Assembly (NCBI GenBank): GCA_017871115.1
Contig: JAFCIZ010000007.1
Coordinates: forward strand, 1,736,001-1,800,000
Length of the DNA stretch: 64,000 bases
Direction of reading: 5' to 3'
Origin: Cunninghamella blakesleeana
Lineage: Eukaryota > Mucoromycota > Mucoromycetes > Mucorales > Cunninghamellaceae
How positions within the stretch are numbered: the first letter of the stretch is position 1; each line of letters begins with the position of its first letter. A program made the translations under genes and the position numbers. Shown piece by piece: positions 1 to 64,000 of this stretch. The notes under the pieces were generated by a model, which was not told the origin of the DNA, searched no databases, and worked only from the letters and a program-made list of their open reading frames with translations.

Positions 1-1089
1 TAGTATAAAAGTGCATTATTTTTCAATGTCATTAGTCACCTACCATGTTTTTAAAATGCATGGCTCTATGATAAAGTAAATAGAACACAATTCTTAAGAG
101 GCAAGCTGTAGGATACTTTTTGACTCTTAAATTCAAACGATGTTTTATTTTTTACAGCCTAATCCTTAAATTATAAATGATAAGATTCATATTATAATAT
201 GTATGTAATATATATAAATATTTATCTTTTTTATGGTTCAGTATAGATTTCGTGAGAAATAGAGAGGAGGGCATGAAAAAAGCTATTTTGTCCCAATTTT
301 TTCATTTTATTTTTTTCAATTACTTTCTATTATTGGGCGAAATGTATCTTCATTTTTAGAAATTAATGATACTACTTATATTACGAATAGACCAACCTTC
401 TTATAATACATTATTTTATTATAAAATTAGATCATATATTTACTCATGTTTTTATATTAGAAAAAAAATTTAGGATCTTTCAGATTTTTAAAAATTTTGA
501 AAAGTATCCAAAGACTTATCTTTTAAATATCGCTTTCTATTTATATAGGTATCTATTTTAATATCATGGTGTAAGGCTCTAGATTATGAAAAATAGAATC
601 ATATTATCGTTTATATATATTTATTCAAAAAAAAAGTGTTAAAAAAGGAAAAGAAAGGCATTATTTTTCATAATAATAAATAAAAGCTAGACCTTTTTAC
701 GGTTTTAAACTAATAAACGGAAGTTTACCTCTTAGCTTTCGTTTTTTAAGTTACAAGAGATAACTTCACGGCTTTTTCCAATCTTATTTTTTTTATGCAC
801 ATTTATTACAAGTTCATCTGTTTTAATTTATTAATTATAAGCTCTTTATATCATGTTGTTTTTTTTTTATTTATTAATTAATAGGAAATGATTTCTAAAA
901 AGAAGTGAAAATATTTATTGTTCATATAGCGTTAAATTAGAATAATCATATTATTTTTTATTTTGATCGTTATTTTGGATAATGAGGTATATTATAGTAT
1001 TAGGTACTGTAAAATATATTGTATATGCAATTTATTTATCTTCGTAATATTTTTTTTTTAAAAATAAACTAATTCTAAAGCATGACACT
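1..1089. other. AT-rich intergenic DNA
   Basis: No supported gene. The stretch is very AT-rich with scattered homopolymer runs and no long open frame on either strand. The part next to position 1089 is the 3' flank of the minus-strand secreted protein gene. Confidence 0.6.
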
Positions 1090-1452
1090 TTAATCGCAAC
1101 TATATGTAAGTACATAACACCAACAAGCAATACCTTTACAATAACCATCACATCCACTACCTTCAGTATGGACATAAACAGAATGACCAGTTGGACGATT
1201 GGCACCAACCCCGGTACATTGATTCATCTCATTCCATAAATCATCAGTATCAAGAGGACCGGTTCTTTGACAATGACATTTACCACTACTAGCATTAACA
1301 GTATAACCATCCTGTTGTTTTAACATACCAACGCATTTCCAAGCATCAACAGAAGTTGCATGATCTAATTCCCGACCACCACATGTACCTTGAGCATTAA
1401 TACTTACAACATAAAAGAATAAAAAGGATATAAAGAATTTGAGGCTAACCAT
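1090..1452 (-). CDS. Small secreted cysteine-rich protein (120 aa, 10 Cys)
   Basis: Single-exon gene for a predicted small secreted protein of unknown function. Residues 1-20 are a hydrophobic signal peptide that should be cleaved near Asn19-Ala20/Gln21. The mature part has ten cysteines (C24, C40, C59, C61, C79, C101, C105, C110, C112, C119), an even number compatible with five disulfides. Two C-x-C pairs (59/61 and 110/112) and one C-x3-C (101/105) are present, and the segment DGYCKGIACWC resembles the gamma-core-like end of disulfide-rich peptides. The ATG at 1452 is chosen because it starts the signal peptide directly. The gene is divergent from the next secreted protein gene at 2042, with which it shares a short Cys-Val-x(1-2)-Leu...Asp-Gly-Tyr pattern (CVGMLKQQDGY here). 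I do not recognise the family. An effector or antimicrobial role is speculation. Confidence 0.7.
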   Translation of the reverse strand: MVSLKFFISFLFFYVVSINAQGTCGGRELDHATSVDAWKCVGMLKQQDGYTVNASSGKCHCQRTGPLDTDDLWNEMNQCTGVGANRPTGHSVYVHTEGSGCDGYCKGIACWCYVLTYSCD

Positions 1453-2041
1453 TTTATTTTATAAATGTTTATAATAATAATAAAAAGAAGAAAAAAGAGA
1501 GTAATTATAATCTCATTTTATATTTTATTAAAATTTGAGTTTTAAAATATCAACTTTATTTTTTTTATCCGATTTTATACATATGCTAGCATACGTAGGT
1601 TTATTTAAATTAAAAGAAGTAAGCAGTTCATTTAGTTCATTTATACTGTATATATTTTGTTATCAAATTGTCGTATTCTTAGAAATACCTTTTTTTAATG
1701 TCCTATTTTTCGGTACATGTCGGCTTCTCAAAAAAAAAAAAAAAAAAAAACGAAAAAGGAATAAGAAGGGGAATGAGAAAAAAAATAAAAAAACAAATGT
1801 TCATCCTAAAATACCAAAAATTCTATATACTACTTCTAACTTAACTTTATTAATGTTTGTACTACTATATCATATATCATTGAATCTAAGAAAAGTGCGG
1901 AGAATAATCAGGGGCAATTTCTTTTTTCAAACATATTTGAGTTAGTTTGTTTTTTATTTTTTATTTCAAATCGAATTCTTTTTATTCTTTCTCTTTTTTT
2001 TTTTTTCTTTTTTTACCGTTATAAAGGTATAATTCTCTATT
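1453..2041. other. Divergent intergenic region between two secreted-protein genes
   Basis: 589 bp that should hold both promoters of the head-to-head pair. It contains a 19-base A run near 1731-1750 and poly-T tracts just upstream of the plus-strand ATG. An open frame at 1535-1945 is low-complexity Lys/Phe/Leu sequence spanning the A run, so I do not call it a gene. Confidence 0.5.
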
Positions 2042-2470
2042 ATGGTAAGTAACTGTTTTTCTTGGCCTTTAATTATTATACTATTTTATCAAGTGACAAT
2101 TGTATTAGCAGAGTTCTATGTACAAGCTGCTGGAGGTAGTTTGACTGGAAATGGTGGATATTGTGTAAAATTGGCTACTAATGATGGCTATGACTCTGGA
2201 TGGGCTTGTGCAACAAGTCCACAATTTGGAACATGCTTAGATTGGGATGGAGTCGTCGATGCAGGAAAAATCTGTTCAAAAGATGGGGTTTTTTGCTGGG
2301 ATTTTACCAATAGTGATACAATGATGAAGCTTTATTATGCAAATACTTTTTATTATTTGAAGATTTCTAATGAAAAAGAAAAAGTAAATTGTCATTTTAC
2401 ATGTGAACATCCTGAAATCCTTTGTCCGTACACCTTTTGTGAAGTAACGGGATATAAATGTGGTATTTAA
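2042..2470 (+). CDS. Small secreted cysteine-rich protein (142 aa)
   Basis: Single-exon gene, function unknown. Residues 1-23 form a signal peptide ending VLA before EFYVQ. The mature protein has ten cysteines (C41, C56, C65, C78, C85, C117, C121, C128, C133, C140); another at position 5 lies in the signal peptide. A C-x3-C pair (117/121) occurs in the C-terminal half, and the region is rich in Gly, Asp and aromatic residues. The segment CVKLATNDGY resembles CVGMLKQQDGY of the divergent neighbour, so the two may be distant paralogues, although the rest aligns poorly by eye. The ATG follows a T-rich tract and an AT-rich leader. No enzyme motif is visible. A secreted structural, carbohydrate-binding or effector-like role is possible but unproven. 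Confidence 0.7.
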   Translation: MVSNCFSWPLIIILFYQVTIVLAEFYVQAAGGSLTGNGGYCVKLATNDGYDSGWACATSPQFGTCLDWDGVVDAGKICSKDGVFCWDFTNSDTMMKLYYANTFYYLKISNEKEKVNCHFTCEHPEILCPYTFCEVTGYKCGI

Positions 2471-3264
2471 TTTAAACAAGGACAAGACGAAACAATATAA
2501 CACATATATAATTATAAAAAACAATATAATTCTATTTATTACTTGCATATACTTTTTATTTTAGATAAAATGTAAAAAAAATAAACAAAAATATACAATT
2601 AAAATATAACATGAAACTACGTAATTATAGCTATTATAATAATAAATTCAAGAAGATGCCTATATCATTCATAAAACACTTTTACATATTTTATAAATGC
2701 AATATATTGCGTATACATTATTCATAAAAATGAGTGGTTATAGATTTTTATATGCAAGTGCATATTTTATGCCAAAATAAAATACAAATAATTTCAAAAC
2801 TTATAAAAGTAGGTAGATGTGTTCTAAAAAGGGAAATGTGCCCTTTATATATATAAATATATATTTAAAACTATAATATTTGATATCATGATTTTTATAT
2901 ATATACAAAGCAATATAGTATATAAATTTGTTGAAATATACGTAGACTTACATTTTATAATATTATACAATTAACAAGACAAAAAAAAAAAGATATCAAT
3001 TAGGTTTCTTTGGAACGCTTTAGTGCCACTTTTTTTTTATTTTATTATTATTACAATAATAATCCAATGACGATGTATTCTAACAGTAAAAAAAAAAAAA
3101 AAAAACAAAGGAAAAACAAAAAATAATATTGATTTGATATGTATAATAAATAAATAATGAACAAATTTTATTGGTTTTTTTGAGGGGTATAAACTACATT
3201 TATATATATATATCGTTTCTTTTTTCTTTTTCTTTTTTTAAAAAAAATAAATAAAAAAAGAACA
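2471..3264. other. AT-rich intergenic DNA
   Basis: Tail-to-tail interval between the secreted protein gene and the palmitoyltransferase gene. It holds several poly-A and poly-T runs, for example an 18-base A run near 3088-3105. Nothing coding is supported. Confidence 0.6.
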
Positions 3265-4246
3265 TTAAACTTGATGATCCAAAAATTCATTATTAGTAAT
3301 TGTTGTTGTATTCTTTTTTTGTGGAATATCATAAATAGAATACCATGTTGAAGAAGGCTTTGACCAAAAAGTAACACAATTATTCCAACACCCTTCATCA
3401 AATGCGTTTCCATGAATATTTCCTCTTAAACATAAATGATCATCTTCATCGTTATCATCCTCTACTGTAGCTATCGCTGTTGTTGATGATGTTGTAGAAT
3501 ATTTTATTCGATGTTGATGTAGATAGGCATACCTTCTAGCATTGATCGTTTCATTCGTTGTCATGGATATACATATTTGATAAAGTTGAACTACTAATAA
3601 CATACTGACCCATATTAATTGTATTGATACCCATATAGCCAAAGAAAAAGTAAATGAATCATACTCGAAATAATTACAAATCGTCGTTCCTAAATTACAT
3701 TTTAAATAAGTTTCACCATCGTCTACTTTGATTTCGTTCATTGATGTACTAGGAATAGTTGAAGAATAATCATCAAGATCTTTAAAAAAAATATAGTTAA
3801 AAAAATATGGTTAGAAAATCATAGTTAAAAATTTATCTGTAATTATAAACGTATATGTATATATTTTGCTAAGCTTACATCTATAGGTTAAAGTAATAAA
3901 CGATATAATACAAATTTCCATATTGAGGAGAAACATGATAAAGTATCGATGGTTTTTTAAACCTATACAATTAAATATCCATGGACAATGACTATATTAA
4001 ACGATAATAAAACATTATATATGTCAATAAATAAACAAATAAATAAAATATTGTATATTTATATAATTTAATAAATAATTCTATTAATTTACTGATCAAA
4101 TTTAGCAACACATCTTCCACATCGTTTACAATGTTTTGATCTTAGAGGTTTTTTAGCCTATATTAAATATTAAAAAAGAAAAAAAAATTACAATGATTAA
4201 TACCAACTGTTGTATATAATAGTTTAGTAAATAATTATATATGCAT

Positions 4247-4280
<34 letters not shown>

Positions 4281-6168
4281 TCAAGATATTTAGTTTTACC
4301 ATACAAGTTATACAAAAATGGCGTTGATCTAATTTATATTCATCAGCCAAACTCATAATTATTTCGCGCTGTTCATCAAAGGAGAGTTGGTTATTTAAAA
4401 ATCCAGGATCAATTAAAACTGCTTTATAAAAAGTTGACATGGCAATAATAAACGATACTAAAAATGTAAAATTGACAAATACATAATATGATGTTGCTAT
4501 ATAATATAATATAGTATATAATAATATATAATAATAATAATAATATATAATAATAATAATAATATATAATAATAATATATATATATATATATGAGAATGT
4601 GTATACTAGTACAATAGTATTTAAATAATATTTTCTTTATTTGTTTTAATTTTATTTTTTATGCTATTTTTATTTACTTTACCTTTTGCAATTGTAAATA
4701 GCCAAGTAATAATGACCCAAAACGCAGAAGCTTGAAATATTCCAGTTAAATAGGGTGATTTGATGATTTCATCTGGTACAGGTGCTGGCAATAAGATATA
4801 AGTAATAGTTAAATGCATTATTAAAATTATAAGTACAATAAGCGGTATAGATGTTGGCCAAGATAATTGTGAAATGGTGTAAAAAATGAGTGGTAAAATA
4901 AAATAAGGAAATAAATATATCATCAGAAAGTTTCTTTTCTAAAATAATAAATAATAAGAATGAATAAATAATAAATAATCATGTAACTTTAATTTTATTT
5001 ATTTATTCTTTTATTCATTTAAACATACTTACTTTAGTAGCTGGGTTATATACATTTTGTAATTGAGTCACCGCTTGATTCCATTGCTTTTCTATTCTCA
5101 TATCTTTTACTAAATCCAATACATTTTTTCCATTTTCATCCACAACGTCCAAAGAAGATCCACGATATAATAACATGAACATACAAGCTATATTTCCTTT
5201 GGCTACCGCCCAATGTAAACTGGTCAATTGTGCCCGATCCGTTGCATGAACATCCGCTCCATATTTTAATAAAACATCTACACAAGCTTCATCTGCATTA
5301 TAAGCCGCCCACATTAAAGGTGTATGAAATTCATTATCTCTAGAATCTACGTCTAGTTTGACATCACCGTATAATAGATACAATACTAAATAAGGGTTCC
5401 TTGAATGAATAGCTAAATGAAGTGTATTATATCCTTGACCATCAGTTATTAACGGGTCAGCACCTTCTTTAATAAGTAAATGAACTGCGTTAACACACCC
5501 TGATCTACCATTATTATTATTATTATTATTAAAAGAAAAGAAAAAAAGAGAAAAGAAAGAACAATTGATCATTATTTTAATATAGAGCCTATTCTTCAAT
5601 CTTTTCTTTTTTTAATCTCTTGCAGTTCTCATTTTTTTAACCCCGAAGATATTATCATTATCGATATATTATATAATACACGATTTTATTATTTTCTTCC
5701 AATTATTATCGAGTATATATATATCTTTTAACAGTTATAAATTCTCATATCTTTCTATGTTATTTTATAAATATTCCATTATAATTATATATATTTTTTT
5801 TACCTTGCTGCATAATGTAAAGGAGTTGCTGGGATTTCACCACCTAATAGGTTGATATTGGCGCCTTTATCTATCAAATATTTAACACAAGTTGGCTGAT
5901 TTCCTAATGCTGCATAGTGGAGTGCTGATATCTTTAAATCATCGGTATCATGTACCGTGGCTTTATTTGAATCTAATAATTTACGTAGGGTGATAAGTGA
6001 TCCTTTATATGCTGCTTCAAAAACCGTTAATCCTAAAATAAAATAATAATAATATTAAAAATAATAAAAAAAGATTTCCTGTTAGATTTTATCCTTCTTC
6101 TTTTATTAATATTATCATTATGTTCCTTTTTCTATTTTGCTGTTTTATCCTTTTCCACACATGCACAC

Positions 6169-6203
<35 letters not shown>

Positions 6204-6341
6204 TTTTATGTCAATATAATAAAGATAAAAAGGCAACTAACCATTTGAATTAGTAGTTGGTGGATTGGTTTCATCTACTGTAGTATGATTTTCGAAATCA
6301 TTTAATAACAAAGGCTGAATATCTTCGTGAGGATCACCCAT
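3265..6341 (-). CDS. AKR1: Ankyrin-repeat DHHC protein S-palmitoyltransferase (Akr1/HIP14 type)
   Basis: Integral membrane enzyme that transfers palmitate to cysteines of substrate proteins, typically at Golgi or endosomes in this family. I assemble eight exons: 6341-6242, 6032-5804, 5504-5033, 4938-4683, 4457-4300, 4157-4093, 3991-3879 and 3779-3265. These join into a continuous frame of about 635 residues. The N-terminal third carries about five to six ankyrin repeats (motifs such as [26 protein letters not shown]). Hydrophobic membrane segments follow, then the zinc-binding cysteine-rich domain ([12 protein letters not shown]) and the catalytic [16 protein letters not shown], with the active cysteine at about residue 429. 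The exon 6/7 junction falls inside the DHHC motif: His427 is split CA|T. Budding-yeast Akr1 has DHYC at this place; here it is canonical DHHC. The ATG at 6341 opens an acidic cytosolic leader. The C-terminal exon is Asn/Thr-rich and poorly conserved. Confidence 0.9.
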
Positions 6342-6649
6342 CTTTTACCTATTTGGTAAAAATATAAAAAAAAAATAAAAAAAAATAAAAAAAGTGAAAA
6401 AAATTGAACTAAATAAATTTAAAAATTTAAAATTTAGAGGGGGTTACAAATATGGAAAATTCAGGCTTTTATTTTTTTACATACAAAAAAGATTTTTATT
6501 TAAATGGAACTATATTTTATTGATACAAATATATAATAAATAATATGTATATATATATATATTATATGTATGTTTTTAAATATAAAAAATGCAAATATAA
6601 TATAATAGTAATGATATGATTGTAAAATTGGTAAGAAAAAAAAGCGGAA
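6342..6649. other. Intergenic region between AKR1 and MCM3
   Basis: About 300 bp between the AKR1 start and the MCM3 stop on the same strand. A-rich and low-complexity. It should contain the MCM3 3' end and the AKR1 promoter. No specific site was recognised. Confidence 0.5.
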
Positions 6650-10119
<3,470 letters not shown>

Positions 10120-10401
10120 TATATTATTGATATTATTATTATTATTATTATAAGGTTGCTATTGTTAAGGTAATTAAAAGTTCATGAAAGGGAGACAAAA
10201 CAAATAAAAAAATTCTGTCGCGAAATTTAAAATTTCGTGAAATTAAAAGCCCGTAAACACACACGAAATTTTTTTGGCACACAGGTAAAAAAAAATTTAA
10301 AAACTCCACTCAAAAAATTTTTTTTCTATACCTTTCTTACCTTTCTTTTTTTCTTACACTTTATATATATATATATACTTATATATACATATTTTTAAAG
10401 A
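10120..10401. promoter_or_regulatory. Divergent promoter region of MCM3 and the DTWD1-like gene
   Basis: 282 bp between two head-to-head start codons. It contains three matches to the yeast SCB consensus CRCGAAA: CGCGAAA at 10219-10225, TTTCGTG (reverse of CACGAAA) at 10233-10239, and CACGAAA at 10262-10268. A forkhead-type GTAAACA lies at 10253-10259. The first two SCB matches form a near-perfect inverted repeat with an AT centre (10221-10237). They lie 100-150 bp upstream of the MCM3 ATG. In ascomycetes SBF/MBF bind such sites to drive G1/S genes. That the same factors act here is inference. T-rich tracts and a (TA)n run lie on the DTWD1 side. Confidence 0.6.
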
Positions 10402-11637
10402 ATGGATAGAAAACGTCAACGATCACCTTCAGCAACAACAGAAACATCACCCTTTTCAGATCTTAAAACAAGTGACGATACCATATTACATGAAACATCA
10501 GAAAGATATAAATGTCCTAATTGTGAAAAAACGGTCAAATATTTTTGCTATCGATGTTATAACGTTGTTGGAATAGATCGATCTCAAATACCAACCTTAC
10601 AATTACCTGTTAAATTGGATGTGTAAGTAAAGAAGATAGACACATACATAGATAAATATAAAAAAAAACAAATAAATAAATAAATGAATATATTGGAAAG
10701 ATAAAATAAAATAACTTATGCATATATAAATGTATATATTTAATATAGAATTAAACATGAAAAAGAAATTGACGGGAAATCAACAGCTATACACGCCAAA
10801 GTACTTGCACCTAATGATGTTACTTTATATGGATATTCAGATATACCAACTTATGAACAACCAGAAAGAACTTTATTACTCTTCCCTGGACCTGTAAGTG
10901 GATTATATATACATATACTCTATATAAAATAAATTAATAATCTCTCCTAAAAAAAAATGATAATTAAACAAACATCTTTTTTCTTTAATAACAAATAGAA
11001 CGCTAAAACATTAAAAGAAATACCAAGAGAATCGTTTGATAGAATTGTAGTATTAGATGGAACATGGCGCCAAGCAACCCGAATGGCCAAAGAAACACCT
11101 CAATTAAAAGGATTACAGCAAATCACAATAGAACCACGACAAACTCATTTTTGGCGTTTTCAACAAAAATCAGACAACCATTTAGCTACCATTGAAGCCA
11201 TTTATTATATTTATCGTGAATATGCTGATGCTTATGAAACACAAACTCCTTACCATGGTCAATATGATGATTTGATGTTTTATTATAAATTCTTTTACAA
11301 TTTGATTCAAAATAAATATAAAAATAATCATGATCGCACTTTTAATCGTAGGCATAAAAAGGATTATATTAAATATGAGGATGGAAAAGTACCTGAATTA
11401 TTATTAAAACAACAAGAACAACAAAAGCAAGAACAATATCAACAACAACATAATAGCAATAATACCTCATCAATAAAAAGTGAAAATGAAAATGAAAAAT
11501 CAACTAATCCATCAATTAAAAGTAATAATAATAATACACCATTAGAAAAGGAAGATAGTAAATCAACTAGTAATCATGACGACCATAGTCAATTAGAGAA
11601 TAATAACGATAATAATAAAAAACAAAAAATTGAATAA
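10402..11637 (+). CDS. DTW-domain tRNA-uridine aminocarboxypropyltransferase (DTWD1-like)
   Basis: Predicted to add the 3-amino-3-carboxypropyl group from S-adenosylmethionine to a uridine in tRNA (acp3U), the activity known for DTWD1/TapT families. Three exons: 10402-10622, 10749-10893 and 10999-11637, about 334 residues. The N-terminus has a CPNCEKT...FCYRC putative zinc pair. A central segment [14 protein letters not shown] follows, then the family core LDGTWRQA (Asp142 and Trp145) and a basic substrate segment RQTHFWRFQ. The conserved TIEAIYYI and [12 protein letters not shown] segments match DTWD1 rather than DTWD2. The last 70 or so residues are a low-complexity Gln/Asn/Ser/Lys tail without family counterparts that I know of. 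It shares the divergent promoter with MCM3 and is convergent with the hexosaminidase gene. Confidence 0.88.
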
Positions 11638-11956
11638 ATTATAAAGGGAATCATTAAAATAATTTAAATGAACGCTACTTTTTTTTATGTTTACATGTAC
11701 ATTTTCTGCATTGAAAAAAAATAAAAATAAAAAATAAGGTTTTAATTTTATTATATTTATGTATTTATTTGCTTTATTAACTGGTACAACTACGTATAAA
11801 AATAATACTTCTTTTTTTTAGTATGTGTATATTATTAATAATAAAATATAAAATAGGATAAAATAGTAGAATGATATAATAATAAAGTATATTAAGTAGA
11901 AATAATTAAAAAAAAAAAGGATACCGATTTTTTTTTACAATAGAGAATAGCTCAAT
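11638..11956. other. Tail-to-tail intergenic region
   Basis: 319 bp between the convergent DTWD1-like and hexosaminidase genes. AT-rich, carrying the 3' ends of both. No coding potential or recognisable terminator structure was seen. Confidence 0.5.
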
Positions 11957-13991
11957 TTATTTTTTAGGTTCATTAAGATCACAGAAATGAGGATGCTTAG
12001 CACAGAACTTGGGTTGAATAGGAGCAGCATTAATGCCACGAGCTTGAAGACGATAAACCCAATCACTGAAACGAGCCATGACTTGAGCTACAGTACGACG
12101 TTTACCATTCTTGTCATAAGAACCTGACCATGTAATTTCGGCGGCGGCAGATGCTCTAGGCCACAATTTACTATCAAGAACAGTAGGGCCAGCTTGTTCA
12201 GACCAGAGAGCAGCTTCAACACCCAAAACTTTACCAGGAGAATTTTTAGGAATACCATAGGTAAGATCATAAGTGTAGATTCTTTGCCATGTCTAAAAAA
12301 ACGATTATTATATAATCAATAAACAAATAAATATATGCATATATATATAAATAAACAAATAAATCATATATTTATATAAGTACACATTTCTCTGCACAGC
12401 CTCATTTTTTTTTTTTGTTACTCATATTGTTGTTTTCTTTTTTTTTATTTATTTTTTCTTCATATTACCTTATAAGGAGCACACCATGATCCGCCAACAC
12501 CACCATAATTGAAAACATCATCAGGAGTTTGAGTTTGAGTAGGAGAAATATAACGTTCATCTTCACCAACCCAACCTAAAATAGATAATTATTATTTTAA
12601 AAATAAAAAAAAGATTCATATTTAGGTTTCCGTTCTATTTGCATGACTCTATTTTTATTCTATTTCCATTCCTATATTTAATTTCATTTTATCTGTTATA
12701 GTAATAATAATAAAGAGATGTATAAAAACTTACCACCATGACCACAATCCAAGTAAAAGTAATCATTATTAGAAACAATGACATCATGACCAATAGAGGT
12801 ATAATTGGAAGGAGGAATATTCCAAGTTTGAACCACAACATCTTTATTAAAGGAGCCACCATCTCTTAAAGGATCTTCCCAAACGACAGATCTCTTTTTG
12901 GTTTTGGTCTTTACGAAATCAAAGAGATCAGCGGTCCAATCAGCCCATAATTCATGAGCGGTTTTATTATGTTTTTTAAGATAAGCAGCAATTTCCTTAT
13001 TTTCAGTCCAACACTTTGTATTAATTTCATCGCCACCAGTATGATATAAAGTATCAGGGAAGATATCAGTCATTTCTTTAATTAATTCACGAACCAACTT
13101 ATTACCCTTTTTATTTAAAGGATTTAACTGACCAGCAGGAGGTTCAGCAGCTAAAGGACCCCACCATTGATATAAACAAGCCATTACATCAGGATGAGAT
13201 TCACCAATGGAAGCAGTATGGGCAGGCATATCAATTTCAAGGATTACGCGAACACCACGACTTTCAGCATATTTAATAATGGTTTGAACGTCTTTAGGTG
13301 AATATATTTCCTTTTTAGAATAAGCCCCCTTAGCAGATAATTCAGGATGAGATTTAAATACCAATGGCCATGATTGAGAATCAGTAGCATGCCAATGAAG
13401 CACATTCATTTTATTATAAGCCAAAGCATCAATAGTATGTAAGATGTCGTTAACGGAATAAAAATTACGTGAGGTATCCATTAAAATACCACGATGACCA
13501 TAAGAAGGTTCATCAACAATGTTTGCAGTATGAACTACTAATTTGTCTTTTTTATCATCAAAGGTAACTAATTGGGAAAATGTTTCTAAACCACGTAAAG
13601 CACCGACCCAAGTATCAGAAACAAGAGTAGCAATGGATCCATTTTCTGGGAATTTCAATTCATAAGCTTCACTAACTCCTATATCCAACTTGGCTTTATT
13701 ATCCTTGACGTGGATTCTTAAATGGGTTAATTCTTTTCCTTGTTTTAAAGGGGCTTCCTTTTCATAAGGTACTTGAACAGGTTCCCATTTTTCTTTACGA
13801 ATTAATTTAAGATAACGTTTGGAAGCTTCAACAACATGAGTGTTTTTGGCACCAACAATTTCAAATTGACGTGATAAAGTGGAAACCTTACCAGTCCAAC
13901 CGACTTCTTGGGGAATGGGGAAAAGGAATGTCTTTGCATCAACAGTAGCAAGTACAGCAGCTAATGCTCCAATAGCAAATGATATTTTCAT
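11957..13991 (-). CDS. Secreted beta-N-acetylhexosaminidase (GH20)
   Basis: Glycoside hydrolase family 20 enzyme that removes terminal N-acetylglucosamine, for example from chitooligosaccharides during cell-wall turnover or nutrition. Three exons: 13991-12734, 12575-12469 and 12292-11957, about 566 residues, normal for fungal secreted members. A signal peptide covers residues 1-19 (ending TVDA). The N-terminal GH20b-like domain is followed by the TIM barrel: RGILMDTSRNF, LHWHATDSQSWP, VILEIDMPAHT, and the catalytic pair in HTGGDEIN (Asp321, Glu322) that acts by substrate-assisted catalysis. The later exons carry the conserved WVGEDE and GVEAALWSEQ segments. Several N-glycosylation sequons (NGS, NKT, NYT) are visible. 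Codon usage looks somewhat less AT-rich and more C-ending than its neighbours, which suggests high expression. The ATG at 13991 starts the signal peptide. Confidence 0.94.
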
Positions 13992-14334
13992 ATTTTAATA
14001 AAAAGAAAGAAAGAAAGGAAAAAAGAGTGTGTATGTTTATATAAAATAAGAGAAAAGTTTAAAAAAAGATATAGAAAAGAAAAAAAGAAAGATAAAATAA
14101 AAAAAAAAAGGATCTATTTATAAAAAAAAGGGTTCCTTTTTTTTTTTCTTTTTCATTAATAAGAATTTGTTTTAAAGTCCGTCTTTTGATTTTGGTTGGT
14201 TAATCTTAATCCGGGGGAGACCATTAATTTTGTGGAGACCCTTTTTTTTTCCCTTTCCTTTCTCAATTATTATATAAATTTTAATAATGAATCTTATTTA
14301 TTGCTGTTGTTACTTTTTTTTTTTTATTCTTTAA

Positions 14335-14371
<37 letters not shown>

Positions 14372-16403
14372 TACAACTCCACCTATTATCTTTTGATATA
14401 CATATAGTATATTTTATATTAGTGTTAATGTTTTGTCTACTTTTTTATTATTTTTATTTTTTTATTTTGTTTTGTTTAAAGTAACCATTGTGAAAAAATA
14501 ATAAATATAATAAAAAACGTTAAAACTTTTTAAATGTTGTACAAATTTTATTAAAGAGAGAGAGAGTTAATATATATAATAATGAAGGAAAAAAAAAAGT
14601 ACGTAATAAAAAAGCAAGGTGATTATATTATCAAATATATTATGATAAGGAAAAAAGGTATATAGATAATATCAAAAAATAGTATATTTCTTTTATTTTT
14701 TCCTTGTCTTCTATTTTTATTTTACTTTGAATGTAGATACGCATAATGTTGGAAACCAATCAAAAAGAAGTTTTACTTAACAATGACTTACAATGGTTAA
14801 CGTAAGCCAAGTAACGTGGGAACCCTCATGAAATGTATGTATAAAAAAAAATAGATGCAACTATTTTCTTAAAAAAGTATTTTTGATTGCATTGACATCA
14901 AAATCATTTAATATGGAAAGTTTAAGTATATACGTACTATTTTAGGTCCTGGCGGGGAGATAATATCACAATTCCTCTTCTTTAAAATGATACTTTAGAA
15001 TCAAGCATATACGTATTATTTTGACAGATTGATGCAGTTTATTAAGCTAAGATATATATATATATAATATAAAAACATTAATATTAGGAATTTACACGAA
15101 AAAGCAAAAGAAAAAAGTCAAATTATGATTTAAATTAAAACAAAAAACTTGTATATATCAACATTTAATTTGAGGTTTCTTTTTTAATGATCAGTTTTAT
15201 TGAGTTGTTATAAATTAAAACTTATTTACTGGATTGTATATTAATAATAGAACAGTATGACAGCTTGTTAAAAATATAAATTTACCTATACTTTTTTATT
15301 ATTGTTATTTTTATTTTTATTTAAAAAAAGGTCCCTTACCTTTTTTTCTCTATTTCTTGATGAGTAACTGTATATAGTCTCTCTTTTTTCCATATATAGA
15401 TTTTTAACTTAAAATATATCGCCAATTAAATTTTTCACTATATTAAATGATCATTGATTAAATAAAAATGTTATGATTTTTTATTATTATTTTTATTTTT
15501 TATTTTTGACACTTGTAAAAATGACAAACGATTATCACTAATCCTCTTACAGTTAATAATTATTTCCATTAAATTTATTTTATATTGTGAAATATTTAAG
15601 AAAGAAAAAAATAGTAAATAAACTTTTTTTTTTATCAAATGTAATACAAAAAGTTAAATGATAGGGAAAATAGGGTAGAGAAAAAATGGATTACTTAATA
15701 AATTTTAATATTTGAGTTTATTTCATATAATATTACTTTATATTATTTAATAGAATTGAATAAAAAGATCACTTTCATAGAATCAACCAAAACACTTTTT
15801 ATTTTATTTTTTAAAATAAATTAATATAAATAAAATAGTATTATAGAGCTTTCATAGAGTTTTATTTGTATTAAACCAATAATATTTATAAAACAGTATT
15901 ACATTATAAACTCTCATGGATAACGTAAGCTAACCTTAACGTGTGCAAAATAAAGGATATCAAGTTTTTTTTTTTTATTTCTTTTTTATATTTCTTTTGC
16001 ACTACTTTATTTTTCTTATTTCTTTTGATTTCAAAAAAAGGTTGTTTCCGAGATAGTTATAAAAAGGGAAAGCAAACATGGATTTTCTTTTCATCTTTTG
16101 TACACATAATTAATGAGTGAAAAAAATCATTTATTATTATGACTATTAAATTAAAATACGTATAAAAATGATAATAATTATAAAAAAAAAAAATTACAAA
16201 TCATAATAATAATAATAAATTAGAATATAATACAAATTATAAAAATATAATAATAAAAAAACTACTGTTCATTCTTTTGAATATTTATGTTTATCACAAA
16301 TTCCTAATATATATGTATATGAATATATGAATATTAATTTAATATTATATCTAATCATAAAAAACCCTTTCTTTTTTTTTCATTCTTTTTTCCCTTTTCC
16401 TTT
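13992..16403. other. Long AT-rich intergenic region
   Basis: 2.4 kb without a supported gene, between the hexosaminidase start and the 3' end of the kinase gene. It contains a polypurine-rich stretch just upstream of the hexosaminidase ATG (13995-14110), a (TA)n run at 14336-14370 and a few less AT-rich islands near 14780-14830 and 14940-14970 that may be remnants of older sequence. No open frame worth calling. Confidence 0.5.
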
Positions 16404-18989
16404 TTATTTCTTATTTATTACCTTGAAATTAAAAGAAGGGTCTTGGCGTACAAATGGATGATTAGATAATAATTCTGAAGCTGTTGGTCGATTCTCTGGT
16501 TCTCTATTTATTTAAATTTTTAAATAAGAAAGGGATAAAATAGTATTCAGTATTTCTATATCCCATTAAAAATAGAAATAGTAATATTTAATACTATTGA
16601 TTTTTTTTTTTCATTACACTTCAAGACATCTTTGGATAAATTCTTTAGCTACATCAGGAATATTATCAGGTATTGGAGGTGCTTGTAGTTTTCCAAGCTA
16701 AATAAAATAGAAAATATATATATATATTTAATAATTACATAATTTATAAAAAAAGAATAAAATATATTTTCTTTACTTTCCTTTTTTAAACTACTTACAT
16801 TATATAAAACAGCTAGAATATTAAGGTCTTCCCATGGATGTTTACCTGTAAACATTTCAATTACTGTGCAACCTAAACTCCAAATATCTACTTTAGCTCC
16901 ATAGGGTTTCCCAATGACCACTTCTGGTGCCATCCAATAAATTGAACCTCGCATAGAATTGTTTGAATTGGATTTATAAGCTTCTTCTTGATTACTAATT
17001 TTCGATAATCCAAAGTCTGTAATTTTACAACATCCATCTTCATCTACTAAAATATTTCCACCTTTAATATCCTATATATAAAACGAAAAGAAATGTGATA
17101 AGAAAAATAAATATATAAATGATTTGTAATAATTAATAAATAAAATAAAATAAACAAGTTTATATCAACCGTATGCTTATATCATAGAACTTACTCGATG
17201 TAATATATGTTTTTCATGCAAATATTCCAATCCGACCAATATTTGACGAGTAAAAAATTGAACCAAACGCATATCAAACCCGCCTTTTAATTTAAGAGAA
17301 CTGGCCAAACTACCACCAGGAATATATTCTAAAAAGATGTATAAATGATCCTCTTCTTTATCAATATCATAACCTAAATACTGAACAATGTTTTCGTGTT
17401 CTAAATCGGCAAGTAATTTCATTTCTTGATTTAAGGCTTCCATGGAATCCATTAGTTTTTCATTTTTTAAATCTGATTTACTTGAAGGTATATCGACTTG
17501 TTTTACTGCAATCCATTCACCAGCTTCTACATTTAAAGCGTGGTATACTCTACCGTAAGACCCTTTACCAATTAATCTACCTCTAACCCATTGCATTTTT
17601 GTTGGTCCTAAAAAAAAAATAAAAATAAAAAAAAGATATGATAGAAATGAAACAAAATAAAAATAGCATCAGTATTGTTTTTTTTTTTCTATATGTATTA
17701 TTCTTATTATTATATCTTTTTGTAGTTCCTATATATAATATAATCATAATCATTATTTTTATTACCTCGTTTTTCTACAACTTGTTCATGTGTAGCTGTA
17801 TATGAAGAATGTGCTAAAGGAGATACACGAGGCGTAGCTTGCGTTTGATTTTGAGAACCACCAGGTTTGACTTGTCGAACAGTATGACCCCACAATTTTG
17901 TACTACGACGACGCATCATTTGATTCAATTGAATATTGTCTAAAGATTGGCGCCATGTTTGATGTGCATTACTGGCTACTGCTCTAATGGATATGCGTTT
18001 ATTTGATTTAGCAATGGTTTCTGCAATCATATTATTCTTATTATTGTTATTGTTATTAATATTGTTGTTGTTAATATTATTATTATTGTTTATATTGTTG
18101 TTACTATTAAAGTTATTATTACTAGAATTTATATTGGTATTACTGCTGTTGCTATTATTATTATTATTATTATTTGATTTTTCTACTTCAATTTCTTTAT
18201 CTAGATCATGATCAGGCAAATAGTTATCAATATCACGGTAAAGCTGTTCAATAGAAGGTCTTTCTTGCCAAACATTATTATCATCATACATTCCGTTTTT
18301 TACTTTATTATTATTAATATTTTCATGATCTCCATTGATATTAGTGTGATTATTAGTATTATTTGTATGATTGTAATTATTATTATTATTATTAGGGTAA
18401 TGGTCATATATTTGTTTATTATTGCTATTATTATTAGCTGTATGTATTGGTGACGTTGGTATAAATGAATAGTCTTCATTGGTGTTATTATTAATATTGT
18501 TATTTATAGGCCATAATGTTTCAGCAGGACGTCGAAGTTGTTGCTCATCCATTATTTGATTCGTATCTACAACAGAAGAAGGTAAAGAAGGTGGAGTAGA
18601 TGGTGTGTATAATGGCGGATCCTCTAGTTTTATGCCTTCTAATCTACGATTTGAATCATGTAATGGATTATTATCTGTTGAGGAGGGTGGTGTAGGTAAT
18701 GGTGGATCAGTTAATCGGATACCTTGTACTTTAGGATTAATTTCAGACGGTGAATGATCAGATAAAGGAGGTGTTGATCTTTTTGGTATTTGTATAATAT
18801 TATTAGTGGTATCTTGTATTTGATTAGGTATTATTGCTGTTGTTCCTGAATGTGTTGTGGTTTGTGTTTCATAGACAGGTCTAAAATTAAGCGGAAAGGA
18901 GGATAATAACAAATAAAAACAAAAGTAATAAATAAATAAGGTTTCATATCTATTTTTATGTCATTTCTTTTTTCTTTCTATTATAATAC

Positions 18990-19033
<44 letters not shown>

Positions 19034-20634
19034 AAAAATTACCTTTGAGGTGAATACCTTGAATAATCATTAAAAGGAGTTGATCCATGATACATATCAA
19101 TAGGCTTTACTAATATTCGATTGGTAACATTATGGTCAGATGTTTTACATATGTTGATCAAGCCTTCATTACTTAATGGAGTATCTAGAATAAATATAAA
19201 TAAATGAAACATGACTAATATAAAATTGCATTATATGCGTTATTTTATTGTACCTGGGTGATTTCCATTTTCGTGATAGTAAGAATAACCTCTGATATCG
19301 CCAACCAATCCAACTTTTTCGAGTATTGCACGCATTATTTGCTGATAATCAACCACATCGTTTAAGACCAAACCAAAAAATGTGTCTGAATCAGTTGTAA
19401 CTTGAATACGATATTCCTGTTGCTGTTGCTGTTGTGGCGGTGGCAGTGGCGGTGAAGGTGTTATAACAGGATCCTTAATAATAATTATAATAAAAAGGAA
19501 AGGTAAAAAAAAGAAACATTATGTATATAAAGTTAATATCAAATTAATATACATAGATTTATATACATATATATGAATATATATATTTGTATTAATATAA
19601 ATTTCTATTACCAAGGTAGTTTGCATACGTTTTCCAGCGATTTTCCATTCATTATTTGAGTTTATAGGTGGATTTATAGGTGGTTCTATAGTAATAGGAG
19701 ACGTTTGTAAAGATGAAGTTGAAGATGCAGGATTAGATGAAGGAGATGTTGATAAATAGGAAGTTGGATGAGTAGTTCGACTGGATGGAGAGACGGCACT
19801 ATTATTAGATCCACGGCTACGTCGAGAAGAATTTCCATATGTATAAGATTCTAATAATCTGGAGACGTTACTAGTATTAGAAGTTGTACGTTCAGGGATA
19901 AGGGGTCGTATATAATCATAACCATCCATTCCAACATTATTACTATTGATATCAGTAACTGTTGCTGTTGTTGTTATATTATTATTATGGTCAATCATCA
20001 TATGAGGTACAACACGGCGAGGTGGTATAACTATTTGAGGTCTTTCAGGTGGACGATATCGTTGTGTTTGTCGTAAAGTATTTGTTGATATTAGGTATTC
20101 TTGATATAGATTAGAACTAATGGTTGTAGAATAAGACTATAATACAAAGGATGATAGAGTATTTTAGTTTTACAATAGTAGTATTAATAGCAGTAATATA
20201 AAAATAATAGTATTTTTATTATTTATCTTTTTGTAATTATAACTATAATATACCTGTTGTTCATTTTGATTTTTTAGTTCTTGAATTGATATAGAAAGTC
20301 GTTGTAGCTCAGGAACTGCTGTAACTGTTTCTGGTATAAGTCGTATAAGATCATTAATAGTAATATTAAGAAACTTTTCGCCTTGAATATCATTTGCTAA
20401 ATGGAATATTATAAAAAATGATAATATAAAAACAAAAGTAAATAAATAATCGTTTATTAAAAAATATTCATAAATGGTATTACCTTTGAAATAAGGAATT
20501 AAAAGTCTATAGCCTTGTCTTTCTAACCATAAGCTAACTCTTTCTAAAGACCAATTACTGTATATGTTTATTGGGCGATTCATTCTATCTGTAACTGATC
20601 TAATACATTGCGTTTCATCAATCCCAACCACCAT
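16404..20634 (-). CDS. MAP kinase kinase kinase with SAM and RA-like domains (Ste11/Byr2/Bck1 class)
   Basis: Serine/threonine kinase expected to head a MAPK cascade. Ten exons: 20634-20484, 20396-20254, 20136-19612, 19473-19254, 19184-19043, 18880-17766, 17607-17195, 17071-16799, 16697-16618 and 16503-16404. The frame is about 1,053 residues. An N-terminal SAM-like domain (about 28-95, starting NWSLERVSLWLERQGY) is followed by Pro/Ser/Asn-rich linkers and an RA/ubiquitin-like domain (about 293-375, EYRIQVTTDSDTFFG). A very Asn-rich disordered stretch follows, then the C-terminal kinase: glycine loop GKGSYGRV (779-786), Lys801 in AVKQV, catalytic HRDIKGGN (Asp904), DFG (Asp922) and MAPEV. The SAM-RA layout is Ste11/Byr2-like, while the kinase opening WVRGRLIGKGSYGRVYHALN looks closer to Bck1/Mkh1. 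The exon 7/8 junction lies between Arg and Asp of HRD. The last exon could end slightly differently, because the stop is read through a possible splice donor. Confidence 0.87.
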
Positions 20635-21165
20635 TATTATTATTATTTTTAAAAATAATAATAAAAAAAATAGGCGGTGTGGATTATATATATATTTATA
20701 TATACTTTTTACAAAAAAAGTAAGAAAACAGTAAGAAAAAGAGGAGTAAAAAAAAAAAAAAGAAAATTAAGCTTCAAAAAATTTATTAAATAGAGCCGGC
20801 CTTTGAAATACTTTAGCACACAACTGCTAATAAAATATTATTATGCTTAATTAACTATTATATTTATATTTTTTAAGCAATGTTCATCTTCTTTTATAAT
20901 GTATGTGTAGCAAAATTTTTATTTAAATATATTATGTTTTGCTAAAAGATTATCAATTTATAAAAAAAATTATTGCCTTTGTGTTTTATACTATGAATAA
21001 ATTAAATGATATTTAATTTTTGTTTTATGAATGAGCGAAGCACTGATATAAAAAAAGCAAAAAGAAAAAGCTACTCTTTACTTGCAATAAATATAATATA
21101 AAGAGTGCTTTTTTCTTTTCCTTTTTATTTTTATTATACCCAATTAAAGAAAAAAAATAAATTAA

Positions 21166-21430
21166 AATGGAATTAATCGATATTTTATTATTATCAACAC
21201 TATTATTACTATATTTATCGAGTTATGTGAGTGGTTAAATCGATAAATATTCAAATCAAACAAATAATTCAGAAACACGAGTTATTTTGATAGAATTACA
21301 AATATTATTCATTGATATAATACGCAATTAGTTCGCCGTTATAATGTAGAATCGAATCTATGTGCAGAAACAATTTAATGGATAGTATATTATAACAGCA
21401 ATAATGATAATTGGTAAAATAAAACAATAT
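21166..21430 (+). pseudogene. Possible remnant of a small secreted-protein gene
   Basis: An ATG at 21166 opens MELIDILLLSTLLLLYLSSY, a convincing signal-peptide-like segment. It is followed at once by GTGAGT, a strong splice-donor sequence, and otherwise by a stop. About 80-200 bp downstream, one frame reads patches such as YNTQLVRRYNVESNLCAE and WIVYYNSNNDNW, separated by stop codons. That looks like a decayed exon rather than random AT-rich DNA. I do not recognise the parent protein. An intact gene with more introns is possible but I could not assemble one. Confidence 0.22.
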
Positions 21431-21875
21431 TTATTTAAAAAATAAGATAATAACAGCAATCAATGCTAAAAAATTCTGCTTTTCTAATTTTTTTTTTTAA
21501 AAAAAAATCTCTTTCGTTACGTCCAATTCCGCACTTGTATTTAAAAAAAAAAAAAAACTTGATTTATATATTATATGTTATCTACACGGAACAAAAATAA
21601 ATTCGAAAATAAAAAAATTGTATTACTAGTTGATTTTTCTTTTTAAATAAAAACATAGTCATGCTGATCTTTTATGTACTTGGCTATTTATTATCTTTAT
21701 TTTATTAATTAATACAGTGTTATGAAATGCTTAAAATTCTTGTCAAAATTTTTTATTGATATAAAAATAAAAATGTTATTTTATTTTATTTCATAGAATG
21801 TAGATATATAAATATAAAAATAAGTAAATAAACGATAATAAACAAGTATTCATCTAGGATATACGCTATTATAGC

Positions 21876-21911
21876 CATTTTCATTTTCATTTTCATTTTC
21901 ATTTTCATTTT
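21876..21911. repeat. (CATTTT)6 hexanucleotide microsatellite
   Basis: Six perfect CATTTT units, i.e. AAAATG on the coding strand of the GRAM-VASt gene. The array ends exactly at the base next to that gene's stop codon (21912-21914), so it forms the start of its 3' untranslated region. Confidence 0.9.
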
Positions 21912-23206
21912 TCACGACGCCAAATTTTGTAAAAGATTTTGACGTTGTTTTCTTACAGCCTTATGTACCTGATCTATACTATTTTCTGTACGATAAACCA
22001 TTTTTTCTAATTCCATAATATGTTGTTTTAAAAATTCAGGAGATACTTTTCCTTGATGTTTAAAATGTTCAGTTAAAATATAATTACTATTCATATTAGG
22101 ATGTTGATCATTTTTGTTCTTTTTATTTTCATTATTATTATGTTGTTTTTGAGAATGATCCAATTGATTTAACCAGTGCCACATAGAATCTACGTCATCG
22201 TGATGTTGATCTCTCCAAATATCTAAGGGGGAAGAAGATGATGATTTCTTTTCGTGAGATTGATAAAAATTCGAGAAAAAAGAAGATGATGAAGAAGATG
22301 AAGATGATTGATCATTATGAGAATGCAAAGTATAAAGTTGATCACCCATATAAGCCATTTTTAAAGCAATATATAAATTGATCATGACCATTAGTACAAG
22401 ACAAACCATTGTACATTGAGCAATAGAAATAGATGATGATCCCAAGTCGCTTATCATTTGAATAATATCGGATGAAGCACTTGAGAGCATACCAAGTATA
22501 CCATTTTTATTGGATGATTGATTGTTATTGCTATTACTATTGCTGTTGTTATTGGCGTCCTTTCCATTAATGTTATAGTTATTTGATAAACGGGATTGTG
22601 TTTTTCTCTTATGTCGATGTTTTTTAGCTCGTGATGAAGTAGACGACCCATGTGATTTTGATTCTGTATATTGACGTATAGCTGTATCTAGCCTTTTATA
22701 ATAATTCACTTGACCAAATATGGATGCTTTTTCAATAGTAGCTAAATAAATAATAATGGGATATAAGATGAATAAAAATAAAGGTAAATAACAATTTCTT
22801 GGTTATGCATCTGAGTTTGATATATCTTTTTATATATTATTATCAAATTATTTATTAATGCATTACATTTTAGCCAAGATGATCTTGAAAAAGGAACTTG
22901 AACTGTTACTAACATTCTTACACAACCTTGCCCAGCCCATGAAATACATACTCTTGTTTTAACACAGAACGAATTACCAGAAGGTACATCAGGAGTATGA
23001 CAGGTTATTTGTTGAGTAATGGAATTTTTAAGGTCCAAGTGGGTTAATTCTTCTTTAAGTAAACATTTGGTTGTTTTAGGTCCGATGGATCCGCCAAGAT
23101 ATTTTGTGTAAGACATTTCACGACTAAATGGTACATTATCACCTTTACACCAAGCTCCAATAACGACATCTAAAAATTATTATTATTATTAGTATTATAA
23201 ACCAGA

Positions 23207-23238
<32 letters not shown>

Positions 23239-25080
23239 TTAATAAGCATATATATATAAAAATAGGTAAACGAGATTTATTATTATTATTTTTTCATCTA
23301 TATACCCATTTATTAATATAAAATTTTACCTGTATTTTTTTCAATATCAATAAGGAATTTTTTAACAAAGTCACTTTGGTATAAAAGATTATATAAAGTC
23401 TCCATAGAACAATGATAAGTTTGATCCATAACAACATTAGGGTAATGATCTTCTGCATTTTTAACACATTGACAATCGGTGGTTGGCTTAGATTGAGAAG
23501 TTTGAGATTGTTTTGAAATTGAAGATAATCCATTTGATTCACTTTTTATATCTGATTGATTATTAATTGCTGTTTTATCATGACTATTATTGTTGTTATT
23601 ATCATGAGGATGGGGATGATGAGTTGAGATCTGATTGACATGATTTTGATTTGGTAATGGTACTTCTGAAGCATTTTGCATAAGGGTTAATGATTCTGTA
23701 CTTGGACGAGGACCAGCCTCGGATATAGCACGGCGTCTAGCGGCTTCATTTTCTTCATGAGATTGTTGTTTAGGAATTGGTAGAGAAGCTAATGAAGACT
23801 GTCGTTCTATAGGTGAATATACATAGTATAAAATTGGTGATTAGTTTTCATTACTATTATCATAATCCTTTTAAAGCAGATGAACATACCCCTCTTTATT
23901 TTATTTTATTTATTTATTTACCGTCATGCCATTGTTCGTTAGATGAAGATAATAAATCATGTTGATAGGGTTTTTTTCCATTAAAATCACGATCATCTTT
24001 TTCATCCCATTGAGAAAGAGATAAACTATCATCTGAAAGAAGTGATTGATCATCAAAACTATCGTTTGTGTCTTTTGTTGTACTATTCATAGACATTGTT
24101 GATCGAAGTGGTGATTTCCATATTTCCATCATTTGTTCGTAAGCTTGTTCTCTTGATAAAAAGGAGGCAAAGAAATGCTGTTTTTTTTTTTTTAAAAAAA
24201 AAAAAAAAGAAATAAAATAAGAATAAAATGGTTTAAAACTATATTATCACCATCGTTATCATCATTATCAATGATATAATTTTTATTATTATTACCTTGG
24301 ATTGATGAGTTGATATTTGTATAGCGTTTGGAATAAAAATAGCGGTTGTTTTCTTTTCAATCTCAACTATATCGGAGAAGGCAATAACTAACTGAAATCA
24401 AAAAAAGGTACAGACAGAAATAGGTATAAATGTATTAATAAATAGATTATTACTATTGTAATAATTATACTATAAAAAGGAGCAGAAATAAACACACTTA
24501 CATTAGTTACCCAACCAAAAATATTAGAATTAAAACATATGTATCGTTGCGAAATATAGATTCTTCCTTGTAACAATATATCCTTTTGTAAAGCACAACC
24601 ATAATCTAAAATAAGTTGTTTTTTTTTTTAATCAAACAATCAAATAAATAAACAATTACGTCAATAAACAAACAAAAAATGATGATGACGATGATTATTT
24701 ATTTATTTATATTATTTTATTTTACCTTCAATTAAATGATCCTCTTCAGGTATACTTTTAAACAGAGTATGAAACTCTTTATTTCTTTTTTCACTCGCTA
24801 AACGAGAGGATTTGGAGGTATCAACAGTTGTTAAAGAAGAAGTATTATCTAATACAAAATCAGATTGTGTTTCTATTGATTGACTTTTTGATTTTTTTTT
24901 TGAAGATTTAAAAGAAGTAGATAAACTTGGTTGTGAACGTTGTAAAGTCAAACCTTTTCTTGGGACTTCTAAGCCAGAGAGGCTTGACCTCCGTTCAGAT
25001 GATATAACTGGGCGTGGTAAGCTATTTGTACTTGCATTAGCTTTAAGTGTTTGCTGTAATTCTGAGTATGGTGATGTCAT
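21912..25080 (-). CDS. GRAM and VASt domain membrane protein (Lam/Ysp-like sterol transfer protein)
   Basis: Probable lipid-transfer protein anchored at ER-plasma membrane contacts, as known for yeast Lam/Ysp and animal GRAMD1 proteins. Seven exons: 25080-24726, 24605-24502, 24391-24296, 24177-23922, 23806-23330, 23169-22867 and 22741-21912, about 806 residues. A Ser-rich N-terminus leads into a GRAM domain spanning exons 1-4 (FHTLFKSIPEEDHLIEDYGC, GRIYISQRYICFNSNIFGW, FSDIVEIEKK, FFASFLSREQAYEQM). After a disordered linker comes the VASt/StART-like domain (about 385-555; GAWCKGDNVPFSREMSYTK and the CHTPDVPSGNSF segment). A basic patch (KKHRHKRK) and a single membrane span at about residues 637-659 precede a C-terminal segment predicted to be helical. 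The ATG at 25080 is preferred, because the upstream extension in that frame has no ATG. Sterol specificity is inferred from the family. Confidence 0.88.
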
Positions 25081-27568
25081 TATATATGTATATATATTAC
25101 TTGAAGGTATCAATCATGAGATAGTAAGAAATAATATAAAAAGTGAAAAAAAAAAAAGAGAGAGAGAGAGAGAAAGAGAAAGTAAAAAAAATAAAATTCA
25201 GTTTTTTTATATATAAAAAAGGAGAATGAAGAGTGAAAAAAGTGACTAAAAATAGAACATTAGAGAAATAGGGCCTATTTTGGTAATCATATATTGTGAT
25301 AATAAATATAATTATTTTCCCTCCCTTTATAAAACGCTGTTGTCAATTAATTTATTAAATGCCATAATAATAATAAACTGAGATTATTTTAATTATAATC
25401 ATAGCTAATAGGTATGATATTTATAGATTGAATAGTCGATCGATATTTCTTTTTTTATTTTATGCAAAATACATAAGTTTGTCATTATACTAGGATCGAT
25501 ACCTTCCTTGACATTTATTTTATTTATAATAAATACGTACACTTGTGTACATATATATGTTTATTTATTTCAAACGTTCATTAGTTTATATATATAATAA
25601 TAATAATAATATTAATATTCAAAATAATAAAAGAATAAAAATGTGATCATAGTAATAAAAATCAATTACAAAGTTAGTCAAACAAGATAAAGTTGATGTA
25701 CGTAAAAGATTTGATTGGAGACTTGATTTACTTGAAATATTTCCCATTCATTATTTGTATTCCATTTATTTGTGCGACCCCAACCCCGAGGAACTCATTA
25801 TGGATATAATAAAAATATTCACATTAGTATTTAATAAAAGTTCATAATCTTGAATATTATATGACCATTACTATCAACCTTTATTCGACATAGTATTATT
25901 TTCTTTTGCCCATACTATCTATATACCATTATTTATTTTTTTATTAATGAACTAAATGACTAGTTACTTCTTTTTTTTAAAAAAAAAAAAACTGTTCAAG
26001 AATTAGATTTACGTTGATTCGTTCCAAACTTCAAACATATTACAGTGTACATTTCATACATATAACAAGCATACTTTTAAGTATATGTAACATTATTTTC
26101 GCTATAAATAAAAATAAAAAATACATATGGGCATGAAAATTAATTAACACAATATATAAATTACCACTTTTCTATTTTAATAAATGTATGTTATTTATTT
26201 GTAGTATTTCAGAAACACTCATTCAATTTTATTTTCTGTATTATTCGTTAAAACTCAATAAGTTTAAGTGAATCGCTTGGTAATAATGTACTAATAAACT
26301 TTTTTAGGAATTTGGACCTTTATTTTTTTTTTTTTTTTACTTGTAAAACTTTAATGATACTGGTAATGGAAATTACTGATTTACTTTTTTTCACACTTAA
26401 AAATAAAATAAATTATAATAAAATAACAAGTACTACGTATTATAGTTGTAAAGTGTAACCCCTGTTGTTTTTACTTTTATTATTGCCATTTTCCCATAAC
26501 TTTACCATATAAAACTAAACAAAGCAGCGGTGGAATCAAAATTTTTAAATACTGGAAAAAAAATATTTGCAATAGACCATTTTCCTTATTAAAAAACTAA
26601 TATACTCTAGTTAGCAACAGTTAATATAATAATCTGTAATAATATATCTATTGAAGATAATTATTTGAGATCTAAAATAAGTAGAAATTGTAATAAAAAT
26701 GAAATGTTAACAACAGTCAATGATTAAACTAAAAATTAAAAAATAATAATTGTTACTTAATAGTGTATAAATTTACATATTTCGTTATTTTTTTTGAATA
26801 AGTTATTGCTAATAATAATGCTTCTACGTATAACCATTATATAGCATCGATGATAAAAAGGATCGTTTATCTAAATTCAAAGTTAAATTCTGTAGCAGTA
26901 AAGGTTCAACTTTCTTTTCAAAAATAAAAATAAAAGTAGAGGCCACCAACGGGAGATTGAGAATGATGCATGAATTTCTTTTTTTAGAATTCTTTATCAG
27001 AATAACTATCGGGAACGGCAATCTACTTTCTACTGGCATATGTAATATTTTTTTTTGTACACCATATTAAATTTTTTACAAAGCTATTTCTGAAATCTCC
27101 ATTTACGTGGGATATATGATTCCTTTCTGGTAAGTATTCACACATTATATCTGCATGGAACTAGCACATATATTAGATAACATTTAAATTTGAAGAAGTT
27201 AAAATATGGATTGGACCCTTTTTTTAATATTTACTTTGATATTTCTATACATCTAATATATAGTTTATATCAGATTTGTGATAACTTTAATATTATAATT
27301 AAAATATATGAATGAACCTTTACCTATGGGAAAGGTAAGAGCTAATGTGTAAACATCAAGACAATATGAGTTTATTAAAAAAAATTTAAATACTAGTTTT
27401 TTTTTTAAAAAATTAAAAGGCCGCCTTTTTTTTTTTTTTTTTTTTTTTTGAAAAAACTCGACTTGCAATAAAATCTCCCTTTCTCTTCATTTTTTTTTCT
27501 TTTGTTCATACTTTTAAAAAAATATCTATTGTATATATTAGTATATATTTATTTATTGATATCTTTTA
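25081..27568. other. Long divergent intergenic region
   Basis: 2.5 kb between the head-to-head GRAM-VASt and Trs65-like genes. A GA-rich tract (25146-25190) lies just upstream of the GRAM-VASt ATG. A small GC-richer island at 25770-25800 reads, on the minus strand, as part of an open stretch beginning PRGWGRTNKWNTNNEWEIF and may be a decayed exon. A minus-strand open frame at 26824-27039 is unrecognised, lacks codon or context support, and is not called. A 22-base T run lies near 27428-27449. Confidence 0.5.
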
Positions 27569-30252
27569 ATGAGTTCATTACCTAATATATCTTCAGAACT
27601 TTTCTTTAATGAATCTAAATATCAAATATTAATTCCAAATATTAATTATGACCAACCTGAAAACGTAACATATACTGATATCATCAATTCAACTGAATCA
27701 AGGTCTTTTGCTTTTTATGGTATACTTTTTATGATATATAAATAAAAGAAAAGAAGAGAAAAAAAAAAATCAAGTAATATTTATATGCATTTTTTTATGC
27801 ATTTTTTTTTATTATAAATATATATATTTATATAGATGAACAGCTTCGTGTCTATTTATATGCCCGTATTCCACAACAAATTACAGGATCTGGTGATGAA
27901 ATATCTTCAGCCATTCGATTATTTTTTAATCAACTGGATATTCATATAGAATCCTCAATAATAGATGCTACAGCAAATATTAATCCATCTAATTCTACCA
28001 CTACTACACCGCAACGAACTATATCTAAACAAATGGCTTCTTTTTCGAGTGCACCTTCTTCCCCTCAACTAGGTAAGCGTGAACAACCAAGACCTGGTGG
28101 TGGTCCTGAATCGTTACCTTTCTTTTCCCATACATATAATAGTCGTGGCAAAGATGTCGAACCTATTATATTTGAACATGAACAAGCTTATTGTAGCTTA
28201 TTCCCAATAGATATACCTATTGGTAAGTAATATACATATATAAAAAAATACAAATATATATATATATAATAAAGAGAATACTTGTTTTTAATAAACGTGC
28301 TTCTGTTTTTATTTGGTACTAGCTTATATAAAAACTCGAGGAGGTCATCCATTACTATCTATTAATTTCAATATTGCTTATCGTCCATTACCAAGTAAAT
28401 TAAATATACCAAAGGAAGAAGAAATCAATGATGACGCTGAATATAATGTAGATCTATTTGATACAGTTGATTTACTTAGTGGCCTTAGTGAAGGTGAATA
28501 AATAAATAATAATAATACTGTTATTTTTTTTTTGTTAAAAAAAAAAGGAGGGAAAAGAAATGAAAGAAAAGAAGTGGTTCTGTATAATATTTAACGAACT
28601 TGTGCTTTTCTTTTTATTCGCTTATTAAAACGATAGATCCTGTATTTGCTAAATCTGGAGGACGACCTTCTCAACATTTTATTGTCGAAAATAGATCACG
28701 CCAGCCTATTGGAAATGAACCTTTTATGCATACAAATCAATCCGCTTCACATCTTTTAACCTTGAGATCTCATATACGTGAAACCATTCCTTTACGTACT
28801 GGTTTAGCGGTTAAAATGCGTACAACAAATGCTTCTGTCACGGACAAAACGGTTATGATGTCTGTGGAATTAGAAAACCTTGCCCAAGCTGAATGTGAAT
28901 TTTTAGTATCTAAAGTAGAAGTTCAAGTATCTCATGCCGTGGTGGCTCCAGCTTTTACTAATGAGGTAAAAATAAATCAATAATTCAATGAAAAGGAAAA
29001 TAAAAATATAACCATAATCTAATTATTATTTTATTTTTATTTTTTATTTTTGACTCTCTTTGTAAATATAAAGGCACAATTTCCTATACATCTTGAAACA
29101 TCTGATCAAATGGTATTTTTATATAACGTAACTTTATTAGAAGATGGTACAAGAAAACCACCAGCACCACCACAACGAATGTTTTCTACTCGTCGACCTA
29201 TTCCAACAAGCTCGGTTCCATCTCCTCCTTCAGCACAACAGCAACAAGAAGAACAAGTTCAACCTCAACGAGTCACTATTCACGTAACAGGATCACCTAT
29301 TATTAACGGTATATGTGCACAACAATTAAGGTCTAAATGGAATACAATGTTAGATATAGCCAACACACGCCAAAGAAAAGAAGATATGCCTGACCCAAGA
29401 TTTAATTCTTTGTTAACTTCATCTACACCTTCCTATCTTTCCAGATCTCAAACATCAGTAGCGACCAGTGCATCTGTATCACCAGGAGCCAGATCTATAG
29501 GTAGTCCTACATCAGTGCCCGGTCAACCTATTACTCATTTGGACAATGCTCTGCTTAGTAATATTAAACGACCTATTATGAATCATCCTAATAATAATAT
29601 GAATACAAATTATCAACAACAAAAGAATGGACCTGTTAATCAAGTGCCAAATGGTGCTCGTAAAGCACCTGAATTACAAGTAGCGGATGGTATTGTTATT
29701 AGCTTTACTGCTCCCGAGACCGTCCATGTTGGTAAAGTATTTTCTTTACACATCTTTATTGTTAACCGTTCTAAACATACAAGAAGATTTCAAGTTATGA
29801 TACCAAATCGTAAACGACAACCAAATTCGGATGTGCTTTTAGGAACAAAAACTGAATTACCTCTTTTACCTATGGAACAATCTGTTATTGACCCTTTTAT
29901 GGATGAAACCGGTAAGATATATATATATAAAGTAGAATGATGATTTTCTATTTGCTTTACGTTACTAAAGATTTATTTTTTTTATATTTTTATTATTATT
30001 ATTGTTATTGTTAATTGTATAGAATTTTTAAGGCAATACTTTGAAAATGAAACACATGAAGCTGATATCATTAGTTTAGAAAACAATGTAAGGTTACCAC
30101 CACTTGGACCATCTACTTCACAATCTGTAGATATTAGATTTATTGCTGTAAAAGAAAAATTACATACCATAGATCTTATTCAACTCGTAGATGAAGATAC
30201 TGGTTTTGTTACTAACTTACGTCGGGTTTTACAAGTATTTGTTGAAAATTAA
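27569..30252 (+). CDS. TRAPPII complex subunit, Trs65-like
   Basis: Probable Trs65-family subunit of the TRAPPII complex, which acts as exchange factor for Rab GTPases at the late Golgi. Six exons: 27569-27719, 27836-28222, 28323-28493, 28637-28965, 29074-29911 and 30023-30252, about 701 residues in one frame. Regions that look like fungal Trs65 are the middle Ig-like beta-rich part (RTGLAVKMRTTNASVTDK, VMMSVELENLAQAECEF, HLETSDQMVFLYNVTLLEDG) and the C-terminal beta sandwich (VISFTAPETVHVGKVF and DIRFIAVKEKLHTIDLIQLV). Between them is a Pro/Ser/Gln-rich disordered linker around 29160-29650. No membrane span or enzyme motif is present. Confidence is moderate because the family is divergent; another Ig-fold trafficking protein is the main alternative. 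It is on the same strand as MDN1, which starts about 590 bp downstream. Confidence 0.6.
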
Positions 30253-30845
30253 TCTCACCTAAAAAAATTATATATATATATTATTATTATTTTAATTTTT
30301 TTAAAAGAAAAAAAAATGTATCTTTTCGTTGTATAGACTATTTTATTTATTTTTTTATTTAATAAACATACTAAATTAAAATCTTTCAAAATAATCATAA
30401 TTTTTCTCCTTAGCGCGACTATTTTTTAGCCAATCAGTTTTTAATAACTTTGATGTCTTTTGCATAAATTTAGTTTTCTGGATAATTTGAAAATACATGG
30501 ATAATTTGAAATGGGTATGAACTTTTTTATAATTGATTATTACTTTTATTATTATTGTTACAATTATTTATTTTTTCAAATTATATTGATGCTAGTTTAA
30601 TAATTAATTAAAAAATAAATTGAAAATAGTATTTATGAAATGAAAATAAGATGTATATTTTTATTGTTCAGAGTTGGTGATCAAAAAAAAGCGGAATTTA
30701 AAATATGCTTGTCACAATAAAAAAAAAAAATTACTATTTAAAATTTTTTTTCTCGATTTTTACCTTTACCTTTTTTCTTTTCTCTTTTTCACTCATTCAC
30801 CCTTTCCCTCTTTTTTTTTTAAACAGGATCTTTTTTAATAAATAA
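30253..30845. other. Intergenic region upstream of MDN1
   Basis: 593 bp. AT-rich, with a long pyrimidine-rich stretch (about 30745-30825) immediately upstream of the MDN1 start, a pattern seen before several genes in this window and a likely promoter or leader feature. No gene. Confidence 0.5.
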
Positions 30846-33800
30846 ATGATCATGAGTGATCAAGATATTGAAATGGTAGAAGCAACTTCACTACAGCAAA
30901 CAATTATAAATAAAACAACCTTACATAATCCTTTAGACTTTGATCTTCAAAAAGCTGTCAACCAATTAAACACTCACTGCCATAATAATAATCGCGATCA
31001 TAGCCATAGTAGATCGATATTAGATTCCATTGATTTAACCATATTTCAAAAATATCTTTCTGAACCTCATGATCAATCTAAATCACAACTTTTAAATACT
31101 GTTTCGCAATGTTTACTTTATCGTCCTTGGACTCTTCAAATTATTCAGTGGTTTAGACCTCTAGCGATCGATTTAATTGCAAGAATAATTACTCCTGGAT
31201 TTATGGATTTTATTCAAAAGGATTCCTTCTCGAATTCAAGTATTACTGTATATAAAATAGAACTGGTGGCTAAAACTTTTGCTCTAACGCTTCCAATTGT
31301 ACCCCAAGTAAAAAGGTAAATCTTGCTAAAATAAAGATAAAGATAATCATATATATACATATATATATTCGTAATAAATAGACTTCGTATTGCTTAACCA
31401 ATAATCTCTTTTAACTTTTGTATATATATATTAGCTTGGCTGTATCATATTTCATGCATTCTCCTTCATTATTTGAACGGTTATTACAATTTTCAATAGA
31501 CAACACTACTCATGTAAGTAACATATGAATATGTAGATATGTAGATATATATAAATATAAGTATATATGTATATATGTATAATTTGGCTAAAATTATCAT
31601 TTTTTCATTTTTTATTTCATAGACTTCTTTAGACAAAATAGAAATTCAAGATTTATTATTTACTGCATATCAATTATTACATTTTTCAACTAATACATTT
31701 GCTCCAATTTGGAATTGGGGTACTCTTGTACAATTATTAAACTATCCATATGATCCTATTCGATTCCTTACTGTTTTATGTTTGGCAAAAGTTTATAGTT
31801 TAAGCGATCTTCAAACCAAAAATCTTTTAAACTCCGTTATGGGCTATTCTATTGACGAAAATGAAGATCCTATTATGGCCACTTTAGATGGTAATAGTAT
31901 TGATTTACGTATGCTCAGGTAATATTTTTTCTTTAAAAAAAATAGATAAATATATATATAAGTTATATTGATAATAGAACAAAAAAGCTCACAATTCAAT
32001 TTTTTTAATTTTTTATTTAGTTTATGGGAACAATACAACGTTGCCAATGCGCAAATTTGCCTCACACATAATCCATCTTATAATATACCTGATAATTCAA
32101 TCCATTCTTTAACTCCCGATGATTTATGTTCTTCAGTAACAGATATCTGTGGTATTTTAATGGCAAAGCCAATTAATGATATTCATCATGTCCGCACTGC
32201 TCAACAAGATCCTCAATTAATTCTCACTGATACAACTAGTAAAAATTTACATGCTATTGCTTTAGCTTTATCTATTGGTGCTCCAACTTTATTAGAAGGT
32301 GTTACTGGTGCTGGTAAAACCACTTTAGTAGAAGATTTAGCTATTAGAACTGGAAGAGGTGACCGTAAGTGCTTATTTTTTTATATTTTATCATGATTTT
32401 TATCTGTTTACTTATTATAATTTTTCTTTTTTTTATATTTAAATAATTTCTATAGAGCTTGTCAAAATTCATTTAGGAGATCAAACAGATCCTAAAGTAC
32501 TTCTTGGAACATATGTTTCAACTTCAACACCTGGGTCATTTAGATGGCAATCTGGAGTATTAACTACAGCAGTACAAGAAGGTAGATGGGTTTTAATTGA
32601 AGATATTGATCTTGCACCAGCTGAAGTTTTGTCCGTCTTACTTCCATTACTTGAAACAAAAAAATTATTTATTCCATCTCGCGGTGAAGAAATCAAAGCA
32701 AAAGAAGGTTTTCATCTCTTTGGGACTAGATCTTTAATCCCATCTAAATCTGGTAAAGGATTTCATTCTCGTGGTGGTGAAATGGTCACTGGTGCTAATT
32801 TATGGACTCGTGTACATGTCGATGCTTTATCTATAACTGAATTGGAACAAGTCGTACGTGAAAAATTCAAATACATTGGTGATTTTACTCGTCATGTTAT
32901 AGAGCTCTTTGAAACCATTATGAGTATTTATCAAGATCCTAACTTTACTGCACTTTCATCATCTACTTTTGGCAGATTTATATCTACTCGTGATCTTATG
33001 AAATATTGTTATCGTATTGATACATTGATTGGATCTAAATTAGACTCATCATCATTGTCAACATCAGACTTGAATCAAGAAGTAGGAATGGATGAATCAA
33101 TTCGTTTGGATTTATTTAGCGAAGCAGTGGATTGTTTCTGTGGTATGATATCTGATTATGCTACTTGGGTGGTGGTACTTGAAAAAATCGGTGAACCTCT
33201 TCAATTATCTCCAGCCATGGTACGTCATTATATTGATCAATACAAGCCCTCCTTTGATGCATCTGATATTCATGTTAGAATTGGCCGTGTTAATTTAACC
33301 TCTATTGTTGCTCAAGGTCGCCAAAAACAATCTTTAATGAAGCGTGAAAAGAAACGTCCCTTTGCTACAACAAATCATGCTTTAAGACTTATGGAAAGGA
33401 TTGGTGTATCTATACATTTAAATGAACCTGTTCTTTTGGTGGGTGAAACAGGTACTGGTAAAACTACAGTTGTACAACATTTGGCCGACATGATGCATCA
33501 AACGTTAGTAGTAGTTAATATGTCTCAACAATCGGATAGCTCGGATTTGTTAGGTGGATTTAAACCTGTAGATGGAAAAGTGCTTGCTATACCTATACGC
33601 GAAGAATTTGAAGGATTATTTGAAAAAACATTTTCTATAAAGAAAAATGCTAAATTCTTAGAAGCCGTTCGTAAATCATTTATACATAAAAAATGGAAAA
33701 CCTTTGTTGGTTTACTTGATCAATCTATCAAAATGTCCCAACAAAAATTCAGATTAGAAGATGATCAATCTAATAATGATAATAACGATATGGAAAATAA

Positions 33801-36800
33801 AGATGAAGAAAAGAAAAACCCCGGTAGACGTGTTACTTCACCTCAATTAAGAAATGCATGGAAAACATTTGAAAGACATTTAGAAGAATTTAAGGTACAG
33901 CAAACTCAATCGCAAAATAAATTTGTTTTCAGCTTTATGGAAGGGTCTTTAGTAAAAGCAGTACGTAATGGGGATTGGATATTGATGGATGAAATTAATT
34001 TGGCTACAACAGAAACTTTGGAATGTTTATCTGGATTATTAGAAAATGCTGAAAGTTCTTTATTATTAACAGAAAAAGGTGATTTAGAACCAATTAAAAG
34101 ACACCCCAACTTTCGTCTCTTTGCTTGTATGAATCCAGCAACTGATGTAGGTAAACGTGATCTTCCACCTGGTTTACGAAATCGATTTACAGAATTTTAT
34201 GTTCATTCACCTGACTCTCGCTATGAAGATTTATTACAAATTGTTCGACAATATATTTCCCCCATTGCTACTGGTGATGAACGTGCCTGTGAAGATGTAG
34301 CTCAATTTTATATGGAAGCTAAAAAATTATCACAACAGCATAAATTAGTAGATGGTGCCAACCAACGACCTCATTTCAGTATTCGTACCCTTTCTCGTGC
34401 TTTAACTTATGTGTGTCAAATTTTCCCCACTTATGGTTTACGACGATCTCTCTATGAAGGCTTTTGTATGACATTTTTAACTCAATTAAGCAAGGAAAGT
34501 GAAGCCTTAATGCATCAACATATTTATAAAACTATTCTCAATAATATCAGTAATCCTAAACATTTAATCACACAAATCCCAAGACAACCACAAGATAATT
34601 ATATTCAGTTTGGTTATTTCTGGTTAGAACAAGGTCAATTTGATCCAATAGATGATACTGGTTATATTATGACTCCCTCTGTTGAAACTAAGTTATATAA
34701 TCTTGCCCGAGTTATTATGTCTCGTAAATTCCCTGTACTTATTCAAGGTCCTACATCTGCTGGTAAAACAAGTATGATTGAATATCTTGCTAAAAAGACA
34801 GGTCATCGTTTTGTACGTATCAATAATCATGAACATACAGATTTACAAGAATATCTTGGTACCTATGTATCCAACAATGAAGGTAAACTTGTTTTCCAAG
34901 AAGGTGTACTTGTTGAAGCTCTTCGCAATGGCTATTGGATTGTATTGGATGAATTAAATTTAGCTCCTTCCGATGTTCTAGAAGCACTTAATCGATTACT
35001 TGATGACAATCGTGAATTACTTATACCAGAAACTCAAGAGATAGTGAAACCTCATCCTCATTTTATGCTTTTTGCTACTCAAAATCCTGCTGGTCTTTAT
35101 GGTGGACGTAAAGCATTATCTCGTGCTTTTAGAAATCGTTTCTTAGAACTTCATTTTGATGATATCCCTGAAGATGAATTGGAAACCATTCTCTCTAAAC
35201 GATGTCGCATTGCTCCTTCCTATTGTAAAAAGTTAGTTCAAGTGTATAAATCATTAATGGAACGTAGACAAAGTACTCGTATTTTCGAACAACGACATGG
35301 ATTTATTACTTTACGTGATCTTTTCAGATGGGCAGGTCGTGATCCTAATGGTTATCAAGAATTAGCAGAACATGGTTATATGTTATTAGCAGAGCGTTGT
35401 CGTCGTGATGAAGAAAAAAAAGTGGTGAAACAAGTTCTTGAATCTGTCATGAAGGTTACTTTAAACGAAAATGAAATTTATGACACATCTCGTCTTGAAG
35501 AATTTTCTATATATGACCAAATGCTTAAAAACAATGCTGCTCAATCTGGGCAAGATACTGCTTTAGTATGGACAAAGGCTATGAAAAGACTTTTTACACT
35601 TGTTGCAAGATGCTTGAAATATAATGAGCCCGTCCTCTTAGTTGGTGATACGGGTTGTGGTAAAACAACAGTATGTCAAATGTTGGCAGAAACTTATGGA
35701 AGAGAATTACATATTGTCAATTGTCATCAAAATACGGAAACAGGTGATTTACTCGGTGGACAACGCCCTGTACGACAACATGATAATAATAGTAACGACC
35801 AACAGCAAGAAGAAAAAGAAGAAGGAAAGGATGGAAAACAGAAAGCATTATTTGAATGGCACGACGGTCCTTTAGTACAATCTATGCGCCATGGTCATTT
35901 ATTCTTATTGGATGAAATTTCACTTGCTGATGATTCTGTTTTGGAACGTTTAAATTCTGTTTTAGAACCTAGCCGTTTATTAGTCCTTGCTGAAAAAGGC
36001 GGTAAGCACGTTGAAGAACTTTATGCCAATTCTGGATTCCAATTCTTTGCTACAATGAATCCAGGCGGTGATTATGGTAAAAAAGAATTATCTCCTGCTT
36101 TAAGAAACCGTTTTACTGAAATTTGGGTACCAGCTGTTACTGATCATGATGATTTATCAAGTATTATTAATGAACAATTTTCTCATCCAAGCTTACAGAT
36201 ATATACTGAAAAAATATTGAATTTTATTGATTGGTATATGAAAGCTCTCGGTCAATCACGCACAGTGATTTCTCTTCGTGATATTTTATCTTGGGTTAAA
36301 TTCATTAATACTGGTGTGAGCAATGGTTTAGATGCTCAATTATGTTTTGTTCATGGTTGCTGTATTGTCTTGTTGGATGGTTTAGGCTCTCACGGTTCTT
36401 CTGGGTCATTTTTAGCTGGTGATGCTTTAAAAGATTTTAGATTAAAATGTCTCCGTGAATTAGTGAATCAACCTGAAGCGACAGAAAAGAATATTCTTGG
36501 CCATATCACACAACATGATTCTGTTTCTATTACTGATGATTATTTTGGTATTGGCCCATTCCAAATACCACGTGGCAAGCTCGATCAAACCGATATCAAA
36601 TTCACCCTTTTAGCTCCTACAACAAGTGATAATGCTATGCGTGTTATTAGATCTATGCAATTAAAGAAACCCATATTATTGGAAGGTAGTCCTGGTGTTG
36701 GCAAAACAAGTTTGATATCAGCATTAGCAGCAGCTTCAGGCCATAATCTTGTAAGAATCAATTTATCAGAACAAACAGATTTGATGGATTTATTTGGTTC

Positions 36801-39800
36801 TGATTTACCTGTTGAAGGTGGTAATAGTGGTGAATTTGCATGGCGAGATGCTCCATTTTTACAAGCAATGAAAGCTGGTGATTGGGTTCTTTTAGATGAA
36901 CTTAATTTGGCTTCCCAATCTGTACTTGAAGGTCTTAATTCATGTTTGGATCATCGTGGTGCTGTTTACATTCCTGAATTGGATCGTGAATTTTTCTGCG
37001 CTCATGGATTCCGTGTGTTTGGCGCTCAAAACCCTCTTCAACAAGGTGGCGGCCGTAAAGGTTTACCAAAATCCTTTGTTAATCGTTTTACTCAAGTTTA
37101 TGTGGAACACTTGACAGCTGATGATTTATTATTTATCTGTACACATCTCTTCTCAGAATTTGAACCCAATGTTTTACAACAAATGATTGACTTCAACACA
37201 GCAATGTATAATGAAACAATGATTAAATGCAGTTTTGGTAGAAAAGGCAGTCCCTGGGAATTCAATCTACGTGATGTATTTAGATGGTTAGAACTTATGC
37301 AAAAAAATAATGTCTCTAACCCTATGGAATACTTGGATACAATTTATATTCAACGTATGAGAACCCATGAAGACCGACTTAAAGTTATTGAATTATATGA
37401 AACTATCTTTAATACCAAATATAATCAACCACTCCACCCTCAATGGAAAATTACTCCTAATAAATTAACGATTGGCAACTCATCATTATCTAGATTACAA
37501 TGTGCTGAAAATAATAGAAACAATTCAACGTCATCAGATAACCAATATCATATATTGCAATCCTTCCTTTCACCTCTACAATCATTAATGAAATGTGTAG
37601 AATCTGGTTGGATGGCCATTCTTACTGGTCCATCAGCGTCTGGAAAAACTTCTTTAGTTCGTTTGCTCAGTAAAATCACTGGAAATAGATTAGAGGAATT
37701 TGCTATGAACAACAGTGTAGATACAATGGAGTTGTTAGGTGGTTTTGAACAAGTTGATTTAAATCGTCATAGACAAGTCATCATCGATAATTTACGACAA
37801 ATGACAAATAGAGGAACCCAGGTTTTATTAGATTATTTATCGACTCTTGAATCAACTTCAATAGAAGAGCGACAAAAATTAATACAACAAATTAGACAAT
37901 TGAATGACGCTTGGTTTGCTTTGGAAAAACATCAGCAATTGCAACGTGCATCTGAACATCATGCAAATGAAAGTTTAGACTATAGTTTATTGTCAGCACT
38001 TTTGAATTATTTAAATAGCACGTGCTCTCTTGATAAAGAAGCATCAGTACCTATTTCTCAAATAGTAGAATCTATCAAACATTTACAACAATTGGAAAAA
38101 GATTCAGTAGCTGGAAAATTTGAATGGATAGATGGTCTTCTTATTAATGCATTGGAAAATGGACACTGGTTACTTATAGATAATGCTAATTTATGTAATC
38201 CTTCAGTGCTTGATCGATTAAATCCTCTTTTTGAAAACAATGGTGTGTTAATGGTGAATGAACGTGGTTTAGTGGATGGTGCCGTAAAAGTGATTAAACC
38301 TCATCCTAACTTTAGAATGTTTATGACAGTAGACCCTCAAAATGGCGAACTTTCACGTGCTATGCGTAATCGTGGTATCGAAATCACCCTTGTTGATTCT
38401 CAATGGAATAATAATAACATTCAAGACGTTACTAAACTTGCTAATGGACTTAGTTTACGTGGACCTCAATTACCTTTAATACTCAATGATTTACAAGAAG
38501 AAGCTGCTTTACAACGTAGACATTTAAGAACAAATAAAAACGTACGCGATTATCTCTTACTGGTAAGGTATATTATTGAACGCCTTCAGCGTGGTCAAAC
38601 TTTGAAAAGTGCTATACAAGAGTCATTTTATCAAGTATTTGTTGATATCAAGGAAGTCCCTTCTACTCTTTCGAAACTCCTGGAAATGGATGTGGAAGAA
38701 GATATTCTTCAAGATATGCTTTCACCAACAAACTGTCATTTATTTATTGGAGGTAGCCAACTTCAACAAGATTCTCGTTTAGCAACAGTTGCCCTTCAAG
38801 GTGCTTATTTTTTACATACAGTTCAACAATTAAATAATATTGATATTAAGAATAAAGATAATGAAGATGATGATGGTGATGAATCAAAGAAACAGCAACA
38901 GTTGAAGAGAATTGAAATAGCTGGTGATTATTTCTTAGAAATGATGTCAATGGAAGATTATGGTATTCGCTTACGCTGGTTAGCATTTGTTGTACAACAC
39001 TGCCCTATTAAACATACTCAACAAATAGAACGTCTTGGATATCTTACGAAATTAATAAAAGCACATTCTATCTTTTTAGAATGGTCTAAAGATAATACTT
39101 GTTCATTAGTAAGTGTTATTTTATAATGTATTCATATATACATAAATTTGACAAAAATTATGTTAACCATATATTTATTTTATTATGTTTATTTGTCTTA
39201 TTTTTCTAGATTAAAAATGGCTACAAAATATTTATTCGACTTTGTAAACAAGAATATGCAATGACAATGATTAGAACTGCTTCACAACGCTTAAAAGTAA
39301 CCAATTTGACAGCTATCCAACAATCATATTGTCTTCAAGAAGGTAGAATTAGTGAATCCCAACTTTTACATCCTATTGTAGCCAAACTATACCCTTACTT
39401 CAACCTTGTTTATGGTAGCTTATTACAGTGGATCAATGAACGTGGCTATATTAATTCGTCGTTGAAGGTAATTTTTATTTTAAAATATAATTATAAATTA
39501 TTTATTCAATTATGCATTTATATTAATCTCTAAAATATAAAAACTCCATGTACTTTTCATACTTATTGTAGGAATTTGATTGGATCAACGATATATTAGA
39601 CCTCTCTGACTTTGCTTGGGATTTAATTCAATCAACTACACTTCCTTTAGATAACCTTTTGATTATTTTACGTTCAACAAAGGAATTAATGTCTCATGAA
39701 TCATTCAATACATCACTATTTACACCTTGTCGTGATTCGATTGATAATATTATGTCATCCTTTAATTTTGAAATATCAAAATCAATGAAAGAATTGTGGA

Positions 39801-42800
39801 AATATTTTGGACCAGCAACTTTATCTTCAAAAACTTTGTATGAATTAGAAAGAGAACTTATTAAAATTAGTACAACTTTAAACTCCTATGATTCTGCTAA
39901 CGGTAAATATAATATATAAGTATACTTACATATATATATATATATATTAAATAAAGAAGAGGGAAAATACTGAATTTTTTTTCAATATCTAATATTACGC
40001 TTCTAGACGATCATTTAAAACCAACCGATGCTATTCTCCATGTGAAACAAGATATAAAAGAAACCATTATAGAAGGTATTGCTACTTTATACGCGGTGGA
40101 CGAAAAGAAAGAAAGAAATGCTCAGAAGCTTGCTAAATCATTACAACAATTACCTGAGGTAAAATAATATATACTTATTTAGTTTATTATTATTATTGTT
40201 ATTAAATATGATTATATAATTTCATTATTGCTTTTTATTGTTATAGTATCTTCGCACTCAATTGGCTACTACTAATACAATCAACATTGATTACACATCC
40301 TGTTGGAATACGGCTCTTATACCATTATATGATTATACCAGTTTAGTTAAAGAAATGGAACTTCTCTCTCAACTTTACGTTTTATCCTGTGATCAAGACA
40401 AACATGTAATTTTATATAAAAAAATAGTAAAAAAACGAAAACATAATAATAATATATGGTTATAATTATACTTACCCTATATCTGTCTTATCTATTTAAA
40501 ATTATAGGTGATACCAACCGTCGTAATAAACAACTTGAATGAGCTTCGTTCTTTTATTTTAAGTAAAACATCGCGTCCTCCACTTGATTTGGTACCCTAT
40601 CAACGATTACTTTGGACTCTTGACTCAAGCAGTAAGACAGTTATACTTTTTACTTTTTTATTTTTTTAAAAAAAACTTTTGCATTTATTATTTTTAACCT
40701 ATATAATGCTTTTTTATATTATTTTTTTCTTAATACTAGACCCACAGAAATTAGATGTTATTCTTCCCGGTTTAATTCAAGACGCTGTACATCATTGGCA
40801 ACAACGACTTTGGCGATCAAGCATATTACAAGCTCAGTTACATCAATTAGTAAAAACTAAGAATGAAAAGGTAAAAATTTATCTTTCTTTTATATAAAGA
40901 ATAGTTGGTGTTTTTTTACTAATATCATATATTAAATTCTAAATTATAGGAATTAATCATTAGTGAAGGTTCGCTTAATCTCTATGAAGGTGTCGAATCT
41001 TTAGTTTGTCTTAACATAATGTAAGTATTTTTATTTTTATTTTTGTTAAAATAATATTAATGTATTTATAAAATATGTACTAATCCGTTCAAATCAATAA
41101 TTTTATATAGTGGTTCTGTTGATCGTATTAATACTGAAATGATGGAAACTGCCCTTAAACAATTGAAAGGCCTTAAAGATTATCTGGCCACCAAAATAGA
41201 TATTGCAAACAGAAAAGTATTTGAACTTATTACTTTAATATCAATGGCAACACAGGTAAACTATAAAATAATTAAGAAAAACAAATTAATTAAAAAACTA
41301 AACTAATTAATATATATATAATACTTTGCTTTATTTTGATCTTCTTATAATAAATAGCTTTTCACAGCATCATCAGCAATGATTTCTAAAGACATATATA
41401 ATGCAATTTCTCCTCAATTAACTATGGCCTTATTAAGTATTACAAAAGTATCACACGAAAATATTTGGACTGCATCTAAGGATTCTATTGACTATAAAGA
41501 ATTTCATGGATACCTTTATAATATTACAGCTTTATTAAAGGAACACAAGTTCAACGATCACTATATATCAGCTATTATTTCATTATCTGAAACTATACAA
41601 CATTATCAAAATGAAAATAATTCGTCATTCTATCTTGCAGCTGGTAAAACTAGAACACTTATTGGTTTATCCTTTGTTGTATGCTATGTTCCTGATTATC
41701 CTGTTGATCCTACATCTGAACCCCGCCTTCAAGTAGATTTATTAACAAGAAAACAGCAACAGCATATAAATGAAATTGACGTTCGTATAAATATTGAAGA
41801 CATTTTAACTGGTAATAAAACAAACTCCAACATTGAAATTGAAAAATCTCGACTCGATAACATTGATGCTCAATTGTCGAAAACTATTACAACATTCTCC
41901 TTACGACCCGCCAAATCACAATTGGATGATATTTTTGTGGATTTACGATACTTGCAACAAAATATGTTGGAAAAGAATGTGAAATCATTATTGAGTGATT
42001 TAGAAAAGGGGGATTTATCTAATGCAACTGTCCTTCAACGAGAAAAGCTTTTACAAAGTAATGCACTTCAATTTATTGATCGTGTTCAAGCTAAATTTGC
42101 TATGTATCGTGATATTCTTCAACCTTTGTTAGTAGCAGTGGATAATATAAAATACGGTTTAAGATTGATGACTTCAGTTTATAAAAAGGATGGAACTGAT
42201 ACTTTCTTGGCTACTGTTATTCAACTATTACTTTGTAATCCTGACATTTCACAACATGATCAACAACATCTTGATTGGCATACTTTGGCTACTTTGGACC
42301 AACTTACTGTAATAAAAAATGTCATTTTTGATCGTGCGTCTATGAGCCGTAAATGGGCATTCTATCTTCGCTTATTAATTGTGGTACTACAGCACCTTGT
42401 AATTAGTATTTATAACACTGGATATATTCAAGCAAAAGATTTAAATTCCTTAAATGTTGTATTTTCTGAAATTGTATATATTTGGAAAGCAGCTCAAGAT
42501 TACAAACGTCAAATGGAAGCAGAAAAGGAGCAGCTTTATAAGACACGTGCAAAGAAATATGAACCTACTACTGATGAAGAATTGGATGAAATGGATATGA
42601 AAAAGACATTTGCTGACTTTAATGATGAATTTGCAGATTTAGCTATTGATGATGATGTTGAAAACAATAATAAATCATCTATTCCAAATCAAGTAGAAGA
42701 AGAATCTGTATTGGATCCAATAGATATTCAACGAATCTATATCATTCATCAATCTTTATACAATGACTTTAATGTAAACATTATATCACGACATGGGCCT

Positions 42801-45800
42801 AAGAATTGGGATAGAGAGCATTTGCAATCCTATTCTCTTGCCGGGCAATTAGCTAATTTATCTACTTCTGCATTTGGTACGAATATGGATCTTATTTCTC
42901 AGGCTGCTCATTTACGCGTTACCGATTTAACTATTCGCCGTCTTGAGTCTAGTGATTCCTTCTCAATGATCAGTGACGACATATATGACTTTTATACCTG
43001 TGAAAATGTTAATGAAGCTAAATTGGTTGAGCCTGTATTAAGAAGATTCAAGGATAAAATATTATCTATTCTAGCTGATTGGCCGGAACATGCTGTCTTA
43101 CAGCAATTAATTACTATTTGTGATCGTATTCTTGGTTTTTCAATCACCTCTCCTGTAGCTAAATTTCTTACTGGTATCGAATTATTATTACAAAAATCTG
43201 AAGATTGGGAAGCTTATGCTGCTAAGCATGTATCTATTAGTGCTGAAAGGGATGAACTTGTTAAAATGATTATTCGTTGGAGACAACTGGAATTAAACTG
43301 CTGGCCTAAATTATTAGCTGCTCAAGAGCAATACAACAAGGCACCTGTATATGAATTATGGTTCCAACTATATGATGCTATCAATGCTCCTATCTTTGCT
43401 GGCGGTGATAAGGAAACAATGAAGAAGAATACGGAAGAGTTATTAGCAGCTTTGGATCAATTTATGCAATCATCATCATTAAACCAATTCAACTCACGAT
43501 TGGATATGATCAACTGTTTTTACCGTCAAACTATACTTCAAGCACAACTCAGCGATGATAAACACGAAAAGAGTAATTATACCAAAGTATCCAGCTTGTT
43601 ACATAACTCATACTTGTATTACTCTCAGTTTAAAGATCATGTCAAGCTTATGTTTAACCAACTTAGAAAGCCTATTGAAAAGGATCTTAAAGATTTCGTC
43701 AAAATTGCCACTTGGAAAGATGTTAACATTTATGCTTTACGTCAAAGTGCTTATAAAACTCATCGTCAACTTCATAAGTGTATTCGTAAATACCGTGATG
43801 TTTTAAATACTTCTATGCTTACTGTGATCGCTAATTATAATGAAGAACGTGCGATGTTCCAATATGGTGATGAAAAACGATATAATGATATCAACAAAGG
43901 TTTTATTGATCAATTATCTCAACCTAAATTCTGGCTTGTATCGACAAAATTACCCGACCAAGCTACTTCATACGATTGGTCTTCTGCACCAGAAGTAAAA
44001 CGTCATTTAGTTAATTTGAATGCTACACTTTCAAGATTACAATCAATTTGTCAAACATCTATTTTCCAAATCACCAAAGCCTTGGCAACAACCCAATTAG
44101 AAGAATTTATGGATGAAATTATTGGACAAATCAAGAATTTCCAAAAAGAAACTCCAGCAGAACTTACTGAAGAAAATAAATCCATGGTGAAAAATCAAAA
44201 GCTACTTAAAAAGAAAGCATTAGTTGACTTTTTGAAAGAATTGAAACGTTTGGGATTAAAATGGCGCACTCCAGATTCATTAGTAGAACGTAATTCTAAG
44301 GCATCTATCTTATTTAAGCAACGTATTGCAACACTCGAAAATATTTTGGTACAAGGATCTCATTTATTCAATAAGCAACATCAATCACTTTCAAGTTTCT
44401 GTGGATTTTCTCAAGACATAATTGGTTATTGGTCAAGAGCAAACGAATATTATTACCGAAGTATTGCTAGATTAACTCATTTAAGATCTGTCAGTAAACA
44501 AAATGTCAGCAAAGATTTATCCATGCTTGAAGTAGAAAGAAGTATGGCCGCTACGGAACATATGCTCTCTATGGTTATTAAAGAAAGATCTATTCTTTCA
44601 CGGTTCGAAGATAAATTACAAGTATTACAAGGTGCTTCTATTCAACTGGCTGCCTTTTTTGATCTTCAATCAACCATCACTCATCGTGAATTTAACTCAT
44701 CATTATTCAATAGTGATTCTGAACTTGGCTGTCGTTTAATTCTTCAAAAAAATACTACTGATCAAATCAATTTCTTGTTACAACATGCCATATCTGTTAT
44801 GAAAATTCAGTACAGCAACAACAATAGCAATTTCGTATTAGATCAAGTTCATGGATTATGGAATAAACTTGTTACAATGCAAAAAGAAATCGATCATGTA
44901 TTTGGACAACGTTATCTGTATCCTCAATCATCAACTGGTGTGATATTACTTTCTACTGATATTGAATCTACTTTACAGCAAAACATCAGCATCTTTAGAG
45001 ATATTAATTCATCACTTCTTGAACTTTTGGAAGATAAACAAGAACTCTACTATTTAGTGTATCCTATTACGCAACAATTGGATTACTATTTAAATCATGT
45101 ACAAAAGGACAAGATCTCATCATCCATGATAACGGTTAATGAAGGAGATGATAACAATGACATAACTATGCTAACTTTCCGTGATAAAGTATTTGCTTTT
45201 ATTGATGCTATATTGGTTGCTGTCCAAGATTTAAAGAAGATTAAATCACCAGAAGTAAATAACAATAATAATAATAGCACTGATGAAATAGATGATCAAT
45301 CTAACAATATGATGGATAATTATATTCAAGATCAACACAATCGACAATTTGAACTTACCGACGCACTTCATTTAGAAACACTTGTCAAACGTTGTATGAA
45401 TTTATTAACATTATCACTTCAACTTTCCCAAAAACATACTACAACCGCCAATTCTGAAGATGACTCTCAGCGTGAAATTTTAAATCTTTTACAACAAGTC
45501 TATCCTTTCTTACAACAATACATGTGGTTAGCTCAGCATACACTTGGTGAAATTTTATTACATCATAAATCCATGTCTAAAATGACCTATTGTCTTATCA
45601 ACTCCTTTACCATGATTATTACAAAAGGTTTTTGTATGCCTGAAGGTGCAGCTGATGAAGAAGAAGGCGATGCTGAAGGAACAACTGCTGGTACTGGTAT
45701 AGGTGAAGGTGAAGGTAATAAAGATGTTAGTAATGAAATTGAAGATGAAGAACAGGTATTGGGAACTCAAAATGAAGAACAGTCCAAGGATGAAAATAAA

Positions 45801-48461
45801 CCTGAAACCAAAGAAGAAAAACAAGGTATGGATATGGAGAATGATTTTGAAGGTCAACTTGAAGATATGGAACCTGACGAAGATCAAGAAGAATCTGACG
45901 ATTCTGATGATGAAGATGAAGACCCTGATGAGCAAATTGGCGATGTTGATGATATGGATCCTGATGCTGTAGATGATAAGATGTGGGGTGATGAAGCAGA
46001 AGAAAACCTTAAAGAAAGTGATAAGACTGTGGATCAAGGACAAAACCAAGATCAACAACAAAAGGAAAGCGATATTGTTGCTCAAGAAGAAGAAGAAGAT
46101 TCATCTAAACAAGATCAACGTGATAATAAGAAAAAGGATGATCAACAAAAAGAAAATAATCCACAAGATGATGATAATGCTCAACAAGGTGATGAAGACG
46201 ATGAAGAAGGTGACCAGCAACAACAAGATGGCGATGATGAAGACAACGAAGGTGCCAGTGAAGAAGATGAAGAAGGTATTGAAAATCAACCTGGTGAAAA
46301 AATGAATGCTGAAATTCCTGAAGCTGAAACACTTGAATTACCTGATGATTTGAATATGGATGGTGATGATGAAGATGGAAAGGATGATGGAATTGAGCAA
46401 AACGAAGATGATGCAATGGACATTGATGATCAACAGCAACCTGAAGACGAAACTGATGAGCCCTTCCAGGATCCCTTAGATAACGTTGACCAAAATGGCG
46501 TTGAAAATGACCAAGGATCACTTCATGAAGAAGGTGATGATGATCAAGAAATGGAAGATAGTAATGCTCATGTTAATAAGGACAAAGATGAAGATGGAGA
46601 AGAAGAAGAAGAAGGTGAAGGTGAAAATGGTGAAGAAGAAAATCAACCTGAAGAAAACAATGCAGGTGATTTAGATAATCAACAACAACAAGGTGCTACT
46701 ATTGATGAAGATGAAGAAAACGATGAAAAAGATACAAAAGGTCAAAATCGTGAACAACCTAATAGCGAAGCTATTGCTGATAACCAATTTGGTGTACAAG
46801 GTGATGCTGGTAAAACAAGTGCAAGCTCTCATGGTCAAAAAGAAGGAGAAGAAGATGATGGTGGTGACAATGAAGATATGGATAAAGATGAAGATGAAAA
46901 GAAAAAACAAGAAAAGAGCGGTATTGCTGACCAAGGTTCTAATCAACATCAAAATGAAGATACTATGGAAGATCAGGATAAAAATAAAAAAGATAATATG
47001 AAATCCAACCCTCAAAGAAGTCTTGGTGATGCTCTTGAAAACTGGAAGCGACGCCTAGGTGATGTGGCTGATGCTGAAGAAGATGAAGAGGATAATGGTG
47101 GTGAAGAATTGGATGATAAAAAAGAAGATGAATCATCAAAAGAAGCTGCCATTAACGAAAACAATCCCTTTGAATATGTTAAAAATGATGAAGAAGCTCA
47201 TGATATGCAAACAATGGGTAATGCTGCTGCCGATCAAGTTCAAGATTTAAACCTTGGTGCTATAGACGAAGAAATGAATGATGCAGATGTGAACGCTGGT
47301 GAAGAACAAGACGAAGATATAGATATGGAACCAACGGATTCTACAGCTATTGATACAATGCCATTACCAAAAGAAACACTAGATGCACATCATGAAGATA
47401 ATGACCAACGGGGCGGCGTAATACTTAGTAAACAATTACCTCAATCAACAAATACCAATATTAATCCAGATGAAGAAGAATTACATGGATTAACAGTGGA
47501 TGAATCTGTTATTAGCCGCGAGCCTTTAGAACAAGAAGATATTGAACGTATGCGTAATGAATTAGAAAATAAAGTATCAGAATGGCGTGAAGAAGGACGT
47601 GACATGCAACAAGCTAGAGATCTATGGCAAGGATATGAAAACCTGACGCATGATTTAGCTATGGGACTTTGTGAACAACTTCGATTGATTTTAGAACCTA
47701 CTTTGGCGACTAAATTAAAAGGGGACTATCGTACTGGTAAACGTTTAAATATGAAAAAGATCATTCCTTATATTGCAAGTCAATTTAAAAAAGATAAAAT
47801 CTGGTTACGTCGTACCAAACCAAGCAAACGTCAATATCAAATCATGATTTCTGTTGACGATTCCAAATCCATGTCAGAATCTCATTCCGTTCAATTAGCT
47901 TATGAAACTTTATCTTTGATATCTAAAGCCCTTTCTCAATTAGAAGTTGGTGATATTTCTATTACATCGTTTGGTGAACGAATTAGATTATTACATCCTT
48001 TTGACCAACCTTTTACAGCAGAATCTGGAGCTACAGTTTTACAACAATTTACTTTTGCTCAAGAAAAGACATATGTGAAGAATTTAGTAGAAAGTTCCTT
48101 ATCCTTGTTTGAAAATGCTAAACATGGAGCTTCTCATAATTCAGAATTATGGCAATTACAATTGATTATCTCGGATGGTATTTGTGAAGATCATGAAACA
48201 TTAAAATCATTGGTAAGAAGAGCCATGGATGAGCATGTGATGATTATCTTTATTGTGGTGGATAATAAACCTGAAAAGGATTCGATTTTAAGTATGACCA
48301 ATGTTAAATATGTTACCACCAATGGAAAGTTATCTTTACAAATGTCACCTTATTTAGAAACATTCCCCTTCCAATACTTTATGATCTTGCGTGATATTAA
48401 CAGTTTACCTGAAGCTTTATCTGACGCACTTCGTCAATACTTTAGTTTTGTAGCTGCTTAA
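30846..48461 (+). CDS. MDN1: Midasin, giant AAA ATPase of 60S ribosome biogenesis
   Basis: Dynein-like AAA ATPase that strips assembly factors from pre-60S particles in nucleolus and nucleoplasm. Fourteen exons: 30846-31315, 31435-31513, 31623-31918, 32021-32364, 32456-39108, 39210-39467, 39572-39902, 40007-40158, 40247-40405, 40508-40631, 40740-40870, 40950-41020, 41111-41255 and 41358-48461. They total 5,438 residues, slightly longer than yeast Mdn1. Six P-loops are visible near residues 379 (GVTGAGKTTL), 727 (GETGTGKTTVV), 1160 (GPTSAGKTSM), 1459 (GDTGCGKTTV), 1807 (GSPGVGKTSL) and 2121 (GPSASGKTSL). Walker B motifs are WILMDEINLA, WIVLDELNLAP, LFLLDEISLA and WVLLDELNLA; AAA1 has IEDIDLAP and AAA6 a degenerate LLIDNANL. 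A long linker is followed by a Glu/Asp/Gln-rich region (about 4499-5139) and a C-terminal MIDAS domain with DDSKS (about 5237), which grips substrate UBL domains. Introns cluster at the 5' end and between 39.1 and 41.4 kb. A second ATG at 30852 is equally possible. Confidence 0.97.
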
Positions 48462-48972
48462 AAAAAGTTATAGTTTTACTTTATATATTTTTCTATTTAT
48501 TTTATTCTTATTTTTAATTATCTTTCTATTTACTTTATTTTTATTATTATTTTTATTTTTGTATTATCTTATATTTTTATTAATATTACTATATCATTCA
48601 TTCTATTTTATTAAAATAAACAATTTTTCTATTTTTTATTGTATAATCAAATAATGCATAATTATAAAAAAAAATCTTTGGTTTGCGTTTATAAAAGCTG
48701 GACTTTAATTTTTTTTATTTTTTTTTTAATTTTTTTTTTTCTCACTTTTGCATTTTTTTTTTTTAATATTATTATTGTTTATTTATTTATTTATTGTTAT
48801 TATTTCCATACCCATTCTTTATCATTCTATTATCTATTTATTACATTACTTTTCCTTTCATTACTCTTATCTTTCCTTTTAACTAATCACTTTTTATTAT
48901 TGTAAAATATATATCGTTAATTTATTTTAATAAATTCATTGATATATTTTTTATTTTAAACATATTTATACA
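48462..48972. other. Intergenic region MDN1-PPT1
   Basis: 511 bp, overwhelmingly T-rich on the plus strand. It carries the MDN1 3' end and the PPT1 promoter. An apparent open frame at 48639-48905 is a low-complexity Phe/Leu/Ile product of the T tracts and is not called. Confidence 0.6.
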
Positions 48973-49377
48973 ATGTATTCTTCAACTATTGCTTTCATTT
49001 TATTTATTTTAAATACATTTATTTATGAAACTACTGCTAAAGCGGTAGTGATTTGGCATGGTATGGGAGATTCGTATTCAAATCCTGATTCTATGGGGAA
49101 AATAATTGATATTATTCGAACTGAACTACCTGATACTTTTGTTCATAGTATAGGCCTTGCTGAAACACAAAACGATGATCGAAACGCTGGATTTTTTGGT
49201 ATCATTGATAAACAAGTAATAAGTAAAAAAATATATACGTAAACATTTGTTGTCGACCAATCATATGATTATTTACATTAACATATATATATGTATATAG
49301 GTGGATTATGTATGTGAACAGTTGGCTAAAATACCGGAATTATCGAATGGTTTTGATGCTATTGGTTTTTCCCAAGG

Positions 49378-49408
<31 letters not shown>

Positions 49409-50473
49409 TATCATTATAGTTATTTATTATTTATATATTATTGGTTATATATAATTAATAAGATTTTTTTTTTTATCTCTTCAATTTTTTAAATAATATA
49501 CATACATAGGTGGATTATTTTTAAGAAGCTATGTTCAAAAATGTAATCAACCCAAAGTCCGAACGTTAATTACTTTTGGTTCTCCACATGGTGGAGTATC
49601 TGATATTCCTAATTGTGTCGATAAATTTGATTTTAAATGTACATTGATGAGAAGTATGGTGAAAAGAGGCGTATATACTGACTATGTTCAACATCATGTG
49701 ATCCAAGCCCAATATTATAAAGATCCATCTGATATAGAAAGTAAAGAACAAATAAACAAAATAAATATAAATAAGAGAGGGAGAGAGGGAGAGATAATAT
49801 ATATATATATATATATATTCATATATTACGATCTATTTTTTTCTGTTTTTGTTTTTAGAGTATTTGGAAAGAAATATTTTTTTGCCAAGTATCAATAACG
49901 AACTAACTATAAAAAACAAAACCTATCACGATCACCTGTCTAGTCTCGAAAATTTTATAATGATTAAATTTAGTAATGATACGATGATTAAACCTGCGGA
50001 AACAGCGGTACGTAAACCCCTCCAATTTTTTTTTTTTTATCCATTGTAATACGTCAATCCTTAATATATATAGAATACTAAAATTTTATCTTTACTCTTT
50101 TTGTCATTATTTTAATTGTTATTAATAGTGGTTCTGGACCTTGGGTGAAGAATACAAATTAATCCCATTAGAAGAACAAGACATATATAATAAAGATTGG
50201 CTAGGTCTTCAAACATTAAATCAAGAAGGTAAATTGAAATTCTTAGAATGTCCTGGTACGCATGTAAGTAATTTATATTTTCTATCTATCTATATGTCAT
50301 AGTTACATAATCATTATGATCACCGGAAAGCCACTAAGCTATTTCTATTTATAATTTATTTCTTTATATGATAGATGCACATTACCGATGACTATTTTAT
50401 AAAGGAAATCATACGAAAATATTTAATACAAGAGAAAAGAAATCGATTCAGTCTTCAACAACCACGACCTTAA
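48973..50473 (+). CDS. PPT1: Palmitoyl-protein thioesterase (PPT1-like)
   Basis: Alpha/beta hydrolase that removes thioester-linked fatty acids from proteins, lysosomal or vacuolar in known homologues. Six exons: 48973-49215, 49301-49376, 49510-49740, 49859-50007, 50129-50263 and 50375-50473, about 310 residues, the normal length. A signal peptide (about residues 1-22) precedes the oxyanion segment VVIWHGMGDS. The nucleophile is Ser105 in IGFSQGG, a motif completed only by the exon 2/3 join. The acid is probably Asp224 in FSNDTMIKPAE, and the base His278 in CPGTHMHITDDYF. The segment LITFGSPHGGVSDIPNC is also typical of PPT1. The same window holds an Akr1-type palmitoyltransferase 45 kb away, so both a writer and an eraser of S-palmitoylation are present. 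I see no evidence that the linkage is functional. Confidence 0.94.
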
Positions 50474-50815
50474 CTATATGTAGTAAAGAAGAAAACTAAA
50501 GTAGGCTGATATTTTATTTTATTTTTCTTGGATTTCATCAAAGCCCTAAAATTAAAACCACGACTCTTTTTTTTTTTTTTTTTTTACCTATAGAAATAGC
50601 CCTTTATTTTACTCTCTCCCCCCAAAAAAAGAATTTTTGATGTTTATTTTTACCTTTATTTACTCAGTATTAACCTAAAAATGACTTTTTTTTTTTTTTT
50701 TTTTACTATATATAAAGATTATTTTTAATCATTGATCATTTTTTTCTCTCTTTTTCCTTTTTATTTTTTTTCATCATCTGTTAAAAAGAGTATATATATA
50801 TATATATATTTTTCT
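50474..50815. other. Intergenic region with long poly-T tracts
   Basis: Contains T runs of about 20 bases (50565-50585 and 50686-50703) and a (TA)n run directly upstream of the next gene's ATG at 50816. No gene. Confidence 0.6.
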
Positions 50816-51793
50816 ATGAAACTATTTTATTTAATTTGTATATTATCCATCAACTTATCAGTTTATTCATTACCTATACAACCATTTGGATCAACAACAA
50901 CAACTATAGCTAATGAAATCAATGAAGAAGTACATCCTGACTGTAATAATGAAGAAACAATTTATAATGTAAAACTGGATGATTTAGTAAACCAAATCAC
51001 CACGCATTGGAAATTTGACCATTTGGATAGTATACAATCCATTAGTAATGGACATACTACCACGCAAATTAAAAAGCATATTCAAATCAATGTTCGATCA
51101 AAATACAATGAAAACGATGAACACATCATGGCACCAACCTTTTTAGAAGAAAACATGGACATTAATGTATTAATTGCACAAATATCAGATGCTATACAAT
51201 CACATACACTTGGAAAAATGTCAGCCATATGGGATCGATTAGGAGATCGACTTGGAAAGCAAACACTAAACACCTATATCCGAACCCTTATATTGGATAC
51301 ATGTGGTTCTTCATCAGAGTTAGAAGTGGTCAAATCCGAATTATTAGAATCAGAGGAATTGGATTCAGAGGAAGTAAAAGAGGAGTTAATGGCTTTAATG
51401 GATCATCAACAGCGACAACATGAACGAGATGATGATGATGATGAAACCATTGTTATTAATTCACAATGCTTAAATCATCATGCTCAACAATTATCGTCTT
51501 CCTTGGATAGATACATTGGAAACCATTTGATTACTATTTTTGAAACCATGGACCAAGAAGAACTACCTGCTTTATTAGAAAGCACTGTTGACAATTTAAA
51601 TGGTGTCTTGGATTATTTCAACACTGTCTTTTTAGGTGATAGTTCATTGGAATTATATTTACAAGCTACTCCTTGGAAAGGTTCCATTAAAAGAGCTTGG
51701 TTAAATACAATCTTGCCTAAATTGAATAAGAATAATGTTCATAATCCAACTGTTCATTTTTTTACAAGATATACTTGTTTAGCAAAAGTATAA
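50816..51793 (+). CDS. Secreted protein of unknown function (325 aa)
   Basis: Single-exon gene. I start at 50816 because MKLFYLICILSINLSVYS is a clean signal peptide; the open frame extends upstream only through poly-T low-complexity sequence. The mature protein is mostly helical-looking and acidic. It contains an Asp-Glu rich loop (HERDDDDDETIV) in the middle, regularly spaced Leu/Ile residues, and five cysteines near residues 43, 162, 219, 320 and the region between. No catalytic motif, membrane span or known domain is recognised. It could be a lineage-specific secreted or lumenal protein. It is on the same strand as MDN1 and PPT1 and marks the transition to gene-poor DNA on its right. Confidence 0.65.
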   Translation: MKLFYLICILSINLSVYSLPIQPFGSTTTTIANEINEEVHPDCNNEETIYNVKLDDLVNQITTHWKFDHLDSIQSISNGHTTTQIKKHIQINVRSKYNENDEHIMAPTFLEENMDINVLIAQISDAIQSHTLGKMSAIWDRLGDRLGKQTLNTYIRTLILDTCGSSSELEVVKSELLESEELDSEEVKEELMALMDHQQRQHERDDDDDETIVINSQCLNHHAQQLSSSLDRYIGNHLITIFETMDQEELPALLESTVDNLNGVLDYFNTVFLGDSSLELYLQATPWKGSIKRAWLNTILPKLNKNNVHNPTVHFFTRYTCLAKV

Positions 51794-53035
51794 TTATTTA
51801 ATATATATATATATATATGTATATGTATGTATTTGTACATTTATTGTAGAAAAAAATATATATATATATATAATAATCATAGTTAAAAGTTTTTTAAAAA
51901 AAACCTTTTATTATTTCCATTCATTTAGTATATACATTCATTTATAAAATACCTATAAATTTTTCTCTTTATTCCTTTTTGTACATAATAATAACAATAA
52001 ATATATAACCTTTTTTAAAAAAAATTGGGCTTATTATTTTTCCATCTTTTTTAGTTTTAAAAAAAAAAAAAAAACGGATTCTAAATTTGGAAAAAGTCAA
52101 TCTAAAAATAGTTGGCTTAAAAAAATAAAAAACATCATAAAGAATAAAAATATAGTAATTGCATAAATCACAAGTTACTCACTTATTTTGTTGTTATGTT
52201 ATTTTTGTACCTGATTCCTCTTTCATATAAACCAATAGAAACCATTAACAATGGGTACGTGTTTAATTATTTTCTTTTTTTCTTTTTCCTCCACTATTTT
52301 AAAGAAATACGTAGTAACTAATTACTAGGCTAGAATTATTATTATTTTTTTATGCAAACATCAGCCCATAAGTCCGTTTTTCGATAGTTTCATCATTCCT
52401 CCACTAAATCATTATTATTTTAGTATTTTTTTGTTCTTGTTTTTTTTTTTATTATTTTGTTTCAAATCCACTTGTCCACTTTTTAATAAAATTTAAAAAG
52501 TTTGGTTTAGTGTGTCTATCATTTTTATCGTTATTTAGTTCACTTGATTTTTATTTTTATTTTCAAAGCCTCAGACAAAGTTATATATTCTCAGAAAAAA
52601 AAATTTTAAGCTTATTTATATGTTTATATATATTCATATCATATATTTATATATATTTTTTTTTAAAAAAAAAAACCTTTCTATATAACCGATAACCCAG
52701 CTTTTTTTTTTTTTTTTTTTTTTTTTGTTCTTGTTCTTCTTTTATGAAAAAAATTGATATAAATATGGTGATTATTATTTTTTATTTTTGATCTCAACTA
52801 AAAAAAGCATCACTAGTATTGGTTATATATGGTAATAGGTCTTAGTCTTTAAATTGAGTAGTAATCTACTTTGAATACACCTATTCATTATGTATTTCCT
52901 ACCAAAGAAAAAAATACTAGTAATCTTTTTATAATAAATCAAAGAGATATAATAATAACTAAAGACTAAGAGCCCTTGATATCAACTTGTAAACACAAAA
53001 GTAATATTTACAGCTAAAAAAAATTAGCTTATGAG

Positions 53036-53115
53036 GTTCGGAATTTAAAAAAAGTATTCTACGGATGGTTTTTATACCTTATTCTAAAACCATGATAGGA
53101 AACTGAAATTATTTT
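53036..53115 (+). repeat. Dispersed repeat, copy A
   Basis: Contains the core TTCTAAAACCATGATAGG (53082-53099) followed by AAACT, preceded about 45 bp upstream by GGAATTTAAAA. The same arrangement recurs at 53187-53300 and, more diverged, at 57093-57230. Function unknown; possibly an old non-autonomous element. Confidence 0.5.
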
Positions 53116-53186
53116 TTACAAGTATAAGTAATAAAAATTGAGAGAATATACAACCAAAATAAACAAAATTATATACAACAAAGATC

Positions 53187-53300
53187 TGCGGAATTTTAAA
53201 AACCAAGAGGTATCATCACATCTTTACTTTTGTATGGTTATATTATAATGACACTCATTCTAAAACCAAGATAGGTAACTATTATTTATAAAGAATTAAA
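53187..53300 (+). repeat. Dispersed repeat, copy B
   Basis: Starts with TGCGGAATTTTAAAAACC, continues through CATCACATCTTTACTTTTGT, and holds the core TTCTAAAACCAAGATAGG at 53258-53275 followed by TAACT and TTATAAAGA. It is in the same orientation as copy A, about 170 bp away. Confidence 0.5.
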
Positions 53301-54791
53301 CCATTTTATTACTATTATTATTATTATTATTATATATTGTTTAAGAGAAGGCAATTAAAAAGATCAAGATTTTCCATTTTCAAAAAAAAAAAAAAAAAAA
53401 AAAAATCGCTTTACGCTTTATTTTATCCATATTTATATCAAACAATAATAAATTTATATTGGAACATTTGTCAATAAATGGATAACGATATAATACCTTT
53501 CTTTTTTCCTTTTTAATAAAGTGTTTGAAATGACTTTTGATAAATATTCCATAGTTGAATTGAAATAAAGAATAAAATCAGGTTTTTTTTTTTTGTTACT
53601 GGCGATTTTAAAATGAAGAAATGGTTAGTCAATTTTTCTTTTTGTATAATTCTTTGGTTAGAGTGTAGTGATGTATTGATGAACCATACAAATGAATACC
53701 TCTTATACCATTATGAATTTTTTATACATTTTATTATCCCTAAAACGATAATTGTAATATTGGTGCCAATCAATGTCCACACTACCCTCTCTCCCTTCAT
53801 TTCACTTTTACAACCTAATGTTGTTATTATAATAATAATGGTGAAAATGCAACATGATGCTGTCGATGGTAATGTCAATGGTAGTAATCTCATATAATGG
53901 TGTATATCATCATCTTCTTCTATAGAATATATGTGATCATCTCATCTCTCTCTCTTTGTCTTCCTTTTTACCAAGTACATTTGTTTCAAAAACATCTCCA
54001 TTTTCCATTAAGCTGGTTGATAGCCATATAATTATTTATTCTTGTTTTAAATGATTAAACACCACTCTCATCTTTTTTATTTTGTTTTATTTCTTTTATA
54101 TTTAATACTAAATCAGCTGCTTTGTCACAATGATGAATGAGCTTTGAATTTGTTAATGTATATATTATGTATATATATATATATATATATATATAATATC
54201 CTATATTACTTGTAAACAATATTTAAAAAAAAAATGCTTGGGGAATTCCGATGGATGTCTTATTTTTCCTTTTTTCCTTTTTCTATCACTTTATTATACT
54301 TCCTCTACAATATCTAGTATCACTCTGGGAGAGAGTTATGACCAAGGTCAGAAAGATGACTTTTATCACCAAATGATTTTATAATTTTAAATCAAAAAAG
54401 CTATATCAGTCATCTTTTCAACAAAAGAAGTTGTTAAAACATTCCTTTAATTTTCACAATAGGGCATTAATTGCTTATTGCGTTTTTGATTCCAGTTGAT
54501 TAATTATGAATGGAAGGTAGCATATGTTGTAGCTCTTGAATATAGATTCTTTTCCTATATATATCAACTCATTTCTTCCAGCTTTTCTTTGAATCGCTCA
54601 ATTGGATTCTTTTAAATGATCTATATTTATACGTTGCATGCTATTATATTATTGGTATATTAAAAGTAAACACTAATACTGAAACTAAATATCCCTTTTC
54701 TAAAAGAGTTATTTTATAATACAAACAATTATGTAAAAATGTTATTATTTTATTTTGTTTTAAAAGAAAAATATAAAATACGAATTAATAT

Positions 54792-55178
54792 TTATACCCA
54801 ACCTAACTTTGTAAAATTTAAATCAGGGCACTGACTTGGCTCAATCAATGTATTTTTCCCTTGATTACGTGGATCATCCGGGTCATTTGGATCAGGAAGA
54901 CAATGGTTGTTAGGACAACAGCCACAATAATATGGATCTTCACCATATTTACAAGCGATTGCAATGCATGCTATGCCATCGCACAATCCACTAAGTGAAG
55001 GATCAGTTTCTATTTTACATTTTCCTTCTTTATCATATGGGCACTCAGTAGGGTCATATAAACATTTTCCATTATATTCAGCACCAAACACACAATTATC
55101 ATCTTTTGGAATATTTTCATCAGAAATACACCCAAGAACAAATATGGATATAAATACTATTAGTGTTTGCTTTTTCAT
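54792..55178 (-). CDS. Secreted cysteine-rich protein (128 aa, 13 Cys)
   Basis: Single-exon gene with a signal peptide (MKKQTLIVFISIFVLGCIS). Twelve cysteines follow the signal region (C29, C39, C46, C54, C66, C71, C76, C85, C87, C88, C93, C117) plus C17 near the cleavage site. The sequence YYCGCCPNNHC and a run of Pro/Asp/Asn (PDPNDPDDP) are distinctive. The segment LCDGIACIAIAC faintly recalls CDGYCKGIACWC in the secreted protein at 1090-1452. No known domain is recognised. The ATG at 55178 directly opens the signal peptide. It is isolated in repeat-rich DNA, a typical place for fast-evolving secreted proteins. Confidence 0.65.
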   Translation of the reverse strand: MKKQTLIVFISIFVLGCISDENIPKDDNCVFGAEYNGKCLYDPTECPYDKEGKCKIETDPSLSGLCDGIACIAIACKYGEDPYYCGCCPNNHCLPDPNDPDDPRNQGKNTLIEPSQCPDLNFTKLGWV

Positions 55179-56116
55179 TTTATTTGAATTGATAAATAAA
55201 GATATAAAGTGAAAAATAAAAAATAATTAAAAAAGAACTTGAAAAAAATATATTTATATGTAATTCGCTGCGTAGTAAAATAATATATATGATTTATTTA
55301 AGGGGCTAATTAGATTATCGAGTGACGATACAAAATGTTGCAGCAGTAGGCATATCGTCAACCAATAATAAAAAAATAAAAACGTGTATTAAGATTCATA
55401 CAAATAAAAAAGATGCATAAGGTACCCTGAAAATTGTACATATATATTACACATACTAACATCATCCATACAAAATATAATTTGATTGGTATAGGTACGC
55501 ATAGACAAGGAACTACTATCTACGCAGGATCTGCATGATCTGGGGATTAAACAAAGATTTACTTCTCCTTTTCGTTTTATGGATTTATTTGTATACACAA
55601 TAGGCAAAATATATTATAATTTATAAAATTCAAATAGAATTTATTAGAATAAAATGGTAAAATAAAATAAAATAAAATAAAATATTATCATTAAGTAAAC
55701 TTTGCAAAAGAAAAATATATGAGAAAAAATCGTATTAATTGATGTAATCAAAGCTCACGAATTTTTAAGGTTCCTGAGTTTTAATAGATTAGCCAAATCA
55801 TGAAAATTCATCAAAACACACTTTTTTTCTTTTTTATAAAAAAATTTCTAAAAGAGTGCTATTATGTTTTATATTATTATTTATGTTTTAATTACCCAAA
55901 TATATAAAATTTTATATAAATTTACAATGATTTAAATGCAGTTTATTTATAGTCTTTATTTTTAATAAAAATAATAATAAAGAGTCCAATATTGATGATA
56001 CCTGCATAGAGAATAATAAATTGTGCGCAATATAAAAATAATTAATACTAAAGAATATAAGGTTTTTCTACCACCTTAAATTACCACCCGTATCTCAAGT
56101 AAAACTAAACAAAACT

Positions 56117-56155
56117 ATAAAATAATAAAATAATAAAATAATAAAATAATAAAAT
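56117..56155. repeat. AATAAAAT-type tandem repeat
   Basis: About five near-perfect tandem copies of an 8-base AATAAAAT-like unit. Simple-sequence DNA with no inferred function. Confidence 0.7.
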
Positions 56156-57092
56156 TAATATTTGTTGAATATAATGTCACTAATGCAAATAGTTATATTA
56201 TTTACTTGAATACAATAAAACGGATAAAATTGATACTCTTCAGAGATATTAAATTAAAATTAAAACGTAAGTCAATAGTAAACACTTTTATTATTCTAAT
56301 TGATAACTATTTTCTAAAAATGTTACATCATACTTGGCTTTATATTTAAAAAGAAGAAAAAACAATGAGAAATTGATTAATTGACCATTTTTTTTCTTTT
56401 TTTCTTTTTTGGATCTGTAACTTTTTTCTGGTATTTTTTTTTTCCTGTTATTTAACATTTTATCTGTTGCAAAAAAAAAATATGGAAATGAATAACAATA
56501 ATATTATCAAAAGGCTCATACAGGTAATATTTAATGATAACAACGACATTGAATATCCTATGAATATATAATATTGTAATGTATATACAAGTACCTCATT
56601 GTTACTATAACTACATATATTCTAGAACAATATAAAACAGATTTTACTTAGAAATGGTCTTGAGTTATATATAATACATTTTTTATTATTACCATGTATT
56701 ACTGTTTTTGCTTTGATTTTATTTTCATTTGTATTGTTCTTGTAGTTTTAATATCTATTATAATAGTTTTTATTATATTTAATAGCGTTATCACTTTTTT
56801 AATTTTATCGCCATTATTTTTTATTTTATAAATCTCAATTAAAATAAAAATATCTTTCACACAGTGTTGATGCGTTTTTTTATTTGTTTGCAATTCTACT
56901 TTTTTCGTCTAAATAAATTTTTATCATTCTTATTACAGCATTCTTTTACTCTTTTATATGTGTATAATGAAAAAATAAAAAAACAACTAATTGCTTATAA
57001 AGTTATACAAATATGAGTTATATATTTGAACCTACTTATATACATGTTTTATTAAAATATAATACCATATAAAGTAAAAACTATGGCTAGGA

Positions 57093-57230
57093 CCTGCGAA
57101 ATTTAAAAATCTTTAAAAATCAAAAAGCATCATATAATTTGTTACTGTACTTTATTTATTTTATATTTTTATTATAAAATCGTTTATTTTAAAACTGTGA
57201 TAGAAAAATACTAGTTATAAAGAGTTCAGT
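57093..57230 (+). repeat. Dispersed repeat, copy C (diverged)
   Basis: CCTGCGAAATTTAAAAA at the left and TTTTAAAACTGTGATAGAAA at 57187-57206, followed by TTATAAAGAGTT, match copies A and B in order and orientation at lower identity. Confidence 0.4.
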
Positions 57231-58743
57231 TGTATATATTTTTTAATAAATTAACAAAAAAAAGTTAAAAAAAAAAATTTTTTTTTTCGTTCATTTTGTT
57301 TTGGAAAATAAAAATTCTCCTTCACTCAATTAGCTTATCATAAGGTTATATTCAAATAAAATCGCACTGTTATACATCTTTTTTGAATACATATGTAACA
57401 TTATATATTTATTAACAAGAATAATAATAATATTGCCTACAGCTAATAAAATATAATCCAAAGTCATCAGTATTTAAATATTAAAAAATTTAGAGGTAAC
57501 CCTGGCGGCATATGTTTTTACCTTCATATATTATTATTATTATTGTTTATTTATTTTAAATTTATAGTATAAATATGTCGATTCTAATAAATCGTATGAT
57601 ATTATTTTTATTACACACACGTTTATAAAAAATAGCTAAAAAAAATAATTTTAAATATACATATGAAAATAAATAGAACTTTTTTTATACAAAAAAGGTA
57701 AAACTTCTGTTCAAATAAATAGTACATCTAGTTCTACTATTTATACATATATTTTAATAAGAGATGGTATTATAAATGCGAAACCATCTATATCTTTAAG
57801 AACAATAGCTTAAGTACAGTTCATAATAATTGATAAAAATGAAATAAGCTTCTTTCTCATGAATCGAGTTCCGGAATATGTACTTATACGATTTTCTTTA
57901 TTTAATTATATCACTTTCTTTTTAGACCTTTAAACACTTAATAATATGTAGTTTTTTTTGAATTTGTAAGCATGCCATACATAAATAAATTTTTAAGTAT
58001 AGGTTATATATATATCCGTACATACTTAAATATACAGGTTTATAAAAATGATATGCAAGAGTTTCCTTTTTTGTAAACTATATAAGCTTGCATTTTTTTT
58101 GAGGCGTAGAGTGTCGCTAAACCAATAAAATTCTATTATTACTATTTTTTTTCTTTTGGTTCTATAGTATAAAACTTTTAAGTGCTTGTACCCATATATA
58201 CAAAAGGAAGTCTTTTTTTTTGACTTTTAAATTAGGAAAGTAGTAGATCTCTCTATTTTTATATCTTATGTACTTTACGTAAATCAATTAAATATATACT
58301 TATTATTATTATTATTATTTTCTTTTTCACGCGTATAAGGTTTCTCTAATTTAATATAATTAAAAAAGTAAATTTTCTTTCTTTTAATTCTGTAATACAG
58401 TATTAATTTTTTTTAATGTTCATAGAGGTATATTAAGTGAGCAATAAATATATATACCGCGTAGTATCATACGTAAGCTAACATAATATTTAAAGTTTTT
58501 ACAAGTTTTTTTTTCCTTTTTTTTTTTTTTACAAAAGTAGTAGTTGTTTCTTAATTTGTTTAGACTTGTAAACACTTTTTTTATTTTTTGAAATCCAAAG
58601 TAAAGAAGTATAACAAAAAAAACATTTGTATTATTAATATATCATAAGTGTGGGTGAACTTTTCGATTTTATTTTTTATATAAAAAGAAAACATAATATG
58701 TTTCTTTTTCTTTTTCATTCAACTTATTAACAATCTCTTCTTG

Positions 58744-58761
58744 GTAGGTTACTTTTATAAC

Positions 58762-58806
<45 letters not shown>

Positions 58807-58904
58807 TACATAGATATAGATATAGATATAAATCTAATCAACAAATTTTAATTAATGTAAAATATTCTATTTTTGGTGGTGTTTTTTTCTTTTCTTAAAA
58901 TTAG
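58744..58904 (+). other. Possible 5' UTR intron of peptide gene copy 1
   Basis: GTAGGT at 58744 and a T-rich tract ending TTAG at 58904, ten bases before the ATG, would define a leader intron that contains the (TA)n microsatellite. Copy 2 has the same signals at 63077 and 63217. This is inference from splice-like motifs only. Confidence 0.35.
58765..58804. repeat. (TA)n microsatellite, about 40 bp
   Basis: Pure TA run followed by GATACATAGATATAGATATAGA. The paralogous run in unit 2 (63098-63122) is only about 25 bp and has one fewer GATATA unit. Confidence 0.95.
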
Positions 58905-58913
58905 ATCCTTAAA

Positions 58914-59120
58914 ATGAAAAATACCGTATATCTTCTCTTTGTCTTCATGTTAAGCATTACTCTCGCTTATGCTTCCGATGCTTCTTGCAGAAGCTGGTGT
59001 CAAGGTAGACATTTAAACAATGCCGGAGATGACTTCGTCTGCTGTCACTCTGGTCATGATGACAATGCTGATTGGTTACCTGATGACTGTATCTGCCATC
59101 TTCCTTGCAATAGCTGTTAA
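58914..59120 (+). CDS. Secreted cysteine-rich peptide, copy 1 (68 aa)
   Basis: Encodes a 68-residue precursor: a signal peptide of about 20-21 residues (ending LAYA) and a mature peptide of about 47-48 residues with eight cysteines at 25, 29, 43, 44, 59, 61, 65 and 68. The spacing is C-x3-C-x13-CC-x14-C-x-C-x3-C-x2-C. The C-x3-C plus C-x-C pair is the hallmark spacing of cysteine-stabilised alpha-beta peptides such as defensins. However, the usual first upstream cysteine is missing and two extra cysteines end the chain, so a related or novel fold is equally possible. The middle is rich in Asp, Asn and His and is acidic, unlike classic cationic defensins. The coding sequence is identical to copy 2 except for one synonymous change (His codon CAT here, CAC there). 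The leader has a candidate TATA box and a possible 5' UTR intron. Confidence 0.8.
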   Translation: MKNTVYLLFVFMLSITLAYASDASCRSWCQGRHLNNAGDDFVCCHSGHDDNADWLPDDCICHLPCNSC

Positions 59121-59506
59121 TTTTAAAATCACAAACTTTTATTATAATATATATTTATATTTTTATGATTAAACTTCGATCTTTGTAATACTATTTTTAC
59201 TTGACATTATCCATTTGAATTTTGTACTACTTAAATCCATAAATAAAATATTGTATAATTTCCTAATATGTATATCTTGTGTTTATTTTTTATTCTAATA
59301 TTCTCTACGTAGTATTACGTATTATTCTTAGTTAACATATTTATATGATGCTTATATAAATTTTTTAATCACGGTCTTTAACGTTTTTTAACAACATATT
59401 TAAAGTCAATATATATATACTTACAAAAGGGAAATTTTTTTAAAAAAATACTTGATTTTTTTATGTATTTTAAATAAATAAAGGTCATAAACAAATGTGC
59501 ATACTA
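59121..59506. other. 3' flank of peptide gene 1 up to the transposon
   Basis: AT-rich, homologous to 63434-63786 but diverged. A shared segment TTTTGTA(C/T)TACTTAAATCCATAAATAAA marks the alignment. The TA at 59505-59506 is the left copy of the transposon target duplication. Confidence 0.7.
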
Positions 59507-59536
59507 TGGTGCATCTAAGTTATAACCAGAATTTTT
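59507..59536 (+). repeat. Left terminal inverted repeat
   Basis: 30 bp, perfect match to the reverse complement of 62196-62225. Identity stops abruptly at position 31. Confidence 0.92.
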
Positions 59537-59902
59537 TTTACCATTTTTAGTAAGAAAAAATTTCAACATTTTATTAATAAAAATAAAAAAATAATCCAAT
59601 ACAAAAATAAATATGATATTTAAAAATAAAAGTACTGGATTGTTTCTATTTTTTTGCTAAAAAAAAATTGTTAAAAAAAAAGTTAAAATTGGTCGGTGGG
59701 AGGCTGATTTAGCTGGTGAGGGTATAAATTGCTCCACCCAAAAAATAATTTTATAGGGGATTTATAACGGCAAAATATTTAACCTTCGGTGTTTTAATTT
59801 GATCCCTAGAAGATTCTGTTTAATACCAAATATTAAAAGTTTTTTTATCTTTTCATTTAATGTCTTTTACTACTATTATATATTTGCTTTTTTTTTTGAT
59901 TT

Positions 59903-62062
59903 ATGACTAAAGGACATAAAAAATTTGCCAATAAAAGATTGCGTACTTCAACTGGAAAGTTTGTTAAAAAAACAGCCGAAATTCAATCTAATAACGAATC
60001 TACAGAAAGCTTTGATCAGGATTGGATCGATGAAGATATCGAAATAGCTCTTGAAAGTGCTGCGGAAACTTTCAATGATAGCCACTTGGATATAACTGCC
60101 TCCAACAGTACAGCAGAAGAAAAAATAGCATGGTTGGAAAATGCAGATAAAAAATTTAAAGGCGCCTATACTGGTGAATCAAGATGGACGATCAATAGAA
60201 AGAGAAAAATAATGGAAAGAGCGGCTGTTGGATGCAAAACAATCGACAGTATATTCAAAAGGGTCTCAGTCAATACTAGTTGACAATTCATTTCAGAGCT
60301 TGAAAATAGTAAAGAAAAAGACTTAGAAGAATTAATCAATAAATTGACGGCTACTATCATGGACCAACAAAAAGATAAAACCAACTTTGATCTAGCTTAC
60401 AATATGAAGCATCGTGCCGTCAGATTTTATCTATCTTTTATGAAAGAAAAAAACCTTAATAGGATAGACTGTGCTTTAAAAACAGCAGATGCTATTCTAT
60501 TAATTGAAAATGCTACTACAACATCAAACATCACCAAGGCTATTCCATTATGGGCAAAAGAGTTCATGGAAAATGGTTGCATAGCAAAATCAATGCAAGG
60601 TCGTCATAGGAAACATGTTGGCATGTTATATAATGAAGAAATAAAAGAAGAATGTATTAAATGGTGGCTATCAGTTGATCCAAATAAAAGAGACGTCTCT
60701 GAATTAAAAAAGCATATCGAACGGTTAAAAATTATGAAAAGTTTTAACGTCAGCAATATTGGGCTATCTACAATACATTCATATTTATCAGCTTGGGGAT
60801 TTACGTTTAAAAAGAAAAGCAAGAACGTTTATTATGATGGACACGAGCGGCCTGATGTAGTAAAGTATCGTCAAGAATTTTCACAAAGGATGATAAATAG
60901 ATACAATAAATGGATGAAGCACTATTCTGGTAATAATTTGGAAATAGAAGACGTTGGACATATTAAAGTAGGCCATAAAGAAGTAATTGTAGTTACACAT
61001 GATGAATCTACCTTTTATGCAAACGACGACAAACCATGTGTTTGGATGGCTGGTAATGAAAGTATTATTAAACCAAAAGTTCCAGGTAGTTCAATTATGG
61101 TCAGCGAGTTCCAATGTCCTTGTCATGGAACTATGAAATATAAAGATAAAATATCAAGACAACTATTCTTTGCTGGTAATTACCGTGATGGTTATTGGAC
61201 TTCAGAAGATTTAGTCAATCAGCTTAAAGATGTGATAAAAATATTTAGAGCAATTCATGGAGATCAATGCATAGGAATTTTTTTATTTGACCAATCATCA
61301 AACCATAAGGCTTACGCAAAAGATGCATTGCTAGCGACAAGGTTGACTCTTGAAATAAAGGAATGCAAATCTAAAGAAAAATTTAAATTTAAAAAAGGAT
61401 ATTATTATGTGAAAGAGGGTGGGGTAGAGAATAAAATAGAGCAGGATTTTTATTTTTTTGTGAATCAAGTTAGAGATGGGAAAGCATTACGGGTTAAATA
61501 TATCAAGGGCATAAAGCAAATTTTAGAAGAGAGAGGTTTATGGATGGATAAAGACATATCACCAGAAAGGAAAGGAAAAAGCTGGCGCTTGAGTTGTAAT
61601 AAAAGAGTAGAAATGGATGGTCAAGATAAAAAATGTTGTGCAATTCATCGTTTATCTAGTCAGATAGATTTTAGAAATCAAAAATCAGCATTAGAAGAAT
61701 TATTGGAAAAGCATGATCTTAGACACGATCTGTACCCTAAATTCCACTGTGAACTTAATTGGATAGAAAGATACTGGGCAGATTCCAAAAGAATCATTCG
61801 AAGAAACTGTAATTATACATTTTCTGGATTGGAAAAAAATATTGAAAGTGCTTTAGATGAAGCTTCAGATATTATTCATATAAGAAGGTATTTTAATAGA
61901 TGTATTCGTTATATGGAAGCTTATAGTAAAGGTAATGATTACTGGGAAGCACATAAAAATATTACAGAAAAAAAAAATGATAAAGAATGTGATGTCGGTA
62001 TAGTTAATCAATTCAAAAATCATACAGCAAAATCACATAGAAAAGTATTAAAAAATCAGTAG
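59903..62062 (+). CDS. DDE transposase of the TA-duplicating element
   Basis: Catalyses excision and insertion of the surrounding element. Two open stretches, 59903-60283 and about 60284-62062, are in the same frame and separated by one TGA (60281-60283). A 48-bp GT-AG intron at 60249-60296 (GTATAT...TTTCAG) would remove the stop, keep the frame and give about 703 residues; otherwise the copy carries a nonsense mutation. The N-terminus is Lys-rich. A helix-turn-helix-like region (STIHSYLSAWGFTF) precedes YYDGHERPDVVKYRQEF. Catalytic acidic residues are Asp in THDESTFYA (61001-61003), Asp in LFDQSSNH (61289-61291) and Glu in LNWIERYW (61766-61768). The second Asp and the Glu are 158 residues apart, so the catalytic core carries a large insertion with a paired cysteine segment (KKCCAIHRLSSQIDF). 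The C-terminus is basic. Confidence 0.87.
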
Positions 62063-62195
62063 CTTTTCAATTTATTTTACATATATATACATATCATTTA
62101 ATAAAATCAAAAAAGAGTTGTAGTTATAACATTTTCGTAAAAAAAAATAGGCATAAAAATCGGGATTTCAAATTCAAAAATTGCACCAAAATTTT

Positions 62196-62225
62196 AAAAA
62201 TTCTGGTTATAACTTAGATGCACCA
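62196..62225 (-). repeat. Right terminal inverted repeat
   Basis: 30 bp, reverse complement identical to 59507-59536. The element ends at A62225 and is followed by the target-site TA. Confidence 0.92.
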
Positions 62226-62440
62226 TACGCGCATAACTATTATATTATGTTTAATGATCCACTAATTTAATATGCTTTTTCAGGGTACAGATGTACCTTT
62301 CGTCAAAAAAAAATATTGCCGACTTTTGCAAATATTGCCGAAGTAATACCTATACATCGTTAAATTTATAAAGATGGATACACTAATTTTTTTAATTTTG
62401 TAAATCATGTCAATAATTTTTTATTATTATTTTTATTTTT
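62226..62440. other. Right flank of the transposon, end of tandem unit 1
   Basis: Continues unit 1 after the insertion. It aligns with 63785-63992 at the end of unit 2 through shared words such as ATCAATTTAATATG-like and TTAAATTTATAAA segments. No gene. Confidence 0.7.
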
Positions 62441-63097
62441 GAGGCGTAGAATTACTCTAAACCAATAAATGTTTTAGAAAAGGTTATTACTATTATTTTC
62501 TTTAGTTCCGTAGTTTAAAAAAAATTTTAAGTATTTGTACCATATATAGTTAAGAAAATCTTTTTCTACACATTTTAATTTACAAAAGTGGTAGATCCCT
62601 CTATTTTTATATCTTATGTACTTTACGTAAATCAATTAAATATATACTTTTTATTATTATTATTATTTTCTTTTTCACGCGTATAAGGTTTCTCTAATTT
62701 AATATAATTAAAGAAGTATATTTTCTTTCTTTTAATTCTGTAATACAGTATTAATTTTTTTTAGTGTTCATAGAGGTATATTAAGTGAGCAATAAATATA
62801 TATACCGCGTAGTATTATACGTAAGCTAACATAATATTTAAAGTTTTTTTTCTTTTTTTTCTTTACAAAAGTAGTAGTTGTTTCTTAATTTGTTTAGACT
62901 TGTAAACACTTTTTTTATTTTTTGAAATCCAAAGTAAAGAAGTATAACAAAAAAACATTTGTATTATTAATATATCATAAGTGTGGGTGAACTTTTCGAT
63001 TTTATTTTTTGTATAAAAAGAAAACATAATATGTTTCTTTTTCTTTTTCATTCAACTTATTAACAATCTCTTCTTGGTAGGTTACTTTTATAACAAT

Positions 63098-63122
63098 TAT
63101 ATATATATATATATATATATAT
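63098..63122. repeat. (TA)n microsatellite, about 25 bp
   Basis: Shorter counterpart of the run at 58765-58804, inside the possible leader intron of peptide gene copy 2. Confidence 0.95.
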
Positions 63123-63226
63123 AGATACATAGATATAGATATAAATCTAATCAACAAATTTTAATTAATGTAAAATATTCTATTTTTGGTGGTGTTTTTT
63201 TCTTTTCTTAAAATTAGATCCTTAAA

Positions 63227-63433
63227 ATGAAAAATACCGTATATCTTCTCTTTGTCTTCATGTTAAGCATTACTCTCGCTTATGCTTCCGATGCTTCTTG
63301 CAGAAGCTGGTGTCAAGGTAGACATTTAAACAATGCCGGAGATGACTTCGTCTGCTGTCACTCTGGTCACGATGACAATGCTGATTGGTTACCTGATGAC
63401 TGTATCTGCCATCTTCCTTGCAATAGCTGTTAA
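63227..63433 (+). CDS. Secreted cysteine-rich peptide, copy 2 (68 aa)
   Basis: Encodes a precursor identical in every residue to the peptide at 58914-59120. The nucleotide sequence differs only by one synonymous third-position change in a His codon near the middle. The signal peptide, eight-cysteine pattern, leader-intron signals and promoter are shared with copy 1, except for an A-to-G change in the candidate TATA box (TTTTTGTATAAAAAG) and a shorter (TA)n run. The 3' flank diverges immediately after the stop codon. Two identical expressed-looking copies suggest selection for dosage, concerted evolution, or both. Function unknown; secreted defence or interaction peptide is the working guess. 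Confidence 0.8.
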   Translation: MKNTVYLLFVFMLSITLAYASDASCRSWCQGRHLNNAGDDFVCCHSGHDDNADWLPDDCICHLPCNSC

Positions 63434-64000
63434 TTTCTTTAATATTTTTTTTAAAAAAACTTAGCAAGATTTTATTATACTATATCTATTTTGTATTATT
63501 ATAATTGAGTTTTGATCTCTTTGTGAATTTTGTATTACTTAAATCCATAAATAAATATTTTTTTTTCCCTGATATATCTTGATTTCTTTTATTTTTCTTT
63601 TACGTATGTGGTATCACGTACTATTATTAATTATAATGCGCGTTTAATTGATATTTATATACGTTATTTACGATGCTTTAACAATATAAAGTTAATACGT
63701 ATATACTTGGGGTGTTTATTTTTTTTAAAAAAAAACTAGGTCTTATTATTTTAATATATAGAAACAGTAAACAAATATATTTACTAATACTCATAATATC
63801 AATTTTGTGCTTAATAGCACATCAATTTAATATGTTTTTCCGTGATCTTCATAGATATTATTTCATAAACAAAATTACCAACTTTTAGAAATACTGTCAA
63901 AGGAATATCTACACATCCTTAAATTTATAAAAATGGCTACATTCAATTTTCCTTTTTTTGTAAATACTTGAACAATACCAACATTTATTTATTGAGGCGT
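63434..64000. other. 3' flank of peptide gene 2 and start of a third unit
   Basis: AT-rich sequence homologous to 59121-59506 plus 62226-62440. The intact target site TA lies at 63785-63786. The last eight bases (63993-64000, GAGGCGT preceded by ATT) repeat the opening of units 1 and 2, so the array probably continues past the window. Confidence 0.7.

Follow-up and report, generated by a model that had tools for sequence, protein, structure and literature searches.

The right end of the window (the whole 64,000-nucleotide stretch analysed here) carries a repeated gene for a small cysteine-rich peptide, which raises two questions: is this the edge of an expanding tandem array, as the original prediction proposed, and what kind of peptide is encoded? 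Defensin-like peptides of fungi are of interest as antibiotic leads; most of the antibacterial ones described are cationic and carry six cysteines in the usual order. With its shifted framework, a conserved anionic family from the Mucorales would be a test of which scaffold elements are required. The locus also provides a compact setting in which gene conversion within a small family of peptide genes can be tested, together with a candidate regulatory element almost limited to that family.

A family of seven genes in two clusters

We have searched the source genome (31.9 Mb, AT-rich) with the 68-residue peptide and obtained seven matches, all on one contig; the same seven copies were recovered with c5-type or c4 queries. 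The family consists of seven genes in two clusters in a Cunninghamella-type fungus. The right-hand cluster contains three genes (c5, c6 and c7) in direct tandem at the right end of the window, the first two within it and the third beginning 828 bp past its end (Table 1). The four left-hand genes lie 2.2-10.1 kb left of the window start, two per strand.

The predicted tandem array, made of genes for a cysteine-rich and probably secreted peptide, was borne out by these three copies, and the array does continue past the window: the sequence right of position 64000 holds c7, and homology to the repeat is therefore present there. With just this one copy to the right (the genome search gave no additional one beyond c7), and with the other four genes in a separate cluster to the left, it is incorrect that the window shows only the array's edge.

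The motif GAGGCGT, thought to open each repeat, was present at 58101 and 62441 and again in the last bases, at 63994-64000 and not from 63993. Each occurrence was preceded by TTTATAAA(A/G)ATG...TTTGTAAA, and the same 68-codon frame starts 813 and 786 bases downstream of the first two. The repeat itself is real and well beyond chance, with 300-nt blocks of 93-98% identity. As a unit boundary, GAGGCGT was rejected, since homology passes continuously through it; before c1-c3 it lies at other distances and occurs two or three times per upstream region. An intronic position was also dropped, the distance to the next AG being too short as judged from the sequence.

Table 1. Features of the right-hand cluster, in window numbering
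Feature	Position	Strand	Remarks
Upstream element TTGAGGCGTAG of c5	58099..58109	+	GAGGCGT at -813, outside the putative conversion block
Near-identical block at c5	58251..59123	+	Probable gene-conversion tract shared with 62599-63436
Proximal promoter block of c5	58742..58780	+	Conserved; TGGTA...ATAACAATTATATATA
Peptide gene c5	58914..59120	+	68 aa, frame without intron
Transposon	59505..62227	+	2,723 bp, in the 3' spacer of unit c5
Upstream 126-aa frame of transposon	59903-60283	+	In phase with the main frame, stop between
Main transposase frame	60359..62062	+	567 aa from ATG
Upstream element TTGAGGCGTAG of c6	62439..62449	+	GAGGCGT at -786, outside the putative conversion block
Near-identical block at c6	62599..63436	+	Partner of 58251-59123
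Proximal promoter block of c6	63075..63113	+	Conserved; counterpart of the c5 block
Peptide gene c6	63227..63433	+	Protein same as c5, one synonymous difference
Upstream element of c7	63992..64000	+	GAGGCGT at -834; last two bases past the window
Peptide gene c7	64828-65034		Outside the window; 834 bases after GAGGCGT

The peptide and its likeness to copsin

Each of the seven genes is an uninterrupted 68-codon frame (207 bp in c5 and c6). A hydrophobic N-terminal signal peptide was predicted by eye at residues 1-20 of c5, and the peptide is probably secreted. The predicted mature peptide has 48 residues and eight cysteines in the pattern C-x3-C, CC, C-x-C-x3-C-x2-C, their positions being identical across all copies. 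The mature peptides are anionic, with a net charge of -2 to -6 when His is left out of the count. Ahead of the last strand, 7/7 copies share the acidic loop D-D-N-x-D-W-L-P-D-D, in which x alone varies. Purifying selection keeps the copies alike: dN/dS of the coding sequences was 0.08-0.21 in 19 of the 21 pairs, the remaining two having no amino-acid difference.

The sole Pfam match of c5 was PF18251, Defensin_5 (copsin), with 23.2 bits (E 7.3e-05) against a curated cut-off of 25 bits; the best score of the genome scan was 23.7, so that no copy passed the cut-off in the six-frame search of the 32-Mb genome. At E<=10, that search found the model in only six places, every one a family gene. The model matched eight of nine aligned members and none of 10 shuffles with fixed cysteines, and the classical defensin models PF01097 and PF00304 gave nothing at E<=1. 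Direct alignment with copsin (sequence taken from PMC4381204) set the c4 tail CICINPCNKC against CTCINPCPRC; the alignment score was reached by 3, 18 and 13 of 2000 cysteine-fixed shuffles for c4, c5 and c1, respectively.

The likeness to copsin from Coprinopsis cinerea (PF18251, PDB 2mn5) consists of C-x3-C followed by the C-x-C-x3-C-x2-C tail. Copsin differs in having 57 residues and 12 cysteines, including two N-terminal ones that are missing here, whereas the Cunninghamella peptide has 48 and eight, is anionic and scores below the Pfam cut-off. With the CS-alpha-beta framework as defined in the accessible part of PMC5234102, the motifs Cys2-x3-Cys3 and Cys5-x1-Cys6 were present in order in 7/7 copies (C25-x3-C29 and C59-x-C61). 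Cys1, which in that definition precedes the helix motif and is bonded to Cys4, was absent, all seven copies being free of cysteine from residue 1 to C25; the GXC motif was not found in the mature peptides examined. Judged on these alignments, the resemblance to copsin is weak and the cysteine framework is altered.

Two AlphaFold2 models were poor (pLDDT 60.7 and 49.8), and at this low confidence they held a helix, strand 43-45 and strand 60-62 in this order. Foldseek matched the first of them to no PDB entry, and filing by structure was dropped for these reasons; the PDB sequence search returned no noteworthy relative.

Possible function and alternative readings

We favour, with a probability of about one half, a two-cluster family of seven defensin-like, copsin-like genes that is switched together, kept uniform and antibacterial outside the hypha. 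The peptide would most likely be of the copsin-like CS-alpha-beta type, with the helix motif C25-x3-C29 pairing with C59-x-C61 as in defensins and C43/C44 tied to the C-terminal C65/C68 in place of the N-terminal cysteine. Once exported, it would most likely target competing bacteria and probably act on the cell wall, like copsin and plectasin; copsin binds lipid II and inhibits cell-wall synthesis (PMC4381204). Against the antibacterial function that we infer, we have counted the anionic character of the mature peptide, since loss of antibacterial action is on record for anionic fungal peptides of such kind (PMC5234102, accessible part).

A possible, if rather doubtful, alternative is that the scaffold was kept and the antibacterial action lost, the peptide being a growth regulator, a signal or directed at a host or partner. 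The strong acidity of the mature peptide and the strongly purifying, not diversifying, selection are compatible with this, as is Zytrisin-1, which lacks antibacterial action, a property that its authors extend by inference to most Zymoseptoria defensin-like peptides (PMC5234102, same part). However, AfusinC is an anionic fungal defensin with antibacterial activity, according to the accessible text of PMC6181372, and the nearest Pfam family is an antibiotic.

It is unlikely that the copsin likeness is a short coincidence of cysteine spacing in a secreted peptide unrelated to CS-alpha-beta defensins. Such a coincidence would suit the score below the cut-off, the lack of a confident structure model, the altered framework and the restriction of sequence relatives to two Cunninghamella echinulata proteins, but it fits poorly with the failure of all cysteine-fixed shuffles to match Defensin_5, with the ordered presence of both fold-defining motifs, C-x3-C and C-x-C, and with the copsin-type tail.

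Quite improbable, in our estimate, is a re-anchored defensin in which the strand-1 cysteines would bond to the C-terminal cysteine tail rather than to Cys1 and the acidic loop would bind calcium, giving an anionic, calcium-switched antibiotic with a private upstream element and uniformity through gene conversion. Plectasin, with its anionic patch, is the model for calcium-switched action (PMC11222147, accessible part).

Relatives and comparable families

The closest protein matches, and the only ones in the wider homologue search with either a single sequence or an alignment, were the two C. echinulata proteins; a copsin query gave no candidate in the same collection, which may be poor in fungi, so that rarity is not established. 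As far as the accessible part of PMC4165938 describes them, the fDEF6 peptides share with the family the order Mucorales, small paralogous sets, mature peptides of 44-60 aa and lack of a propeptide, whereas the nine listed Mucorales peptides have net charges of +0.5 to +13.4 against -2 to -6 here, compared by description only. Licosin from Lichtheimia corymbifera (PMC13199095, accessible part) is likewise from the Mucorales, with a 68-aa precursor and a 207-bp intronless coding sequence; its six cysteines, propeptide and cationic 41-aa mature peptide rule it out as a near relative, and the equal precursor length is, as far as seen, a coincidence. Mortierella alpina malpisins and Zymoseptoria defensin-like peptides also form paralogous gene clusters, the latter with atypical cysteine frameworks as here; the accessible portions of PMC4165938 and PMC5234102 describe neither conversion tracts nor a shared upstream element for them. 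The family was not described among the matches listed (titles and abstracts, mostly outside subscription literature) for defensins in Cunninghamella, Mucoromycota and Mucorales, or for fungal defensin gene conversion.

Upstream element and proximal promoter

The sequence TTGAGGCGTAG occurred at 12 sites genome-wide. Nine of these precede family genes in the sense orientation and between them cover six of the seven, c4 being the sole family gene without it. The other three sites lay in or beside ordinary genes, and the surrounding frames that were listed encoded no peptide of this kind. A shuffle test of the element gave 0 of 500, a result that overstates the case for it because paralogous promoters are not independent. 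The 9-mer GAGGCGTAG was not enriched (29 sites vs 37 for the reversed control), and a genome-wide regulatory site was rejected. A counterpart of the proximal promoter block precedes 7/7 genes. On this sequence evidence, GAGGCGT is a conserved upstream element, candidate regulatory and nearly confined to the family, and the genes are probably switched together through TTGAGGCGTAG plus about 30 bp and the proximal promoter.

Old duplicates with a near-identical block

The c5 and c6 proteins are identical, with 206/207 coding bases the same, and this near-identity is confined to a sharply bounded 0.85-kb block, which ends at the stop codon on one side and near -663 on the other. Within it, 613 of 626 aligned non-coding columns agreed (97.9%, with 35 gap columns), compared with 99.5% of the coding sequence. 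Beyond the block, the two units were 66-72% identical on both sides, like the c7 flanks, and the three tandem units were 58-72% identical outside genes and block. The c7 promoter showed only 65.7-66.1% identity within the block, as diverged there as outside, and hence constraint alone does not explain the c5/c6 identity. Such a sharp block between diverged flanks is more readily explained by gene conversion than by a fresh duplication. The three units are old duplicates, their recent change being best read as a conversion block, and the copies would be held alike by local gene conversion in addition to purifying selection.

Fresh amplification of the whole unit, for which the single base separating c5 from c6 and the further copy right of the window could be cited, was rejected as highly improbable, because a recent duplication should leave the whole unit alike, contrary to the diverged flanks and c7 promoter. 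The picture of an expanding array seen at its edge is thus only partly supported: the repeat stands, the expansion does not, given the age of the units and the low dN/dS.

One tandem unit spans some 1.6 kb, and the 4.3-kb spacing between 58101 and 62441 is due to the transposon inside it, a later insertion; without this insert, the motif-to-motif units measure 1,617 and 1,553 bp. Tc1/mariner-like transposons have terminal inverted repeats and a TA target duplication, and the insert has both (32-bp repeats, flanking TA included, with TA on both sides). Seven further full-length copies were found in the genome with 100% (rounded) identity, and the transposase frame gave a weak DDE_3 match (13.8 bits vs a cut-off of 28.6).

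Peptide gene copies and tandem units

A six-frame search of the genome (31,936,959 bp, 12 contigs) returned seven matches to the 68-aa, eight-cysteine peptide at E ≤ 10, and the set was identical with c5 or c4 as the query. The seven genes (c1 to c7), all open frames of 68 codons, lie on one contig of 3,102,702 bp (C7) in two clusters separated by ordinary genes, including a glycosyl hydrolase family 20 gene and, among the longest window frames, two ORFs of 2114 and 2360 aa that we take to resemble midasin. Cluster B (c5 to c7) extends past the right end of the window (C7 1,736,001-1,800,000), as the original prediction had expected, by one gene, c7. The c2 and c3 genes are divergently oriented within a 1.31-kb inverted repeat (99.39% identity by DNA self-comparison).

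Coordinates of the features (C7, contig JAFCIZ010000007.1; c1 to c7 from the six-frame search, stop codon excluded)
Feature	Position	Strand
c1	C7 1725933-1726136	-
c2	C7 1728341-1728544	-
c3	C7 1731635-1731838	+
c4	C7 1733563-1733766	+
c5	C7 1794914-1795117 (window 58914)	+
c6	C7 1799227-1799430 (window 63227)	+
c7	C7 1800828-1801031 (beyond window)	+
Inverted repeat with c2, c3	C7 1728115-1729424 / 1730755-1732062	
c5/c6 block	window 58251-59123 / 62599-63436	
Transposon, c5 3' spacer	window 59505-62227	
GAGGCGTAG away from peptide genes	window 17829	
Glycosyl hydrolase 20	window 12696-13991	
2114- and 2360-aa ORFs	window 32782-48461	
Cys-rich ORF, hydrophobic N-terminus, 120 aa	window 1090-1452	-
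Cys-rich ORF, hydrophobic N-terminus, 142 aa	window 2042-2470	+
Cys-rich ORF, hydrophobic N-terminus, 128 aa	window 54792-55178	-
113-aa ORF family	C7 1812303-1840511 (from 12 kb right of window); C4 169663-179064	

Once a transposon was removed from the c5 3' spacer, the c5, c6 and c7 units could be aligned over their full length, with motif-to-motif lengths of 1,617 and 1,553 bp. The transposon has 32-bp inverted ends including TA, with TA at both sides, and a weak transposase likeness (Pfam DDE_3, 13.8 bits against a cut-off of 28.6). Seven further full-length genome copies at 100% (rounded) identity make eight near-identical copies with that of the window, suggestive of recent movement. 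Broken and older pieces of the family occur elsewhere in the genome; shorter, diverged remnants keep the ends only and resemble non-autonomous relatives.

The proteins nearest to the peptide were two unnamed Cunninghamella echinulata proteins, one representing a 90%-identity cluster of six sequences on one 3,118,095-bp contig (99% identical), the other of 55 aa and 70% identical. This six-plus-one make-up resembles the six similar and one divergent copies found here, suggesting the same family in a second assembly.

Selection and probable gene conversion

The peptide genes are under purifying selection, with dN/dS of 0.08-0.21 in 19 of 21 pairs and the eight cysteines invariant in all copies. 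The remaining pairs showed no difference (c2-c3) or one synonymous difference (c5-c6). Between clusters, dS was 0.47-0.74 without c4; all pairs with c4 gave 0.61-1.23, so that the larger values are rough.

The c5 and c6 genes carry the pattern of gene conversion. Within their common block, 613/626 non-coding (35 gap columns) and 206/207 coding positions were identical, compared with 147/204, 228/347 and 134/197 in the spacers, and the right edge lay no more than a few bases from the stop codon. Promoter constraint would have kept c7 alike as well; however, inside the non-coding block the identity of c7 to c5 and c6 (65.7% and 66.1%) was no higher than that of the spacers (58.3-72.0%). The c5/c6 identity is thus better explained if one block was copied onto the other.

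A shared upstream element

Within 1,000 bases 5' of each gene, TTGAGGCGTAG was found twice for c1, c2 and c3 and once for c5, c6 and c7, always on the sense strand with its GAGGCGT at -322 to -834; c3 has an additional near-copy, GAGGCGTAT, at -934, and c4 has no TTGAGGCGTAG in this region. It was the sole 11-base word with at least five G/C common to four of the five less related promoters; 0/500 dinucleotide shuffles yielded any such word, although the promoters are paralogous and this is no test against common descent. Genome-wide, 9 of 12 perfect TTGAGGCGTAG sites lie at peptide genes (reversed control, 2 sites), whereas the shorter GAGGCGTAG had 29 sites, 9 of them at peptide genes, versus 37 for its reversed control. 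Eight aligned elements gave a consensus of approximately GAGGCGTAGAGTTTCTCTnAACnAATAAAATTAGAAAAGT (the c7 row starts 7 bases into the element; c3 copies identical to those of c2 were omitted).

Identity of c5, c6 and c7 across the element stretch was only 67-72%, no between-cluster alignment in the DNA self-comparison extended that far upstream, and probing c7 against c1 directly gave only a 61-bp match (75%), which speaks for constraint on the element. A 106-bp c2 probe (E ≤ 0.01) matched c2, c3 and c1 only, without finding cluster B. Each of the seven genes also has a proximal block, (C/T)GGTA...TATA, at -94 to -172. We infer that the genes may be co-regulated.

Identity of the peptide

Residues 1-20 read by eye as a putative signal ending in AYA (THA in c4), and the mature 48-mer has a net charge (K+R-D-E) of -2 to -6. 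The sole Pfam match was Defensin_5 (copsin) over residues 22-47, with a score of 23.2 bits, which is below the cut-off of 25; it recurred at E ≤ 10 in 8/9 aligned members and in 0/10 Cys-fixed shuffles. The copsin alignment scores of c4, c5 and c1 were reached by 3, 18 and 13 of 2000 such shuffles, respectively, and so exceeded those of the great majority. An NCBIfam search of the peptide gave nothing of note, PF01097 and PF00304 had no genome match at E ≤ 1, and structure predictions were not decisive. The peptide is therefore described as defensin-like and copsin-leaning, its family membership being putative.

Secretion, fold, disulfides and an antibacterial target are what we infer for its action. 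AfusinC, described as anionic yet antibacterial (PMC6181372), provides a precedent, and the anionic patch of plectasin is described as binding calcium, with raised activity (PMC11222147). Counting against an antibacterial reading, Zytrisin-1 is described as inactive, as probably are many anionic relatives (PMC5234102).

Other cysteine-rich frames

A Pfam scan of the 142-aa and 128-aa cysteine-rich ORFs gave no match. A second, larger family comprises ORFs of ~113 aa with a hydrophobic start and several cysteines (ACYYEFNYRT...CPSDYP). None of three scanned members had a Pfam family above cut-off. At E ≤ 0.001 the family has 16 matches: C7 carries 13, of which one contains an internal stop, and C4 the other three.
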